Origin: Ruminococcus sp.
GTDB taxonomy: Bacteria > Bacillota > Clostridia > Oscillospirales > Ruminococcaceae
Reading direction: 5' to 3'
Length of the DNA: 64,000 nucleotides
Assembly: GCF_024692365.1 (NCBI RefSeq)
Contig: NZ_JAILMR010000130.1
Span: 1-64,000 of the forward strand
This document shows, piece after piece, positions 1 to 64,000 of the stretch. The notes beneath the pieces are model-generated. The model was not told the origin of the DNA. It saw only the letters and a program-made list of their open reading frames with translations, and made no database searches. Both the position numbers and the translations under genes were made by a program. The stretch's first letter is position 1, and each line of letters opens with the position of its first letter.

Positions 1-735
1 GAGTGTTTCGCCTATCAGCACTGCATCAGCTCCGCCCTCTCGTACAGCTTTCATATCTGCGTTGGTGTTTATGCCGCTCTCGGATACGAACACGGCACCG
101 TCGGGAGCGTAGGGTCTCAGCTTTGAAGCTGTCGCAAGGTCTACCTCAAAGGTTTTGAGATTGCGGTTGTTAACACCGATGACCATGTCCTCACGGTCAA
201 GAGCGTAGCACTGCATCTCTTCTACTGTGTGCATCTCACCCAGTACGCTGAGCCCCAGTGTCTTAGCCAGCTTGAAAAGCCTGTCAAAATCAGGTATATC
301 CAGCACTGCCGCTATCAGCAGTACAGCATCTGCACCCAGGGCGGCAGCTTCAAATATCTGGTATTCATCAAAGATGAAATCCTTGCGCAGTATCGGGATA
401 TTCACAGCCTTGCGAATATCAGCAAGATATTGCGAACTGCCCTGAAAATAATGTTCTTCTGTAAGACAGCTTATTGCATTCGCGCCCGCCGCTTCGTACT
501 CTTTTGCAAAGTCCACAGGACGGAAATCCTCTCTTATCAGACCCTTAGAGGGTGAAGCTTTCTTCACTTCGCATATGCAGGAGAGCGTATCCTTTTTCAG
601 TGCCTTTTCAAGTGATAGGGGAGTGCGCTCTGTCAGCTGTATCTCAGCTCTGCGGCGCATCTTGTTCAGGGGACAGTGCTCCATTTCGTGCCTCAGCTGA
701 ATCCTGCGCTGAGCAACTATATCATCAAGTATCAT
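1..735 (-). CDS. trpC: Indole-3-glycerol phosphate synthase (partial, runs off left edge)
   Basis: Manual minus-strand translation MILDDIVAQRRIQLRHEME...SPSKGLIREDF...VFVSESGI; adjacent to trpGD. Confidence 0.93.
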   Translation of the reverse strand, partial: MILDDIVAQRRIQLRHEMEHCPLNKMRRRAEIQLTERTPLSLEKALKKDTLSCICEVKKASPSKGLIREDFRPVDFAKEYEAAGANAISCLTEEHYFQGSSQYLADIRKAVNIPILRKDFIFDEYQIFEAAALGADAVLLIAAVLDIPDFDRLFKLAKTLGLSVLGEMHTVEEMQCYALDREDMVIGVNNRNLKTFEVDLATASKLRPYAPDGAVFVSESGINTNADMKAVREGGADAVLIGETL

Positions 736-739
736 ATAT

Positions 740-2374
740 TTATCCTCTGTTTGTAAACTCGATCAGCTTGTTCAGCTGTGCCAGTGCCGCACCGCTGTCG
801 ATGGCTTCGCGTGCCATTCTTACACCTGCTTCGATGTTGTTTGCTTTGCCGCAGGCATAAAGCGCAGCACCTGAATTGAACAGTACGATATCTCTCTTAG
901 CGCCCTGTATCTCGCCCTTGAGTATGCCAAGTGTGATGGAAGCATTCTCCAGAGCGTCACCGCCGACGATATCAGATTTTTTAGCAGTAGTCAAACCAAC
1001 GTCTTCTGGTGAAAGTGTGAATCTTGTTATCTGACCGTTGTCTATCTCAGCGAAATATGTGGGAGCGGATATAGATATCTCATCAAGACCGTCACTGCCG
1101 TAAACTACCAGCGAGTGCTTAACACCCAGATTTTTCAGAACGTTTGCAACGATGTCGATAAGTCTTTCCTCGTAAACACCGATAACGTTGTATTCAGCAT
1201 TTGCGGGGTTAGCAAGAGGTCCGAGGATATTGAAAACTGTTCTGATACCGCTCTGTGCTCTTACAGGTCCCACGAATCTCATAGCCTTGTGATAGCTCTG
1301 TGCAAAGAGGAAGCATACGCCGACTTCATCTATGCAGGCAGCAGCCTTTTCGGGGGTTGAAGCTATCTTTACGCCGAGAGCTTCCAGTACATCAGCCGCA
1401 CCGCTTCTTGAAGAAACGCTTCTGTTGCCGTGCTTTGCCACAGCCTGTCCGCAGGCAGATACCACAAAGGAAGAAGTAGTGGAGATATTGAAGCTCTGAG
1501 CCAGGTCTCCGCCTGTGCCGACTATTTCAAGTACCTCGCTGTTGTGAGGAACTTTAGCCATCTTGTCTCTCATACCCTGAGCACAGCCTGTTATCTCGTC
1601 GATGGTCTCAACGTTCATTCTCATAGCAGTCAGCAGAGCGGCTGTCTGTGCGTTTGTAGCACGGTCGCCCATGATTATGTCGATAGCATCTCTTGCTTCC
1701 TCGCGGGTAAGGTGCTGACCGTCAACAACTTTAGAAATGTAAGACTTCAGTTCTGTTCTTTCGGAATCGGGAAGAACGTTGACCTGTGGTCCTGTGACCT
1801 CGATGCCTGCTATCCTAAGGAAGTTTGCGATTATAGCAGAGCCGTATTCCGTGAGTATGCTCTCGGGATGGAACTGTACGCCGTAGGTAGGGTGCTCGCG
1901 GTGTTTCAGTGCCATTATCTGACCTCTGTCATCTGTGCCGATAACTTCAAGGCAGTCGGGGAGAGTTTCTTTCTCAACTATCAGTGAGTGATATCTTGCA
2001 GCGTCCACCTTGTTTTTCAGACCCTTGAATATTGGCTGATCGTTGTCGATATCTATGGAAGTCTGCTTGCCGTGCATCTGTTCAGCTGCATGGATTATGT
2101 GTCCTCCGAAAGCTTCGGCTATGGACTGATGACCCAGGCATACTCCGAAGATAGGGAGCTTTCCGCTGAAATGTCTTATAGCCTCAACGGAGATACCTGC
2201 GTCCTTGGGATAGCAGGGTCCGGGAGATACTACCAGCGCCTGAGGGTCGAGCTTTTCGATCTCCTCAATGGTTATCTCATCGTTGCGTACTACCTTGATA
2301 TCGGGGTTAAGTACACCGATAGCCTGATAAAGATTGTATGTGAAACTGTCGTAATTATCTATCAAAAGTATCAT
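740..2374 (-). CDS. trpGD: Anthranilate synthase component II / anthranilate phosphoribosyltransferase fusion
   Basis: N-term GATase (DNYDSFTYNL, GVCLGHQSI, GVQFHPES) continuous with TrpD (VGTGGDLAQSFNIST, KHGNRSVSSRSGAADVLEALG). Confidence 0.95.
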   Translation of the reverse strand: MILLIDNYDSFTYNLYQAIGVLNPDIKVVRNDEITIEEIEKLDPQALVVSPGPCYPKDAGISVEAIRHFSGKLPIFGVCLGHQSIAEAFGGHIIHAAEQMHGKQTSIDIDNDQPIFKGLKNKVDAARYHSLIVEKETLPDCLEVIGTDDRGQIMALKHREHPTYGVQFHPESILTEYGSAIIANFLRIAGIEVTGPQVNVLPDSERTELKSYISKVVDGQHLTREEARDAIDIIMGDRATNAQTAALLTAMRMNVETIDEITGCAQGMRDKMAKVPHNSEVLEIVGTGGDLAQSFNISTTSSFVVSACGQAVAKHGNRSVSSRSGAADVLEALGVKIASTPEKAAACIDEVGVCFLFAQSYHKAMRFVGPVRAQSGIRTVFNILGPLANPANAEYNVIGVYEERLIDIVANVLKNLGVKHSLVVYGSDGLDEISISAPTYFAEIDNGQITRFTLSPEDVGLTTAKKSDIVGGDALENASITLGILKGEIQGAKRDIVLFNSGAALYACGKANNIEAGVRMAREAIDSGAALAQLNKLIEFTNRG

Positions 2375-2392
2375 TTTAATTTACCCCCGTCC

Positions 2393-3883
2393 TTACAGTC
2401 TTGCCGCTTCCTTGACAGCATTTATAACCGCAAGAGCCTTGTTGCAGCTCTCTTCATATTCGTTTTCGGGAACAGAATCTGCGACTACGCCGCCGCCTGC
2501 CTGTACATAAGCCTTGTTGTTCTTGAAAAGTACCGTTCTGATAGCTATGCAGGTATCCAGTGAACCGTCAAATGCAAGATATCCGACTGTTCCGCCGTAC
2601 AGACAGCGCTTTGTGGTCTCCATCTCGTCGATTATTTCCATAGCCCTCACCTTGGGTGCGCCCGAAAGGGTACCAGCGGGCAGTACAGCCATCAGCGCGT
2701 CAAGAGGTTTCTTGTCCTCTCTGAGCTTGCCCTTAACATTAGATACTATATGCATTACCTTTGAGTATCTCTCAACCACCATCAGGTCGGTAACTTCAAC
2801 GCTTCCGAATTCGCTCACCTTGCCGATGTCGTTTCTGCCAAGGTCAACAAGCATTGTGTGCTCGGCTCTTTCTTTGGGGTCGTTGATGAGGCGCTGTTCG
2901 TTCATGATGTCCTCATCGTGGGTAGCACCGCGCTTTATAGTGCCTGCGATTGGTCTTGTGACTACTGTTCCTTTTTCAACGCTTACCAGCATTTCGGGAG
3001 AAGCACCTGCAAAAGCGTAATCTGCGTGCTTGAAGTAGAACAGATAGGGTGAGGGATTTGTTGAGCGAAGCATTCTGTAAACATCGAAGCTGTCGGGCGG
3101 GTTGTCCATCTCAAATCTCTGTGATGGAACTATCTGGAAGATATCGCCGTCCTTGATGTACTCCTTGGCCTTGCGTACATTTTCAAGGTACTGCTCCTTG
3201 CTTATATTTGACCTTACCTCGATATCATCGGGCATGGGCTTTCTCTTTTTGATTTCGGGCTGATAGCTCTTCAGTGCAACTACTATATCAAGAGCGGTCT
3301 GCTCGCAGGCAGCGTATTTGGCATCGATATCATCTGTGGAATTGATGTTGAGTATGATAACTGCCTTGTTGCTCAGGTGATCGTATGCCACCAGCTTTTC
3401 AAACATAAACAGATCTGCGTCAGCCATTCCGAGATCGTCATTGGGGATATTTGTAAGCTTCTTTTCAAAGTATCTTACCATATCGTAGGCGAAATATCCC
3501 ATCAGACCGCCTGTCAGCTTAGGATAGCTCTCAAATCTCGGGGACTTGTGCTCCTCGATGACCTTGGAAAGGAAACCGATAGGATCATCGGTATTTACTT
3601 CTACGGGAGCTTTGCCTGCCTGTTTGATAGTCATAACGCCGTTTCTCAGTTCGTATTCAGCCTTGGGATCAATGCCCACGTAGGAATATCTTCCCCACTT
3701 ATCCTTGTTGTCTACCGATTCAAGTATGAAGCAGTCCTCATACAGTTCGTGCAGGCAATTGAACAGTTGTATCGGAGTGCAGCTGTCCATCAGCAGTTCA
3801 TAGAAAACAGGAACTGTTTTGTAGCTCTCCAGATATTTTTTTACGTCTTCAAGATTCGGATACAGCATAGTGATTACCTCCAT
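2393..3883 (-). CDS. trpE: Anthranilate synthase component I
   Basis: Chorismate-binding motifs IKDGDIFQIVPSQR, RPIAGTIKRG, LVDLGRNDIGKV, GTLSGAPKVRAMEIIDE. Confidence 0.95.
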   Translation of the reverse strand: MEVITMLYPNLEDVKKYLESYKTVPVFYELLMDSCTPIQLFNCLHELYEDCFILESVDNKDKWGRYSYVGIDPKAEYELRNGVMTIKQAGKAPVEVNTDDPIGFLSKVIEEHKSPRFESYPKLTGGLMGYFAYDMVRYFEKKLTNIPNDDLGMADADLFMFEKLVAYDHLSNKAVIILNINSTDDIDAKYAACEQTALDIVVALKSYQPEIKKRKPMPDDIEVRSNISKEQYLENVRKAKEYIKDGDIFQIVPSQRFEMDNPPDSFDVYRMLRSTNPSPYLFYFKHADYAFAGASPEMLVSVEKGTVVTRPIAGTIKRGATHDEDIMNEQRLINDPKERAEHTMLVDLGRNDIGKVSEFGSVEVTDLMVVERYSKVMHIVSNVKGKLREDKKPLDALMAVLPAGTLSGAPKVRAMEIIDEMETTKRCLYGGTVGYLAFDGSLDTCIAIRTVLFKNNKAYVQAGGGVVADSVPENEYEESCNKALAVINAVKEAARL

Positions 3884-3909
3884 TGTTTAATATCCCAAAG
3901 CAAAAACGG

Positions 3910-4200
3910 CAATAAAAAAAGCCCCATCATCACACATGACTTCAGTCATGGGACGATAGAACCGTGGTGCCACCCATTTTCCCGACAAAAAACTGTCGGC
4001 TCACAAGGTACGCACTCTTCGGAATGACCTAGAGATCAATACCCCTCCGCACTAACGTAGGGAACACGGCAGGAGATACTCGTAAAAACTTTCGCTCCGC
4101 TCCTCACAAATCCATTCACTGTATGCCCTTGTACTGTCTCACACCGACCGACAGCTCTCTGAAACGCCCTCAAACAGTTACTTACTTTTGCTCACAGGAT
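3910..4200 (-). promoter_or_regulatory. T-box leader (Trp-specific) upstream of trpE
   Basis: Minus strand has T-box core GGGTGGCACCACGGTTC (3959-3975), AGAGAGCTGTCGG stem I segment, specifier-like GAATGGATTTG with UGG, and a 3' hairpin followed by poly-T. Confidence 0.88.
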
Positions 4201-4306
4201 TTCGCATATCAAATTTTCTGTTTTGCATTATATTACTTTTTTGGTCATTTGTCAAGGGGTTTTGAGAAATTTACCATGTTAACTTTTTGTGAACGCTGTT
4301 GAAGAG

Positions 4307-4722
4307 TATGCCAAGGAAGAGAGCTTTATCTCCCGCAAGATAAAGAAGCTATAAACCAATTTACAACCAAGAAAGATAATGCAGCGGATAAAAACTGCCT
4401 ACTAAAGCTAAAAAAGCCCCGCAACAAATATCGCCGGGCTTTCGTTAGTATGTTTGTCTCTCTGTCTTCGATTTGTTTAACCTTAATAACAGTACGACCC
4501 TTGTCATGGAAAAAGTGGTATAGTTCGGTACACGCTCGTATGTTTTGTTATTGCCCGCGCGTTTTTGGTATGAGTTCGTTTCGCTTTTAAACCTTAATCT
4601 GCATTTTAGTTTTGCACATTGATGATTGAGGGACTCCGCCAACAGTCAACAAAGTTGACTGTGCAAACATCCTCGCAAGCCTTTCGCGAAAGGCTTGACC
4701 CAAAGCTCTCTTCCTTGGCATA
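4307..4722. repeat. 416-bp segment bounded by perfect 21-bp inverted repeats
   Basis: tatgccaaggaagagagcttt (4307-4327) and aaagctctcttccttggcata (4702-4722) are exact reverse complements; internal perfect hairpins at 4642-4662 and 4676-4697. Confidence 0.7.
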
Positions 4723-4821
4723 TCTTTCACAATGCTGAAAAAAATTCATAAATCACTTGCAAATCTTCAGAAAATGAGTTATAATAAATAACAGTATTTT
4801 TTATCAATGAAAGGACAGATC

Positions 4822-6129
4822 ATGAAGTTTTATACAAACAAAAAGTACCAGACTATTGCAGTATATGCGGCGGTTGTGATTGCCGTTAATGTACTTCTGG
4901 TGCTGGCACTGAATAATATTTCGGATATACTCGACAGTATCTACAACATTTTTGTAGTCTTGCAGCCAGTGACCTGGGGCTTGATTATCGCGTTTCTCAC
5001 CAACCCGCTTATGGTGCGGACAAGCCGTCTGATAGGGAAACTCTACAAGACTGAGGAACAGAAACGCAAGTCTGCCGGATTCATAAAGGCGGTATCGGTC
5101 ATTATAACCGAGTTGATTTTCCTTGGTATAGTGACAGGTATCGTTGCAATAGTTGTCCCCGAACTTATTAAATCCGTTATGGAGATCTTTGATAATGCAG
5201 GCTCCATAGCTGAGAGCATTCAGAAGTGGATAAACAAGGTGTTCCGCAACTATCCTGCCCTTGAAACTGCGGCAACAAAGTGGCTGTCCGATTTCAATAC
5301 CGATGTGGGCACGATCTACGACAAGCTGAAACCTATGCTTGAAAATATCCTTTCGGGTGCATGGGGAATTGTCACCGTTGTCAAGAACTTCCTGCTGGGT
5401 CTTATAGTTTCGGTCTATATGCTTTGCAGCAAGGAAAAGCTTCTGGCACAGTTCAAAAAGATAATCATAGCCATAACCAAAAAGCGCACCTGCGAAAAGG
5501 TGATGGCAGGTTTCGAGCAGGCAAACACTGTATTTTCAGGCTTTATCACAGGCAAGATAATCGACTCGATAATTATCGGTCTGATATGCTTCATCGGTCT
5601 TACGATAATGAGTATGCCCTATGCTACGATGATCAGCGTTATGATTGGTGTTACGAATATCATACCTTTCTTTGGTCCTCTGATCGGTGCTATCCCCACA
5701 GGTCTGCTGATACTCCTTATCGAACCGCATAAATGTATAATCTTCATCATCTTCATCATAGTACTCCAGCAGTTTGACGGTAATATCCTTGGTCCTAAGA
5801 TTTTGGGAGATTCCACAGGTCTCCCGGGTTTCTGGGTACTGATGTCCCTGCTTCTTTTCGGAGGAATATTCGGATTCGGCGGAATGATTCTTGCAGTGCC
5901 GACTACCGCGCTTCTGTACAGCTTCATAAGAGGATCGGTTGAGGAAAAACTCCGCAAGAAGAAACTTCCTACAAGCACCGAATACTATATGAACGATGTT
6001 CAGCATCTCTATAAAAAGCCCCCCGAGCGCACGCCGCTCACTGCTGAGGAACTTCTCGCACTTGATATCCCGTCAATTGACGAGGTCAACGAAGTTGAAA
6101 AGGTAACACATGAGGAAACCGAAGCATAA
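4822..6129 (+). CDS. AI-2E family transporter (membrane permease)
   Basis: MKFYTNKKYQ... multi-TM; FFGPLIGAIPTG, GPKILGDSTGLPGFWVLMSLLLFGGIFG motifs; GAAAGG RBS upstream of 4822. Confidence 0.88.
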   Translation: MKFYTNKKYQTIAVYAAVVIAVNVLLVLALNNISDILDSIYNIFVVLQPVTWGLIIAFLTNPLMVRTSRLIGKLYKTEEQKRKSAGFIKAVSVIITELIFLGIVTGIVAIVVPELIKSVMEIFDNAGSIAESIQKWINKVFRNYPALETAATKWLSDFNTDVGTIYDKLKPMLENILSGAWGIVTVVKNFLLGLIVSVYMLCSKEKLLAQFKKIIIAITKKRTCEKVMAGFEQANTVFSGFITGKIIDSIIIGLICFIGLTIMSMPYATMISVMIGVTNIIPFFGPLIGAIPTGLLILLIEPHKCIIFIIFIIVLQQFDGNILGPKILGDSTGLPGFWVLMSLLLFGGIFGFGGMILAVPTTALLYSFIRGSVEEKLRKKKLPTSTEYYMNDVQHLYKKPPERTPLTAEELLALDIPSIDEVNEVEKVTHEETEA

Positions 6130-6238
6130 GAATAAAACACATCGTCGTTGTCTAAACAGACAGCGGCGATTTTTTTATGCATATTCGTTGCGTCACGAGC
6201 ATATCTATTTACCATGGACAAGCAAAGGAGTGATAGAT

Positions 6239-7138
6239 TTGCACGATATTACAGCCCTTAAAAATGCGCTGAAACTTCTGCCCGAACATCTGGCGGATAT
6301 GATCGATAAACTTCCGCGGGACGTAATTTCCAAAGTCTGTGAGTTACGTCTGCGTTCAGGTAGACCTCTCGCGCTGACAATGACGAACAGCACGATTATC
6401 CCGAATAAAGATGTTATCGTTACGCCGAAAGACATCGAACTCACTGTCGCGAGGGCTTTCAGGTACTCAATGCACAGCAGTACGGCACAGCTATGCGAGG
6501 GTTATGCGGCTTGTTGTAATGGTGTTCGGGTGGGTATCAGCGGAATGGCTTCGGAAGAATGCGGAAAGGTCATGAATGTCAGGGATATTTCTTCACTGAA
6601 TATCCGTATCCCACGGGAGATGAAAGGCTGTGCTGAGGATATATTTCGACGATTCATGTACGAATGTCCCATATCACTGCTGATAGCGGGCGAACCATCA
6701 TCTGGTAAAACTACGTTTCTGCGTGATCTTGCAAGATTATGCGGTGGAATTTACAGAACAGTCATAATCGACGAACGCAGTGAAATTGCAGCCATGGTAT
6801 CGGGAGTACCCACAAACGATGTAGGCATCATGACAGATGTTTTCGACCGTTACCCGCGCAAAGCCGCCGTTGAGACAGCAGTACGTGTGATGTCACCGCA
6901 GGTGCTTATCTGCGATGAGATAGGTTCTGCGGAGGATATTGCATCTCTCGAATACGCCTGTAATTCAGGGGTAAAGCTGATTGCAACCTGCCACTGCGGA
7001 AGTATTTCGGAGCTGTCAGAAAAGCCGAACATATCTAAGCTTCTGGCAGATGGAATTTTTGACACTGTACTTTTGCTTAAAGACCGTACTGTAAGGAAAA
7101 TCCGAAAAGCAGGTGAGCTTCTTTGCTTGGCACGATAG
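6239..7138 (+). CDS. spoIIIAA: Stage III sporulation protein AA (ATPase)
   Basis: Walker A GEPSSGKTTFLRD, DERSEIAA, first gene of spoIIIA operon; likely TTG start after AAAGGAG. Confidence 0.9.
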   Translation: MHDITALKNALKLLPEHLADMIDKLPRDVISKVCELRLRSGRPLALTMTNSTIIPNKDVIVTPKDIELTVARAFRYSMHSSTAQLCEGYAACCNGVRVGISGMASEECGKVMNVRDISSLNIRIPREMKGCAEDIFRRFMYECPISLLIAGEPSSGKTTFLRDLARLCGGIYRTVIIDERSEIAAMVSGVPTNDVGIMTDVFDRYPRKAAVETAVRVMSPQVLICDEIGSAEDIASLEYACNSGVKLIATCHCGSISELSEKPNISKLLADGIFDTVLLLKDRTVRKIRKAGELLCLAR

Positions 7139-7596
7139 GGTGCATACTTCTGACAGCGGCGGGTGCGGCGGCAGGCGAGAACGCGGCGTATCAGCTTAAA
7201 AAGCGGGAGGGCGAGCTTCGTGAATTAAACAGCCTTATGTCGCAGATAGATATTTATCTGACTTCATGCCGTCTTGACACCGCGGGGATATTTGAACGCA
7301 TCTCCGCCGAAAAGGGAAGCTATAATGCTCTATTTAAATTACGTGATGTTAATATTACCGAATGTGTAGCTTCTCGAATTCGGACAAGCGGACTTGAAAT
7401 GTGTGAGCCGTTTGCCGACCTTATAGAAAAATTCGGTCATACGGACTTAGAAGGTCAGCTTGCACAGAACGCATTGTTTAACGTGGAAGTCAGTGCCGCA
7501 CTTGAAAAGGCTCACACCGCAAGAGAAAAATACACAAGGATATACAGAGCGGCGGGGCTTTCCGTTGGAGTGACTGCCGCGCTGATACTGATATAG
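7123..7596 (+). CDS. spoIIIAB: Stage III sporulation protein AB
   Basis: Position in operon, length 157 aa, KKREGELRELNSLMSQIDIYL. Confidence 0.88.
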   Translation: MLGTIGCILLTAAGAAAGENAAYQLKKREGELRELNSLMSQIDIYLTSCRLDTAGIFERISAEKGSYNALFKLRDVNITECVASRIRTSGLEMCEPFADLIEKFGHTDLEGQLAQNALFNVEVSAALEKAHTAREKYTRIYRAAGLSVGVTAALILI

Positions 7597-7605
7597 GTGA
7601 AAATC

Positions 7606-7803
7606 ATGGAAATCGATCTCATATTCAAGATAGCCGCCGTGGGCATAATCGTGGCGGTGCTGAATCAGCTGCTGAAACGTGCCGAGCGGGACGAACAGGC
7701 GATGATGACAACACTTGCGGGGCTTGTTGTGGTGCTGATGATGGTTGTCAGCAAGATAGGGGAGCTTTTTGATACGATAAAAAGTATCTTCGGGCTTGGT
7801 TGA
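7606..7803 (+). CDS. spoIIIAC: Stage III sporulation protein AC
   Basis: About 65-aa two-TM protein, operon position. Confidence 0.88.
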   Translation: MEIDLIFKIAAVGIIVAVLNQLLKRAERDEQAMMTTLAGLVVVLMMVVSKIGELFDTIKSIFGLG

Positions 7804-8189
7804 TGAATATTGTTATAATATGCGCCTTTGCGGTGGTATCGGCGGTGATCTGCAAGACCGTCAGCAATGACCGCAGTATCGCCATTGTGCTGACCCTTGC
7901 CGCCTCTGCTGTGATATTCATGAAAGCCGTGGGTTCGCTTAGCAGCATTATTGCCGAGATGCGGTCGCTGTTTTTGGTACACAGCGGTACAGACCCTGAA
8001 TATATGCGTATACTGCTGAAAGGTTTGGGAATATGCTATATCACGAGTTTTGCATCAAGCATATGCCGTGACAGCGGAGAAGCGACTCTTGCGGAACAGA
8101 CGATTCTTGCAGGCAAAACCGCGCTTCTGCTTATCGCTCTGCCGATGCTGGAGACTTTGATAGGGATAGTAAAAACACTGCTTATGTGA
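7803..8189 (+). CDS. spoIIIAD: Stage III sporulation protein AD
   Basis: Multi-TM 129 aa, operon position. Confidence 0.87.
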   Translation: MNIVIICAFAVVSAVICKTVSNDRSIAIVLTLAASAVIFMKAVGSLSSIIAEMRSLFLVHSGTDPEYMRILLKGLGICYITSFASSICRDSGEATLAEQTILAGKTALLLIALPMLETLIGIVKTLLM

Positions 8190-8196
8190 GGTCAAA

Positions 8197-9324
8197 ATGA
8201 AAAGGATAATCACTGCTGTACTTGCTATGAGTTTGATGTTCATATTCTGTATTACTGCAAGTGCATCATCTGCCGAAAACGGTCTTGATCGTCTGAAAGA
8301 TGAGATAGATTCATCACTAAGTCGTGCCCTTGATGATAGCACCGCTGATGATATGGACGAGCTTGGTGTAACGCCCTCAGATGCGGCAAAGCTCGAAAAG
8401 CTTGATATGCGGACTTTCTTCGGGTGGCTGTGGGGGCGTTTCCGTGAAACGCTCTGCACTCCCGCGGTTATGCTGGGCAGGATACTTGCGGTGTCACTGT
8501 TGTATTCCGCCATGACTTTTCTCACCACTGAAAACCGAGAATTAGGCTCGACTTACGGGAATATCTGCGTTATTGCTGTGATAACCGTTATGGCTGACAC
8601 ATTATCGTCAAGCTTTTCTGCTTTGCAGGATTCGATAACCTGTATAAACAGATTCATGCTTACCTACATACCTGTATTTTCGGCGATATCAGCGGCAAGC
8701 GGCAACCCTGCGGCGGCGGGTGCATATAGTTCCTCAACTGTGCTTTTGTGCGAAGCGGCAGGGTTCATCGCATCGGGAGTGCTGATACCATTTATGAGCG
8801 CATTCATGGCGATAGCTGTGGTGTCGGCTTTGAACACCAGAGTTAAACTGTCGGGCGTGGCTGATGTGATACGCAGGCTGACGGTCTGGCTGCTTGCGGC
8901 GCTGATGCTTGTGTTTGTGGGACTTCTCACAATACAGGGCGTTACCTGTTCGGCGGCGGATTCAGTCGCCGCAAAGACGATTCGCTTTACAGCTTCAAGC
9001 TTTATACCTGTTATCGGAAGTTCGGTCTCGGACGCTTATCTTGCTGTTAAAAGCGGTGTGGGGGTGATCCGTGCGGCGGTGGGCGGATTTGGTATGATTG
9101 CGGTATTTCTGATCGCTCTGCGACCGTTTTTGATTCTGTTGTCGGTGCGGCTGACTTTATGGGCGGGCAGAATAGCAAATGATTTTCTTGGTCTGAGACC
9201 CACAGCCGAACTTTTGAGAACTATGGATTCGGTAATGGCTGTGGGCGGAAGTATCCTTATCGCGATAACATCTGCTTTTATCATCGCGACTGCGGCTGTA
9301 CTATCTTTTATGACTATGGGGTGA
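8197..9324 (+). CDS. spoIIIAE: Stage III sporulation protein AE
   Basis: 375 aa polytopic protein with signal segment, operon position. Confidence 0.88.
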   Translation: MKRIITAVLAMSLMFIFCITASASSAENGLDRLKDEIDSSLSRALDDSTADDMDELGVTPSDAAKLEKLDMRTFFGWLWGRFRETLCTPAVMLGRILAVSLLYSAMTFLTTENRELGSTYGNICVIAVITVMADTLSSSFSALQDSITCINRFMLTYIPVFSAISAASGNPAAAGAYSSSTVLLCEAAGFIASGVLIPFMSAFMAIAVVSALNTRVKLSGVADVIRRLTVWLLAALMLVFVGLLTIQGVTCSAADSVAAKTIRFTASSFIPVIGSSVSDAYLAVKSGVGVIRAAVGGFGMIAVFLIALRPFLILLSVRLTLWAGRIANDFLGLRPTAELLRTMDSVMAVGGSILIAITSAFIIATAAVLSFMTMG

Positions 9325-9328
9325 TGTA

Positions 9329-9835
9329 ATGAGTGAGATAAAATCTGCGATCAGTATAGCCTGTTTTATGGGCGTTATAGGAACGATCATCGACATGATC
9401 TCACCCTCGGGCGGAATGAAAAAGCACCTCATGTCCCTGCTCGGTCTGATAACTCTGCTGGCTGTGATATCGCCCTTTGTTTCATCGGGATTCAGGCTTT
9501 CTCTCGATGATATCGATTTGTCCGCTGACATCGAGATTGAAAAGATACATACCTCAGCTGATGTTAACGAGATCTTTCTTGAAGAAGCAAAACTCCGCTA
9601 TGATGAATATTTCACCGATCTGCTGAATAAGAATGATATCACAGATGCAGAGATAAATACAGAGCTGAGTTTTACGGCGGAAAATGAACTTGAAATAACG
9701 GCGGTAGATGTCAAGTTAGAAGACTTAGCATCAGCGCAAGATGCGGAAAAACTGATATCAGCAGAAGTCAGCGGGGCAGAGATAAGGATAGGAAAGGCAG
9801 AAGATGAAGATACAGCTTCAACAGTTGGCGGATAG
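9329..9835 (+). CDS. spoIIIAF: Stage III sporulation protein AF
   Basis: Two N-terminal TM segments then soluble domain, operon position. Confidence 0.82.
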   Translation: MSEIKSAISIACFMGVIGTIIDMISPSGGMKKHLMSLLGLITLLAVISPFVSSGFRLSLDDIDLSADIEIEKIHTSADVNEIFLEEAKLRYDEYFTDLLNKNDITDAEINTELSFTAENELEITAVDVKLEDLASAQDAEKLISAEVSGAEIRIGKAEDEDTASTVGG

Positions 9836-10349
9836 GTTCAGGCAAAGTCCGAACAGGCTGAAAATCGCGGTGGTGCTGGGGGCGGCGGGTATGCTGATGA
9901 TCATGCTTTCCGAACTTGTTCCCGAAAGCAAGGATAAGCCCGAAAAAGCTATGCCGCAGACCGAAACCACCGACAGCGACGATTTCAGGAAGCGCACCGA
10001 AAGGGAACTCAAAGAACTTCTTGAACAGATAGAGGGCGTTGGGGAGTGCGAGGTTATGATATCACTTGAAAGCAGTACCGAGTACATCTACGCCGAGAAT
10101 ATCAGCCGTTTTACCGAAGATAACGCCGACCGACGAAGCGAAAAGCTTGATGAGGATATCGTCATAACCGAAAACGGCGGGACAAGACAGCCGCTCATAA
10201 GAAAGGTCATCGACCCGCAGATAGGGGGAGTGGTCATCGTGTGTGAAGGAGGAGGGGACATCAGCATAAATGAACGTGTGCAGAAAGCAGTTTCGACCGC
10301 CCTAAACATTTCGTCAACCAGGGTTTGTGTGGAAGCTAAATGCAGATAG
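9804..10349 (+). CDS. spoIIIAG: Stage III sporulation protein AG
   Basis: Single TM, ELKELLEQIEGVGECEVMISLES, IGGVVIVCEGG. Confidence 0.87.
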   Translation: MKIQLQQLADRFRQSPNRLKIAVVLGAAGMLMIMLSELVPESKDKPEKAMPQTETTDSDDFRKRTERELKELLEQIEGVGECEVMISLESSTEYIYAENISRFTEDNADRRSEKLDEDIVITENGGTRQPLIRKVIDPQIGGVVIVCEGGGDISINERVQKAVSTALNISSTRVCVEAKCR

Positions 10350-10370
10350 ACGGAAAAGAGGTACATAATC

Positions 10371-10916
10371 ATGAAAAAGCCAAGTTTTGTTATAGGTAAA
10401 AAACAGATAGTCCTTGCGGGAATGACCCTGATGCTGGGCATAGCAGTGTATGCAAACTATGCTGTGACTTCGTCGGGCGGCGGGATAAAGACTACCGATA
10501 AGATAGAAAAGCACAGTGCTGAATACGGTGAAGCCGAACTTGTCAGCGTTGATAAGAACAGCACCGATTATTTTGCGCAGGCGAGGATTGAGCGTATGAA
10601 CGCACGCGATGAAGCAAAGGAAACTCTGAAGACCATAATAAACGGCGGTGACGCTACCGAGGAAGAAAAGGAAGTCGCAGCGGAAGAAGCCGCTGCTATG
10701 ACAGGTCGGATGGAATCGGAAAGCAAGATAGAATCACTTGTAAAGGCGGCAGGGTTTACGGACTGCGTATGTTATCTTGACGGTGACAATGCGAACATCG
10801 TAGTCAAGGCAGGTTCGGAGGGATTGATAGCAAGTGAAGCCGCACAGATAAAGGATATACTTTTGAGTGAGGTTTGCGTACCGACTGAGAATATTCGTAT
10901 ATTTGATGTTGCATAA
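10371..10916 (+). CDS. spoIIIAH: Stage III sporulation protein AH
   Basis: KKPSFVIGKKQIVLAGM start, YFAQARIERMNARDEAKETL. Confidence 0.88.
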   Translation: MKKPSFVIGKKQIVLAGMTLMLGIAVYANYAVTSSGGGIKTTDKIEKHSAEYGEAELVSVDKNSTDYFAQARIERMNARDEAKETLKTIINGGDATEEEKEVAAEEAAAMTGRMESESKIESLVKAAGFTDCVCYLDGDNANIVVKAGSEGLIASEAAQIKDILLSEVCVPTENIRIFDVA

Positions 10917-10927
10917 TATAAAGGAAA

Positions 10928-10975
10928 TAACCGTCCGTATCCCGACGTAACGTTTTGGGGTGCGGGCGGTTTTGT
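10928..10975 (+). terminator. Probable intrinsic terminator of spoIIIA operon
   Basis: AACCGTCCGTATCCC ... GGGGTGCGGGCGGTTTT imperfect hairpin with T-tract. Confidence 0.55.
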
Positions 10976-11047
10976 TGGTACGGTTTCGTATTGATGTGGT
11001 CTTAGAATGATACGAATGCATACCACTTGATACCAAAGGATACGAAC

Positions 11048-11080
11048 TTATACCAAATCATACGGTCGTATAATTTGGTA
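11048..11080. repeat. Palindromic intergenic repeat (ACCAAA-N-ATACG/CGTAT-N-TTTGGT type), copy 1
   Basis: accaaatcatacg-gt-cgtataatttggt at 11052-11079; shares 16-mer ttataccaaatcatac with the 55.3-kb intergenic region. Confidence 0.65.
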
Positions 11081-11205
11081 GATGGTTTCATTCAAAAAGA
11101 TTCGCTCGTATACTTTTCGGTGCAAAAGATACATGATAAGTTACGGTGCTATGTGTTCGTATCGTTAAGGGCTGATGTTTAATGCGAAAAAATGCGCTTG
11201 GTGTC

Positions 11206-11234
11206 TTTACTTTTGCAGAAAAATATGTTATAAT
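11206..11234 (+). promoter_or_regulatory. Sigma-A-like promoter for the Asp23 gene
   Basis: TTTACT-N17-TATAAT. Confidence 0.6.
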
Positions 11235-11296
11235 ACTTTCAAGTATACAAATAACGGGGCTGATGTCCCGCTGAATATTTTACGGGAGGTATCATT

Positions 11297-11650
11297 ATGT
11301 CAGAAAACACCAACAAAGTCGAGAAAAGTCTTCATATAAATCAGGACGTTATCGCACAGATCATCACCAACTCTATGGCTGAGGTCGATGGAGTATACGG
11401 CGTAGCACCCGTCATGAAGACACCCAGACAGATCTGGCTCAGACAGGAAAGTGTGGGAAATATCAGGATAGGACTCGTTGACGATGTTCTTTCCGTTTCG
11501 ATAGGTGTCATTCTCAACAACGGCACCAATGCGATAACCGCTGCCGAGATGATACAGGAGCAGGTCAAGAGCGCTGTGCAGACAATGCTGGGGCTCACCG
11601 TTGCCAAGGTTAACGTAACGATCTGCGGCGTTCATTTCAGTGAGGACTGA
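11297..11650 (+). CDS. Asp23/Gls24 family envelope stress response protein
   Basis: HINQDVIAQIITNSMAEVDGVYGVAP..., next to nusB as in many Firmicutes. Confidence 0.88.
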   Translation: MSENTNKVEKSLHINQDVIAQIITNSMAEVDGVYGVAPVMKTPRQIWLRQESVGNIRIGLVDDVLSVSIGVILNNGTNAITAAEMIQEQVKSAVQTMLGLTVAKVNVTICGVHFSED

Positions 11651-11698
11651 TACCGCAATTATCAATGTATCAGAATAATTTTTGTTAGGAGTGTTTGT

Positions 11699-12112
11699 GT
11701 GGCAGGAAGACGAGAAGTAAGACAGGCTGCTTTTCTGCTGTCTTTTGAAAAAATGTTTTTGGACGATGATCTGGATAAGATATTTGAGAGTGCCGAGGAA
11801 CTTGGTGAGTTCATACCTGTGAACGATGAGGTAAAGGCTCTTGTACGCGGCATATTCGATAAGCAGGAGGAGCTTGATTCCATAATATCGAAGTATTCCG
11901 ACAAGCGCGCTGTCAGCCGTATCCCGAAGGTAGATCTTACTGCGCTTAGACTTGCTATCTACGAAGCGCTTTATGATGAAAAAGTACCTGTGAACGTTGC
12001 GATAAGCGAGGCTGTTTCTCTTACCGAGAAGTATGCACTCGAACCTGATATTGCTTTCGTTAACGGTCTCCTTGGTTCATTTGCAAAGGATATCAAAAAG
12101 GGCGAGAACTGA
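11699..12112 (+). CDS. nusB: Transcription antitermination factor NusB
   Basis: RREVRQAAFLLSFE...PKVDLTALRLAIYE...FVNGLLGSFAKD. Confidence 0.92.
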   Translation: MAGRREVRQAAFLLSFEKMFLDDDLDKIFESAEELGEFIPVNDEVKALVRGIFDKQEELDSIISKYSDKRAVSRIPKVDLTALRLAIYEALYDEKVPVNVAISEAVSLTEKYALEPDIAFVNGLLGSFAKDIKKGEN

Positions 12113-13053
12113 TGGGCGTATACTTAGGTATAGACACCAGTAATTACAGGACGAGCTGTGCGCTGTATGACAGTGTTATGGGAGAAGTTAAGTCGTGCAG
12201 ACAGCTTCTGCCCGTGAAAAAAGGTGAGCGCGGATTAAGGCAGTCAGACGCGGTGTTCCATCATACCAAACAGCTTCCATCGCTTATTGAGGAACTGTTT
12301 GCTGATAAACCGCAGTTGTCGGGTTGTGCATATTCCTATGCCCCGAGGGAAGTTGAGGGATCGTATATGCCTTGCTTTCTTGTGGGTGAAAACGTGTGCA
12401 GAGCAGTTTCTGCGGCGGCGGGGATAGTGCCCGAACGTACCTCTCACCAGAAAGGTCATGTGCTGGCGGCGCTGTATTCCTGCAAAAAGCTCGGTCTTCT
12501 CGATAGCGGCGAACCTTTTCTTGCGTTCCATGTCAGCGGCGGTACTACGGATATGCTGCTGTGCAGAGGGGACAAGGAAAAGGTCGTTTCTTTGACGGAG
12601 GCAGGTCATTCCGATGACCTTAAAGCGGGTCAGTGTATCGACAGGCTGGGTGTAAGGCTGGGACTGGATTTTCCATGCGGTGAGGAACTTGAAGAGCTCG
12701 CACGCAAAAGTGATAGGGAATTCAGGATAAGACCCTCGGTAAAAGGGCTTGACTGCTCGCTTTCGGGCGTTGAGAACAAGTGCATGGCTATGCTTGAAAA
12801 AGGGGAGTCACCCGAGGATACGGCTAAGTTCTGTCTGGACTATATCTGTGAGACCATTTCGGCTATGACAAAGGCGGGTCTTGAAAAATACGGCGATATG
12901 CCCGTTATCTATGCAGGCGGCGTCATGGCGGACAAGCTTATTGCTGATAAGCTTTCCGAAAGATTTGACGCATATTTTGCTGCGCCGGATTTTTCGGGGG
13001 ATAATGCTGTGGGCATAGCACTTTATGCCTCGATGAAAGGAAAAGCGCAATGA
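12112..13053 (+). CDS. TsaD/Kae1-like peptidase M22-family paralog
   Basis: YLGIDTSNYRTSCAL ASKHA start, SHQKGH metal motif, FHVSGGTTD. Confidence 0.8.
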   Translation: MGVYLGIDTSNYRTSCALYDSVMGEVKSCRQLLPVKKGERGLRQSDAVFHHTKQLPSLIEELFADKPQLSGCAYSYAPREVEGSYMPCFLVGENVCRAVSAAAGIVPERTSHQKGHVLAALYSCKKLGLLDSGEPFLAFHVSGGTTDMLLCRGDKEKVVSLTEAGHSDDLKAGQCIDRLGVRLGLDFPCGEELEELARKSDREFRIRPSVKGLDCSLSGVENKCMAMLEKGESPEDTAKFCLDYICETISAMTKAGLEKYGDMPVIYAGGVMADKLIADKLSERFDAYFAAPDFSGDNAVGIALYASMKGKAQ

Positions 13054-14270
13054 GTGTTCTGACGGTAAGTCAGCTCAACAAACTGCTGGCATTCAAGATT
13101 AAGCAGGAGCTTAAATTTAAAGGTGCGGCGGTAAAGGGCGAGATATCAAATTTCAGTATACATTTCAAGACGGGTCACGCCTTTTTTACGATAAAGGACG
13201 AAACCAGTTCCATAAAGTGCATCATGTTCGCGGGGCGGGTAAAGAAGCTTAAAGCTCTGCCCGAAAACGGCATGAGCGTACTTGTTATGGGCGATGTTGA
13301 AGTGTATGAGCGCGAGGGCTCATGCCAGATAATCGCGACGGAGATAGCTGTTCTCGGCAGTACGGGCATAGCTTTTGCGAAAAACGAGCTTCTGAAAGAC
13401 AAGCTCAAAAAGCTGGGCGTGTTTGACCAGTCAAAGAAAAAAGCCTTACCCGTGGTTCCGAAAAAGCTGGCGGTGGTAACATCGGCGGACGGTGCTGCTT
13501 TGCAGGATATACTGAATATCGTGGGCAGACGTTATCCCGTATGCACGGTGGAAGTCTATCCTGCAACGGTACAGGGTGACACTGCACCTGCATCCGTTTG
13601 CGGTGCGCTGAAAGCCGCTGACAGAAGCGGTGCTGATACAATAATTCTTTCAAGGGGCGGAGGTTCTTCCGAAGACCTTGATGCTTTCAATTCGGAGATA
13701 GTTGTTATGGCGGTGGCGGATTGCGTCACACCTGTGATATCTGCTGTGGGGCACGAGACCGATACCACTCTTGCAGACTATGCCGCCGATATGCGGGCAC
13801 CTACGCCATCTGCGGCTGCAGAGCTTGCAACTCCCGATATCGTGGATATGTATGCGGCGGCAAACGTTATGAAAGCACGGCTGGATTCCGCTTTTGGAAT
13901 GTATCTCCGCGGCAGAATGATCGAACTTGAAAAGCTGGATACAAGGCTGAGGGCTTCTTCACCGAAACGTCGGCTGAAAGAATCCGAAAAGCGTCTTGAA
14001 GAAGCGGCGGGCAGACTTCGTATGCTGATGGAGAACAAGCTTAAAGTCAGCGAGCTTAGTCTGGAAAGGGCAGAAGCTCAGCTGAGGACTTTAAGCCCAT
14101 ACAATGTTCTCGGCAGGGGATATGCCCTTGTGGAAAGCGGTGGTTCTGCCATAACTTCGGTGAAAGATATCACTGAGGGCATGGAGATATGCGTAAGATT
14201 CGCCGATGGCAGCGTAAGTGCTGTCACTGCAAAGATCAATGACCGAAAGGCTGATATAAATGACATTTGA
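13050..14270 (+). CDS. xseA: Exodeoxyribonuclease VII large subunit
   Basis: OB-fold N-term VKGEISNFSIHFKTGHAFFTIKD; RGGGSSEDLDAFN; ISAVGHETDTTLADYAADMRAPTPSAAAE. Confidence 0.96.
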   Translation: MSVLTVSQLNKLLAFKIKQELKFKGAAVKGEISNFSIHFKTGHAFFTIKDETSSIKCIMFAGRVKKLKALPENGMSVLVMGDVEVYEREGSCQIIATEIAVLGSTGIAFAKNELLKDKLKKLGVFDQSKKKALPVVPKKLAVVTSADGAALQDILNIVGRRYPVCTVEVYPATVQGDTAPASVCGALKAADRSGADTIILSRGGGSSEDLDAFNSEIVVMAVADCVTPVISAVGHETDTTLADYAADMRAPTPSAAAELATPDIVDMYAAANVMKARLDSAFGMYLRGRMIELEKLDTRLRASSPKRRLKESEKRLEEAAGRLRMLMENKLKVSELSLERAEAQLRTLSPYNVLGRGYALVESGGSAITSVKDITEGMEICVRFADGSVSAVTAKINDRKADINDI

Positions 14271-14448
14271 AGAAAATCTGCAAAGACTTGAAGAGATAGT
14301 GGGGCAGCTTGAAAGCGATAAACTCCCTTTGGATAAGGCGCTTGAACTTTACAAAGAGGGCGTGGGTCTGACGGCAGACAGCAAAAAAGCTCTGGAGAAC
14401 GCCAAACTCACGGTAAAAACTATGAACGGAGAAAATACTGATGACTGA
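14260..14448 (+). CDS. xseB: Exodeoxyribonuclease VII small subunit
   Basis: MTFEENLQRLEEIVGQLESDKLPLDKALELYKEGV. Confidence 0.95.
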   Translation: MTFEENLQRLEEIVGQLESDKLPLDKALELYKEGVGLTADSKKALENAKLTVKTMNGENTDD

Positions 14449-15334
14449 TAGACATGAACAGCTATTGAATGCTTATGCTGAAAAAATAAATGAGCAGCTG
14501 TTGAAATTCACCGAAAATAAGCCAGAACTTCAAAGTGCTGTGCTTCAGGCGATGGAGTATTCACTTTCTGCGGGCGGCAAAAGGCTCAGACCTATCCTGA
14601 TACTTGAATTTTATCGTATGTGCGGCGGCGAGAACATCGACAAGATGGTGAAGCTTGCCTGCGCGGTTGAGCTTATCCACACATATTCGCTGATACATGA
14701 CGATCTGCCCTGCATGGATAATGACGATTTCCGCAGGGGCAAGCCCTCATGCCACAAGGCTTTTTCCGAGGATATAGCTCTGCTTGCTGGCGATGCGCTG
14801 AATACTCTTGCTTTTGAGGTCATCACAGACTGCGCTATGGAAGGAACTATATCGGCTGAAACAGCTGTTATGCTCATATCGGTGCTTTCAAAAGCCATCG
14901 GTACCTACGGGATGATCGGCGGTCAGGTGATCGATCTTCAGACAGAGAATGAAGTTATCGACCTTGAGACACTGAATACTCTTCAGGCTTATAAAACAGG
15001 TGCTCTTATTGAAGCTGCCTGTGTTATGGGCGTTATACTTTCGGGCAAGATGGAGTATATCCCTGCGGCGGCAGACTATGCTCAGGCAATGGGCAGAGCT
15101 TTCCAGATTGTTGATGATATCCTTGATGTTACCGGTACTTTTGAAGAACTGGGCAAGCCTATCGGCAGCGACAGCGAACAGCACAAGAACACCTACGTTT
15201 CTCTGCTGGGTCTGCAAAGGTCGAGACAGAAAGCGGCTCAGCTGACTGTTACAGCACTGGGTGCTCTGAAGAAATTTGAAAATAACGAATTTTTGTTTGA
15301 GCTCACTCAGGAGCTGCTTGAAAGACGCTCATGA
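14441..15334 (+). CDS. ispA: Polyprenyl (farnesyl/geranyl) diphosphate synthase
   Basis: GGKRLRP, HDDLPCMDNDDFRRG, QIVDDILD. Confidence 0.94.
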   Translation: MTDRHEQLLNAYAEKINEQLLKFTENKPELQSAVLQAMEYSLSAGGKRLRPILILEFYRMCGGENIDKMVKLACAVELIHTYSLIHDDLPCMDNDDFRRGKPSCHKAFSEDIALLAGDALNTLAFEVITDCAMEGTISAETAVMLISVLSKAIGTYGMIGGQVIDLQTENEVIDLETLNTLQAYKTGALIEAACVMGVILSGKMEYIPAAADYAQAMGRAFQIVDDILDVTGTFEELGKPIGSDSEQHKNTYVSLLGLQRSRQKAAQLTVTALGALKKFENNEFLFELTQELLERRS

Positions 15335-15358
15335 TCTCGGCGAAGGGAGTTTAAGATT

Positions 15359-17197
15359 ATGGCGGATAAAAAAGTCGATCTGTTCAGCATGGATCTGCCC
15401 GCAGACGTGAAAAAGCTGAATTATAACCAGTGTGACGATCTTTGCAGACAGATAAGAACGCTTCTGATAAAGACAGTTTCAAAAAACGGCGGACATCTTG
15501 CGTCGAATCTGGGTACAGTTGAACTTACTGTGGCACTACACAGGGTTTTTGATTCACCCGAGGATAAGATAGTCTGGGACGTGGGACATCAGGCGTATAC
15601 CCACAAGATACTGACAGGCAGGCGTGACAGTTTCTCCACACTGCGCAAAAAGGATGGTATCTCGGGATTTTGCCGTCCAGATGAATCGAAGCATGACGCA
15701 TTCATAAGCGGACACAGTTCCAATTCAATATCTGCGGCGCTTGGTATAGCCTATGCGTACAAACTCAAAGGGGACCCCCATCATGCGATTGCTGTTCTCG
15801 GGGACGGCGCAATGTCTGGTGGTCTCAGCTTTGAGGGTCTTAACAACGCAGGCAAAAGCGATACGAACATCATTGTTATACTGAACTATAACGAGATGTC
15901 AATTTCCCGCAACGTGGGAAGTATGGCAAAGTATCTTGCTACACTGCGCACGAAGGATTCATATAAAAAGACGAAAACAGCTGTACAGAGGGTGCTTGAC
16001 GCTACACCTGTTGTGGGTCAGCCTGTTAAACAGGTGATGAAATCCTCTAAGAATGCTTTTAAGAATATGCTGCTGCACAGCACCATGTTCGATGAGCTGG
16101 GATTTGAGTTCATAGGACCTCTTGATGGTCATAATATAGAAGAACTGGAGGCAGGACTTCGTGCCGCAAAAGCCGTGAATAAGCCTGTTTTCGTTCATGT
16201 TAACACTGTCAAGGGAAAAGGATATGCACCCGCAGAAGCTAATCCCGGGGAGTTCCATGGCGTGGGTTCATTTGAGATTTCCACAGGCAATCCCGATGTT
16301 GTCAGCGCTGACAGTTTTTCTACCGTAATGGGCAAGGAACTCTGCAGGCTTGCAAGGGCAGATAAGCGCATTTGTGCAGTTACAGCCGCCATGAAATACG
16401 GTACGGGTCTGCAATATTTTGCCAAGGCATTCCCCGACAGATTTTTTGATGTTGGCATAGCCGAGGAACACGCTGTAACATTCTGCGGAGGTCTTGCGGC
16501 GGCGGGAATGATACCTGTTTTCGCTGTTTATTCCACGTTCTTGCAGCGCAGCTACGATCAGCTTATCCACGACCTAGCCATTGGCGGACTTCACGCAGTT
16601 ATATGCGTTGACCGCGCGGGCATTGTCGGCAGTGACGGCGAGACTCATCAGGGCATTTTTGATATCTCGTTCCTGACCGCGGTGCCGAATGTGACTATCT
16701 ATTCGCCATCGGATTATCAGGAACTCAGGCTTTGTCTTAAAAAGGCAGTTTTTGAAGAAAAAGGCATAGCTGTTGTCCGCTACCCGAGAGGAAAAGATGT
16801 GTCAAGCTGTGGACTTGACTGTGTTAAAACCACCTGTTTCCACAGTAAAAACGGCGGAAATACTCTGCTGATGGCTTACGGAAGACTTTACAACAATGTT
16901 TGCAAGGCAGCCAATATTCTGAAGAAGAAAGGCATTGTCTGCGATACGATGAAGCTTGTCAAGATATTCCCCTTGACTGATAACATTGCTGATATAGTCA
17001 AAGGTTATGACAAGGTGCTTTTTTTTGAAGAAGCCTATGCGGACGGTTCAATTTCCGAGAAGATGTCCGCTATGTGCGGCAATGTTGAAGCTTTCAACAT
17101 CAAGGGTCTGGTACCTCACGGCGACCCTGATACTCTGCTTGATGAACTCGGTCTTTCTGCTGAAAAGATAGCGCAGACAACCGAAGAGAGGATTTAA
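15359..17197 (+). CDS. dxs: 1-deoxy-D-xylulose-5-phosphate synthase
   Basis: GGHLASNLGTVELTVALH, VWDVGHQAYTHKILTGR, DRAGIVGSDGETHQG. Confidence 0.96.
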   Translation: MADKKVDLFSMDLPADVKKLNYNQCDDLCRQIRTLLIKTVSKNGGHLASNLGTVELTVALHRVFDSPEDKIVWDVGHQAYTHKILTGRRDSFSTLRKKDGISGFCRPDESKHDAFISGHSSNSISAALGIAYAYKLKGDPHHAIAVLGDGAMSGGLSFEGLNNAGKSDTNIIVILNYNEMSISRNVGSMAKYLATLRTKDSYKKTKTAVQRVLDATPVVGQPVKQVMKSSKNAFKNMLLHSTMFDELGFEFIGPLDGHNIEELEAGLRAAKAVNKPVFVHVNTVKGKGYAPAEANPGEFHGVGSFEISTGNPDVVSADSFSTVMGKELCRLARADKRICAVTAAMKYGTGLQYFAKAFPDRFFDVGIAEEHAVTFCGGLAAAGMIPVFAVYSTFLQRSYDQLIHDLAIGGLHAVICVDRAGIVGSDGETHQGIFDISFLTAVPNVTIYSPSDYQELRLCLKKAVFEEKGIAVVRYPRGKDVSSCGLDCVKTTCFHSKNGGNTLLMAYGRLYNNVCKAANILKKKGIVCDTMKLVKIFPLTDNIADIVKGYDKVLFFEEAYADGSISEKMSAMCGNVEAFNIKGLVPHGDPDTLLDELGLSAEKIAQTTEERI

Positions 17198-17198
17198 G

Positions 17199-17990
17199 AT
17201 GAGATTAGACGTCTACCTTACTGAGAACGCCCTTGCCAAAAGCAGGGAGCGTGCCAAGACAATGATAAAGTCGGGCTGTGTAAAGCTCAACGGCAGCGTC
17301 TGTACCAAACCCGCCGCAGAGGTGGCTGATGGTGATAAAGTCGAGGCGGATGACAGCAGTTTTGACTATGTCGGCAGAGGTCTTATCAAACTTGAAACTG
17401 CATTTCAAGCATTTCCACTTGACATAAATAGACTCGTCTGCGCTGATATCGGTGCATCAACGGGGGGATTTACCCAGTGTATGCTGAAACGGGGCGCAAA
17501 ACTCGTTTTTGCGGTAGATGTCGGTCGCGACCAGCTGGACAAAGTTCTTCTTGAAGATGAACGTGTGGTAAATATGGAAGGTGTAAATGCGAGATACTTG
17601 ACATCTGCTGATTTTCCTGAAAAACCGCAGTTTATCAGCGTTGATCTCTCTTTTATTTCCCTTACACAGGTGATACCTGCACTGGTTTCCTGTCTGGAAT
17701 CGGACGGAAAAATGGTGGTGCTGATAAAGCCGCAGTTTGAAGCAGGAAAGGCTGCACTGAACAAAAAGGGCATAGTCAGGGATAAAAAATACCATCTTCG
17801 CGTACTGCGTGATATGACTGCGTTTTTCACAAGCTGCGGTCTTTCCGTGGTGGGAATAGTTCCCTCGGGAATAACTGGCGGCGACGGCAACAGGGAATAT
17901 CTGGCATATCTTATAAATGATGGACGGGCTGCAGCTGCATCTATCGATTTGAAAAAGCTCGTTGAAAATGCTTTTCTAGTGGGTGAGTAA
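17199..17990 (+). CDS. TlyA family RNA methyltransferase
   Basis: S4 domain then GASTGGFTQCMLKRGA, SVDLSFISL. Confidence 0.93.
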   Translation: MRLDVYLTENALAKSRERAKTMIKSGCVKLNGSVCTKPAAEVADGDKVEADDSSFDYVGRGLIKLETAFQAFPLDINRLVCADIGASTGGFTQCMLKRGAKLVFAVDVGRDQLDKVLLEDERVVNMEGVNARYLTSADFPEKPQFISVDLSFISLTQVIPALVSCLESDGKMVVLIKPQFEAGKAALNKKGIVRDKKYHLRVLRDMTAFFTSCGLSVVGIVPSGITGGDGNREYLAYLINDGRAAAASIDLKKLVENAFLVGE

Positions 17991-17991
17991 T

Positions 17992-18855
17992 ATGAAAGTT
18001 TTTTTATATCCCAATCTGGGTAAAAATCGCTGTGCCGAGATCACGGCTGAAGCGTGTAATGTTCTTCGCAGCTGCGGAATAGGTTTTTCGGTTAGCGAGA
18101 AGTACAAAGATGTTTTTGCTGATGTCAGCGGCATGGTTTTCGGCAGCACCGAGGAATGTATGGATAACGCTGATATCATCATTGCCATCGGCGGCGACGG
18201 CACTATACTCAAATGCGCTGGTCGAGCTTCAAAGCTCAGAACGCCTATCCTTGGCATAAACTGCGGAAGACTGGGTTTTATGGCGTCTCTTGAACGTTCT
18301 CAGCTTGATTTGCTGCGAAACCTCAACGAGGGTAAATACACCATCAGCCGACGCATGATGCTTGAAGCTTCCGCAAGCGGTGAAGAAGGAACTTATTCCG
18401 CTCTCAATGATGTTGTTGTTTCGAGGTCGGACGACTGCAAGATATCGGATTTTGAAGTCGTTAAGGATGGTCAGATAGTTTCCGTCATCAGGGCAAACGG
18501 CGTGATATTCTCAACAGCCACAGGCGCTACGGCTTATTCGCTTTCGGCGGGCGGTGCGATAATCGAGCCCGAGATGGAGTGCATCGAATTCACCCAGATA
18601 TGCCCGCATACGCTGTTTGCAAGGTCGATGATATTCTCGGCTTCAAGCGATATAATAGTCAAGTGTCACACAGCGGACAACGCCCATGTTCATCTCAACG
18701 TTGACGGCAATATCGTTTACAGACTGTCAGACGGAGATGAGATAAATATCAGGCGGGCTAAGGAGAGCCTTGATATTATCGATATCTGCGGCGGAAGCTT
18801 CTTCTCGTCGGTAAACACCAAACTTATGAGACCTCTAAAGGATACGGAGGGATAA
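17992..18855 (+). CDS. nadK: NAD kinase
   Basis: IAIGGDGTILKCA, GINCGRLGFMA, FSTATGATAYSLSAGGAI. Confidence 0.93.
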   Translation: MKVFLYPNLGKNRCAEITAEACNVLRSCGIGFSVSEKYKDVFADVSGMVFGSTEECMDNADIIIAIGGDGTILKCAGRASKLRTPILGINCGRLGFMASLERSQLDLLRNLNEGKYTISRRMMLEASASGEEGTYSALNDVVVSRSDDCKISDFEVVKDGQIVSVIRANGVIFSTATGATAYSLSAGGAIIEPEMECIEFTQICPHTLFARSMIFSASSDIIVKCHTADNAHVHLNVDGNIVYRLSDGDEINIRRAKESLDIIDICGGSFFSSVNTKLMRPLKDTEG

Positions 18856-18857
18856 AT

Positions 18858-19331
18858 ATGAAAACTGATCGTCACGAACTTATACTAAAGCTTGTTCAGG
18901 AAAGAGTGATAGACACGCAGGAAAGCCTTCGTGCGGCGCTGGAAGAGAACGGCATGACCGTCACTCAGGCGACTCTTTCGAGGGATATCAAGGAGCTTTC
19001 GCTAATCAAAGTCAGCACTGAGCTGGGTGTGAGCAGATATGCAGTGCCGCGTCTCAGCAAAGAGGGTCTTGACCGCGGCGGCAGCGATACCCTCAGACTT
19101 CTTCACAGCTCCGTTATATGCGTCGATCACGCCATGAACACGGTTGTAATAAAGTGCCATGTGGGTATGGCGCAGGCTGTCTGTGCTAAACTCGATACCA
19201 CTGATATCGAGAATTCCGTAGGCACTATTGCGGGCGACGACACCATCTTTATGCTTATGAGAACCCAGAAAGACGCTGAAAGACTGGTGCGCGAGCTCAA
19301 TACCATTTTGTACAGCAAGGACGAAAAATAA
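18858..19331 (+). CDS. argR: Arginine repressor
   Basis: RHELILKLVQERVIDTQESLRAALEENGMTVTQATLSRDIKELSLIKV; GTIAGDDTIF. Confidence 0.94.
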   Translation: MKTDRHELILKLVQERVIDTQESLRAALEENGMTVTQATLSRDIKELSLIKVSTELGVSRYAVPRLSKEGLDRGGSDTLRLLHSSVICVDHAMNTVVIKCHVGMAQAVCAKLDTTDIENSVGTIAGDDTIFMLMRTQKDAERLVRELNTILYSKDEK

Positions 19332-20999
19332 ATGTTAAGAGAGCTTTATATCGAAAATCTTGCGGTTATTGAAAAAGCATCCATCGGTTTTACCGAGAGT
19401 TTCAATGCTTTCACAGGTGAAACGGGTGCAGGTAAATCTATACTGATAAACGGAATAAATGCTATCCTCGGTCAGCGTGTTACTAAGGATATCGTCCGTA
19501 CAGGGGCTGATAAGGCTGTAATTTCCGGACTTTTCACCGATATCGGCACTACTGTTCTGAAACAGCTTGAAGAAATGGGTGTAGACTGCGAAGACGGTCA
19601 GATATCACTGACTCGAGAGATACGTTCCGACGGGGGAAGTATCGCGAGAGTCAATCAGCGTGCGGTGAATGTATCCCTTCTGCGTGATATCGGCGATCTG
19701 CTGGTGAATATCCACGGTCAGCATGATAACCAGATACTCATGTCACCTGAAAAGCACATAGATATCCTTGACGGCTATGCGGGTTCGGAAGACCTTATCG
19801 CTGATTACAGAAAGTCTTTCCGTGAACTTCAGCACGTTGCAAAGCAGATAAACGACCTACGCAAAGAGGCTGGCAGAAAGGAGATGCGTATTGCCGAGCT
19901 TGAAGATATCATAGCTGATATACGCGCTCTTTATATCACTGACCCCGAGGAAGAAAAGCAGATTGCTGCAGAACTCGAAATATCAAAGAATGCGGTGGCT
20001 ATCTCTGAGGCTGTTTACGCTGCCCAGATGATGCTTTCGGGTGATGATGAGACCGAGGGCATATCCGAAATGGTTTCCGAATGTTCCGATAAGATAGAGA
20101 GTTACACTGATATCATGGCTGAGCTTGCGCCTATAAGCGAAAGGCTGAATTCTGCAATTATTGAACTTGATGACATATCGGGAGAGCTTTCCTCTGTACT
20201 GGATAAGTTAGATGTTGATCCCAAACGTTACGACTGGCTCAATCAACGTTCCGATGATCTGCGAAAAATATGCAAAAAGTACGGTCCCGAGCTTAGTGAT
20301 GTTATCAGCACACTTGAAAAGAGCGAGGAAGAACTGGAGATACTCAGCGGTTCCGAACAGAACGTCAAAGAGCTTGAAGCCGAAAAAGACCGTCTTTTAG
20401 CCGAGGTATCCCACAAGGCAAAGACACTTTCGGACTTTCGCAGAGCAGCTGGCGAAAGGTTCGTCAGTCAGGTAACAGGTGAACTGGAATTCCTGAATAT
20501 GCCAAGCGTTAAGATTGTGGTAGGACAGGAAACAGGCAAACTCACCCTGAACGGTATGGATAATATCGAATTTCTAATATCTGCAAATATCGGTGAAGAA
20601 CCTCGTCCTATTGCGAAGATAGCTTCGGGCGGTGAGCTTTCAAGAATAATGCTTGCCCTCAAAAGCGTACTCGCTGAAAAGGATTCTATCGACACCCTTA
20701 TCTTCGATGAGATAGATACAGGTGTCAGCGGAAGAGCCGCACAGAAGATAGGCTTGAAACTCCGTGAGATCTCAAAACACAGGCAGGTGCTGTGCGTTAC
20801 TCACCTTGCTCAGATAGCTGTCATGGCAGATAATCACCTGCTCATTGAGAAAAATATAGTGGGAGACAGAACAGTCACCGCCGTGAGAACTCTCGCACAT
20901 GAGGAAAGAAAGTACGAGATAGCAAGGATAATGGGCGGCGATAATATCACCGAGCTTATGCTTGAAAATGCCGACGAACTGCTGTCGGCTGTGAAATAA
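19332..20999 (+). CDS. recN: DNA repair protein RecN
   Basis: AFTGETGAGKSILINGI, NIHGQHDNQ, ASGGELSRIMLALKS, FDEIDTGVSG. Confidence 0.96.
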   Translation: MLRELYIENLAVIEKASIGFTESFNAFTGETGAGKSILINGINAILGQRVTKDIVRTGADKAVISGLFTDIGTTVLKQLEEMGVDCEDGQISLTREIRSDGGSIARVNQRAVNVSLLRDIGDLLVNIHGQHDNQILMSPEKHIDILDGYAGSEDLIADYRKSFRELQHVAKQINDLRKEAGRKEMRIAELEDIIADIRALYITDPEEEKQIAAELEISKNAVAISEAVYAAQMMLSGDDETEGISEMVSECSDKIESYTDIMAELAPISERLNSAIIELDDISGELSSVLDKLDVDPKRYDWLNQRSDDLRKICKKYGPELSDVISTLEKSEEELEILSGSEQNVKELEAEKDRLLAEVSHKAKTLSDFRRAAGERFVSQVTGELEFLNMPSVKIVVGQETGKLTLNGMDNIEFLISANIGEEPRPIAKIASGGELSRIMLALKSVLAEKDSIDTLIFDEIDTGVSGRAAQKIGLKLREISKHRQVLCVTHLAQIAVMADNHLLIEKNIVGDRTVTAVRTLAHEERKYEIARIMGGDNITELMLENADELLSAVK

Positions 21000-21092
21000 T
21001 GGCATTTTTAGGAGCTAAATTTTGATATTTTATTCAAAGGCAGAGTTTATCTGCCTTTTTTCGTGGTCATTTTGTTAAATTTACGAATATTT

Positions 21093-21121
21093 GTTGACTT
21101 GACAGCCATTTGATGGTATAA
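21093..21121 (+). promoter_or_regulatory. Sigma-A-like promoter upstream of thyX
   Basis: TTGACT-N17-TATAAT (boundaries approximate). Confidence 0.5.
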
Positions 21122-21155
21122 TAATTATATCTATGATGTGAAAGGAAGATGTTTT

Positions 21156-21917
21156 GTGAAAGTTATGCTTATAGCTCATACACCCGAACCTGAAAAGATA
21201 ATCGCGACAGCTGCAAAGCTCTGCTATTCGAGCAGTGATATCGGTTCTCTTAAAGACGGTCTTACCGAGGAGAAAACAGCTGAGTTCGTTAATATGCTGG
21301 CTTCCATCGGTCATGAGAGCGTTATGGAGCACGTAAGCTTTACTTTCGGTATCGAAGGCATATCCCGCGCCTGTTCACATCAGCTGGTGAGACACAGGAT
21401 AGCTTCTTATTCCCAGAAAAGTCAGCGCTATGTCAACGAGGACGGTTTTGATTTCATAACCCCTCCCGAGATAGAAGCTGTGCCCGAAGCTAAGGCTGAA
21501 TTCGACCGCACTATGGAAGTTCTGGTGGAAAGCTATCACAAGATAGCCGAGATGCTTACCGAAAAGCACACCGCTGATTTCAAAGCACAGGGTCAGGACG
21601 AAAAGACCGCTGCCCGCAATGCCCGCAAAAAGGCTAATGAGGACGCGAGATTCGTTCTGCCTAATGCCTGCGAGACCAAGATTGTTGTCACCATGAATGT
21701 CAGAAGTCTGTTCAATTTCTTTGAACACCGCTGCTGCAACAGAGCACAGTGGGAGATAAAGGCTGTTGCTGATGAAATGCTGAGACTCTGCCGTGAGGTG
21801 GCACCCAACGTCTTCAAAAATGCAGGTCCTTCCTGCATTAAGGAAGGCAAATGTCCCGAGGGCAAGATGACCTGCGGAAAGTTCGCAGACGTTCGTGAAA
21901 AATACAAGGTGCTTTGA
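21156..21917 (+). CDS. thyX: FAD-dependent thymidylate synthase
   Basis: FGIEGISRACSHQLVRHRIASYSQKSQRYV (ThyX motif); GTG start after AAAGGAAG. Confidence 0.93.
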   Translation: MKVMLIAHTPEPEKIIATAAKLCYSSSDIGSLKDGLTEEKTAEFVNMLASIGHESVMEHVSFTFGIEGISRACSHQLVRHRIASYSQKSQRYVNEDGFDFITPPEIEAVPEAKAEFDRTMEVLVESYHKIAEMLTEKHTADFKAQGQDEKTAARNARKKANEDARFVLPNACETKIVVTMNVRSLFNFFEHRCCNRAQWEIKAVADEMLRLCREVAPNVFKNAGPSCIKEGKCPEGKMTCGKFADVREKYKVL

Positions 21918-21918
21918 T

Positions 21919-22575
21919 ATGAAATATAAACTGATAGTTCTTGAAGGTCTTGACGGCAGCGGAAAATCCACACAGTTTGAAAAGCTTGCAGAATATCTGA
22001 AAGCAAAGGGTGTAAAGCTTAAAGCCATCAGCTTTCCCGATTATGATGACCCATCATCTACCCTGGTGAAGATGTATCTTAATGGTGATATTGCAGGAAG
22101 TGCAGAAGCTGTCAACGCTTATGCGGCTTCAAGTTTCTATGCTGCTGACAGATATGTAAGCTACAAGAAATACTGGGAAGCAGATTATAACGACGGCTGC
22201 CTGATACTGGCGGCAAGATACGTTACTTCCAACTGCATTTACCAGATGACCAAGCTTCCCGAGGAAGAATGGGAAAACTACCTTGCATGGCTGGAGGATT
22301 ACGAGTACGGCAAGCTGGGTCTGCCAAATCCCGATAAGGTCATATTCCTTGATATGCCCATAGATATCTCACAGAAGTTACTTTCTGCCAGATACGGCGG
22401 CGATGAGAGCAAAAAGGATATCCATGAAAAGAACATCGGTTTTCTGCGTATGTGCCGAAAGGCAGCGCTTTTTACCGCTGAAAAACAGGGCTGGGATATC
22501 GTGGAATGCGGCTGCGGCGATGAACCGCTCAGTATCGATACGATATTTGAAAAGCTGACGGAGATAATTGAATAG
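21919..22575 (+). CDS. Thymidylate kinase-like protein
   Basis: LIVLEGLDGSGKSTQFEKLAEYL, directly after thyX. Confidence 0.85.
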   Translation: MKYKLIVLEGLDGSGKSTQFEKLAEYLKAKGVKLKAISFPDYDDPSSTLVKMYLNGDIAGSAEAVNAYAASSFYAADRYVSYKKYWEADYNDGCLILAARYVTSNCIYQMTKLPEEEWENYLAWLEDYEYGKLGLPNPDKVIFLDMPIDISQKLLSARYGGDESKKDIHEKNIGFLRMCRKAALFTAEKQGWDIVECGCGDEPLSIDTIFEKLTEIIE

Positions 22576-22578
22576 CAA

Positions 22579-23481
22579 ATGTTTGATTTCAGAAAAATTG
22601 AACTCACTGACCGCGACGAGATAAATGCAAGGCTTGCAGTATCCGACCGCATGGGCTGTGAGTACAGCTTTGCAAATAATTTTGCGTGGCACAGGCTGAG
22701 CGATACGCTGATCTGTCTCTACGGCGACTTTTACATTCTCATGAGTTTCTTCGGAGGAGAACCTGTTATAGTTTTTCCCGCGGGGGCGACTAATGACATT
22801 GCGGGCAGAAAGAAAATGATATCACTGCTGGCTGAACTTGAAAAGTTCATCACGGATAAGGGTGACAGGTTCAGAGTATGCTCCGTTACCGAGAATGACC
22901 TTGAATGGATGAAAGAGTTCTACGGCAACAGGATAAGCTGTTCTATTGACCGCGGAAGTTCCGATTATATTTATCTTTCCGAAAAGCTCATCACGCTTGA
23001 AGGCAAGAAGTATCACGGCAAAAGGAACCACATCAATAGGTTTATGGAGAATGACTGGTCTTTTGATGAGATACGACCGCAGGATATTGAGGATTGTATC
23101 CTGTTTGCCGCGGATATCTATAACTCGGGCAGCGACTATAAAGGCTCGGCAGCTATTGAGCAGTATGCGATACACCGTTTTCTGATGAATATGGACTGTC
23201 TCGGGCTGAAAGGCGGGATACTCCGCCGTAACGGTGAGATAGTCGGTGTAACGGTAGGCGAACAGCTCAACAGCGATACATTTGTTGTGCATATTGAAAA
23301 AGCGAGAAGCGATATAAACGGCGCGTACCCGATGCTGTGCAATCAGTTCGCGAAAAAATACGCTTCCGAACTTAAATATATAAACAGGGAAGAGGATATG
23401 GGCATTGAGGGTCTCAGGCGCTCAAAGCTTTCATATCACCCCGAATTTCTTTTGGATAAGTATACAGTAAGTTTTAGATGA
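22579..23481 (+). CDS. DUF2156 / phosphatidylglycerol lysyltransferase-domain protein
   Basis: GKKYHGKRNHINRFMEN, VVHIEKARSDINGAYPMLCNQFAK, INREEDMGIEGLRRSKLSYHPEFLLDKY. Confidence 0.82.
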   Translation: MFDFRKIELTDRDEINARLAVSDRMGCEYSFANNFAWHRLSDTLICLYGDFYILMSFFGGEPVIVFPAGATNDIAGRKKMISLLAELEKFITDKGDRFRVCSVTENDLEWMKEFYGNRISCSIDRGSSDYIYLSEKLITLEGKKYHGKRNHINRFMENDWSFDEIRPQDIEDCILFAADIYNSGSDYKGSAAIEQYAIHRFLMNMDCLGLKGGILRRNGEIVGVTVGEQLNSDTFVVHIEKARSDINGAYPMLCNQFAKKYASELKYINREEDMGIEGLRRSKLSYHPEFLLDKYTVSFR

Positions 23482-23496
23482 ACGGAGGATAATGCT

Positions 23497-24042
23497 ATGG
23501 TATATGTATTTCTGGCAGATGGTTTTGAAGAGCTCGAAGCACTTGCTCCCATCGATATTTTAAGACGTGCAGGCGTTGAACTGATAACAGTTGGCGTCAG
23601 CGGTGAAACTGTTGTGGGTGCCCACAAGGTAAGATTCACTCCCGATATTACCGTAGATAAGGTCGTTCTTGATGATAAGGTCGATATGATCGTCCTCCCC
23701 GGCGGAATGCCCGGTACTATAAATCTGGAGAACGATGACTACGTTCAGGCTGCTATCGATTTCTGTGCAAAGAATGATAAGTATATCGCATCAATATGTG
23801 CCGCTCCCAGCATACTCGGTCATAAGGGTCTGCTGAAAGGCAAGGAAGCTATATGCTTCCCCGGATTTGAAAAAGATCTGGAAGGCGCAGTTATTTCCAA
23901 AGAACCTGTTGCAGCTGACGGCAAGTTTATCACAGCAAAGGGCGCAGGCGTAGCTGTTGACTTTGCTCTCACACTTACCGCAAAGCTTGTTTCCGAAGCC
24001 AAAGCAGAGGAGATAAGAAAGGGCATACAATGCAGGGACTGA
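23497..24042 (+). CDS. DJ-1/PfpI family protein
   Basis: VFLADGFEELEALAPIDILRRAG, MIVLPGGMPGT, SICAAPSILG nucleophile elbow. Confidence 0.92.
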   Translation: MVYVFLADGFEELEALAPIDILRRAGVELITVGVSGETVVGAHKVRFTPDITVDKVVLDDKVDMIVLPGGMPGTINLENDDYVQAAIDFCAKNDKYIASICAAPSILGHKGLLKGKEAICFPGFEKDLEGAVISKEPVAADGKFITAKGAGVAVDFALTLTAKLVSEAKAEEIRKGIQCRD

Positions 24043-24626
24043 CCAAGCAGGAGCTGAGAAAACATTTCAAAGACCTCAGGCTTGCAAGAGACCCAAAAGA
24101 AAAGATTTCTGCTGACTTAGCTGTATGCACTGCTTTCATTGAAAGCGATGTTTACAAAAACTCCCGAGATATCCTAATATATGTTTCGGGGAATATCGAG
24201 ATAGGCACCATTGATATCATTGAGAAAGTTCTTGCTGATATCAAAAGCGGCGAAGATAAGCGCCTGTTGTGTCCACGATGTGTCAGCGGGACAAATGAAA
24301 TGCACTTTTATCGTATCAACAGCTTAGATGATTTTGAAACAGGTCATTTTGGTATACTGGAACCTGCCGACGAATGTGAGCGTGTCGATTACTATTCCGA
24401 TGCATTGTGTGTTGTACCAGCGCTCAGTTTTGATACCAAGGGGTACAGGCTGGGATTCGGCAAAGGTTTCTATGACAGATTTCTCGCGGATTTCAAAGGT
24501 GTTCCCATCGGGCTGTGTTGCGAAAGCTGCATAACGCATGGTGAACTCCCAAGAGATGAACATGATATCTGCGTTGATTGGATAATCACCGAGAGGGGCT
24601 TATTTAAAACTCCTCTGAAAACATAA
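24030..24626 (+). CDS. 5-formyltetrahydrofolate cyclo-ligase
   Basis: VPALSFDTKGYRLGFGKGFYDRFL. Confidence 0.92.
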   Translation: MQGLTKQELRKHFKDLRLARDPKEKISADLAVCTAFIESDVYKNSRDILIYVSGNIEIGTIDIIEKVLADIKSGEDKRLLCPRCVSGTNEMHFYRINSLDDFETGHFGILEPADECERVDYYSDALCVVPALSFDTKGYRLGFGKGFYDRFLADFKGVPIGLCCESCITHGELPRDEHDICVDWIITERGLFKTPLKT

Positions 24627-24646
24627 AGGAAAGGAAGTCAAAATGA

Positions 24647-26272
24647 ATGAGTGACAAAAATTTCGATATCGACGATATACTCGGCGAAAGCAAAGAGAAC
24701 ATCAGCGATACTGCTGAAAAGCAGAAGAAGTCCGATGTCGATGAGATAGATGAACTTCTGGCTTCGCTGAAAAACAGACCAAGGAGGAGAATAAACTCAG
24801 AGGCTGAGTTCGATAACGCCGCAGATCAGAAAAGCATTCCTGCTGCTGAACCAGAAGCTGTTATCGAAGAAATCTCAGAAGAAGTTCCCGATGAAAAAGC
24901 TAAAGAGTCTGATGAGCCTGTTATCGCTGATAGCAACGACGATATCAAAAAGCACTTCGGAAAAGATAATGATATTGAAGATGAATTTGATGAAGATGAG
25001 GATGAAGACGAGGACGAAGAGGAAGATGTTCCCGTAAGAAGATCATCAAATAAAAAGTCAAGTCCTGACAGCGAATTCGGTTCCGCTAAAAAGAGAAGCG
25101 GTAATTCTTCCGGCAAAAATAGAAGGAAAAAGAAGGGCATAGGTTTTAACGGCTCTATCTTTGGCGGTATAATCCTTGTTACCATAATCCTGACAGTTTC
25201 TCTTTTGCTCGCAGTCAGCGGTCTGACGCTGGGTATGGAGTTCTACGGAATTGGCAAGGATGATAATGAAATATCATTTAACATCCCCGAAGGTTCTACA
25301 AATGAGCAGATAGCCGATCTCCTTGTTGATAACGGCATAATCAAGAACAAAAAGCTGTTCCTCTACACCCTGAAATTTGTAAAACCTGAGACCATATATC
25401 CAGGTGATATTACGCTCCAGCCTTCAAAGCCTTATTCCGATATTATTGAGGAGCTCGGAAAGCAGAGAGCACGTTTTGAAACAGTTACCATTACTTTCAC
25501 CGAGGGTGAATACCTTATTGATATTGCTAATAAACTGGAAGAAAACAAAGTCTGCAAGGCTGACGACTTCCTCTTTGAATTCAATAAAGATATGGGTTAT
25601 AAGTTTGAGAGCTATCTTACTCCCAACAAGAATGTTCTTTATGCAAGAGAGGGCTATCTCTTCCCTGATACCTATGAGTTCTATGTTGACGATAATGCTT
25701 TTAACATCACCAAGATACTCAGAGATCACTATGATTCTAAGATCAATGACGCTATGTATAAGAAGATGAACGATCAGGGTCTTACTCTTAATGAGACCAT
25801 TACCCTTGCTTCTATCGTTCAGCTCGAGGCAGCTAACGTTGATGAGATGCCCAAGGTCGCATCAGTATTCCTTAACCGTCTGAGAGATTCGGATACATTC
25901 CCAATGCTCCAGTCCGATACGACCTATAACTACATCAATAAGGTAATAAAGACTGCTAAATCCAATAGTGAAGATCTTGTCGCTCACTATACCGAGTATT
26001 ACGATACCTACGCTATCGACGGTCTGCCGGCAGGACCTATCTGCAACCCGGGTCTTGATGCTATCAACGCAGTTCTGAATCCCGCAAAGACAGATTACTA
26101 TTATTTCTGTAACGATATCGAAACAGGCGAAACCTTCTATGCCGAGACACTTGACGAGCACGAAAAGAACCTTGTGAAGGCTGGAAGAAGTGATCAGGTC
26201 GCTGACGATACTGCAGAGAACAACAACGATAATAACGAAGAAAATAACGAAGATTACAACGAGAATTGGTAG
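24647..26272 (+). CDS. mltG: Endolytic transglycosylase MltG (long acidic cytoplasmic N-terminus)
   Basis: YceG-like: EGYLFPDTYEF, LASIVQLEAANVDEMPKVASVFLNRL, LPAGPICNPGLDAINAVLNP. Confidence 0.93.
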   Translation: MSDKNFDIDDILGESKENISDTAEKQKKSDVDEIDELLASLKNRPRRRINSEAEFDNAADQKSIPAAEPEAVIEEISEEVPDEKAKESDEPVIADSNDDIKKHFGKDNDIEDEFDEDEDEDEDEEEDVPVRRSSNKKSSPDSEFGSAKKRSGNSSGKNRRKKKGIGFNGSIFGGIILVTIILTVSLLLAVSGLTLGMEFYGIGKDDNEISFNIPEGSTNEQIADLLVDNGIIKNKKLFLYTLKFVKPETIYPGDITLQPSKPYSDIIEELGKQRARFETVTITFTEGEYLIDIANKLEENKVCKADDFLFEFNKDMGYKFESYLTPNKNVLYAREGYLFPDTYEFYVDDNAFNITKILRDHYDSKINDAMYKKMNDQGLTLNETITLASIVQLEAANVDEMPKVASVFLNRLRDSDTFPMLQSDTTYNYINKVIKTAKSNSEDLVAHYTEYYDTYAIDGLPAGPICNPGLDAINAVLNPAKTDYYYFCNDIETGETFYAETLDEHEKNLVKAGRSDQVADDTAENNNDNNEENNEDYNENW

Positions 26273-26281
26273 GGATAACTG

Positions 26282-27499
26282 ATGTCCAATCTACTTGAGA
26301 TACTTTCGCCAGTAGGCGATATGGAAAGACTGCACGCTGCGCTGGATTACGGCGCAGACGCTGTCTACCTTGGCGGTACAGCTTTCGGCATGAGAGCTGC
26401 TTCCGCAAAATTTACATCCGAGCTTCTTTCAGAGGCTTGTGAACTTGCTCATTCCCGCGGCAAAAGAGTCTTTCTGACCTGCAATACTCTGCCGCACAAT
26501 AATGAGATACCTCATTTTGAGGGCTTTGTAAAAAATGCAGTTGATGCGGGCGTTGATGCTTTGATAGTCACCGATATCGGTTTGCTGTCACTGGCAAAGA
26601 AATTCGCCCCCGATACCGAGATTCATATCTCGACACAGGCAGGCATAGTCAACTATGTTACAGCTAATGAGTTCTATAATATGGGCGCCAAAAGGGTAGT
26701 CCTCGCAAGGGAACTTACCCTTGAAGAGATTGCCGAGATACGTGATAAGACTCCCGATAATCTTGATATCGAATGTTTTGTGCACGGTGCGATGTGCGTA
26801 AGCTTCTCGGGCAGATGTCTGCTTTCGCAGTATCTCACAGCCCGCGATGCCAACCGGGGCGAATGTGCCCAGCCTTGCCGCTGGGGTTATCACCTCATGG
26901 AAGAAAAGCGCACCGACGAGTTCTATCCGATATTCGAGGACGAACGCGGTACCTTTATCCTGAATGCCAAGGATATGTGCCTTATCGAACATATCGATAA
27001 GCTTGCTAAGGCGGGCGTTAACAGCTTCAAGATAGAGGGTCGTGCAAAGTCTTCGTACTATGTTTCTGTTATAACTAATGCTTACCGCAAGGCTATGGAT
27101 ATTTACAAGGCAGACCCCGACAACTACCAGTTGCCCCAGTGGCTGAAAGAAGAAGTCTACAAGGTAAGCCACCGCGCGTACTGTCCCGGATTCCTTTTTG
27201 GCAATCCAAGGGAGAGCCAGTACTACGAAAACAGCGGATATGTCCGTGAGTATGATGTGGTAGCAGTTATCGAGGAATGCAAGGACGGCAGGATTTATGC
27301 CGAGCAGCGCAACAAGTTCAATAAAGGAGATGAAGTTGAAGTTCTTTCGCCCGAGGGCGAACCTGTGATACTTACAGCAAGCGAGCTATTCGATGAAAAA
27401 GGGGAGCCCATTGAGACTGCCAATCACGCAGCTATGAAATTCTCGATGACTTGTGAACGCGTCTTCCCGAGGAACTCTATCATACGAATCAAAAAGTAA
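26282..27499 (+). CDS. U32 family peptidase
   Basis: ILSPVGDMERLHAALDYGADAVYLGG, ECFVHGAMCVSFSGRCLLSQYL, NRGECAQPCRW. Confidence 0.94.
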   Translation: MSNLLEILSPVGDMERLHAALDYGADAVYLGGTAFGMRAASAKFTSELLSEACELAHSRGKRVFLTCNTLPHNNEIPHFEGFVKNAVDAGVDALIVTDIGLLSLAKKFAPDTEIHISTQAGIVNYVTANEFYNMGAKRVVLARELTLEEIAEIRDKTPDNLDIECFVHGAMCVSFSGRCLLSQYLTARDANRGECAQPCRWGYHLMEEKRTDEFYPIFEDERGTFILNAKDMCLIEHIDKLAKAGVNSFKIEGRAKSSYYVSVITNAYRKAMDIYKADPDNYQLPQWLKEEVYKVSHRAYCPGFLFGNPRESQYYENSGYVREYDVVAVIEECKDGRIYAEQRNKFNKGDEVEVLSPEGEPVILTASELFDEKGEPIETANHAAMKFSMTCERVFPRNSIIRIKK

Positions 27500-27504
27500 C
27501 ATAA

Positions 27505-27532
27505 AAAAGCCGCAGCTTCAACTGCGGCTTTT
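27505..27532. terminator. Bidirectional intrinsic terminator between U32 peptidase and argF
   Basis: aaaagccgcag-cttcaa-ctgcggctttt. Confidence 0.85.
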
Positions 27533-27545
27533 CTTTATGCGGTTA

Positions 27546-28460
27546 TTACTTTTTGTCGCCCATTACCTTGACCATTACAGCCTTCTGAGCGTGGAGTCTG
27601 TTCTCAGCTTCCTCGAAGATCTCGTTTGCGTGAGCCTCGAATACCTTCTCAGTGATCTCTTCCTCGCGGTGCGCAGGCAGGCAGTGCTGTACCATAGCAT
27701 CGGACTTTGCAACAGCCATTATATCGTCATTTATCTGATATCCTGCAAAAGCTACCTTACGCTTCTCGGTCTCTGCTTCTTCACCCATGGAAGTCCATAC
27801 GTCTGTGAACAGAACATCAGCGTCCTTAGCAGCTTCGATGGGCTTATCGGTCATGAAGAACTTGTCGCCGTACTGCTTGGTGAATTCCAGAACCTCGGGA
27901 TCGGGACGATAGCCCTCTGGGCAAGCGATCGAAACGCTCATGCCGACTTTAAGTCCGCCAACGATCAGAGAGTTAGCCATGTTGTTGCCGTCGCCGATGT
28001 AGCACATCTTCAGACCTTCAAACTGACCCTTGAACTCACGGATAGTCATGAGATCAGCCAGTACCTGGCAAGGGTGGCAGAAATCGGTCAGACCGTTGAT
28101 TATCGGTATAGAGCCGTACTGAGCCAGATCCTCAACTTCTTTCTGCTCAAAGGTACGGATCATGATGCCGTCCAGATAGCGGGAGAGAACTCTTGCAGTA
28201 TCCTGTACAGGCTCGCCTCTGCCGATCTGGAGATCGCGGTTTGATAGGAACAGAGCCTGTCCGCCAAGCTGATACATACCTGTCTCAAAAGATACACGTG
28301 TACGTGTGGAAGACTTCTGGAATATCATACCCAAGGTCTTGCCCTTAAGCACCTTGTGTTCGATACCGTTTTTGTTTTCGTATTTCAGCTGATCAGCCAG
28401 ATTGAGTATGTCGATTATCTCCTCTTTTGAAAGATCAAGCATTTTGAGTAAGTGGTTCAT
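27546..28460 (-). CDS. argF: Ornithine carbamoyltransferase
   Basis: FQKSSTRTRVSFETGMYQLGG, HPCQVLADLMTI, HCLPAHREEEI. Confidence 0.95.
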   Translation of the reverse strand: MNHLLKMLDLSKEEIIDILNLADQLKYENKNGIEHKVLKGKTLGMIFQKSSTRTRVSFETGMYQLGGQALFLSNRDLQIGRGEPVQDTARVLSRYLDGIMIRTFEQKEVEDLAQYGSIPIINGLTDFCHPCQVLADLMTIREFKGQFEGLKMCYIGDGNNMANSLIVGGLKVGMSVSIACPEGYRPDPEVLEFTKQYGDKFFMTDKPIEAAKDADVLFTDVWTSMGEEAETEKRKVAFAGYQINDDIMAVAKSDAMVQHCLPAHREEEITEKVFEAHANEIFEEAENRLHAQKAVMVKVMGDKK

Positions 28461-28493
28461 ATTGTAATACCTCCATTATTTGAGAATATTGAT

Positions 28494-28934
28494 TTACGTA
28501 TCTATCCTTTTCATATCAGCCAGCGCCTTGTTTCTGTAAGAGAGATCAGTCCTTTTGGTGAATCCTATATTCTGCCAGAAAGCGTTGCCCTCCTCGTTTT
28601 TTGAGAAACACACCAGCGCTGTTTTGTTTATGCCCTGTTCCTTTAGGGCATTCATCGCAGAATCTACAAGCTGTCTGCCGATGCCTTGCTTTCTGCGATC
28701 GGGAGAAACAGCAGTATGGTAGATATATCCGCGTCTGCCGTCATGACCTGCGATTATCACACCGATGATTTTCTCGCCATCTTCGGCAACAAAGCACGTT
28801 TCGGGATTTCTGTCCAGATATCTGCTAATGCCCTCACGGGAATCGTCAAGGTCATTCAGCCCCATGCCCTTGCATGAAAGCCAAAGGCGGTAAACTTTAT
28901 CGTAGTCCGAGATAACCATTTTCCTGATAGTCAT
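28494..28934 (-). CDS. GNAT family N-acetyltransferase
   Basis: IRKMVISDYDKVYRLW, VSPDRRKQGIGRQLVDSAMNAL. Confidence 0.88.
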   Translation of the reverse strand: MTIRKMVISDYDKVYRLWLSCKGMGLNDLDDSREGISRYLDRNPETCFVAEDGEKIIGVIIAGHDGRRGYIYHTAVSPDRRKQGIGRQLVDSAMNALKEQGINKTALVCFSKNEEGNAFWQNIGFTKRTDLSYRNKALADMKRIDT

Positions 28935-28951
28935 GGCATACCTCCGATCGG

Positions 28952-30133
28952 TTATTTTTCAAGGATATCCTTGAGTATAGCCAGACCCTTGTCTATCTCC
29001 TCGTAGCTGATGTTCAGCGGGGGCAGGAAACGCAGCTTATCTTTAGCGGTCAGTATAAGCAGACCGTTGTCAAGACAAGCCTTGCAAACATCGCCTGCGG
29101 TCTTGGTCTTCAGGCTTACGCCCAGCATAAGTCCCATACCGCTGATGCCTGTTACTTCGTCAACATCTTTCAGCTTTTCACGGATATAGTCGCCCTTCTT
29201 GATAACTTCATCAAGGAAGCCGTCCTTTGTGACATTGTTCAGCACAGCCATACCGCCAGCACAAACAACAGGGTTTCCACCGAAAGTTGAACCGTGTGTG
29301 CCCTTTGTGAGAACGTCACAGCACTTTTCATCAGCCAGACAAACACCGATAGGCAGTCCGCCAGCCAGACCTTTTGCCATTGTGACGATATTGGGCTTTA
29401 CACCGTAATTCATGCAAGCCAGGAATTTACCCGACCTGCCGACACCTGTCTGAACCTCGTCGCATATGGTCAGGATATCATTTTTCTCGGCAACGTCGAA
29501 TATCGCCTTTACAAAAGCTTCGTCAAGACCTACAACGCCGCCCTCGCCCTGGATACATTCAAACATGATAGCGCAGACCTTGCCATCGTTTTCTTTAAGC
29601 ACCCTGTTGAGGTCGTCAATGTCGTTAGCCTTTACATTTACGAATCCAGGCAGGAAAGGAAAGAAGTAGTTGTGGAATACATCCTGACCTGTAGCGGAAA
29701 GTGTACCCATTGTTCTTCCGTGGAAGCTGTTTACCAGTGTGATGATGACATTGCGCTCTGCTTCCTTTCCGTACTTGTCAAAGCTGTACTTCCTTGCTAC
29801 CTTGATAGCGCATTCATTAGCTTCGGCACCTGAGTTTCCGAAGAACATCTTGCTATAACCTGTGATGCTGCAGAGCTTCTGCGCAAAATCAGCCTGCACC
29901 TTTGTGTAGTAGTAGTTTGAAGTGTGCTGTATCTTCTTTACCTGTTCGCATACCGCATTTACCCAATCCTCGTTGCAGTAACCAAGGCTGTTGGTGCCTA
30001 TGCCCGAACCGAAATCTATGTACTGCTTGCCGTCTTCGCTGACAGCTGTCTGTTCAGCACCCTTGTCTAAAACCAGGTCATACCGTCCGTAGGTCGGCAT
30101 AACGTGTTCGTTGAACTGTTCTATAGTGTTCAT
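28952..30133 (-). CDS. argD: Acetylornithine aminotransferase
   Basis: FGSGIGTNSLGY, NSFHGRTMGTLSATGQ, CDEVQTGVGRSGKFLACMNYGVKPNIVTMAKGLAGGLPIG. Confidence 0.94.
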   Translation of the reverse strand: MNTIEQFNEHVMPTYGRYDLVLDKGAEQTAVSEDGKQYIDFGSGIGTNSLGYCNEDWVNAVCEQVKKIQHTSNYYYTKVQADFAQKLCSITGYSKMFFGNSGAEANECAIKVARKYSFDKYGKEAERNVIITLVNSFHGRTMGTLSATGQDVFHNYFFPFLPGFVNVKANDIDDLNRVLKENDGKVCAIMFECIQGEGGVVGLDEAFVKAIFDVAEKNDILTICDEVQTGVGRSGKFLACMNYGVKPNIVTMAKGLAGGLPIGVCLADEKCCDVLTKGTHGSTFGGNPVVCAGGMAVLNNVTKDGFLDEVIKKGDYIREKLKDVDEVTGISGMGLMLGVSLKTKTAGDVCKACLDNGLLILTAKDKLRFLPPLNISYEEIDKGLAILKDILEK

Positions 30134-30168
30134 TTTACATTTTCCTTTCAAAGAATCATTTATGTAGT

Positions 30169-30334
30169 TTAGCTTAATTCTATTTTGATCTCTTTGCCCA
30201 TGTCGTACATCAGCTTTTCAAATTCTGTTGCAGGGCAGGTGAAACCTTGTTTATCTATCGTGTACTTGTTACCCATAAAATAAAGGTTGAAGTAGTAGGG
30301 ATTCTTATTACCATTTCGATATCGTTCAGAACGG
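30169..30334 (-). pseudogene. Orphan C-terminal fragment resembling the end of the preceding 216-aa protein
   Basis: Minus-strand frame NRSERYRNGNKNPYYFNLYFMGNKYTIDKQGFTCPATEFEKLMYDMGKEIKIELS*, aligning by eye to NYRMDINGFECEPEQFLKFMESKGVRVITDK*; no upstream start or domain. Confidence 0.55.
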
Positions 30335-30985
30335 TTATTTATCGGTAATAACTCTTACCCCTTTGCTCTCCATAAATTTAAGAAATTGCTCAGGCTCGCA
30401 TTCAAAACCATTTATGTCCATTCGATAATTTTTATTATCTTGTATTATATTTTCATAGTCTTGCATTATATATCCATTATCTTGTATTATATAATAATAG
30501 TCATCGGTCACAAATATCTCAATATCTTTGTAAAACAAACGCCCGAATATATATCTTCCATCGAAGAAAACACTTGTTTCCGTAAATCTGAAAGTATTTT
30601 TATACCTCAGATATTCATCGGGCTTGCGGATATTATATTGTTTGTACGGAGAGTGTTGTGATTTTAGTGCACCATCGTAACATAATAACCCTACCCACAA
30701 AGATATGATCGTAGTTACGATGATCGGTAAGCCAACAAAGGGGAGCACTTCTTTCAGATTTGCATGAGGAGGTTCATTCATGAGTATCTTTTTGAAGTCA
30801 ATTATCAGCGAAGATCCATAAGGGAGGAGCCAGAATAGATTTACTGATACAAAAATTGATATTGTCCAACTCAGGAACGTCCTCTTCCTGTAAGCTTCTA
30901 TCTCGTCTCTCATTTTGTAAGCTTCCGCGGAATCATCGTACTCTTCGGTGATGTTCTTGATGTAAGGTTTGTAATTTTTGTCCAT
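30335..30985 (-). CDS. Two-TM membrane protein, YcxB-like C-terminal domain
   Basis: TM segments near N-term; KNTFRFTETSVFFDG...LFYKDIEIFVTDDYYYII pattern. Confidence 0.55.
   Translation of the reverse strand: MDKNYKPYIKNITEEYDDSAEAYKMRDEIEAYRKRTFLSWTISIFVSVNLFWLLPYGSSLIIDFKKILMNEPPHANLKEVLPFVGLPIIVTTIISLWVGLLCYDGALKSQHSPYKQYNIRKPDEYLRYKNTFRFTETSVFFDGRYIFGRLFYKDIEIFVTDDYYYIIQDNGYIMQDYENIIQDNKNYRMDINGFECEPEQFLKFMESKGVRVITDK
30438..30492. repeat. 21-bp in-frame tandem repeat x3 within the YcxB-like gene
   Basis: tcttg(t/c)attatat at 30438, 30459 and 30480 (period 21); encodes heptads IIQDNGY/IMQDYEN/IIQDNKN. Confidence 0.8.
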
Positions 30986-31848
30986 CAGTTGAACTGTGTA
31001 CCGATACCCTCATTGGTAAGCAGCTCGATAAGTATGGAGTGGGGAACTCTTCCGTCAATTATGGAGGTTCTCTTAACGCCGCGTCTGACTGCCTCCACGC
31101 AGCAGTCTATCTTGGGTATCATACCGCCGCTTATAATGCCCGATTTTTTCAGGAAAGGAACTTCGCTGACGTTGACCTGAGGAATCAGTGTGCTGTCGTC
31201 GTCCTTGTCTTTCAGCAGACCGACGATATCTGTCATGAGTATTAGCTTTTCAGCTCTCAGACAAGATGCGATTCTTGATGCAGCGGTATCAGCGTTGATA
31301 TTGTAGCTCTGACCGTCCTCTCCTATACCTACAGTGGAGATTATCGGAACATAGCCGCCGTTCAATGCATCGAGTATCGGCTTCGTGGTGACTTTCTTGA
31401 TCTCTCCGACATAGCCGTAATCCTCGCCGTCATCACGGTCAAGCTTGTCTGCGATGATCATTCTGCCGTCGCAGCCGCATAGACCAAGTGCATTTCCGCC
31501 GTGAAGCTGTAAAGCTGATACTAGCTCTTTGTTCAACTTGCCGCAGAGAACCATCTTGACTATATCCATAGTATCCTTGTCGGTGTATCTGAGACCGTTT
31601 ATGAACTTGCTCTCAATGCCGACTTTTTTGAGCATAGCATTGATCTCGGGACCGCCGCCGTGTACCAGCACGACTTTTATGCCGACTTCGCTCAGCAGAA
31701 CGATATCGCTCATGACAGCCTCTTTGAGAGCTTCATTTGTCATGGCGTTTCCGCCGTATTTTACAACAACGACCTTGTCGTGATACTTCTGAATGTAGGG
31801 CAAAGCGTCGCTGAGTATCTGACTTCTTATGCTGTTTGAAATATCCAT
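30985..31848 (-). CDS. argB: Acetylglutamate kinase
   Basis: VVKYGGNAM, VLVHGGGPEINAML, GGMIPKIDCCVEAVRRGV. Confidence 0.95.
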   Translation of the reverse strand: MDISNSIRSQILSDALPYIQKYHDKVVVVKYGGNAMTNEALKEAVMSDIVLLSEVGIKVVLVHGGGPEINAMLKKVGIESKFINGLRYTDKDTMDIVKMVLCGKLNKELVSALQLHGGNALGLCGCDGRMIIADKLDRDDGEDYGYVGEIKKVTTKPILDALNGGYVPIISTVGIGEDGQSYNINADTAASRIASCLRAEKLILMTDIVGLLKDKDDDSTLIPQVNVSEVPFLKKSGIISGGMIPKIDCCVEAVRRGVKRTSIIDGRVPHSILIELLTNEGIGTQFN

Positions 31849-31885
31849 TTTACATCTTCCTTTATATTATCCCATTGGGAAATTA

Positions 31886-32518
31886 TTAGCTTTTTCTTAT
31901 AGGGTGCCTGATAACTGTTTTCAGCTTCTCGGGCGATGTCTTTCGGGGGTCTGAAAGATATATCTCGTGATGTTGTCTTTCGTCGCTTATATCATTGACA
32001 TATCCTTGTTCCTCGATGAATCTGTCCATCATTTCAACAGAAGCAGGTTCATTATCGTAAGAACCGATATGCATCATCTGCACACAAAGACCTTCTTCTA
32101 TCGTGAGATATTCTGCCTTTGAACAGTCAAGCTTTTTCTTCTTTGCGGCAGTTTCCACCGCCCATTCAAAGTCAGCCTTTGTTATAAAGTCGGGCAGACG
32201 TATCATCGCCACCCATTCAAAGCCGTCCTTGCGGGAGTAATCTATGCTGTCCGAACCGTCCTGTTTCCACAGACCTTCCAGCGGCGGTACAACGTATTCG
32301 TAAAAGCCTTCTATCCTGTGTTCGGTCTTGTAGCTCATTTTCAAGGTGTACGCCACAGCATACAGCACCCCGACAGCCTGCTTGTATTCGCCGTCTTCTT
32401 CATTGGGGTCGCCCTTGCCGCGCACCGCAACGTATACCATCTTAGGTATTTCAGCGATTACAGGCTTTTTTGGCGGCATATAGAATTCTTTGTACTCTTT
32501 CTTGAAATCGAAAGCCAT
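31886..32518 (-). CDS. GyrI-like small-molecule-binding domain protein
   Basis: MAFDFKKEYKEFYMPPKKPVIAEIPKMVYVAVRGKGDPN...QMMHIGSYDNEPASVEMMDRFIEEQGY...HHEIYLSDPRKTSPEKLKTVIRHPI. Confidence 0.87.
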   Translation of the reverse strand: MAFDFKKEYKEFYMPPKKPVIAEIPKMVYVAVRGKGDPNEEDGEYKQAVGVLYAVAYTLKMSYKTEHRIEGFYEYVVPPLEGLWKQDGSDSIDYSRKDGFEWVAMIRLPDFITKADFEWAVETAAKKKKLDCSKAEYLTIEEGLCVQMMHIGSYDNEPASVEMMDRFIEEQGYVNDISDERQHHEIYLSDPRKTSPEKLKTVIRHPIRKS

Positions 32519-32529
32519 AATTACTCCTT

Positions 32530-33282
32530 TTACTTCAGGACGATCCATCTGATAACGAAGAGTATCACAAGATGAGCAGGATAGAATATGTAGAAGAACC
32601 ATTTGTTGAAAGCGTTCTTCTTTCCACCTTTGCCGTTGTAGAACAGCATTATTATCAGTGGTACCATAAGTACGCCTATCTGATGCCAGCCGTCCATTAT
32701 GAGTACCATCAGCATCATGGGCAGATAAGCAAGAGTAACCGCGATATATCGTTTCTTCTTGTCATCTTTGTAAAGATACATGAACAGCGGTGCAAGAACG
32801 TCCATAATCGGCCAGTCACCGATTAACGATATCAGACATAACCCGATCGTTAATACGATCTTCGAGCTTTTGTCATACTTAGTGCTGTCCCATACTCTTA
32901 TCGCGGTTATACCAAGAAACAGCGTGTATATAACGCTTTGCATTAAAAGGTTTCCGGGATTATTTAACACTCCTTCGATACCGCGGGAAAATAATACAAA
33001 TGGAAGCCATGATATCGCAGCGAATATCGCAAGCCTTTTCTGATACTTGGCTATATCCCTTGTATACTTGGCACCTTCCGCCAGAAAGAATGCCATCGTT
33101 GGACCTGTCAGTCTGCCTATGAACCTCATTATGTGGTATATCGTGGGGTCAATTGAACCTTCAAGCATTTCACCAACGTGGTCAATCAGCATAGCCACGA
33201 TAACTATGTATTTCAGAGCATTCCTGCTAAGACATTTTCTGTCATTAGCAGGGAGCGTATTCATCTGCATAGTGCTTTCCAT
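32530..33282 (-). CDS. TraX family membrane protein
   Basis: IVIVAMLIDHVGEML...GRLTGPTMAFFLAEGAKYTRD...FYIFYPAHLVILFVI. Confidence 0.85.
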   Translation of the reverse strand: MESTMQMNTLPANDRKCLSRNALKYIVIVAMLIDHVGEMLEGSIDPTIYHIMRFIGRLTGPTMAFFLAEGAKYTRDIAKYQKRLAIFAAISWLPFVLFSRGIEGVLNNPGNLLMQSVIYTLFLGITAIRVWDSTKYDKSSKIVLTIGLCLISLIGDWPIMDVLAPLFMYLYKDDKKKRYIAVTLAYLPMMLMVLIMDGWHQIGVLMVPLIIMLFYNGKGGKKNAFNKWFFYIFYPAHLVILFVIRWIVLK

Positions 33283-33331
33283 ATCCTGCTGTCCTTTCTT
33301 TATTATGTTGTTACAGAAATATCTTTATCTT

Positions 33332-34630
33332 TTAGCTTCTGTAATCGCCGTTTATCTTTACGTAATCGTATGTAAGGTCACAACCCCATGCGGTGGCTTT
33401 GCCGTCGCCGTCACCTACGCATACATTTATGAATATCTCATCTTCAAGCAGAATCTTCTTTGCTTCTTCCTCTGAGAAAGGTACACCCGCACCGTTCGCG
33501 CATACGTGTATCTCGCCCTGCTTTGAGGCGATCTTAACATCAACCTTGTTTATATCGAATTCTGCATCAGCATAACCTACCGCGCACAGTATGCGTCCCC
33601 AGTTAGCATCCGCACCGAACATCGCGCACTTGAAAAGGGGAGAGCAGATAACACTCTTTGCGATGATAATTGCATCGTCCTGATTTTTAGCGCCGCATAC
33701 ATTGCATTCCAGCAGTTTAGTTGCGCCCTCGCCGTCCTTCGCAAGCATCTTTGTGATGTTGCTCATTATGATGAACAGTCCCTGCTTGAACTTCTTATAA
33801 TCAGCGCCCTCAGCAGTGATCTCATCATTGCCTGCCAGACCGTTAGCCATAACAGCGCAGGTATCGTTTGTGGACTGATCGCCGTCAACGGAAAGACAGT
33901 TGTAAGTCACCTTGACTATCTCGCTCAGTGCCTTTTTCAGCATCTCGGAGCTTACTGCGCAGTCTGTTGTTATAACGTTCAGTGTGGTAGCCATATTGGG
34001 GTGTATCATGCCACTGCCCTTGCCCATGCCGCCGATGTGGCAGATTTTTCCGCCTATCTCGAACTCAACAGCTACCTCTTTCTTTACAGTGTCGGTAGTC
34101 ATTATTGCGATAGCAGCCTTTTCGTTGCCGTCGTAAGCAAGACCATTGTAAAGGTCGTCCATAGCCTTTTCAACAGGCTCGATGGGCATTATCTGACCGA
34201 TAACACCTGTCTGTGCGATAAGCATTTCCTCGGTTTTGATACCAAGCTTGTTTGCAGCCAGTTCGCACATTTTCAGAGCCTTAGCTTCGCCGTCAGCGTT
34301 GCAGGTGTTTGCATTTTTGGAATTCAGTATAAATCCCTGAGCTTTGCCGCCTGTCTTTTCCAGATGCTTCTGTGAAACGGTTACTGGCGCACCCTTGACC
34401 TTGTTTTGTGTGAATACTGCCGCAGCACTGCACATAACATCAGATGCCACCAGACAAAGGTCGGGTTTTGTATTTGAAACAGGGCTCTCATTTCCGTCTG
34501 GAGTTTCAGCTGCGTCCATAGCTTTCTTGATTCCGCAGTACAGACCGTTTGCCTTGAATCCCTTAGCAGCACAAACGCCGCCATCTATATATTTGTAGCC
34601 GTCATATACGACTTTATTTATCTCTTTCAT
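33332..34630 (-). CDS. argJ: Bifunctional ornithine acetyltransferase/N-acetylglutamate synthase
   Basis: KGSGMIHPNMATTLNVITTDCAVS; NRGRIL-like NWGRILCAVGYA. Confidence 0.95.
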   Translation of the reverse strand: MKEINKVVYDGYKYIDGGVCAAKGFKANGLYCGIKKAMDAAETPDGNESPVSNTKPDLCLVASDVMCSAAAVFTQNKVKGAPVTVSQKHLEKTGGKAQGFILNSKNANTCNADGEAKALKMCELAANKLGIKTEEMLIAQTGVIGQIMPIEPVEKAMDDLYNGLAYDGNEKAAIAIMTTDTVKKEVAVEFEIGGKICHIGGMGKGSGMIHPNMATTLNVITTDCAVSSEMLKKALSEIVKVTYNCLSVDGDQSTNDTCAVMANGLAGNDEITAEGADYKKFKQGLFIIMSNITKMLAKDGEGATKLLECNVCGAKNQDDAIIIAKSVICSPLFKCAMFGADANWGRILCAVGYADAEFDINKVDVKIASKQGEIHVCANGAGVPFSEEEAKKILLEDEIFINVCVGDGDGKATAWGCDLTYDYVKINGDYRS

Positions 34631-34649
34631 ATCAGTTTACTCCTTATTT

Positions 34650-35993
34650 TTAATCGGAAGTTGTATCCGCATTATTCAAAGCTTTTAAAGAAAGTTCTTT
34701 CTCGGCTTCTTCAACATCGAACAGACCGCGCTTCGCTTTCAGGGTAAGAATACGTTCAACGCTCTGATTTATCCTTATCTCGCTTATCTCGCCGTCCTCG
34801 ACTGCCTTTAAGACTGAATCGAATGCTTCATCAAGATCGTAGGGCATCAGTATCATATCAGCACCTGCGATTATAGCATTTACAGCAACTTCACGTTTGA
34901 CGTAGTTTTCGGTTATGCATTTAGCCGACATTGCATCTGTAATGATGACACCTCTGTAACCAAGTTCTTCTCTGATCTTTTTCTGAATAATCTGTTGTGA
35001 CATAGAAGCCGGTAGACCATCGTCGCTTACTGCAGGCAACATGATATGTCCCACCATAAGCATATCAGTCTTCTCAAGCGAACCTGTGAAAGCAAGACCA
35101 CTGCTTTCCATTATATTATCCCATAGAAAACCGTTTTCTGGAACAGTTTTTTTGTCTGTGGTTTTGTCACCATAACCGGGGAAGTGCTTAACAGCCGTCA
35201 TAACGCCCGCCTCATGCAGTCCGTCGATCTCAGCTTCAACCATGCTTGCGACCATCTCTGCATCAGCGGCAAAACTTGTATCTTTAACTTTGTCTTTATC
35301 AAGTGAAACGTCCGCCACAGGCGCAAAGTCTATATTAATGCCGTAGCTTATCAGATATTTACCAATCGACTTGCCGACTTTCTTGGCATTGTTCGCTGTA
35401 GCAGTTTTACCGACTTCGTTCATATTGTCGAAGAGAGGAACATCGAAATTCATATTGTTGGCGATGGGAGCATAATCTCCACCCAACTCTTCGATACCTA
35501 TAAACATCGGAAATCCTGAATTTTTCTGAAGCTTGTCAGTCAGTTCTGTCAGCTTATCCTCATCGACGATATTTTTTTCCATGAGGATTACTCCGCCAAC
35601 ATGGTACTTACCAAGCGCCTTGATCATCATATCGTCAACATAGGTGACTCCGCCGATGCTGTCGTCATTAACGACCTTGTTCTCGTAGCCTGTTTCCAGA
35701 GCATCAGCCCTTACAAAGAACAGTTGACCTACCTTTTCTTCAAGTGTCATGTTATGTACAACAGTCTGTATGGTCTTCTTGGTATCATTGCTATCGGAGA
35801 TTTCTTCTTTCTCCGGCTGTGAGCTTTCCTCTTCATCTGTCGGGAATAATTCATCATACAGGCTAGTTCTTGAAGAATCATCATCGCCATTTTTTCTTAT
35901 GACCGTCTTGGGGTCTGGTCTTCCGAAATTTCCGCATGATACCATAGATAAAGTCATTAAAAAAGCGAGTGCCGCAGCGAACGTTTTTTTCAT
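34650..35993 (-). CDS. Lipoprotein glycoside hydrolase family 3 (NagZ-like)
   Basis: Lipobox LSMVSCG; EELGGDYAPI, AVKHFPGYGDKTTDKK, GYRGVIITDAMSAKCI. Confidence 0.88.
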   Translation of the reverse strand: MKKTFAAALAFLMTLSMVSCGNFGRPDPKTVIRKNGDDDSSRTSLYDELFPTDEEESSQPEKEEISDSNDTKKTIQTVVHNMTLEEKVGQLFFVRADALETGYENKVVNDDSIGGVTYVDDMMIKALGKYHVGGVILMEKNIVDEDKLTELTDKLQKNSGFPMFIGIEELGGDYAPIANNMNFDVPLFDNMNEVGKTATANNAKKVGKSIGKYLISYGINIDFAPVADVSLDKDKVKDTSFAADAEMVASMVEAEIDGLHEAGVMTAVKHFPGYGDKTTDKKTVPENGFLWDNIMESSGLAFTGSLEKTDMLMVGHIMLPAVSDDGLPASMSQQIIQKKIREELGYRGVIITDAMSAKCITENYVKREVAVNAIIAGADMILMPYDLDEAFDSVLKAVEDGEISEIRINQSVERILTLKAKRGLFDVEEAEKELSLKALNNADTTSD

Positions 35994-36008
35994 AAGTTCT
36001 CCTAAAGT

Positions 36009-36962
36009 TTATTCAAGACCTTTTGCTTCATCGATTCCCAGCATGATGTTCATATTCTGCATAGCCGCGCCGCTTGCGCCCTTTCCGAGATTGTCGAATC
36101 TCGAACACAGAAGTATCTGCTCATCGTTTCCGCAGACAAATATCTGCATATTGTTGGTATCAGCAAGAGTATTCGCGGCCAGGAATCCGTCAGCCAGAGT
36201 TTCTGTACCGCCCAGTTCCATTACTTTTACAAAATGCTGACCTGCATAATGCGCAGTCATGATCTCGTGTATCTCAGCGGGAGTGTACTTCTTTGTCAGG
36301 CATCTTGTCACCAGAGGAACGCTCACTACCATACCGCTGTAATAGTCGTCAACGATAGGGTTGAACATAGGCGCATACTTCATGCCGCATATTTTCTGCA
36401 TCTCGGGAAGATGCTTGTGCTGCTGACCCAGTGCGTACTGTCTTGGGGAGTTCATCTCAAAGGTCTTGTCAGCGCTCTCAATGACGTTTATCATCTTGTT
36501 GCCCGCACCGCTGTAACCTGATACTGCATGGCAGGTAACAGGATAATCCTCAGGCAGAACGCCTGCCTGAATCAGAGGATATACCAGAGATATGAAGCCG
36601 CTTGCATAGCAGCCGGGGTTAGCAACTCTCTTTGATTTGCGTATGTTCTCTCTGTGCTTTTCGGAAAGCTCGGGGAAACCGTAGTCCCATGCAGGGTCAA
36701 TTCTGTGCGCGGTAGATGCATCGATTATCCTTGTTTCGGGATTAGTGCAGAGTGCAGCAGCTTCCTTTGCAGCCGCATCGGGCAGGCACAGAAAAACTAT
36801 ATCTGCACTGTTTATCATCTTAGCACGTTCAGCGCTGTCCTTGCGCTTTTCCTCATCTATCAGCAGGATCTCGATATCATCGCGCTTGCCGAGTCTCTCG
36901 TATATCTTAAGACCTGTAGTACCTGCTTTACCATCTATAAATACCTTGAATTTATTGCTCAT
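36009..36962 (-). CDS. argC: N-acetyl-gamma-glutamyl-phosphate reductase (short/type 2 form)
   Basis: VFIDGKAGTTGLKIYERL, IDASTAHRIDPAWDYGFPE, VANPGCYASGF. Confidence 0.93.
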   Translation of the reverse strand: MSNKFKVFIDGKAGTTGLKIYERLGKRDDIEILLIDEEKRKDSAERAKMINSADIVFLCLPDAAAKEAAALCTNPETRIIDASTAHRIDPAWDYGFPELSEKHRENIRKSKRVANPGCYASGFISLVYPLIQAGVLPEDYPVTCHAVSGYSGAGNKMINVIESADKTFEMNSPRQYALGQQHKHLPEMQKICGMKYAPMFNPIVDDYYSGMVVSVPLVTRCLTKKYTPAEIHEIMTAHYAGQHFVKVMELGGTETLADGFLAANTLADTNNMQIFVCGNDEQILLCSRFDNLGKGASGAAMQNMNIMLGIDEAKGLE

Positions 36963-37004
36963 AACGTTACACTTCCCAAAAGATCATTTCTTGTTTTTTC
37001 TGAC

Positions 37005-37451
37005 TTATTTGTCATCTATTATCGAAGAATAAGGCTTGTCCTCACCCAGTTTTTTTTGACGTCTCTGTTCGCGGTAAGCTCTGACAGCTTCCTTATCAGC
37101 GAAACAGCTACCGATACCGCAGCCGAAAAGCAGGCAAAGTACTGTCATAACTATAAGGTTAGGGATTATCGCTCTGTAAGTTCCCCACAATGTATACAAC
37201 AGAACAGTTGCAATTATCACCGCAGTAGGGAAGTACCACATGACCCCGTGCCTTTTACATAGTCTGAAAAACATTACCAGACACCCCGCAGGGTATATGA
37301 AACCGAAGGACAGCATCAGCGTCAGGATAGATGGTATAACTTTGTCTGTCAGAAGTATCAACCCTATCCCGAAAATCAGCCACAGTACAAAAACTGCCGC
37401 CGCGCTGAGTTCCTCGCTCTGCCTTATCTTATCAAATCCTTTCACGTACAT
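37005..37451 (-). CDS. Hypothetical membrane protein
   Basis: Four hydrophobic segments; starts inside the end of argH (20-nt overlap). Confidence 0.6.
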   Translation of the reverse strand: MYVKGFDKIRQSEELSAAAVFVLWLIFGIGLILLTDKVIPSILTLMLSFGFIYPAGCLVMFFRLCKRHGVMWYFPTAVIIATVLLYTLWGTYRAIIPNLIVMTVLCLLFGCGIGSCFADKEAVRAYREQRRQKKLGEDKPYSSIIDDK

Positions 37452-38805
37452 AAGCTATCTGTGCCTTTACCGATTCAGGAGCAGGACCGCCTGCAGCCTT
37501 ACGCTGCATTACGCAGGTATCAAGGCTTATCGCATCGTAAACATCATTATCAAAAGTATCGGTGAGCTTCTTGTACTCTTCCATAGGCAGAGTTTCAAGA
37601 GTGCAGCCCAGTTCGATACAAGTGTGCACCAGAGTACCTGTTATCTTGTAAGCATCTCTGAAAGGCATACCTTTCTTTACCAGATAATCTGCACAGTCGG
37701 TAGCATTTATGAAACCTTTTGCAGCAGCGTTTCTCATGTTGTCCTTGAGAACGGTCATGGTATCCAGCATGGGTATGAATGTTTTCAGGCAAAGCTTAAC
37801 GGTATCAACTGCATCGAATATAGCTTCCTTATCCTCCTGCATATCCTTGTTGTAAGCAAGGGGAGTGCCCTTCATCATTACCAGCAGAGTGTTCAGGTCG
37901 CCGTAAACTCTTCCTGTTTTACCTCTGATAAGCTCGGTAACATCGGGATTTTTCTTCTGTGGCATAATGGAAGAACCTGTTGCATAAGCGTCATCCAGTT
38001 CAACGAACTTGAACTCCCATGAGCACCAGAGTATTATCTCCTCAGAAAATCTTGAAAGATGCATCATCAGCATGGATATAGCAGATGCAAGTTCAATGCA
38101 GAAATCTCTGTCAGAAACGCCGTCCAGTGAGTTCTGAGTTATCTCATCAAAGCCAAGTATATCACATACTCTTTGTCTGTTGATAGGGTAAGTTGTCGAA
38201 GCCAGAGCGCCACTTCCCAAAGGCATTATGTTAAGTCTTTTCTTGCAGTCTTCAAGTCTGCCAAGGTCTCTCAGCAGCATATTCGCATAAGCCATCAGAT
38301 GATGTGCAAAAGTGATGGGCTGTGCTCTCTGTAAATGAGTATATCCCGGCATTACGGTGGTCAGGTGCTTTTCAGCCATATTGAGTATAGTCTGCTCCAG
38401 TTCCTTTACCAGCGCGATTATCTCATCAGCTTCAACTTTCAGGTTCATTCTGATATCAAGTGCAACCTGATCGTTTCTCGATCTTGCAGTGTGAAGTCTC
38501 TTGCCTGTGTCGCCAAGTCTTGAAGTCAGCTCAGCCTCAACGAACATATGGATATCTTCAGCAGTAGGGTCAAATTCAAGCTTGCCGCTTTCGATATCAG
38601 CAAGTATGCCTTTCAGACCCTCAATTATCTTCTTGCTCTCTTCGATATCGATTATACCGCACTCGCCAAGCATAGTAGCGTGTGCCATTGAACCCTCGAT
38701 ATCCTGCTTATACATCCTGTGGTCAAAGGATATAGATGAGTTGAAGTCGTTTACCCTCTCATCAACTTCCTTGGTGAAACGTCCTGCCCACATTTTTCCA
38801 GCCAT
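37432..38805 (-). CDS. argH: Argininosuccinate lyase
   Basis: MWAGRFTKEVDERVNDFNSSI, HTARSRNDQVALD, GSSIMPQKKNPDVTELIRGKTGRVYG. Confidence 0.96.
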   Translation of the reverse strand: MAGKMWAGRFTKEVDERVNDFNSSISFDHRMYKQDIEGSMAHATMLGECGIIDIEESKKIIEGLKGILADIESGKLEFDPTAEDIHMFVEAELTSRLGDTGKRLHTARSRNDQVALDIRMNLKVEADEIIALVKELEQTILNMAEKHLTTVMPGYTHLQRAQPITFAHHLMAYANMLLRDLGRLEDCKKRLNIMPLGSGALASTTYPINRQRVCDILGFDEITQNSLDGVSDRDFCIELASAISMLMMHLSRFSEEIILWCSWEFKFVELDDAYATGSSIMPQKKNPDVTELIRGKTGRVYGDLNTLLVMMKGTPLAYNKDMQEDKEAIFDAVDTVKLCLKTFIPMLDTMTVLKDNMRNAAAKGFINATDCADYLVKKGMPFRDAYKITGTLVHTCIELGCTLETLPMEEYKKLTDTFDNDVYDAISLDTCVMQRKAAGGPAPESVKAQIAYVRERI

Positions 38806-38826
38806 TTTACTTACCGTCCTTTTTAT

Positions 38827-39264
38827 TTATTCATTCATAAGTTCTTCTGCTGTCTCAACGGCACTTGCGACCATCTTCGGGCAGAATTCCGTAAACATAC
38901 CTTTTTCGCGAGCCTCAGCCTGCTGCTTCGGGTCTGAAAGATCATATCCGAGAAGCTCTCTGCAAAGACATGAGCCATTCTTTTCCTTGAATCTTCTCAA
39001 AAATTCCGAAGTAACAGTATTGTTCTTTTCTTTGCTGCCGATATCATCGGCTTTGAAAAATCTGTATTTCAGACCGATAGCCATTAGCGCTCCCGTGCAG
39101 GCGCCGCAGACTTCGCCGTTTCTCATACCGCCGCCGAAACTGCCGCTGACACTGAGAGCGAGTTCATCGCTCATGCCAAGTTCTTCAGCAAAAGCACCAA
39201 GAACAGCCTGAGAACAATGAAATCCCTGACTGAAAAGACTCAAAGCCTTGTCTTTGTGTGTCAT
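38827..39264 (-). CDS. C_GCAxxG_C_C family protein
   Basis: FSQGFHCSQAVLGAF ... GGGMRNGEVCGACTGALMAIGL. Confidence 0.88.
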   Translation of the reverse strand: MTHKDKALSLFSQGFHCSQAVLGAFAEELGMSDELALSVSGSFGGGMRNGEVCGACTGALMAIGLKYRFFKADDIGSKEKNNTVTSEFLRRFKEKNGSCLCRELLGYDLSDPKQQAEAREKGMFTEFCPKMVASAVETAEELMNE

Positions 39265-39411
39265 GATACTTCTCCTTATTATAATGATCATTTAGTCTGC
39301 TTATACAGACCGTCCTGCGCAGGGCAGTCTGTATAAACAGGCATGGGCAAAATAACCCGAACCAAGGAGTTATTCTGCCCGAACACCTGCTAGCGTCCGC
39401 CAAACGGACGA

Positions 39412-39843
39412 TCAATCCTTATCGTGCTGCTCCAGAAGCTTCTGGATGTCGATGCCGTTGATCTTCAGACCATCTATCTTGCAGTCGCTGATCTCAACAC
39501 CTGTGAGGTCACAATGTATGAACTGAGAATTCTTCAGATCAGGATTCTTGAATTCAACATTGTTCATGATAGAACAACCAAAACGCGAACCGCTTATGTT
39601 AACGCCCAGGAAACGGGAATTTACCATGTACATATCGGTGAATCTGGTGTTCTGCATACTGACGTTGTCAAAGATGGTGTCGTCCATGTTGACATCTTCA
39701 AAGTTAGAGCCTTTCAGATTAACATTGGTAAAAGTCGCACCTCCCAGATTAACGTCCTCGAAAGACGAATTGGGAAGATTATCGTAGGATATCTCTACTT
39801 TTTTGTCGAAGCCCGGTTCAAAGTAAGAATTCTTGTCTGACAT
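39412..39843 (-). CDS. Pentapeptide repeat protein
   Basis: FEDVNLGGATFTNVNLKGSNFEDVNMDDTIFDNVSM repeating A/N-(D/N)-L/M/V-x-x pattern. Confidence 0.87.
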   Translation of the reverse strand: MSDKNSYFEPGFDKKVEISYDNLPNSSFEDVNLGGATFTNVNLKGSNFEDVNMDDTIFDNVSMQNTRFTDMYMVNSRFLGVNISGSRFGCSIMNNVEFKNPDLKNSQFIHCDLTGVEISDCKIDGLKINGIDIQKLLEQHDKD

Positions 39844-39882
39844 ACTATGACCTCCTAATAATAGATTTTTTACGGCGTAAGA

Positions 39883-41112
39883 TTACTTATTGTTTCTCTT
39901 CTGTTCCAGCTTAGCGCGTACCTTGATAGGCAGACCGAACAGATTGATGAAGCCTGCGGAATCAGCCTGATTGTAAACATCATCCTCATCGAATGTAGCA
40001 ACTTCCTCATCGTACAGAGTGTAAGGAGAAGTAACGCCTGCGTTGATGATATTGCCCTTGTACAGCTTAAGCTTAACGTCACCTGTAACGTTCTTCTGTG
40101 TCTCGGTAACGAAAGCGCTCAGAGCCTCTCTCAGAGGTGTGAACCACTGACCGTTGTAAACTATATCAGCGAACTTGATGCCGATGTAGCTCTTCATTCT
40201 TGCGGTCTCCTTGTCGATGGTGATGGTCTCCAGAATCTCGTGAGCCTTGTACAGGATAGTTCCGCCGGGAGTCTCATAAACGCCTCTGGACTTCATACCA
40301 ACAAGTCTGTTCTCAACGAGGTCTGCAAGACCGATACCGTTAGCGCCGCCCAGTTCGTTCAGCTTTGCAACGAGATCCTTGCCGCCCATCTCAACGCCGT
40401 CAACAGCGGTAGGGATACCCTTTTCAAAGTGGATAGTAACATATGTGGGCTTGTCGGGTGCCTGTATGGGAGATACACCGAGTTCCAGGAAGCCGGGCTT
40501 CTCGTACTGAGGCTCATTTGCAGGATCCTCAAGATCCAGACCTTCGTGAGAAAGGTGCCACAGGTTCTTATCCTTGGAGTAGTTGGTTTCTCTGTTTATC
40601 TTCAGGGGAATGTTGTGTGCCTCAGCATAGTCGATCTCCTGATCTCTGGACTTGATATCCCAGATTCTCCAGGGAGCGATGATCTGCATATCAGGAGCAA
40701 ATGCCTTGATAGCCAGCTCGAATCTTACCTGATCGTTGCCCTTGCCGGTGCAGCCGTGGCAGATAGCGTCAGCGCCTTCCTTGATAGCGATCTCAGCTAT
40801 TCTCTTAGCAATGATAGGTCTTGCAAAGGAAGTACCCAGTAGATACTGGTTCTCGTATACAGCGCCAGCCTGTACGGTAGGATAAACGTAATCAGTGATG
40901 AACTCTTCTGTCAGATCCTCGATGTACAGCTTGGAAGCGCCAGTCTTGATAGCCTTCTCCTCCAGACCATCAAGCTCGGTGCCCTGTCCAACGTCACCGG
41001 ATACTGCGATAACTTCACAGTTATTGTAGTTTTCCTTCAGCCACGGGATGATGATGGAAGTATCAAGTCCGCCCGAGTAAGCAAGTACAACTTTTTTGAT
41101 TTCTTTAGCCAT
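39883..41112 (-). CDS. argG: Argininosuccinate synthase
   Basis: [45 protein letters not shown] before 41112. Confidence 0.96.
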
Positions 41113-41175
41113 GATGTATTCCTCCAAAAATAAAAATTCAGGCATAAGGTGAATAGTATGTCAAACAATAATCAT

Positions 41176-41203
41176 ATTATACACCATTATTCGGATTTGT
41201 CAA
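41176..41203 (-). promoter_or_regulatory. Sigma-A-like promoter of argG / arg cluster
   Basis: Minus strand TTGACA-N16-TATAAT. Confidence 0.7.
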
Positions 41204-41474
41204 GGGGTTTTACGCATAAAATTACACGAATATGCAAATTTTTAATGAATATCATGTATAAAGTGTAATAATATACGAAATATCATGCATATTATGAAAA
41301 TTTCACCGTACTGTATACAGTTATCCCATGACAAAAACGCCCTACATATTGATTATTATATCACCATTTATGTAAAAAAGCAATTACAAAACGGTTGCAT
41401 TTTCATAAAATATAGAGTATAATAGTATTATGTCTTAACAAGACATGAATCTTACGCGAAAGGCGGAACGGAAA

Positions 41475-42008
41475 ATGAGCATACTTACTGAGAAACACGG
41501 TTTTAAAGAGGTTGACCCCTCTGAACTCCACACAATGGGTTTTGACCCTTATAAGAAGATAGACAAGGACTGGTTTCTTGTAACCGCAGGCAATGGCAGC
41601 GGCTGGAACACTATGACAGCTTCATGGGGCTTTGCAGGTATCATGTGGGGCAAGCAGACTTTTACCACAGTTATCAGACCCCAGAGATATACCAAGGAGT
41701 TTCTTGATAAGGAAAACACATTCACAATCAGTTTCTTCGACGAATCCGAAAGAAAAGCACTGGCTTTCTGCGGTTCACACAGCGGCAGAGACTGTGACAA
41801 AGCCTCTGAAACAGGTTTCGTACCCGTTGAGACCGACGGTTCTGTTACCTTTGAACAGGCTAAACTTGTGTTCGTATGTGAAAAGGCATACGTTCAGCAG
41901 ATGACTCCCGACAGCTTCATTGATAAAAACCTTATCGAAGCAAACTACGCTGCAGGGGATTATCACGTACAGTATATCGGCATAATCAAGAAAGTATATG
42001 TAAAGTAA
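41475..42008 (+). CDS. Flavin reductase domain protein
   Basis: DWFLVTAGNGSGWNTMTASWGFAGIMWGKQTFTTVIRPQRYTKEFLD. Confidence 0.85.
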   Translation: MSILTEKHGFKEVDPSELHTMGFDPYKKIDKDWFLVTAGNGSGWNTMTASWGFAGIMWGKQTFTTVIRPQRYTKEFLDKENTFTISFFDESERKALAFCGSHSGRDCDKASETGFVPVETDGSVTFEQAKLVFVCEKAYVQQMTPDSFIDKNLIEANYAAGDYHVQYIGIIKKVYVK

Positions 42009-42216
42009 TATCACTTTCTTTTGCCGCATCAAATGACAAGTGGTTTTGCTTGATGATTTACTGTGCTTTCTATCACTTTTCTGTCAGCAAAATTTTTTCT
42101 GTTATACGAATTTACCTATTGAAAAAATCCAAAAATTATGTTATAATTATGTTGCGGTAATTTAAAGCCGCATAGAGAAATATATTTTTAAGAACAGGAA
42201 AGGAGTTGATCTGTTT

Positions 42217-42654
42217 ATGGCTACCACTTACATCATCGTTTGGGCAGTTGCTTTCGTTTTCTTTGTGATTGTTGAGATTGCAAACGGTGCGGGACTTCTA
42301 AGTATCTGGTTCGCACTAGGCTCACTGGCAGCAATGTTCTGTGCTATTGCAAAGCTTCAGTTCGTTGCACAGTTTGCAGTGTTCGTCATTGCTTCGATAG
42401 TTTTTCTTATCGCGACAAGACCACTTGCAAAGAAATCCAGACTGAAAGCCGTGCCCACAAACTTTGAACTTGATGTCGGTAAGACAGCGCAGGTCATCGA
42501 GAGCATCGACAACAGCTTGAACAAAGGCAGGGTCAGATTGGACGGCACTGACTGGTCAGCTGTTTCCGAAGACGGGAGCACAATAGAGAAAGGCGCTACC
42601 GTAAGCGTAGTCGAGGTCTCAGGCGCAAAACTTGTTGTAACACAAAAGAATTGA
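42217..42654 (+). CDS. NfeD family protein
   Basis: TMs then OB-like C-term (VGKTAQVIESIDNSLNKGRVRLDGTDWSAVSEDGSTIEKGATVSVVEVSGAKLVV), precedes SPFH gene. Confidence 0.9.
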   Translation: MATTYIIVWAVAFVFFVIVEIANGAGLLSIWFALGSLAAMFCAIAKLQFVAQFAVFVIASIVFLIATRPLAKKSRLKAVPTNFELDVGKTAQVIESIDNSLNKGRVRLDGTDWSAVSEDGSTIEKGATVSVVEVSGAKLVVTQKN

Positions 42655-42673
42655 ATTCGGAGGTAAAGAAGAA

Positions 42674-43636
42674 ATGAGTCCATTATTGATCGTACTGATA
42701 CTTATCGCATTTATCGTGTTGGTGATAATCTCCAACATAAAGATAGTACCCCAGGCATATGTTTATGTCGTTGAAAGATTCGGTACATTCCACGCAGCAT
42801 GGGGCACAGGTCTCCACGTTAAGGTTCCTTTTATCGACAGAGTTGCCAAGAAGGTCTCCATCAAGGAACAGGTAGTAGACTTTAAACCTCAGTCCGTTAT
42901 CACCAAGGATAACGTTACCATGCAGATAGATACCGTTGTATTCTTCCAGATAACCAATGCTATGCAGTTCACATACGGCGTTGAAAGACCTATCTCCGCT
43001 ATCGAGAACCTCACAGCTACCACGCTGAGAAATATCGTCGGCGACCTGGACCTGGAAGCAACACTTACATCAAGAGATATCATCAACACTCGTATAACTG
43101 CCATCCTCGATGAAGCTACCGACAGATGGGGCATCAAGGTTCAGCGTGTCGAGCTGAAGAACATCATTCCTCCCAGAGAGATCCAGGATGCCATGGAAAA
43201 GCAGATGAAGGCTGACCGTGAAAGACGTGAAAAGGTCATCCAGGCTGAGGCTGAAAAGAAGTCCCAGATACTTGTTGCCGAAGGTGAAAAGGAGTCCAAG
43301 ATACTCCGTGCACAGGCTGATAAGGAATCCCAGATCCTAGCTGCAGAAGCTGAGAAGCAGTCCATGATACTTCGTGCAGACGCAGTCAAGGAGCAGAAGA
43401 TACTCGAAGCAGAGGGTGAAGCGCAGGCTATCGAAATGGTACAGCGCGCACTGGCTGACAGTATCGTAAAGCTGAATGCTGCTAATCCTAACGAAGCAGT
43501 TATCCAGCTCAAGAGCCTTGAAGCATTCAGCAAAGCAGCTGACGGCAAGGCAACCAAGATCATTATCCCCAGTGAGATACAGAGTCTTGCAGGTCTTGCA
43601 ACAGGTCTCAAGGAGATCGTTAAGGATACTCAGTGA
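42674..43636 (+). CDS. SPFH/Band 7 domain protein
   Basis: IKIVPQAYVYVVERFGTFHAAWGTGLHVKVPFIDRVAKKVSIKEQVVDF; coiled-coil AEAEK repeats. Confidence 0.94.
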   Translation: MSPLLIVLILIAFIVLVIISNIKIVPQAYVYVVERFGTFHAAWGTGLHVKVPFIDRVAKKVSIKEQVVDFKPQSVITKDNVTMQIDTVVFFQITNAMQFTYGVERPISAIENLTATTLRNIVGDLDLEATLTSRDIINTRITAILDEATDRWGIKVQRVELKNIIPPREIQDAMEKQMKADRERREKVIQAEAEKKSQILVAEGEKESKILRAQADKESQILAAEAEKQSMILRADAVKEQKILEAEGEAQAIEMVQRALADSIVKLNAANPNEAVIQLKSLEAFSKAADGKATKIIIPSEIQSLAGLATGLKEIVKDTQ

Positions 43637-43643
43637 TAATTTC

Positions 43644-43663
43644 AAGCCGCCTTCGGGCGGCTT
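43644..43663 (+). terminator. Intrinsic terminator
   Basis: aagccgcc-ttcg-ggcggctttttt. Confidence 0.9.
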
Positions 43664-43773
43664 TTTTGTTATAATGAAGACTGTCAAGTAAACACACTTG
43701 ATATGAAATATTTTACTGTACAATCCCTTTACTTTTCTATAATAATATGGTATGATATTTCGGGTGATAAATT

Positions 43774-44376
43774 ATGTTTACAGATGACATTTCAAAAGTC
43801 AGAGATCAGGATATGGAGATAAAAAACTTCGAATATGAACGCGAAACAATAGCCGCCGAAGATCTCAGCGGTTTTGAATTTTCCGAGGTCGTTTTCAAAG
43901 GGTGCCGCTTTATTCAGTGTGACCTCACCAAAGCCTGTTTCTATGGCTGTAAATTCGATAAATGCGACCTTTCAAACTGCAAGATCGCTGACGGTTATTT
44001 CAAGGAATGTGAATTCTCGGGCTGTAAGGCAAACGGTGCAGATTTCGGACGTACCGTATTCAAGCAGTCTGCTTTGAAAACCAGTTCATTTGCTTATGGA
44101 CTTTTTTCCGAATCTTCTTTCGATAGCTGTACCATCACTGATTGCGATATGTCGGGTGCGCTTCTTTCTCGAAGCGAATTAAAAAGAACTCCTCTTAAAG
44201 ATGTAAAGCTTGTCGGCGCTGAACTTTTTATGACCAAAATGCGTGGCACTGATTTCTCAAAGTGCGATATATCGGGGATAGTCCTTTCACGAGAACTATC
44301 CGAACTTCGGGGCGTTACTGTTACATATGAACAGGCAGCCGAACTTGCAAAACTTCTCGGACTTATAGTAAAGTGA
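43774..44376 (+). CDS. Pentapeptide repeat protein, Qnr-like architecture
   Basis: Continuous pentapeptide coils (CRFIQCDLTKACFYGCKFDKCDLSNCKI) ending in GVTVTYEQAAELAKLLGLIV. Confidence 0.82.
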   Translation: MFTDDISKVRDQDMEIKNFEYERETIAAEDLSGFEFSEVVFKGCRFIQCDLTKACFYGCKFDKCDLSNCKIADGYFKECEFSGCKANGADFGRTVFKQSALKTSSFAYGLFSESSFDSCTITDCDMSGALLSRSELKRTPLKDVKLVGAELFMTKMRGTDFSKCDISGIVLSRELSELRGVTVTYEQAAELAKLLGLIVK

Positions 44377-44385
44377 GGTACCACC

Positions 44386-45195
44386 ATGCGCGGTAATGAT
44401 AAAGAAATCCTTGTGGATATTTTCAATGACACTCTTGAACAGTGCCAAACTAACGACATTCTAAAAGATGCTGTACAAAGTTCGATAGACCGTCAGTATA
44501 TTCTGCTTGACGGCGATAGTATCGAACTCAAAGCCGAACCATACTCAGTTCCTGCTAATATCAAAGTATCGGCAAAGCGAACCCTAGAAGCCGCCGAACA
44601 GTACAAAGACAGCAAAGTATGTATACTGAATTTCGCTTCTTCAAAAAATCCCGGCGGCGGAGTAGTAAACGGCGCAAAAGCCCAGGAAGAATGTATCTGT
44701 CGTATATCAACCCTCTACCCTTGCCTTGCAAGCGACAAGATAATGAACAGCTTCTATCTGCCACACAGGACTATTTTCAGCAATTTGCTCTACAACGATG
44801 ATCTAATCTTTACTCCCGATGTTTACTGCATCAAGACCGATACCGCATCGCCCGAACCGATGTCTTCTGAAGATTGGTTCAAGGTCGATGTCATAACCTG
44901 TGCCGCTCCGAATCTCAGCGGTTACACAAGAGTATATGATGATACCCTCGCAAAGATACAATTTAAGCGCCTTGAAAGAGTGTTCATCACCGCGGCAAAC
45001 AGCGGTGCAGAAACTCTGATACTCGGTGCTTTCGGCTGCGGCGCTTTCCGCAATCCTCCGAAGGTGGTCGCAAAGGTAATGAAAGACCTCACCGATAAGT
45101 ACAGCTGTTACTTCAAAAACATCGAATTTGCTGTGTATTGTTCCCCTAAAAATCCCACAAATTACGAGGTTTTCCGTGATACTTTCGTAAAATGA
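44386..45195 (+). CDS. TIGR02452 family protein (macro/PARG-like fold)
   Basis: VCILNFASSKNPGGGVVNGAKAQEECICRISTLYPCL; LILGAFGCGAFRNPPKVVA. Confidence 0.87.
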   Translation: MRGNDKEILVDIFNDTLEQCQTNDILKDAVQSSIDRQYILLDGDSIELKAEPYSVPANIKVSAKRTLEAAEQYKDSKVCILNFASSKNPGGGVVNGAKAQEECICRISTLYPCLASDKIMNSFYLPHRTIFSNLLYNDDLIFTPDVYCIKTDTASPEPMSSEDWFKVDVITCAAPNLSGYTRVYDDTLAKIQFKRLERVFITAANSGAETLILGAFGCGAFRNPPKVVAKVMKDLTDKYSCYFKNIEFAVYCSPKNPTNYEVFRDTFVK

Positions 45196-45356
45196 TAACA
45201 TCAATTCAAACAAATCCGTGACCGCTTAACCAAATATAGCGGTCATTTTTTATACAAAAATTCAATTGAAAATTTGTGTAAAATGGTATATAATCAAAAA
45301 TATGATATATCCACTTTGATATATTACCATCTTAATATAAAAAGGCTGTGATATAA

Positions 45357-47453
45357 TTGAAAAACTCATCTACCTACAAAGCGACCGATATCATCGCAGG
45401 ATTTGAATGCCGTCCCGGTATATATACCCTCAACGGCGCTTCTGCCATGCTCCGTGCTGTTAATTTCACCATACATTCCTCCAATGCCACAGGCTGTTCT
45501 GTCGTACTGTTTAAGCGCGGCGAGACCGAACCTTTTGCTGTTATCCCTATTCCCGACAGCTACCGCATAGGTGATACATGGTCGATCATGATCTACGGAC
45601 TTGATATCTTTGAGATCGAATACTGCTACCGCTTTTCGGGAGAATATGCTCCCGAAAAAGGTTATCTTTTCGATAACACGAAGAATATCCTCGACCCTTA
45701 CGCAAGGGCTGTAACGGGACAAAGTGTCTGGGGCAAAAAAGCCCCCAGCGACGGCAGTTATCACGGCAGAATAACTACAGATGAATTTGACTGGGGAAAT
45801 TTCGTCAGCCATAATATCCCGTTCAGCGATCTGGTTATCTACGAACTTCACGTAAGGGGCTTCACCAACAGCCTGACTTCGGGAGTTGCTCATCCAGGAA
45901 CCTTTGACGGCGTTATCGAGAAGATACCATATCTTAAAAAGCTTGGCGTGAACGCTATTGAACTTATGCCCGTATTTGAGTTTGACGAACTTTACGAGGA
46001 ACGCCACCATGACGGCAATCTGCTGATGAATTACTGGGGCTACAACACCACTTGCTTCTTCGCCCCGAACACCAGCTACGCTTCAAAGATAGAATACAAC
46101 CACGAGGGCGATGAACTGAAAAACCTTATCCGTACCTGTAATGAGAACGGCATACTCGTCTTTCTTGATGTTGTATTCAACCATACTTCCGAGGGTAACG
46201 AGGACGGTACGATATTTTCATTCAAGGGTATTGACAACAGCGTTTACTATATGCTGACTCCCGATGGCAAGTACGTAAATTTCAGCGGCTGCGGAAATAC
46301 CATGAACTGCAATCACCCTATAGTTCAGCAGTTTATCATTGACTGCCTGCGCTACTGGGTTATTGAGTACAGAGTTGACGGCTTCCGTTTTGACCTCGCA
46401 TCTATACTCGGCAGAAGTGAGGACGGCACCCCTATGGAGAATCCGCCACTGCTGAAAACCATCGCTTACGACCCCATTCTCAGCGGCTGTAAACTTATTG
46501 CCGAAGCATGGGACGCAGGCGGACTTTATCAGGTGGGCAGTTTCCCCTCGTGGAATCGTTGGGCTGAATGGAACGGTCGTTTCCGCGATGACCTGCGCTG
46601 TTTCTTAAAAGGTGATAACGGCATGGCTTGGGCAGCTATCCAGAGGATAACAGGTTCAGCCGACCTCTATCCTCCTGAACGCTGGCATAATGCTTCGGTC
46701 AATTTCTTGACCTGCCATGACGGCTTTACAATGTACGATCTCTATTCATATAATACCAAGCATAACGAAGCCAACGGATGGAACAACACCGACGGCGATA
46801 ACAGCGTCACCAGCTGGAACTGCGGATTTGAGGGCGACACTGACGACCGTGAAGTCATGGGTCTGCGTATGAGAATGATAAAGAACGCCTTTGCAACTCT
46901 GTTTTTCAGCAGGGGAGCAGTAATGTTCTATGCGGGTGACGAATTCTGCAACACCCAGTTCGGCAACAACAACGCTTATTGTCAGGATAACGAAGTTTCA
47001 TGGCTTGACTGGTCGAGACTGAAAAAATTCCGCGAGATACATGATTTCGTCCGCGATATGATAGCTTTCCGCAAAAAGCATGAAGTCATAAGGCACGCCA
47101 CCAATGAGGGCGCATTCGGTTTTCCCGATACCAGCATACACAATACTACAGCGTGGAACAAGAACACCAACGACCACGACCATGTTATCGGCGTGATGTT
47201 CGCAGGCAAGGATAAAAAGGGAAATGACGATGCAGTTTTCATAGGCATCAATGCTTACTGGGAGGATTGTCCCGTCGAACTTCCCGCACTTCCCGAGGGC
47301 TATGACTGGAATATAGATTTCTATACCTATGTTCCTTACAGAAAAGGCACTGATTTCAACGCCCTCATTTATCGAAACGGCAATACTTACAGCTTAAAAC
47401 CCCGAAGCGTTATCGTGGCATCGGCAAGAAAGAAGCTGGGTCTTTACAGGTGA
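45357..47453 (+). CDS. Glycogen debranching enzyme / isoamylase-type (GH13)
   Basis: VIYELHVRGFT, GVNAIELMPVFEF, FLDVVFNHTSEGN, VDGFRFDLASILGR, LIAEAWDAGG, NFLTCHDGFTMYDL. Confidence 0.92.
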   Translation: MKNSSTYKATDIIAGFECRPGIYTLNGASAMLRAVNFTIHSSNATGCSVVLFKRGETEPFAVIPIPDSYRIGDTWSIMIYGLDIFEIEYCYRFSGEYAPEKGYLFDNTKNILDPYARAVTGQSVWGKKAPSDGSYHGRITTDEFDWGNFVSHNIPFSDLVIYELHVRGFTNSLTSGVAHPGTFDGVIEKIPYLKKLGVNAIELMPVFEFDELYEERHHDGNLLMNYWGYNTTCFFAPNTSYASKIEYNHEGDELKNLIRTCNENGILVFLDVVFNHTSEGNEDGTIFSFKGIDNSVYYMLTPDGKYVNFSGCGNTMNCNHPIVQQFIIDCLRYWVIEYRVDGFRFDLASILGRSEDGTPMENPPLLKTIAYDPILSGCKLIAEAWDAGGLYQVGSFPSWNRWAEWNGRFRDDLRCFLKGDNGMAWAAIQRITGSADLYPPERWHNASVNFLTCHDGFTMYDLYSYNTKHNEANGWNNTDGDNSVTSWNCGFEGDTDDREVMGLRMRMIKNAFATLFFSRGAVMFYAGDEFCNTQFGNNNAYCQDNEVSWLDWSRLKKFREIHDFVRDMIAFRKKHEVIRHATNEGAFGFPDTSIHNTTAWNKNTNDHDHVIGVMFAGKDKKGNDDAVFIGINAYWEDCPVELPALPEGYDWNIDFYTYVPYRKGTDFNALIYRNGNTYSLKPRSVIVASARKKLGLYR

Positions 47454-47457
47454 TCTG

Positions 47458-48639
47458 ATGAACATAAACGAAGTCATATCTTCCACCGAATACGATTTTC
47501 TCCGTGATGATCCCAAACTAAGAGATAGAATAGCTTTGCTTACTTTCGGCGGCAGTATATCATACGGGCTGAATACTCCCGAATCTGATATCGACATTCG
47601 CGGTATAGTTATGCCCGAACCATCCGATCTTCTCGGCTGCGGTTTTATTAAAGACGAGAACACCGCTTTTAACGAACACTATATCTATGGGGCAAACGGA
47701 TTTGAACAGTACCTTGACCGCACAACTGATACCACACTTTATGTCCTTAGCAAAATTGTCGGACTGTTCTACAAATGCAATCCCAACACAATTGAAATGC
47801 TGGGCTGTAAACCCGAACACTACGCTATGGTCAGCGAATACGGAAAGATTCTCCTCGATAACCGTGAACTATTCCTCAGCAAACTTGCCTATGGTTCATT
47901 TGCAGGTTACGCCAGAGGTCAGTTCCAGCGACTAAAAAACGCCATCGGTAAGGATAACGGCTCCAATGTTTTCAAAAGTATCAGCCTTGCCGATTCCATC
48001 GAACGCATACAGCGTCACCTCGAAGAGGAATGCAAACACTATAAGCGCGAGTGTCTGAAAATGTTTGTCACTGATCTGAACGGCAATAAGATAACAGTCA
48101 ACGGCACTCCCGTAGATGCTTACGATGTTGGCGTACTTTTCAATGATACCATATCCGAAATCACCGTAAACGGCAAGCCGATCAGCGATGAAGAAGTTCA
48201 GCTTTGCTTTTCACTGGATATTGATATGCTACCCGCAAATGAGTTCAGTGTTGTGACAAACGAGATAACTTCATGCATCAAGGAGTTCAACAAACATCTC
48301 GGACACCGCAACCACAAAAAGGATACCTATCACCTGAACAAACACGCCATGCATCTGCTTAGATTGTATTTCATGGCTGAGGATATCCTAGCCCGCGGCG
48401 AGATAATCACTTACCGTGAAAAGGAACACGAACTGCTGATGAGCATCAAAACAGGGGAGTACTTTAACGCCGAACAAAACACTCTTTCGACAGAGTTTTT
48501 CGATATGGTGAACAGCATGGATAAGAAACTCCTGACTGCTTACGAAAACAGCAAGCTTCCCGAAAGACCCGATACCGCAAAGGTCAGCCGACTTTTGTGC
48601 GATATCCATATGAGATATCTCGAATCATCAAAAACCTAA
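47458..48639 (+). CDS. DNA polymerase beta superfamily nucleotidyltransferase
   Basis: LLTFGGSISYGLNTPESDIDIRGIVMP. Confidence 0.87.
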   Translation: MNINEVISSTEYDFLRDDPKLRDRIALLTFGGSISYGLNTPESDIDIRGIVMPEPSDLLGCGFIKDENTAFNEHYIYGANGFEQYLDRTTDTTLYVLSKIVGLFYKCNPNTIEMLGCKPEHYAMVSEYGKILLDNRELFLSKLAYGSFAGYARGQFQRLKNAIGKDNGSNVFKSISLADSIERIQRHLEEECKHYKRECLKMFVTDLNGNKITVNGTPVDAYDVGVLFNDTISEITVNGKPISDEEVQLCFSLDIDMLPANEFSVVTNEITSCIKEFNKHLGHRNHKKDTYHLNKHAMHLLRLYFMAEDILARGEIITYREKEHELLMSIKTGEYFNAEQNTLSTEFFDMVNSMDKKLLTAYENSKLPERPDTAKVSRLLCDIHMRYLESSKT

Positions 48640-48652
48640 GGAGGAAACCATC

Positions 48653-49141
48653 ATGCCTTATCCAAAGGGCGATAAACGCAGCTCGGATTCCATTACCGAG
48701 ATAACCAAACTTATACAGTACCGTGACATCAACGGTGAGAACCGTCTTTTCGGCGGCAGACTTATGGAATGGATAGATGAAGCCGCAGGTGTAGCCGCAA
48801 TGCGTCACTGCGGAGGAAATGCAGTTACACTTATGGTGGACAGCCTAAAATTCAAGCACGGCGCATTCATAAACGATATAGTAGTCCTCATCGCAAAGGT
48901 GACTTACGTTGGCAGAACCTCGATGGAAGTCCGCGTTGATACCTATGTTGAGGATAAAGGTTCTGGAATCCGCCGAGCAATCAACCATGCTTACCTTACC
49001 TGTGTTCATGTCGATGAAGAAGGTAGACCCAAGCCCATCGAATACGGCATTATCCCTGAGGGTATAACCGAACAGGCAGAATACGAGGGAGCAAGAAAGC
49101 GCATCGCTATCCGCAAACAAAGAACAGCCGAAGGTTTCTGA
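48653..49141 (+). CDS. Acyl-CoA thioesterase (hotdog fold)
   Basis: NRLFGGRLMEWIDEAAGVAAMRHCGG, YVGRTSMEVRVDTYVED. Confidence 0.87.
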   Translation: MPYPKGDKRSSDSITEITKLIQYRDINGENRLFGGRLMEWIDEAAGVAAMRHCGGNAVTLMVDSLKFKHGAFINDIVVLIAKVTYVGRTSMEVRVDTYVEDKGSGIRRAINHAYLTCVHVDEEGRPKPIEYGIIPEGITEQAEYEGARKRIAIRKQRTAEGF

Positions 49142-49161
49142 TAATAAACATGAATATACCA

Positions 49162-49200
49162 AACACCGCCTCAGCCGTGATTTTCAGCTGAGGCGGTGTT
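49162..49200. terminator. Intrinsic terminator after thioesterase
   Basis: aacaccgcctcag ... ctgaggcggtgtt. Confidence 0.85.
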
Positions 49201-49337
49201 TGTGTTTTACATTTAAATAGGGGATTGCGAAAATCGAGTCGCCCGAGCCGCAGCAAACAGCCGACAGTTCAGAGGGTCTGCCGGCTGAATGCTTTGAAGA
49301 TCGGGTGTTACTTTGTATTTTATAAATTCAGCAAAAG

Positions 49338-49487
49338 TCATTTGCGGAATTTATCAATACCTTTTGGTTCTTTCGGCTGATTATACCAGAAAATGCAAGC
49401 CTGTTTATTGGTGCTCACACCAACTTTCAGTGCCAGTGATGCCAGAGCCGAGCCGGATCTTACCTTCAGTTTCTTCAATGTTTTCAT
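49338..49487 (-). CDS. agrD-like: AgrD-like cyclic lactone/thiolactone autoinducer pro-peptide (49 aa)
   Basis: MKTLKKLKVRSGSALASLALKVGVSTNKQACIFWYNQPKEPKGIDKFRK: basic amphipathic leader, Cys plus four bulky residues, then QPKEPK; AAAGGAG RBS; downstream of agrB. Confidence 0.85.
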   Translation of the reverse strand: MKTLKKLKVRSGSALASLALKVGVSTNKQACIFWYNQPKEPKGIDKFRK

Positions 49488-49518
49488 ATTATCCACTCCT
49501 TTTAATAATATGTATAAC

Positions 49519-49571
49519 CCCGACACTGCGGCTGCAAATTACCGAACAGCCGCGCTTCCTTAACTGTCGGG
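49519..49571 (-). other. Nested stem-loop directly upstream of agrD-like gene
   Basis: cccgaca/tgtcggg outer arms (49519-49525, 49565-49571), gcggctg/cagccgc inner arms (49528-49534, 49547-49553). Confidence 0.7.
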
Positions 49572-49625
49572 AATTATCATCACCTTATCCATATATTCCT
49601 TTGACTATATTCTGTTTAATTCATT

Positions 49626-50231
49626 TTACGATCTCAGCTCAAGATCTATTCCTTTTGAATCGAGTATCATTTTTATATTTTTCCTGTCCTTGGGGAACTG
49701 GGTCTTAACAAGAGTCATGTTTTTTGACTGTATCTTCTTTAACGTGCTCAGGCTGATATTTGAAGTTACTCTCAGCCTGTTCAGAGTTTCATCGCTCATT
49801 CTCACGTGTTTTATGCTTTTCCAGAAAGGCAGGTCTTTTCTCTTGCCTGAAAATTTCAGCGTGCTGCTGAAAAGTTTGTCATTTGAATAACGCCCTGCAA
49901 CAGGTGCGTTGTTAAGTATATGTTCTTCAAGATGATCAAACAGATCATCAAGCTTTTTATCAACCAGGATCCTTTTAAGGATGCCAAGTGGTATCTTGTG
50001 AAGATATTCCACGTTCGTATCGGTATCATCAACATTAAGTGAAGTGTAATAATAATCCATACCGTAAATAAGTATCACCGAAAGTGAAAGTGCCTGACTG
50101 TCATAAGCATCAAAATAGATATTTACATATACATCGTTGTATGTAAAATGATACTTCGTAAATGTATCATCGATGTGATGTCCCACACTGTTATAATCGT
50201 TTATCAGTTTGTCTTTGACTTTGCTATTCAT
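49626..50231 (-). CDS. Hypothetical 201-aa protein, translationally coupled to agrB
   Basis: ORF start overlaps agrB stop as ATGA (50228-50231); family not recognised. Confidence 0.8.
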   Translation of the reverse strand: MNSKVKDKLINDYNSVGHHIDDTFTKYHFTYNDVYVNIYFDAYDSQALSLSVILIYGMDYYYTSLNVDDTDTNVEYLHKIPLGILKRILVDKKLDDLFDHLEEHILNNAPVAGRYSNDKLFSSTLKFSGKRKDLPFWKSIKHVRMSDETLNRLRVTSNISLSTLKKIQSKNMTLVKTQFPKDRKNIKMILDSKGIDLELRS

Positions 50232-50809
50232 ACAATTTTCTCCTTAAGCTTGATTTTCTCTGCTATCATCGCCATTGCTATCGTAAATACACCAGATGCC
50301 GCATAAAAACAGAAACGAACATCAACTACGATAAACACTACGCAGAACACCGTCCATATCCCCGCCCATTTAACTGACTTGTCCCGAAGTTTCCTTTTCA
50401 TGTCTTCGCTTATCGGTTTGTTAGGGTGTTCCACAGGCGAAAGCATTATGATAAGTATATTTGAAAGCAACAGCATCATAAGTGAATTAAAAAACATTGC
50501 AACTTCCGAAATATTCTTTTCAGCAAATATAAAAATAAGCAAAGTCGATACCAATGTCATCGTACAGCCTAAGTGAGTATCTGCGTGGTATCCGCCCGCA
50601 TTTACCCGCAGTGTCAGGAATGCTGCAAGATTCACAAGACAAGGAAGAATTGACTTTGTTGCCACAGCGATAACTATCGCAACAGCAAAATTCAGCACTG
50701 TCGATATCAGAAGTTCCATCCCGTAGGAGTAAACTTCAGCATCTTCTGCCTCGATTATCTTATTGTCAACAAAAAAACACGCTGTACTTTTTGCAAGTCT
50801 GGAGATCAT
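50228..50809 (-). CDS. agrB-like: AgrB family accessory gene regulator (peptide-processing membrane protease)
   Basis: 193 aa polytopic; LRVNAGGYHADTHLGCTM carries the AgrB catalytic His and Cys. Confidence 0.93.
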   Translation of the reverse strand: MISRLAKSTACFFVDNKIIEAEDAEVYSYGMELLISTVLNFAVAIVIAVATKSILPCLVNLAAFLTLRVNAGGYHADTHLGCTMTLVSTLLIFIFAEKNISEVAMFFNSLMMLLLSNILIIMLSPVEHPNKPISEDMKRKLRDKSVKWAGIWTVFCVVFIVVDVRFCFYAASGVFTIAMAMIAEKIKLKEKIV

Positions 50810-50831
50810 TTCATTTTCACCGCCTGCAATA

Positions 50832-50898
50832 AGTATAGCGTGTTATATTCATTTTTTCAATTAGTTTTGCATGAAGTACCATTAATCGTGCATGAAGT
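50832..50898 (-). promoter_or_regulatory. agrB promoter with LytTR-type direct repeats
   Basis: Minus strand ACTTCATGCA-N11-ACTTCATGCA (21-bp period; 50898-50889 and 50877-50868) then TATACT (50837-50832). Confidence 0.78.
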
Positions 50899-50907
50899 GA
50901 CATTTCG

Positions 50908-52185
50908 TTAATATTTTATTATAATATCAACCGAGAAGATTTCACATTCGCACTTAAAAGTTATTATACCGTTAAGTTCCTCAACGGCTTTTTTGATACT
51001 TTTTACCCCCAATCCATGTGCTGAAAGATCATTTTTCTCCGTCCGCAGATCGTTAACATCTACCTGATTTGAAGAATTTGAAACACTTATATGAAGATTT
51101 CCGTTTATCTGGCTTATCCTGATACTGATAAACTTGTTATCACCGCCGTAACGTTCACAACCTTCTATCGCATTGTCAAGCAGATTAGCAAATATCCTGC
51201 AAAGCAGAAGATCATCAAGTTCAATTTTGTCAGACACCGTTATCTGCGTGACGTACTCAATGTTGTATTTCAAAGCTTCCTGCCATTTCATATTAACGAT
51301 GGAGTCAACCGAAGAAATCCCAGTATAGCATACTCCGCTTGTTTCCGAAAGTTTATCCTGTAATTCGTTCAGGTGTTTTATAGCTTCACGTGTACGTCCT
51401 TTCTCAAACATATCGTTTGCTACCGCTATCTGATTCTTGAAATCATGCCGAAGCGTCCTTATCTCATTGTACTTGTTCTCTATCAGCTTGTAATTGTCTT
51501 CATCATTTTTCAGCTGCTGTTCCATCAGCGCCATTTTCAGCTGATTTGCATACACATCAAAGAAGTCAAAAACAAACAGATTCAAAGCAAGCAGTCCAAC
51601 CGTCGATGCTATAAATATTATTGTGTCCTTGGTATTCACTCTGTTGGGGTCGAACATACTGTAAAGTATAAGTATGCTGAAAATCGGTGTGAGTATTATG
51701 GCAAACCAGTTTCTCAGTGGTATCGATCGCGTTTTGTTTTTCAGGTATTCGATGATGTATACCGATATCCAGAACATGAATATTTTTGATATTATCATGC
51801 CGATATAACGCGCTTTTCCCGAAGAAAGCTGATCTGTCGGCGTCCCTATGTCCAGCATATAGAGTACAGCAATAGGAACGAATTCTGATACCAGTGCTAT
51901 CACGATGAACATCACCGAATAAAACAAGCGCTCGATCATACTGACGTTGAACCAGACTTGCGAAGTCAGTACCAGTATCACCATAGTTGCACCAAGATTA
52001 AGCAGAGGCACAGCCATGAAGAATGATATAGCAGAAAATACAGATATGGATATAACCGTCATCAAAGCTATACCCTTGGAACCGTGATAATATTTCTCTT
52101 TGAATATGTTGTACAGAAAGAAAACTATTATAACAGATTCCGCCGCATTGTTCAACAGCTCGGCTATTATTTCCGTCCTGTTCAT
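50908..52185 (-). CDS. agrC-like: AgrC-like GHKL sensor histidine kinase
   Basis: About six N-term TMs; IRTLRHDFKNQIAVANDM H-box; LLDNAIEGCERYG N-box; GLGVKSIKKAVEEL. Confidence 0.9.
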   Translation of the reverse strand: MNRTEIIAELLNNAAESVIIVFFLYNIFKEKYYHGSKGIALMTVISISVFSAISFFMAVPLLNLGATMVILVLTSQVWFNVSMIERLFYSVMFIVIALVSEFVPIAVLYMLDIGTPTDQLSSGKARYIGMIISKIFMFWISVYIIEYLKNKTRSIPLRNWFAIILTPIFSILILYSMFDPNRVNTKDTIIFIASTVGLLALNLFVFDFFDVYANQLKMALMEQQLKNDEDNYKLIENKYNEIRTLRHDFKNQIAVANDMFEKGRTREAIKHLNELQDKLSETSGVCYTGISSVDSIVNMKWQEALKYNIEYVTQITVSDKIELDDLLLCRIFANLLDNAIEGCERYGGDNKFISIRISQINGNLHISVSNSSNQVDVNDLRTEKNDLSAHGLGVKSIKKAVEELNGIITFKCECEIFSVDIIIKY

Positions 52186-52904
52186 CAGATGCACCTGCTT
52201 TTTGTGTACTCGACAAAGGCATCAACAACTTCCTTGTAGTGCTTTCGGCTAATGTAAAGATGTTCGCCGTTTTTCAGTAGCAGCCTGTCCTTTTCCACAA
52301 AATCGATGTTTGCCGCATTAACAAGATGGCTCTTATCGGGCTTCGCAAAATACATTCCCTTGAAATTATTCTCGTAGTCTTTCAGCTTACCCGTTGTCCT
52401 ATGGCATTTGTCCGCCAGATGAATGATTATCTCCCTCGAATACACCTCGATGTAATAAATGTCATCTATCATCAGCTTTTGCAGAACATCATTCAGATAT
52501 ATAGTGATATACTTGAACTTTCTGCTGTATTCATCGATCGTGTCTTTTATCTGTTTCAGGTATATGGGACGCGCCTGATCTTTCAGTATGTAACGGAAAG
52601 CGTTCACCTCGTATCCCGAATATACGAATTTATCATAATTTGTCAGAAATGCAAGTATAACATTGCGGTCGATAGAGCGTATATATTCCGCAGTTTTAAG
52701 TCCGTCCAGTTCTTTCATCTCAATGTCCATGAAGATAATATCAAACTGACCTCTCGAAAAATTAGAAATGATATCTTCACCGCTGTTGAACGCACGGAAA
52801 TGAAAGCTGTTGTCTTCTCCGTAGATCTCAGCTATGTCTTTCAGCAGTATATCAACATAGGACTTTTCATCATCACAGATCGCGATATTCACCAAGGCTG
52901 TCAC
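52185..52904 (-). CDS. agrA-like: AgrA-like LytTR response regulator
   Basis: REC: NIAICDDEKSYVD, DIIFMDIEMKELDGL; LytTR C-term: DDIYYIEVYSREIIIHLADKCHRTTGKLKDYE...LVNAANI. Confidence 0.93.
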   Translation of the reverse strand: MTALVNIAICDDEKSYVDILLKDIAEIYGEDNSFHFRAFNSGEDIISNFSRGQFDIIFMDIEMKELDGLKTAEYIRSIDRNVILAFLTNYDKFVYSGYEVNAFRYILKDQARPIYLKQIKDTIDEYSRKFKYITIYLNDVLQKLMIDDIYYIEVYSREIIIHLADKCHRTTGKLKDYENNFKGMYFAKPDKSHLVNAANIDFVEKDRLLLKNGEHLYISRKHYKEVVDAFVEYTKSRCI

Positions 52905-53168
52905 CTTCCTTATAGATTATTCGGTTATAATTAGTATATCATTCATTATAACAATAATCAAGTATCGTTATGATATTTTTCTTATCTAGTCCATACTTTC
53001 TATGATATATACCGCGATAAATCATGAAATCAGTCGAATGTCAATTTTTTGTGAACAATGATTATTAAGATCAACGCGAAATTACGCTTCGTTAAGTAAT
53101 ATTAGCTAGATAACACAATGTATGAATCTACTATGTATAATATAATACCAAATAATTAATATCAATGC

Positions 53169-53234
53169 ATCTCATGCACTGAAATTAGCACTTCATGTAC
53201 AAACTATTGAAATAAAAAATTAATATGATATACT
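53169..53234 (+). promoter_or_regulatory. Promoter of the 124-aa gene with LytTR-type direct repeats
   Basis: ATCTCATGCA (53169-53178) and ACTTCATGTA (53190-53199), 21-bp period, then TATACT at 53229-53234. Confidence 0.7.
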
Positions 53235-53359
53235 TAAATCAATCTATAAGACAGATATCAAAACACGGAAAAAAATCATCCTTTATCCATGCACCATCAT
53301 ATCGTCTCTTAATAGATAGCGTTATCTATTAATAATATTATTTTAAGGAGGGCATTTAT

Positions 53360-53734
53360 ATGTCAGAGTTGGAAAAGAACTTAGTAGCAGAGAATCGTGG
53401 TTCCACCGAAAGTGCAAATCACCTGTTTCTCAGAAACATCGGTGCATATGTATGTGAACTCGACATCTTGGTTTTCAGGGACGGTGAAGAAAAGCGTATC
53501 CATGGAACGGGTAAGGATATCTGCGTCGGACAATCTGAAGAACTAGACCTGACCAACTATAATATTGAAAAAGGTGAGATGGTCAATGTCTACGTCAATG
53601 TTAAAGGTGGCAAAGACACACATGGAAATAAGTGGGTCGAGTATGATCCCGAAGTTAACAGAAGAGCCAATTATGAGGCTTGCGGCACTACACTAATAAA
53701 TCATTGTGATTTTTTAGGTACAACATCGATATAG
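53360..53734 (+). CDS. Conserved-looking hypothetical protein (124 aa), candidate quorum output
   Basis: MSELEKNLVAENRG...VKGGKDTHGNKWVEYDPEVNRRANYEACGTTLINHCDFLG; AAGGAGGG RBS; own promoter and terminator. Confidence 0.82.
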   Translation: MSELEKNLVAENRGSTESANHLFLRNIGAYVCELDILVFRDGEEKRIHGTGKDICVGQSEELDLTNYNIEKGEMVNVYVNVKGGKDTHGNKWVEYDPEVNRRANYEACGTTLINHCDFLGTTSI

Positions 53735-53787
53735 TGATAAATCTCATATTTATTATCCACGGCATGACCGTAGATAGCTCCATCGCA

Positions 53788-53813
53788 GAAGCCTGCCCTC
53801 ATGGGTGGGCTTC
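53788..53813 (+). terminator. Intrinsic terminator downstream of the 124-aa gene
   Basis: gaagcctgccc-tcat-gggtgggcttctt. Confidence 0.75.
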
Positions 53814-53837
53814 TTGCATTGTATACGGATAATTCAG

Positions 53838-53866
53838 TTGACTTCTGAACCCGAATGTTGTATAAT
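53838..53866 (+). promoter_or_regulatory. Promoter of tyrosine recombinase gene
   Basis: TTGACT-N17-TATAAT. Confidence 0.65.
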
Positions 53867-53905
53867 CAGTTATAGCTGAATCCGTAACGATATGGAGATG
53901 AAAAA

Positions 53906-54922
53906 ATGAAAAAAGCCTATTATGATGACTGTCCCGATTACCTCGCAGATTATCTCACATATATGCAGCTTGTAAAAGGCAGGGGTGACAGGACTGTCGA
54001 AGCCTATTACATCGATCTGCGAACTTTCCTGCGTTATCTGCGTATCGAACATAATGAAGTCGATCCCAATAAAACGCCTTTTGAGGACATCCCCATAGCG
54101 GGAGTACCCTTTGAGTATGTCAGAAAACTCAGGCTGATAGATGCCTACGATTATTTGAAATGGCTTGCAGACGACCGCGGCAACTCATTGAAGACCCGTG
54201 CCCGCAAGACCTCGGCTCTCAAACAGTTCTACTCCTATTTACATCTTAAAAAGAATCTCATACCCTCCGACCCACTGACTCAGCTTGAAATGCCAAAGCT
54301 TCCGAAAACTCTGCCGAAATATCTATCTCTGGAGGACGCACAGCGTTTGCTTTCCTCGATAGAATCCGATCACTTTGAGCGTGACTACTGCATGATAACC
54401 CTTTTTCTGAACTGCGGTATGCGTTTGTCGGAACTCTGCGGGCTGAACATAGGCGATTTCAGTTTTGAAAGCGAAACTCTACGCCTTTTCGGTAAGGGTC
54501 AGAAAGAGAGGATAGTCTACATCAATCAGGCGTGCATCAGCGCACTCCAAGCCTATCTGCCGATACGACTTTCCGTCCAGACTCAGGAAAAAGCACTGTT
54601 CCTCTCCAATCGCAACACTCGCATATCCCGCAGGAGAACTCAGGAGATAGTCGAAGAATCCCTGAAAAAAGCAGGACTCGGAAACCTTGGTATAACCACC
54701 CATAAACTACGCCACACTGCCGCGACACTGATGTATCAGTACGGCAATGTGGATACCCTTGTTATAAAAGATATCCTCGGTCATGAAAGCCTTGCCACCA
54801 CCGAGATATACACCCACCTCAGCAACGAGAATCTTCGTCAGGCGGCAAATGCAAATCCGCTTTCTGGCAACAAAGCCCCCGAACGCCAAAAGAAGACCCA
54901 TAAGGAGGACAACGATGAGTGA
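53906..54922 (+). CDS. Tyrosine recombinase, XerC/D-like
   Basis: LNCGMRLSELCGLNIGDF, THKLRHTAATLMYQYGNVDTLVIKDILGHESLATTEIYTH. Confidence 0.93.
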   Translation: MKKAYYDDCPDYLADYLTYMQLVKGRGDRTVEAYYIDLRTFLRYLRIEHNEVDPNKTPFEDIPIAGVPFEYVRKLRLIDAYDYLKWLADDRGNSLKTRARKTSALKQFYSYLHLKKNLIPSDPLTQLEMPKLPKTLPKYLSLEDAQRLLSSIESDHFERDYCMITLFLNCGMRLSELCGLNIGDFSFESETLRLFGKGQKERIVYINQACISALQAYLPIRLSVQTQEKALFLSNRNTRISRRRTQEIVEESLKKAGLGNLGITTHKLRHTAATLMYQYGNVDTLVIKDILGHESLATTEIYTHLSNENLRQAANANPLSGNKAPERQKKTHKEDNDE

Positions 54923-55283
54923 AATAATCAGAAAAGATGTAAACGAACAGTGGTGCCATTCCGGTATAATCAAAGCGGGTGAGTACTGCTTCATAAACTA
55001 CTGTGTCGGAAATGTGGGCGGTACAGTTGAAGAACAGATAAACGGCGCGTTTGATGAAATGGAAAAACGTCTTGCCCTCTTTGATCTGACACTTGAAAAT
55101 GTGGTACAGATGGACTGCCTTTTTCGTGATGTCTGGAATATCCCTATCATGGAAAAAGTCATAAAAGAACGCTTCAACGGCAGATATCCAGTTCGTAAAT
55201 CCATACAGACAGAATTCGCCCATGTAGGCGGAGAAAACGGTTTGCAGTTCCAGGCGGATGCTATCGCCTACTGTGGTAAATAA
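54915..55283 (+). CDS. RidA/YjgF family protein
   Basis: GIIKAGEYCFINYCVGNVGGTVEEQINGAFDEMEKRLALFDLTLENVVQMDCLFRDV; RBS AAGGAGG. Confidence 0.82.
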   Translation: MSEIIRKDVNEQWCHSGIIKAGEYCFINYCVGNVGGTVEEQINGAFDEMEKRLALFDLTLENVVQMDCLFRDVWNIPIMEKVIKERFNGRYPVRKSIQTEFAHVGGENGLQFQADAIAYCGK

Positions 55284-55285
55284 AA

Positions 55286-55410
55286 TTATACGACTTTATA
55301 CCAAATCATACCACTGCACACCAAAATATACGATCGTATACTTTGGTATAAATTTGTAAGCAGTCGTATGATTTGGTATAGTAATGTAAGCTGTCGTATA
55401 CCTTGGTAAA
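55286..55410. repeat. Nested palindromic intergenic repeat cluster (ACCAAA...TTTGGT type), copy 2
   Basis: accaaaatatacga/tcgtatactttggt (55320-55347) nested inside ataccaaatcatac (55298-55311) / gtatgatttggtat (55366-55379). Confidence 0.75.
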
Positions 55411-55422
55411 CAAACATAAAAA

Positions 55423-55450
55423 GACCCGAAAGCTCTGAAACTTTCGGGTC
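55423..55450. terminator. Bidirectional terminator (glyA 3' end)
   Basis: gacccgaaag-ctctgaaa-ctttcgggtc. Confidence 0.85.
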
Positions 55451-55469
55451 ATATTTGTATCGTTTGGTA

Positions 55470-56717
55470 TTATTCGTACAGAGGATACTTCTTGCAGATA
55501 GCAGTTACCATCTCTCTAACCTTGTCAGCGTTAGCATCGAAGTCAGAAGCAGTCAGGTAGATGCACTCAGCAATAACGTCCATATCTTCCTCAACAAGAC
55601 CTCTTGTTGTAACTGCGGGAGTACCGATTCTTACGCCGCTTGTTACGAAGGGGCTCTCGGGGTCGTTAGGGATAGCGTTCTTGTTTACTGTGATGTAAAC
55701 TTCGTCAAGATCATTCTGCAGCTTCTTGCCTGTGATGTTGAAAGGACGGAGATCAGCCAGCATCAGGTGATTGTCTGTACCGCCGGATACCAGCGCAAAT
55801 CCCTTGTCAACCAGACCCTTAGCCAGTCTCTGAGCATTCTTTACTACCTGCTCGCCGTAAGCCTTGAACTCAGGCTTGAGAGCCTCGCCGAAGCATACAG
55901 CCTTGCCTGCGATAACGTGCATCAGAGGGCCGCCCTGTGTGCCGGGGAAGATAGCGCTGTTGAATTTCTTAGCCAGTGCCTCATCGTTGGTCAGGATAAG
56001 ACCGCCTCTGGGACCTCTCAGAGTCTTGTGAGTTGTAGTAGTTGTAACATCAGCAAAAGGTACAGGAGAGGGGTGCATACCTGTAGCAACCAGACCTGCG
56101 ATATGTGCCATATCAACCATGAAGTAAGCGCCTACGGACTTAGCTATTTGAGAGATGCGCTCGAAGTCGATAACTCTGGGGTAAGCAGAAGCACCTGCAA
56201 CGATCATCTTGGGCTGAACTTCCTTAGCCTGCTTCTCCATTGCGTCATAGTCGATGAAACCGTCATCGTTTACGCCGTAAGGAACGAAGTTGAAGTACTT
56301 ACCGGAGATGTTTACGGGAGAACCGTGGGTCAGGTGACCGCCGTTGTCAAGGCTCATACCCATAACGGTATCGCCGGGCTTCAGCAGAGCGAAGTATACA
56401 GCAGTGTTAGCCTGTGCACCGGAGTGGGGCTGAACGTTAGCGTACTTTGCACCGAACAGCTTGCAAGCTCTGTCGATAGCGATCTGCTCAACGACATCAA
56501 CTTCCTCGCATCCGCCGTAGTATCTCTTTCCGGGATAACCCTCAGCGTACTTGTTGGTCAGAACACTGCCCATAGCTGCCATAACAGCAGGTGAAACGAT
56601 ATTCTCGCTGGCGATGAGTTCCAGATTTCTTCTCTGACGAGCCAGCTCTTTGTTCATAGCCTCGCCGACTTCCTTGTCGAATTCGGTAACAAAACCGATG
56701 GAATCAAGCATCTTCAT
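55470..56717 (-). CDS. glyA: Serine hydroxymethyltransferase
   Basis: [55 protein letters not shown]. Confidence 0.97.
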
Positions 56718-56919
56718 AGTTTAACTCTCCTTGTCAAAAAATTTATAAAAATAACAACATATAGATATTATACATTATTTCTCAGAAAATAGCAAGAGGT
56801 TTTCTATATTTTTTTCTGAAAAATACAAAAATGAGCCGACATCTTTCACGACTTACTTTACGATTACGTTTCTTATCATGAAAAAACAGATTACATTCAT
56901 ATATCTTTCCATAAATTTA

Positions 56920-56948
56920 TTGACTTTTCCCGAAGTTTACACTATAAT
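56920..56948 (+). promoter_or_regulatory. Sigma-A-like promoter
   Basis: TTGACT-N17-TATAAT. Confidence 0.65.
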
Positions 56949-56988
56949 TATAGCAGTATACAAAATGACACAGAAAAGGAGCATAATT

Positions 56989-57447
56989 ATGAATATTGAT
57001 TTTGAAAACTACGAGTATGACGATGCTTGGTTCGGAAAAGAAGAAGTCAGCTTTAACGGGCACACTTACGATGTTGATGTCCAGATAGACAGCGACGACG
57101 AGGATACTATTCCCGAAGATGCAAAAGAGGTTCTTTCTGATCTTTTGAATGATCTGGAAAATTACACTTCAAAGATAGCAGACAGTATCCTAGAATACTA
57201 CAATGACCGCAGAGATGAACTCGGTTATTCAGATGAAGAGAATCCGGATTATCCCGAAGTGGATTCTGCCGAAGAAATACTTGATACGTTAACTCTGATA
57301 GGCATAACTATCCCTGAACAGGACGACTATGACGATACTGCTTTTTCTCTCGTGTTCGATTGCACTTGGGATAAGGAAAACGGAGTAGGTGTTTGTTTTG
57401 AAGGCGGAGAGGTAGAAGACGTAGGCTTTCAGGGTATAGCTTTATAA
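56989..57447 (+). CDS. Acidic hypothetical protein, possibly DUF6985-like
   Basis: ATG after AAAAGGAG; FENYEYDDAWFGKEEVSFNGHTYDVDVQID...FSLVFDCTWDKENGVGVCFEGG. Confidence 0.7.
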   Translation: MNIDFENYEYDDAWFGKEEVSFNGHTYDVDVQIDSDDEDTIPEDAKEVLSDLLNDLENYTSKIADSILEYYNDRRDELGYSDEENPDYPEVDSAEEILDTLTLIGITIPEQDDYDDTAFSLVFDCTWDKENGVGVCFEGGEVEDVGFQGIAL

Positions 57448-57469
57448 AATTATTGCATAGAGGTGTGTC

Positions 57470-58138
57470 ATGAATACTATTGAGATCAGAAAACTAACAA
57501 TATCCCAAAACTACGAGAATGATTGTTTTGTTATCGATGGCATACCTCTGCATGAATATTTTACGAAGTGGCACAAAGAACTAGACTTGGGAGAGATACC
57601 GAAGCCTTTAGCACAGGCAGATGATCTTGCAGTGACATGGACAGCTTCATTTGATAATGACGGCGATGCCAGATTCATGCGGTGGCTTCTTGAAAAAGAA
57701 AAGCTGAACCTGCCGATATTGTCATGCCCCGATGATCTTGATTTTTCCTGTATTGTTATAGTTGCCGAGGTCGAAAAAACAGAAAATCACGTTTTCTGGA
57801 AACGCATAGGCATAGTCAACCATTCGATAGATAAACTTGAAGAAGCAAAAGAACATGGTATTGTCTTCGTTGATACATATACCGATGAAGACTGGGAAAA
57901 GTACGTCGATGCCGCATTCATGCAGGTCGAAAGCTACGAGTGGCGTGAATGGATATCCGCCAACTGGTCAGAGGAACTTTTCCACCGTCACATTAACTAC
58001 ACTTATCCATGCTATCAGGACGACAGAAACATTGACTGGATATATGACTGTAACTGGTGTTTCGACAGAAAACAGTATGATGCCCTAGTATCAGATTGTG
58101 ACCCGCGCTGGTGTCTGGATAACAGCAAAAGCCTATGA
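57470..58138 (+). CDS. Hypothetical protein (222 aa)
   Basis: Intact ORF with RBS; MNTIEIRKLTISQNYENDCFVIDGIPLHEYF. Confidence 0.7.
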   Translation: MNTIEIRKLTISQNYENDCFVIDGIPLHEYFTKWHKELDLGEIPKPLAQADDLAVTWTASFDNDGDARFMRWLLEKEKLNLPILSCPDDLDFSCIVIVAEVEKTENHVFWKRIGIVNHSIDKLEEAKEHGIVFVDTYTDEDWEKYVDAAFMQVESYEWREWISANWSEELFHRHINYTYPCYQDDRNIDWIYDCNWCFDRKQYDALVSDCDPRWCLDNSKSL

Positions 58139-58146
58139 TCCCGCAC

Positions 58147-58175
58147 TTGACAATATCAGGCTGATATGGTATAAT
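58147..58175 (+). promoter_or_regulatory. Perfect-consensus sigma-A promoter
   Basis: TTGACA (58147-58152)-N17-TATAAT (58170-58175). Confidence 0.85.
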
Positions 58176-58202
58176 ACATATATTAAAAAGGAGGACGGAA
58201 TT

Positions 58203-58301
58203 ATGACTTCATCGAATTCTATGTTCAATCATATAGTCATGTCGGGCTGGGCAGGGCGAACCGTCTTCGTGATTCTGCTGGGGCTTATTTGCCGTGGCTG
58301 A
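58203..58301 (+). CDS. Small ORF, 32 aa, hydrophobic C-terminal half
   Basis: AAAGGAGG RBS, ATG; MTSSNSMFNHIVMSGWAGRTVFVILLGLICRG; flanked by promoter and terminator. Confidence 0.5.
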   Translation: MTSSNSMFNHIVMSGWAGRTVFVILLGLICRG

Positions 58302-58314
58302 TTAAGAAAGTTCG

Positions 58315-58347
58315 GTGCGTCTGTTGAACGGACGCGCTTTTTATTTT
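58315..58347 (+). terminator. Intrinsic terminator after 32-aa ORF
   Basis: gcgtc-tgttgaacg-gacgcgcttttta. Confidence 0.7.
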
Positions 58348-58375
58348 ATATAGATACATCTAAGGAGGCAATGAC

Positions 58376-59131
58376 ATGAGCATAGTTGATACTTTTGACA
58401 GCGAGAGCGAAGAGATACTTCGCCCCGATATGATCTTTCAGCATACTGACGATATCCCCATAAAGCTGATCGCGGTATTCAATATCAATACCGTAAATTC
58501 TCTGCTTGACCGCTACGACTGCAAAAAGTGCTCGGCGCGAATGTCAGCAGGGCAGAATATACCCATTTACAGCCTCGAACATAAAGGTAAGACTATCGGC
58601 TTTTATCTTTCGCCCATAGGCAGTGCAGCTTCCGTGGGTATCATGGAAGAGATAGCTTTCAAAAAGGATAAGAAGATACTTTTCTTTGGTTCGTGCGGTT
58701 CTCTCGATAAGGATATCTCATCGGGCAAACTACTTGTTCCTACCGAAGCTTACCGTGACGAAGGCACAAGCTACCATTATGCTCCGCCTTCGGATTACAT
58801 CACGATAAAATCAGCTGACAGACTCGCAGAAGTCTTCGACGAGATAAATGTACCATACTGCAAAACCAGAATATGGACAACCGATGCTTTTTACCGCGAG
58901 ACCAAGAAAAATATGCTTGCCAGAAAAGCAGAGGGCTGTTCCGCGGTAGATATGGAATGTTCCGCACTTATGGCTTGCGCACAGTTCAGGGGCTACGAAG
59001 TATATGAGTTCGTATATACGGCTGACTGTCTTGACGGCGACGCATGGGATATGCGCATACTCGGCAACGGCGAGAAAGATATCTGCGGCATGATGTCAGA
59101 TATCGCACTTGAAACTATCATAAGATTATAA
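58376..59131 (+). CDS. Nucleoside phosphorylase (MTAN/uridine phosphorylase family)
   Basis: ILFFGSCGSLDKDI, VDMECSALMACAQFRGYEVYEFVYTAD. Confidence 0.88.
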   Translation: MSIVDTFDSESEEILRPDMIFQHTDDIPIKLIAVFNINTVNSLLDRYDCKKCSARMSAGQNIPIYSLEHKGKTIGFYLSPIGSAASVGIMEEIAFKKDKKILFFGSCGSLDKDISSGKLLVPTEAYRDEGTSYHYAPPSDYITIKSADRLAEVFDEINVPYCKTRIWTTDAFYRETKKNMLARKAEGCSAVDMECSALMACAQFRGYEVYEFVYTADCLDGDAWDMRILGNGEKDICGMMSDIALETIIRL

Positions 59132-59155
59132 TACTATTATATATGGGGTGATACC

Positions 59156-59620
59156 ATGATCAAGCTTAAATTTGAACAGATGTCCGCAGAAACGATCAAA
59201 AACCTTTCCACCGATATACCCGAAGCAAAACAGCTTGAAGATATCGTTAGAGAGCATAAAGGTGTTGTTTTCGCACTCAACGACGGAGAAAAATATACCG
59301 CCGCATCTGCGATGATATTTGAGATGAACGATGAGGCACTTACTGTCGCACTAAGAAAACTCTACCTCTCGGGATTGTTCATCAGCGAGAACGCTGATTC
59401 AGGTATTGACGGCATGATGCTAGAATATACTGCCGACAAAGCAAAATTCATGGGTTACGATCTTGTCACCACTAAAGTCAGCACCGAGGACGTAAGAACA
59501 ATAAAGTTCTTTTCCTCACACGGCTTTGATAAGATCGTAAAAGCAAACATTACAGGAAAATATCTGATACTGCAGCGCGATGTAAAGATAAAAGTTAGCT
59601 GCTGCGGTTTTTATGCATAG
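59156..59620 (+). CDS. GNAT-like acetyltransferase
   Basis: ALRKLYLSGLFISENADSGIDGMMLEYTADKAKFMGYDLVTTKVSTEDVRTIKFFSSHGF. Confidence 0.65.
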   Translation: MIKLKFEQMSAETIKNLSTDIPEAKQLEDIVREHKGVVFALNDGEKYTAASAMIFEMNDEALTVALRKLYLSGLFISENADSGIDGMMLEYTADKAKFMGYDLVTTKVSTEDVRTIKFFSSHGFDKIVKANITGKYLILQRDVKIKVSCCGFYA

Positions 59621-59630
59621 GAGGAGAAAA

Positions 59631-60212
59631 ATGGAGGGACTTAACCTTATCGGCACACAGCCCTTTGATACAGCAAGGCTGAAGATCAGACCTTTCAGCA
59701 TAAAAGACGCTCAGTTCATCTATAAAAACTGGGCGAGCAATGACAACGTAACAAAATACCTTACATGGAATACTCATCAAAGCATCGGGGACAGCACAGA
59801 ATACTGCAATTCGGTAGTCAAGGCTACACCTCAGCTTGACTATTTCCACTGGATAATAGAACTCACCGAGATAAAAGAACCCATAGGCGACATCGCAGTT
59901 GTCGAGCTTGACAAAGATAAGCGCGAAGCTAAAATAGGCTATGTACTCGGTGAAAAATGGTGGAATCAGGGCTACATGACAGAAGCCCTCGAAGCTGTGC
60001 TTGCTTATCTGATATTCGTTATCGGTTTTGAGAAGATAACCATCGAACATTTTACCGAAAACAAAGCAAGCGGCAGGGTCATGCAAAAGTGCGGACTTAA
60101 TCACAGCGGTACATCTAAGTGCGTCCTCGAACAGAAGGGCGGCAGGGAAGAATCTACCGAAGTTTACACTATCACAAAGCAAGAATGGTTCGCTAAAAAT
60201 ATCAGGATTTAA
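59631..60212 (+). CDS. GNAT family N-acetyltransferase (RimJ/RimL-like)
   Basis: FDTARLKIRPFSIKDAQFIYKNWASNDNVTKYLTW, GYVLGEKWWNQGYMTEALEAVLAYL. Confidence 0.9.
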   Translation: MEGLNLIGTQPFDTARLKIRPFSIKDAQFIYKNWASNDNVTKYLTWNTHQSIGDSTEYCNSVVKATPQLDYFHWIIELTEIKEPIGDIAVVELDKDKREAKIGYVLGEKWWNQGYMTEALEAVLAYLIFVIGFEKITIEHFTENKASGRVMQKCGLNHSGTSKCVLEQKGGREESTEVYTITKQEWFAKNIRI

Positions 60213-60225
60213 AGGTGGGAATATA

Positions 60226-61176
60226 ATGCCTATAAAAATACCTAACGATCTGCCTGCTTTCAAGGCACTTGAAAAAGAAAGGATATTCGTGATACCCAAC
60301 GACAGGGCTATGCATCAGGATATCCGCGCATTGAAGATAGCTATACTCAATCTCATGCCCGATAAGATAACCACGGAAACTCAGCTGCTGCGCCTGCTGA
60401 GTAATACACCTCTTCATGTGGATATCGAGCTTATCCAGATGAGCAGCCATGTTTCAAAAAACACCTCGCAGGAGCATATGCTGGCTTTCTACAAGCCTTT
60501 CCCCGAGGTGAAAAATAACCGCTACGATGGTCTTATCATAACGGGTGCTCCAATCGAACAGCTTGAATATGAAGAAGTGGATTACTGGGACGAATTCTGT
60601 CAGGTACTGGAATGGTCAAAGACAAATGTATACTCCACAATACACATCTGCTGGGGCGCACAGGCTGCACTGTATTATCACTACGGCGTGCCGAAGTATC
60701 CTCTCGACAGCAAGATGTTCGGTAACTTCAAACACCATATCGAGCACCCCGAGTGCATGATACTCAAAGGCTTCGGCGATGTTTTCCACTGTCCTCATTC
60801 AAGGCATACCGAGGTCAGACATGAAGATGTTATCAAAGTCCCCGAGCTGACTGTTCTTGCTGAATCTTATGAAGCTGGTCTACAGCTTATCTGCGATACC
60901 AGTGAAAGATTTTTCTTCCAGCTTGGCCACTGGGAGTATGACCGCGAAACTCTTGCCAAGGAGTATTTCCGTGATGTCCGCAAGGGTCTGAATATTCAGG
61001 TCCCATACAACTATTTCCCGGGAAATGACCCCGACCAGCAGCCCATATTCAACTGGAGCTGTTCCGCGAACCTTCTGTACTCCAACTGGCTGAACTACTG
61101 CGTTTACCAGAAGACTCCATACGCTCTCGAAGAACTCACCCCCGTACCTGTTGCGGGCAGAAACTACCGAAAATGA
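60226..61176 (+). CDS. metA: Homoserine O-succinyl/acetyltransferase
   Basis: LKIAILNLMPDKITTETQLLRLLSNTPLHVDIELIQM, ICWGAQAALYYHYGVPKY. Confidence 0.95.
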   Translation: MPIKIPNDLPAFKALEKERIFVIPNDRAMHQDIRALKIAILNLMPDKITTETQLLRLLSNTPLHVDIELIQMSSHVSKNTSQEHMLAFYKPFPEVKNNRYDGLIITGAPIEQLEYEEVDYWDEFCQVLEWSKTNVYSTIHICWGAQAALYYHYGVPKYPLDSKMFGNFKHHIEHPECMILKGFGDVFHCPHSRHTEVRHEDVIKVPELTVLAESYEAGLQLICDTSERFFFQLGHWEYDRETLAKEYFRDVRKGLNIQVPYNYFPGNDPDQQPIFNWSCSANLLYSNWLNYCVYQKTPYALEELTPVPVAGRNYRK

Positions 61177-61853
61177 GCAAATCAAGACATATAGCAGAAA
61201 ATTTTAAGGTCGGCGCTCTGCTGACTCTTGTTGGCGGCTATCTCGATACCTACACCTATATCAGCCGCGGCGGAGTTTTTGCCAATGCCCAGACAGGCAA
61301 TATCGTCCTGATGGGACTAAAACTCAAAGGCGGACAATTTTCCGAAGCTATCCACTATCTTATACCGATACTTTCTTTCGTTGCAGGCGTGCTTGTTGTC
61401 GAACTGGTAAAATCAAGATTCAACGATGACCCGAAAGTTCACTGGCATCAGCTGACACTCGTTCTTGAAATGCTGATAGTACTGGTCGTGGCATTTATCC
61501 CCGAGACCCACAACAATATCGCCAATGTTCTGGTCTCACTGACCTGTGCCATGCAGGTGGAAGGCTTCCGCCGATTGAACGGCAACGCCTATGCCACAAC
61601 GATGTGTACAGGAAATCTCCGAAGCGGCAGTGAAAGCCTTTTCGCTTACTTAAAAACCAAGGATATCTCACAGCGTCAGAAAGCATATCAGTATTACGGA
61701 ATAATACTGATATTCATAATCGGCGCAGTTATCGGCGCAGTCCTCACGGGACTGATAGGCATAAAAGCAGTCCTCGTTTGTCTTGCAGGACAGGCAGGCG
61801 CACTGATAGTACTAAGAACTTATAAGACCCCCGATGATAAGGCAGCAGAATGA
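61173..61853 (+). CDS. YoaK family (DUF1275) membrane protein
   Basis: GALLTLVGGYLDTYTYISRGGVFANAQTGNIVLMGL. Confidence 0.9.
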   Translation: MSKSRHIAENFKVGALLTLVGGYLDTYTYISRGGVFANAQTGNIVLMGLKLKGGQFSEAIHYLIPILSFVAGVLVVELVKSRFNDDPKVHWHQLTLVLEMLIVLVVAFIPETHNNIANVLVSLTCAMQVEGFRRLNGNAYATTMCTGNLRSGSESLFAYLKTKDISQRQKAYQYYGIILIFIIGAVIGAVLTGLIGIKAVLVCLAGQAGALIVLRTYKTPDDKAAE

Positions 61854-61952
61854 ACTTCTGCTGCCTTTTATATATTTCATTACAGTTTTTGTGTGTTTTC
61901 ACAAAAATATAAGAAAAGTTGATAAAAATGGTTTATTTTATATAAACATCTA

Positions 61953-61981
61953 TTGACATTAACGAAAAAATTTGCTATAAT
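61953..61981 (+). promoter_or_regulatory. Perfect-consensus sigma-A promoter
   Basis: TTGACA-N17-TATAAT. Confidence 0.8.
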
Positions 61982-62056
61982 TTATATAGAAAATTTGAAC
62001 GTGACTTGTGAGCATTAATCTCACATGAATAAATCATTAATAATATGGAGGCAAAC

Positions 62057-62989
62057 ATGAGAAGACTTGTTACAAGAAGTGACTTTGACGGCTTGGTTTG
62101 CGCTATGCTGCTCAAGGAAATTGAGATCATTGATGAGATCAAATTTGTTCACCCCAAAGACGTACAGGACGGCAAGATAGAGCTTTCCGAAAATGATATC
62201 ACAACCAATCTGCCCTTTGATAAGCGTGTAGGTCTGGCTTTCGATCATCATGAAAGTGAGCTCATAAGAAATAAGATCGAGGATTATCTCGGCAAATACA
62301 TCATCGACGGCAACGCAAAATCCGCGGCAAGAGTTGTTTATGACTACTATGGCGGAGAACTGGTCTTCCACGATGTTTCCGAGGAAATAATGGAAGCAGT
62401 TGATAAGGGCGACAGTGCCGATTTCACCGAGGAGGAGATACTCAATCCTTCGGGCTGGGTTCTGATGAACTTCCTTATGGACGCAAGAACAGGTCTCGGA
62501 AGATTCCATAACTTCCGTATCTCCAACTATGACCTTATGATGAAGCTGATCGATTTCTGTGTCGATCATTCCATCGAGGATGTCCTCAAGCTTCCCGATG
62601 TTAAGGAACGTGTTGATCTGTATTTTGAACAGCAGGAAATGTTCAAGGAACAGCTGAAGCGTATCACCGAGATACACGATAAAGTAGCTGTCATCGACCT
62701 CCGAAAAGAAGATACCATCTATGCAGGCAACCGCTTCATGGTCTATGCTATGTGGCCTGAAGTTGAGCTTTCCGTCCATGTTGCGTGGGGCTTCAAAAAG
62801 CAGAACACAGCTGTAATGATAGGTAAATCCATAATCAACAGAAGTTCACCTTTCGATATCGGCTCGCTTTGCCTGTCCTATGGCGGCGGCGGTCATGCAA
62901 ATGCAGGTACCTGCCAGCTGAGCAATGAGGCTGTTGATTCCGAACTTCCTGTCATTATAGATAAACTTAACGGCAAGATCCCTGTGTGA
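62057..62989 (+). CDS. DHH-family phosphoesterase / exopolyphosphatase-like
   Basis: VTRSDFDGLVCAMLLKE, FDHHESE, LCLSYGGGGHANAGTCQ. Confidence 0.88.
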   Translation: MRRLVTRSDFDGLVCAMLLKEIEIIDEIKFVHPKDVQDGKIELSENDITTNLPFDKRVGLAFDHHESELIRNKIEDYLGKYIIDGNAKSAARVVYDYYGGELVFHDVSEEIMEAVDKGDSADFTEEEILNPSGWVLMNFLMDARTGLGRFHNFRISNYDLMMKLIDFCVDHSIEDVLKLPDVKERVDLYFEQQEMFKEQLKRITEIHDKVAVIDLRKEDTIYAGNRFMVYAMWPEVELSVHVAWGFKKQNTAVMIGKSIINRSSPFDIGSLCLSYGGGGHANAGTCQLSNEAVDSELPVIIDKLNGKIPV

Positions 62990-63019
62990 GAATATTAGCT
63001 TATAAAAAGGTAAATATTT

Positions 63020-63044
63020 GACCGTCGGTTGTCCTCCGACGGTC
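63020..63044 (+). terminator. Intrinsic terminator
   Basis: gaccgtcgg-ttgtcct-ccgacggtcttttt. Confidence 0.88.
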
Positions 63045-63191
63045 TTTTTGTTGCGAAACTCCCATAATTAGCGTGTTGTGTTTGTGCAGGCTTGCAATTG
63101 ATTTTTTCTTTTTAATGTGATATAATTAACACGATATGAAATTTTTATCACTATGCGGGCTTATGACGCTCGCTTCTTGGGGGAAAAGAAT

Positions 63192-63638
63192 ATGACGAAA
63201 AATGAGGCACAGGAAGTTTTGTCTTTCCATTCATGCCGCAACACCAACGTGAACGATCCCAGATGGGAATACGGCTTTGTCGGAAGGCTCCGTCCTTCCA
63301 GCGGCGAACTCAATGAGGATAACTTCATTCAGATAATGGAGAGTATCCGTATCCTCAGACATGATCTTGCATCTGAGGTCATTGACAAAAATCTTGTATA
63401 TGATATAATAAGTATTATCCGCCTGACCAGAACATGGGTCGTATCACCGGGAGGTCTGAACAATAATCTCAACGAACACGATCAGGAAAAGCTTCTGCTG
63501 TGGGTGGAGATAATCGAAAAAACTCTATTTTATCTGCTTGACGGCGCCGATGAAGAGATAGCTTTTCAGGATTACGACTGCTATCTTCAGGACAGCAGTG
63601 AACAGCTGCTTAAAGCCGAATTGCTGAGAGCAATATGA
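63192..63638 (+). CDS. Hypothetical protein
   Basis: Intact ORF with purine-rich RBS; MTKNEAQEVLSFHSCRNTNVNDPRWEYGFVGRLRPSSGELNEDNF. Confidence 0.75.
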   Translation: MTKNEAQEVLSFHSCRNTNVNDPRWEYGFVGRLRPSSGELNEDNFIQIMESIRILRHDLASEVIDKNLVYDIISIIRLTRTWVVSPGGLNNNLNEHDQEKLLLWVEIIEKTLFYLLDGADEEIAFQDYDCYLQDSSEQLLKAELLRAI

Positions 63639-63687
63639 TCTTATCCATTATCGGCGGCTTTCCGCTGAATGTGAGGAGTGTTAAATA

Positions 63688-64000
63688 GTGAAATGTCCTA
63701 AATGCGGAGAAAGTGTAGGCGACCACGACAAGCTTTGCCCACACTGCAACGCCGAACTTTTTATAGATACTCAGCTTGCCGAGCGTCTTTTCAAGAAAAA
63801 GGAAGAACCTCTTCCCGATGATGATGAACAGTTCTTCAAGTCCGGCAAAAAAGTCAAAGAGAATAAGCCAACTAAAAAAACGAAGCTGAAGATCGATATC
63901 CATAATCTCAAACTCATAGCGATAGTATTTTTGTCACTGCTGATAATCGTCCTGCTTATCGTTCTGATAGTCAAGTCGATGGGCTCAAAGGGCGAGAAGT
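63688..64000 (+). CDS. Zinc-ribbon membrane protein (partial, runs off right edge)
   Basis: GTG start; MKCPKCGESVGDHDKLCPHCNAELF ... TM LKLIAIVFLSLLIIVLLIVLIV. Confidence 0.8.
   Translation, partial: MKCPKCGESVGDHDKLCPHCNAELFIDTQLAERLFKKKEEPLPDDDEQFFKSGKKVKENKPTKKTKLKIDIHNLKLIAIVFLSLLIIVLLIVLIVKSMGSKGEK

Follow-up and report, generated by a model that had tools for sequence, protein, structure and literature searches.

A probable AgrD signal-peptide precursor with a predicted CIFWY ring in a complete Agr locus of the Ruminococcus albus group

The minus-strand open reading frame at positions 49338-49487 very probably encodes AgrD, the precursor of a cyclic signal peptide used in density sensing, because the family model, the operon context, and the conservation of the frame agree. 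It lies in a stretch of 64,000 nucleotides of Ruminococcus DNA (hereafter, the window) whose genome belongs to the Ruminococcus albus group; R. albus itself lives in the rumen and degrades cellulose. The locus is a complete Agr locus of a known type, in which this AgrD is a previously undescribed member, and literature searches returned no study of this peptide. The type of system is familiar; the control sites that neighbor it and one extra gene are unstudied. A rumen-signaling review describes the evidence for signaling by autoinducing peptide (AIP) in rumen bacteria as limited and reports agrA/agrB genes in 199 rumen genomes (PMC10838665). With a candidate CIFWY peptide, a reporter promoter defined by its box, and one predicted target, peptide signaling in the R. 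albus group is therefore directly testable.

We regard the account as a whole as highly probable: an AgrD of an R. albus-group Agr locus, a CIFWY ring, sensing by a kinase and its regulator, and binding of the regulator to boxes at two promoters. Its steps can be divided into three. First, processing: AgrB would cut the 49-residue precursor between Y35 and N36 and link the C31 thiol with the carboxyl of Y35, so that C-I-F-W-Y closes into a ring of five, and a second protease would remove the leader near A30, leaving zero or a few exocyclic residues. Second, sensing: the GHKL kinase would detect the peptide outside the cell and phosphorylate the LytTR regulator. Third, output: the regulator would bind direct repeats with a 21-bp period, located 7 bp upstream of TTGAAA promoters, its action at the agrB-X-agrD promoter (X being the extra gene) providing positive feedback and its action at a divergent 124-residue gene providing the output.

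The peptide scores 33.5 bits against the NCBIfam model TIGR04223 (quorum_AgrD; curated cut-off 19, E 3.2e-8), and its comparison with Pfam gave no significant match. Translation places its sole cysteine at position 31, followed by I-F-W-Y-N-Q-P-K-E-P, and the sequence upstream of the ATG, read on the reverse complement, is AAAAGGAG. Across all 49 residues, the frame is kept at 61-88% identity in five places within 4 of the 28 other genomes of the genus; the one relative that bears a name, R. albus AR67, has 84% identity and shares the core without change. The original prediction had described one cysteine at position 31 ahead of IFWY and NQPKEP in an AgrD-like layout. The translation bears out this description, and the AgrD identity is supported by the score above the cut-off, the operon context, and the conservation. 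"Single Cys" holds for the AgrD encoded here, whereas that of two close relatives has a second cysteine in the leader, at position 11. The hydrophobic moment of the leader, calculated as a test for an amphipathic helix, is 0.217 and no better than that of shuffled sequences, 1091 of 5000 of which reach it.

The gene lies 3' of agrB, the kinase gene, and the regulator gene on the same strand, and the order of transcription, all on the minus strand, is LytTR regulator, GHKL kinase, agrB, the 201-residue gene, and agrD, or A-C-B-X-D (Table 1). Both the receptor kinase and the response regulator were recognized by their Pfam domains (PF14501, PF00072, and PF04397). In an alignment of 27 AgrB rows from 28 matches (L018, with masked residues, was left out), C82 is invariant and H75 is shared by 26 rows; we take these residues to be the catalytic pair, by analogy with S. 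aureus AgrB. Among the relatives, G005 has the order regulator, kinase, agrB, 201-residue gene, agrD; G002 has regulator, kinase, agrB, and agrD without the 201-residue gene; and the stretches of G003 that were read cover the regulator, agrB, the 201-residue gene, and agrD. Directly upstream of the regulator gene in G002 is a secreted-looking protein of 848 residues with a weak transglutaminase-core match (L055:10651-13197, minus strand).

Table 1. Features of the agr locus and its surroundings, in window coordinates.
Feature	Position	Strand	Description
agrD	49338..49487	-	49-aa AIP precursor; translation MKTLKKLKVRSGSALASLALKVGVSTNKQACIFWYNQPKEPKGIDKFRK*
agrD parts			leader 1 to ~30; predicted ring C31-I-F-W-Y35; predicted AgrB cut between Y35 and N36; tail NQPKEPKGIDKFRK
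Hairpin	49518..49571	-	stems CCCGACA/TGTCGGG (outer) and GCGGCTG/CAGCCGC (inner); located after the 201-aa gene and before the ribosome site of agrD
201-aa protein gene	49626..50231	-	between agrB and agrD; 4-nt overlap with the end of agrB
agrB	50228..50809	-	membrane peptidase that would cut and cyclize AgrD; Pfam AgrB PF04647, E 9.9e-39
Predicted box and agrB promoter	50832..50898	-	ACTTCATGCA-N11-ACTTCATGCA, period 21, 50868-50898; 7 bp; TTGAAA-17-TATACT
agrC-like receptor histidine kinase	50908..52194	-	GHKL HATPase_c_5 PF14501, E 2.8e-18
agrA-like response regulator with LytTR DNA-binding domain	52185..52904	-	Response_reg PF00072, E 1.3e-12; LytTR PF04397, E 7.7e-16
Second predicted box and promoter	53169..53234	+	ATCTCATGCA-N11-ACTTCATGTA; 7 bp; TTGAAA-16-TATACT; directed away from the agr operon
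Orphan ORF, 124 aa	53360..53734	+	predicted target of the second box

The position of the ring can be read from a comparison of 38 AgrD rows, each representing one locus. The rows come from a search of the genus (10 matches, spread over 7 of 29 genomes) and one of the family (39 of 197 genomes with a score above the cut-off), whose matches were only partly assigned a locus; L002, L036, and L040, being genes already counted, were left out. The nucleophile is Cys in 32 of the 38 rows and Ser in 6, and in 37 of them its distance to the Q or E that opens a QP-type tail motif is exactly six residues; C31 of the window's AgrD, six residues before Q37, fits this spacing. The rule therefore places the predicted ring at C31-Y35 and the AgrB cut between Y35 and N36. 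It has an exception, since L041 is spaced longer, implying a ring of six residues. The C31-Y35 ring of the original prediction is supported by this spacing and by an AgrD of like layout, Clo1313_2818 of Clostridium thermocellum, for which targeted LC-MS/MS showed a cyclic pentapeptide, with a Ser25-Phe29 ring, Tyr30 directly after it, and a proline at position 35 (PMC5322536). Its "bulky aromatic" core is present as CIFWY but is not exceptional in the family. At least three of the ring residues are F, W, or Y in 11 of the 38 rows, CIFWY itself accounting for four of these and the others including CWWWY, CFHWF, and CLWFF; we accordingly rejected the idea that an aromatic ring is unusual here.

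A tentative alternative concerns the chemistry of the ring: the mature signal may be homodetic cyclo(CIFWY) rather than a thiolactone, formed after complete trimming of the leader to Cys31 by an S-to-N acyl shift. This form is possible because trimming right at Cys31 would free the cysteine amine to take over the thioester. Alanine directly precedes the ring Cys or Ser in 23 of the 38 rows, which would fit a cut immediately before that residue, and a clostridial case of homodetic rearrangement has reportedly been described by Molloy et al. in 2021. In Listeria and other species, pentameric thiolactones without an exocyclic tail rearrange spontaneously to homodetic cyclopeptides by the same shift (PMC11297923). 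In Listeria, the thiolactone was more potent than the rearranged form (PMC11297923), which argues for the thiolactone as the signal, and we think the homodetic form possible, on balance doubtful.

Selection on the core of AgrD is visible in the codons. Residues 30-44 are invariant among G000, G003, and G005: in the three pairs, 2, 4, and 2 of these 15 codons differ synonymously and none nonsynonymously, and the leader (residues 1-29) carries 5, 7, and 3 nonsynonymous differences. The core of agrD is thus under purifying selection. In G002, CIFWY is kept, with H replacing N36 and D replacing K42. Comparison of the peptides suggests that genomes sharing CIFWY could hear each other's signal, given an identical ring. 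The change at N36 also bears on the size of the ring. If AgrB cut one residue later, the ring would hold six residues (C31-N36), as the spacing of L041 (1 of 38 rows) would allow, but this is very unlikely: the other 37 rows have the five-residue spacing, the G002 orthologue varies at N36 with C31-Y35 unchanged, and the peptide proven by mass spectrometry in C. thermocellum is a pentapeptide.

Regulators of the LytTR class, AgrA among them, recognize repeats of nine bases set about 12 bp apart. In front of agrB, the window holds a direct repeat that only 1 of 2000 shuffles matched at a period of 20-21; the corresponding counts of 2000 were 0 in G003, 20 in G005, and 13 in G002. The predicted box and a TATACT stand before agrB in four genomes (this one and three relatives), with a promoter prediction in this one. 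A second predicted box and promoter precede the divergent gene; the repeat of this box, taken alone, is not significant (249 of 2000 shuffles as good), but the box recurs at the corresponding position in G003 and, degenerated, in G005. A scan of the whole genome with the joint box pattern gave exact matches at the two agr-locus sites only. At up to two mismatches, 57 matches were found against 45 in the backwards control, near background, and no wider regulon emerged from the scan of this genome; since the pattern itself derives from those two sites, the outcome says no more than that a third good site is lacking. Exact matches in the relatives fall at agr in G003 (2 of 2) and G005 (1 of 1); G002 has one exact match, elsewhere and with no TATACT behind it, and one mismatch at its agr site. 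From this geometry of box and promoter before agrB and before the divergent gene, we predict positive feedback at the former and one local target at the latter.

The 201-residue open reading frame that separates agrB from agrD is a genuine gene under strong purifying selection. Each of the three pairs gives a dN/dS of about 0.05, below the 0.09-0.13 of agrB; both values are rough because dS approaches or exceeds 1 in several pairs. The protein had no match in Pfam, NCBIfam, or PADLOC; it matches PHROG 25249, a family with no assigned function (E 3e-23), and despite this match no phage relatives were found in phage records or viral contigs. A phmmer comparison with solved structures yielded no convincing match (best E 0.018), and an AlphaFold single-sequence model was poor (mean pLDDT 45.6). 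The gene is found in 3 of 29 genomes of the genus at E < 1e-100, all three of the R. albus group, the remaining matches being chance-like (E 0.03-0.55), and in 2 of 197 genomes of the family, both of the R. albus group; a four-row profile run against 398 genomes of the phylum matched one, this genome itself. Its relatives are in four Campylobacter plasmid records, at 35-36% identity over 94%, and in the one inspected its neighbors include HicAB and a gene of RelE/ParE type. The gene looks horizontally acquired. A role for the protein in AgrD processing is a guess, and so is one in protection. On a larger reading, the protein, co-transcribed with agrB from the box-bearing promoter and subject to purifying selection apparently stronger than that on agrB, would be a new working part of the Agr system, acting in AgrD processing, export, signal release, or as a guard or immunity protein, and forming with the two-box regulon a compact, self-contained cassette assembled partly by horizontal transfer; we consider this reading improbable.

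The divergent 124-residue orphan gene, the predicted target of the second box, was matched in 2 of 29 genomes of the genus, and no convincing match appeared elsewhere among the 398 phylum genomes (two at E 0.006-0.007). Its protein had no match in Pfam, PHROG, or PADLOC, and its AlphaFold single-sequence model was poor (mean pLDDT 47.2). The frame is interrupted in G005, where a 97-residue stretch remains, and mostly deleted in G003, with about 21 codons left; that the box persists there after the gene has decayed agrees with the product being optional. That the agr locus is a decayed or silent remnant, as the interruption and loss of this target might suggest, is very unlikely, given that all four agr genes and the 201-residue gene are open here, the dN/dS values of agrB and of the 201-residue gene are low (rough as they are), and the promoter and box are kept.

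The 138-nt spacer in front of agrD, which holds a hairpin, folds with a z-score of -2.9, and 1 of 200 shuffles is as good. The hairpin is near-identical and folded alike in G003 and G005, where the spacer fold (z -0.8 and -1.4) is not clearly better than that of shuffles (44 and 14 of 200 as good), and the spacer of G002 folds no better than chance (91 of 200). Perhaps, as a guess, the hairpin is an element of mRNA processing or stability. A search of positions 49100-53900 with Rfam gave no family match, RNAIII included. On the other side of agrD, a strong inverted repeat, CACCGCCTCAGC...GCTGAGGCGGTG, spans 49150-49210 between agrD and the convergent gene at 48653-49141; it is perhaps a shared terminator and was not among the predictions of the terminator scan.

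Other agrD loci in the comparison set have different neighbors. G001 carries two tandem agrD units with the ring CWWWY (L053, G001:C2:626000-645000, 2359-15324), whose promoters are alike in layout but whose repeats do not stand out from shuffled sequences (544 and 1962 of 2000 as good). Just before each CWWWY agrD lies a second AgrD-like peptide with ACSITYCQPKEP (L053:6816-7028 and 13034-13201, minus strand). Each unit is followed by a large secreted protein; the two have a near-identical N-terminal part, TSP3 repeats, and differing C-terminal domains, Amidase_6 in one and Ntox44 in the other, and a small gene beside each could encode immunity. We infer from this arrangement that the G001 units are quorum-linked, interbacterial polymorphic toxins. 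In L019, L029, and L037, secreted-looking open reading frames downstream of agrD match the G001 protein over its N-terminal part (E 1e-14 to 2e-39 by phmmer), and the link between agrD and toxins may recur across genomes.

Compared with known systems, the window's AgrD resembles C. thermocellum Clo1313_2818 in its five-residue ring, followed by Y or N and by a conserved proline at similar spacing; it differs in having a Cys and a full locus, whereas the C. thermocellum ring is a Ser lactone and its gene has no agr neighbors (PMC5322536). With the TIGR04223 family, of the clostridial C-x4-[HYN]-QPKxP type, it has in common the leader, the nucleophile, the five-residue spacing, the QPKEP tail, and the adjoining AgrB, and what sets it apart is the CIFWY sequence of the ring. 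The agrBDCA system of S. aureus consists of a peptidase, a precursor, a receptor kinase, and a LytTR regulator with a direct-repeat promoter box, and the window has the same types of component and a predicted box of this kind. The arrangement is different: S. aureus has the order B-D-C-A with agrB and agrD adjacent, and the window A-C-B-X-D. The kinase and regulator genes lie behind agrD in S. aureus and upstream of the box-bearing promoter in the window, which also differs in the extra gene X between agrB and agrD and in having no RNAIII-type Rfam match.

Follow-up and report, generated by a model that had tools for sequence, protein, structure and literature searches.

An agr-type locus of Ruminococcus with matched repeat-bearing promoters before agrB and before a divergent gene for a small protein

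Introduction

In Staphylococcus aureus, agr combines AgrB, AgrD, a GHKL kinase and a LytTR regulator, and its two oppositely oriented promoters, P2 and P3, share one intergenic region, carry direct-repeat pairs upstream of the -35 box and have spacers of 18 and 20 bp; they serve the signal operon and an output, RNAIII (PMC4227749). Clostridium acetobutylicum has an Agr-controlled protein effector gene beside agr and no known regulatory RNA: CA_C0082, which is lanthipeptide-synthetase-like and lies just downstream of agrA (PMC10301443). The VirR boxes of the Clostridium perfringens VirSR system are likewise direct-repeat pairs placed directly before the -35 box; their few targets are dispersed over the genome and form a core and an accessory regulon, with turnover of targets between strains (PMC2838878).

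Here we describe an agr locus in the window, the whole 64,000-nucleotide stretch of Ruminococcus sp. DNA that was analysed. Like that of S. aureus, it has the set of four genes and two oppositely oriented promoters, of which one serves the signal operon and the other an output, each with direct repeats upstream of its -35 box. It differs in that the promoters are 2.3 kb apart with spacers of 17 bp (agrB) and 16 bp (p124), that the output is a protein gene instead of RNAIII, that the regulator and kinase are encoded in an operon of their own that has no site, and that agrB and agrD are separated by an additional gene. The back-to-back promoters, suboptimal spacers and RNAIII of the S. aureus type are thus absent here. 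The C. acetobutylicum effector is closer in kind than S. aureus P2/P3 (PMC10301443), although p124 is divergent and predicted to be an unrelated small beta-sandwich. VirR boxes are the nearest published parallel for repeat pairs adjacent to the -35 box with target turnover (PMC2838878), although their motif and repeat spacing are different and all sites in our case lie at the locus.

Results

Genes of the agr locus

The following genes were assigned to the locus.

52185 to 52904, minus strand: response regulator with a LytTR DNA-binding domain, AgrA-like (PF04397 and PF00072, over cut-offs)
50908 to 52194, minus strand: GHKL histidine kinase, AgrC-like (PF14501, over cut-off)
50228 to 50809, minus strand: AgrB peptide-processing membrane protein (PF04647, 133 bits, over cut-off)
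49626 to 50231, minus strand: 201-aa gene, X201, between agrB and agrD (phrog_25249 match)
49338 to 49526, minus strand: AgrD signal-peptide precursor (TIGR04223, 32.7 bits, cut-off 19)

This set of genes makes up a complete agr-type peptide quorum-sensing system. Its AgrD probably starts at the ATG at 49487, and no other AgrD of the genome scored above the TIGR04223 cut-off; the order ACIFWY before NQPKEP in the AgrD sequence (49371-49415, minus strand) suggests that the signal is a CIFWY thiolactone ring of five residues. X201 matched only phrog_25249 (3e-23), a family of unknown function, and the agr locus of another genome, G022, lacks it. The genome encodes six LytTR domains, leaving five other LytTR regulators, and the locus's own LytTR regulator is presumed to be the binder of both sites described below.

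Two promoters with matched repeat pairs

50868 to 50898, minus strand: site 1, direct repeat pair ACTTCATGCA-N11-ACTTCATGCA before agrB (read from the sequence; kept in relatives)
50832 to 50860, minus strand: agrB promoter, TTGAAA-N17-TATACT (read from the sequence)
53169 to 53199, plus strand: site 2, direct repeat pair ATCTCATGCA-N11-ACTTCATGTA (read from the sequence; position conserved in the relatives' loci L070 and L071)
53207 to 53234, plus strand: p124 promoter, TTGAAA-N16-TATACT (read from the sequence)
53360 to 53734, plus strand: p124, a 124-aa effector candidate, predicted beta-sandwich (reading frame, ribosome site and fold)
53787 to 53814, plus strand: intrinsic terminator hairpin 3' of p124 (stem kept via compensatory changes in two relatives)

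Site 1 falls after the stop codon of the kinase gene and before agrB, and on the minus strand its repeats (50898-50868) are followed after 7 bp by TTGAAA (50860-50855) and, after a further 17 bp, by TATACT (50837-50832). Site 2 stands with its promoter in front of the divergent p124, in the 455-bp intergenic region that p124 shares with the regulator gene. Its two 10-bp repeats (53169-53178 and 53190-53199, plus strand) have a period of 21 bp, and after 7 bp they lead into TTGAAA (53207-53212), a 16-bp spacer and TATACT (53229-53234). The regulator-kinase operon, itself without a site, sits between the two promoters.

The original prediction had stated that both sites have the same 21-bp period and the same orientation relative to transcription, that the second repeat stands 39 bp from TATACT at site 2 and 40 bp at agrB, and that both are followed by AAACTA(A)TTGAA. 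The coordinates bear out all four statements: site 2 faces the p124 promoter as site 1 faces that of agrB, and the 7-bp gap to TTGAAA is equal as well. The distances of 39 and 40 bp arise because the repeats are fixed relative to the -35 box and the spacer differs by one base. Because the -35 box begins with TTGAA, the shared flank is in part promoter sequence. The letters between the repeats and those between the -35 and -10 boxes differ between the two sites, and site 2 is therefore not a recent copy of site 1.

At both sites, a repeat pair about two helical turns apart lies directly upstream of the -35 box, which is the geometry of LytTR promoters. ACTTCATGCA, compared by inspection with the textbook LytTR half-site, fitted on neither strand; the label LytTR-type thus refers to geometry, not to half-site sequence. 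The spacing of the -35 and -10 boxes is near-optimal at both promoters (16 bp at p124, 17 bp at agrB) and could allow activator-independent transcription.

Two further elements were observed around site 2. In the p124 leader, a perfect AT-rich inverted repeat, TTAATAGATA-GCGT-TATCTATTAA (53309-53332), stands directly 5' of the ribosome site, in a stretch that is absent from the relatives AR67 and G027. Upstream of the regulator gene and outside the repeats, a strongly conserved 29-bp block (TCAGTCGAATGTCAATTTTTTGTGAACAA, 53030-53058) reads TTGACA on the minus strand; it is possibly the regulator's promoter or a site for another factor.

The exact motif is confined to these two sites in the genome

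Scored against the agrB site, site 2 matched at 17 of 20 repeat letters, or 23 of 26 with the six -35 letters included. When the 455-bp intergenic region was dinucleotide-shuffled 5000 times, the maxima were 16 and 19 and no shuffle matched site 2; the likeness of site 2 to the agrB site is not due to chance. The exact pattern TCATGYA-N14-TCATGYA occurred twice in the 3.68-Mb genome, at site 2 and at the agrB site, and a whole-genome search with a 42-bp pattern that included the -35 register, allowing at most one mismatch, returned the same two sites and no third. When the genome was scanned for further targets at 2-3 mismatches, counts were close to those of a backwards control, and we claim none. 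One-mismatch matches in L009/L010 and L013 did not recur in the scan with the -35 register and were set aside as chance; a triple TCTTGYA repeat at 30438-30486 was rejected as a site because it lies inside a coding frame, as a peptide repeat.

Conservation in relatives

Two syntenic relatives of the same genus were compared, Ruminococcus albus AR67 (G005, locus L070) and G027 (locus L071). The block of repeats and promoter was 81% identical between the window and each of the two, the adjoining upstream flank 52-56%, and synonymous divergence in neighbouring genes was about 0.7-1.2. The LytTR domain of the regulator was nearly invariant. G027 keeps the exact TCATGYA pair at site 2, whereas site 2 of AR67 is degenerate in both half-sites. 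The two AR67 half-sites show parallel changes at corresponding letters (CATGCA to TGTGCG, CATGTA to CGTGTG), and site 1 of AR67, unlike its site 2, keeps the consensus.

The gene itself was intact only in the window. AR67 p124 is 5'-truncated, having neither the ribosome site nor the first ~28 codons, and in G027 p124 is mostly deleted, with its last ~24 codons left, while site, promoter and terminator persist. Conservation in relatives was thus found for the site-plus-promoter block and not for the gene. In the shared codons of p124 and its AR67 copy, dN was 0.24 and dS 1.74, and the protein was therefore under selection for much of that time.

Two further genomes were compared. In G022, the agr genes lie among different neighbours and the LytTR domain of the regulator is nearly identical; site 1 is present, and neither site 2 nor p124 is. 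In G015, whose regulator is 50% identical, two tandem AgrD genes directly follow the kinase gene (L073:4882-5228, minus strand) and are preceded by a weakly similar repeat pair.

The arrangement recurs in another genus

A profile search with p124 detected a distant relative (80.8 bits) in G218, which belongs to another genus of the same family. This copy is a pseudogene with three in-frame TAA codons, and a complete agr locus (AgrB, LytTR regulator, GHKL kinase and AgrD) is found about 9 kb away. The promoter of the p124 relative reads GTACTTCA-N12-GTACATCA, 11 bp, TTGAAT-N17-TATAAT. In the 3.3 Mb of G218, the pattern GTACWTCA-N12-GTACWTCA-N11-TTGA with at most one mismatch was found only before agrB, agrD and the p124 relative; a control pattern had no match in that genome, and none of 1000 shuffles of the G218 region reached the score of the site. 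In all five promoters, two in the window and three in G218, 11 bp separate the core half-site TCA from the -35 box. The recurrence in G218 is the strongest single reason to link the site with the gene. In three of the four genomes with a site before a p124-family gene, the gene is damaged or mostly missing and the promoter is still recognisable, for which recent loss of a costly shared product is the simplest explanation. A 45-aa match in G197 was uninformative and was dropped.

p124 and its transcript

p124 has a good ribosome site (AAGGAGGG, 53345-53352). The gene next after its terminator encodes a Xer-like recombinase and has its own conserved promoter, and the transcript of the second promoter therefore appears to be self-contained.

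No sequence match to p124 was found in Pfam, NCBIfam, PHROGs, PADLOC or PDB, and no relative in phage and plasmid records. An AlphaFold model built from eight family members showed a beta-sandwich with a mean pLDDT of 84.5 (a two-sequence version reached only 53), and p124 is predicted to be a beta-sandwich in no named family. Among the best fold matches in PDB was the C-terminal domain 4 of cholesterol-dependent cytolysins (E about 3e-5, TM <0.5); others were a single-domain Eubacterium rectale protein (2mca, TM 0.49/0.57) and transthyretin. None of these matches had sequence support, in PDB or in Pfam searches with all 8 family members, and the likeness of the model to domain 4 is at the level of fold only. 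Identity as a cholesterol-dependent cytolysin was rejected: p124 has 124 aa, no pore-forming part, no sequence similarity and not the four domains.

In several families of the class, p124-family proteins of ~120 aa adjoin genes for trypsin-like peptidases (L123, L136-L142), which hints at a role as a peptidase partner or inhibitor. A search of this genome and its relatives, run without a positive control, found no relative of that peptidase.

Discussion

In our reading, to which we give a probability of about 80%, the locus is a complete agr system whose own regulator, when phosphorylated, activates a single dedicated output gene, p124. AgrB would process and export the AgrD peptide, and the GHKL kinase would sense it and phosphorylate the LytTR regulator. 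We infer that the regulator then binds the two half-sites, 21 bp apart and just upstream of the -35 box, at two sigma-70-type promoters. Activation of the site 1 promoter would express agrB-X201-agrD and give positive feedback on the signal, while the site 2 promoter, facing in the opposite direction, would yield a short terminated transcript encoding the putative effector p124. Counting against this reading are the damaged p124 genes of AR67, G027 and G218, a half-site unlike the textbook one, the five other LytTR regulators and the near-optimal spacing of the promoters, with which they might be transcribed even if no activator is bound.

The original prediction described the promoters as a co-regulated, P2/P3-like pair. 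Co-regulation of the p124 and agrB promoters is well supported, as judged from the unique motif, the geometry, the footprint in relatives and G218. The layout is not that of P2 and P3, and the pair is P2/P3-like in logic only.

Among other explanations, the one that survives best, though we hold it improbable, is that the second promoter serves to make a functional RNA, as with RNAIII, and that the p124 frame is incidental or a leftover. It would account for a short transcript unit closed by a hairpin with compensatory changes, and for the site and promoter that are kept in G027 (there with the terminator) despite a mostly deleted gene and in G218 despite three stops. Recent gene loss accounts for the kept promoters equally well, however, and p124, besides having a good ribosome site, was under purifying selection at the protein level; an Rfam scan gave no family match and nothing of note.

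It is considerably less probable that site 2 mainly autoregulates the regulator-kinase operon with p124 as a bystander. Site 2 does sit in the intergenic region shared with that operon, and conserved blocks occur near the regulator's promoter too, but the orientation of site 2 and its distance to the p124 promoter are exactly those seen for site 1 at agrB, the closest hexamers of the regulator gene that resemble a promoter are ~200 bp away, and G022 has the regulator operon without site 2. Just as improbable is binding of both sites by another LytTR regulator, with only an indirect link to the agr peptide. The six LytTR domains of the genome would provide candidates, yet the only two sites in the genome flank the locus that encodes this regulator, and site 1 travels with the agr locus in G022 despite the different neighbours. 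Finally, that site 2 is a functionless passive copy of the agrB promoter region, or a chance similarity, is very improbable given the shuffles (0 of 5000), the footprint in relatives, the differing inter-repeat and -35/-10 sequences, which argue against a recent copy, and the replication in G218, even though sites drift: in AR67, conserved letters are gone from each half-site of site 2.

Under the preferred reading, with p124 as the output of the agr system, the target list is very short and can be read from the sequence alone, and a single peptide-addition or knockout experiment could therefore reveal the role of quorum sensing in this group, the host here being a cellulose-degrading gut bacterium. 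The locus is also a natural example of different evolutionary speeds in a regulator site and its effector gene. More tentatively, and with the odds against it, the p124 family may be a recurrent dedicated agr effector in this bacterial family, in a regulon that genome-wide consists of the system's own signal operons and one small beta-sandwich protein, whose gene is repeatedly broken or lost while the quorum-controlled promoter is kept. If true, such repeated loss would be expected where the product is both costly and shared, or where the promoter has a second use in making a useful RNA.
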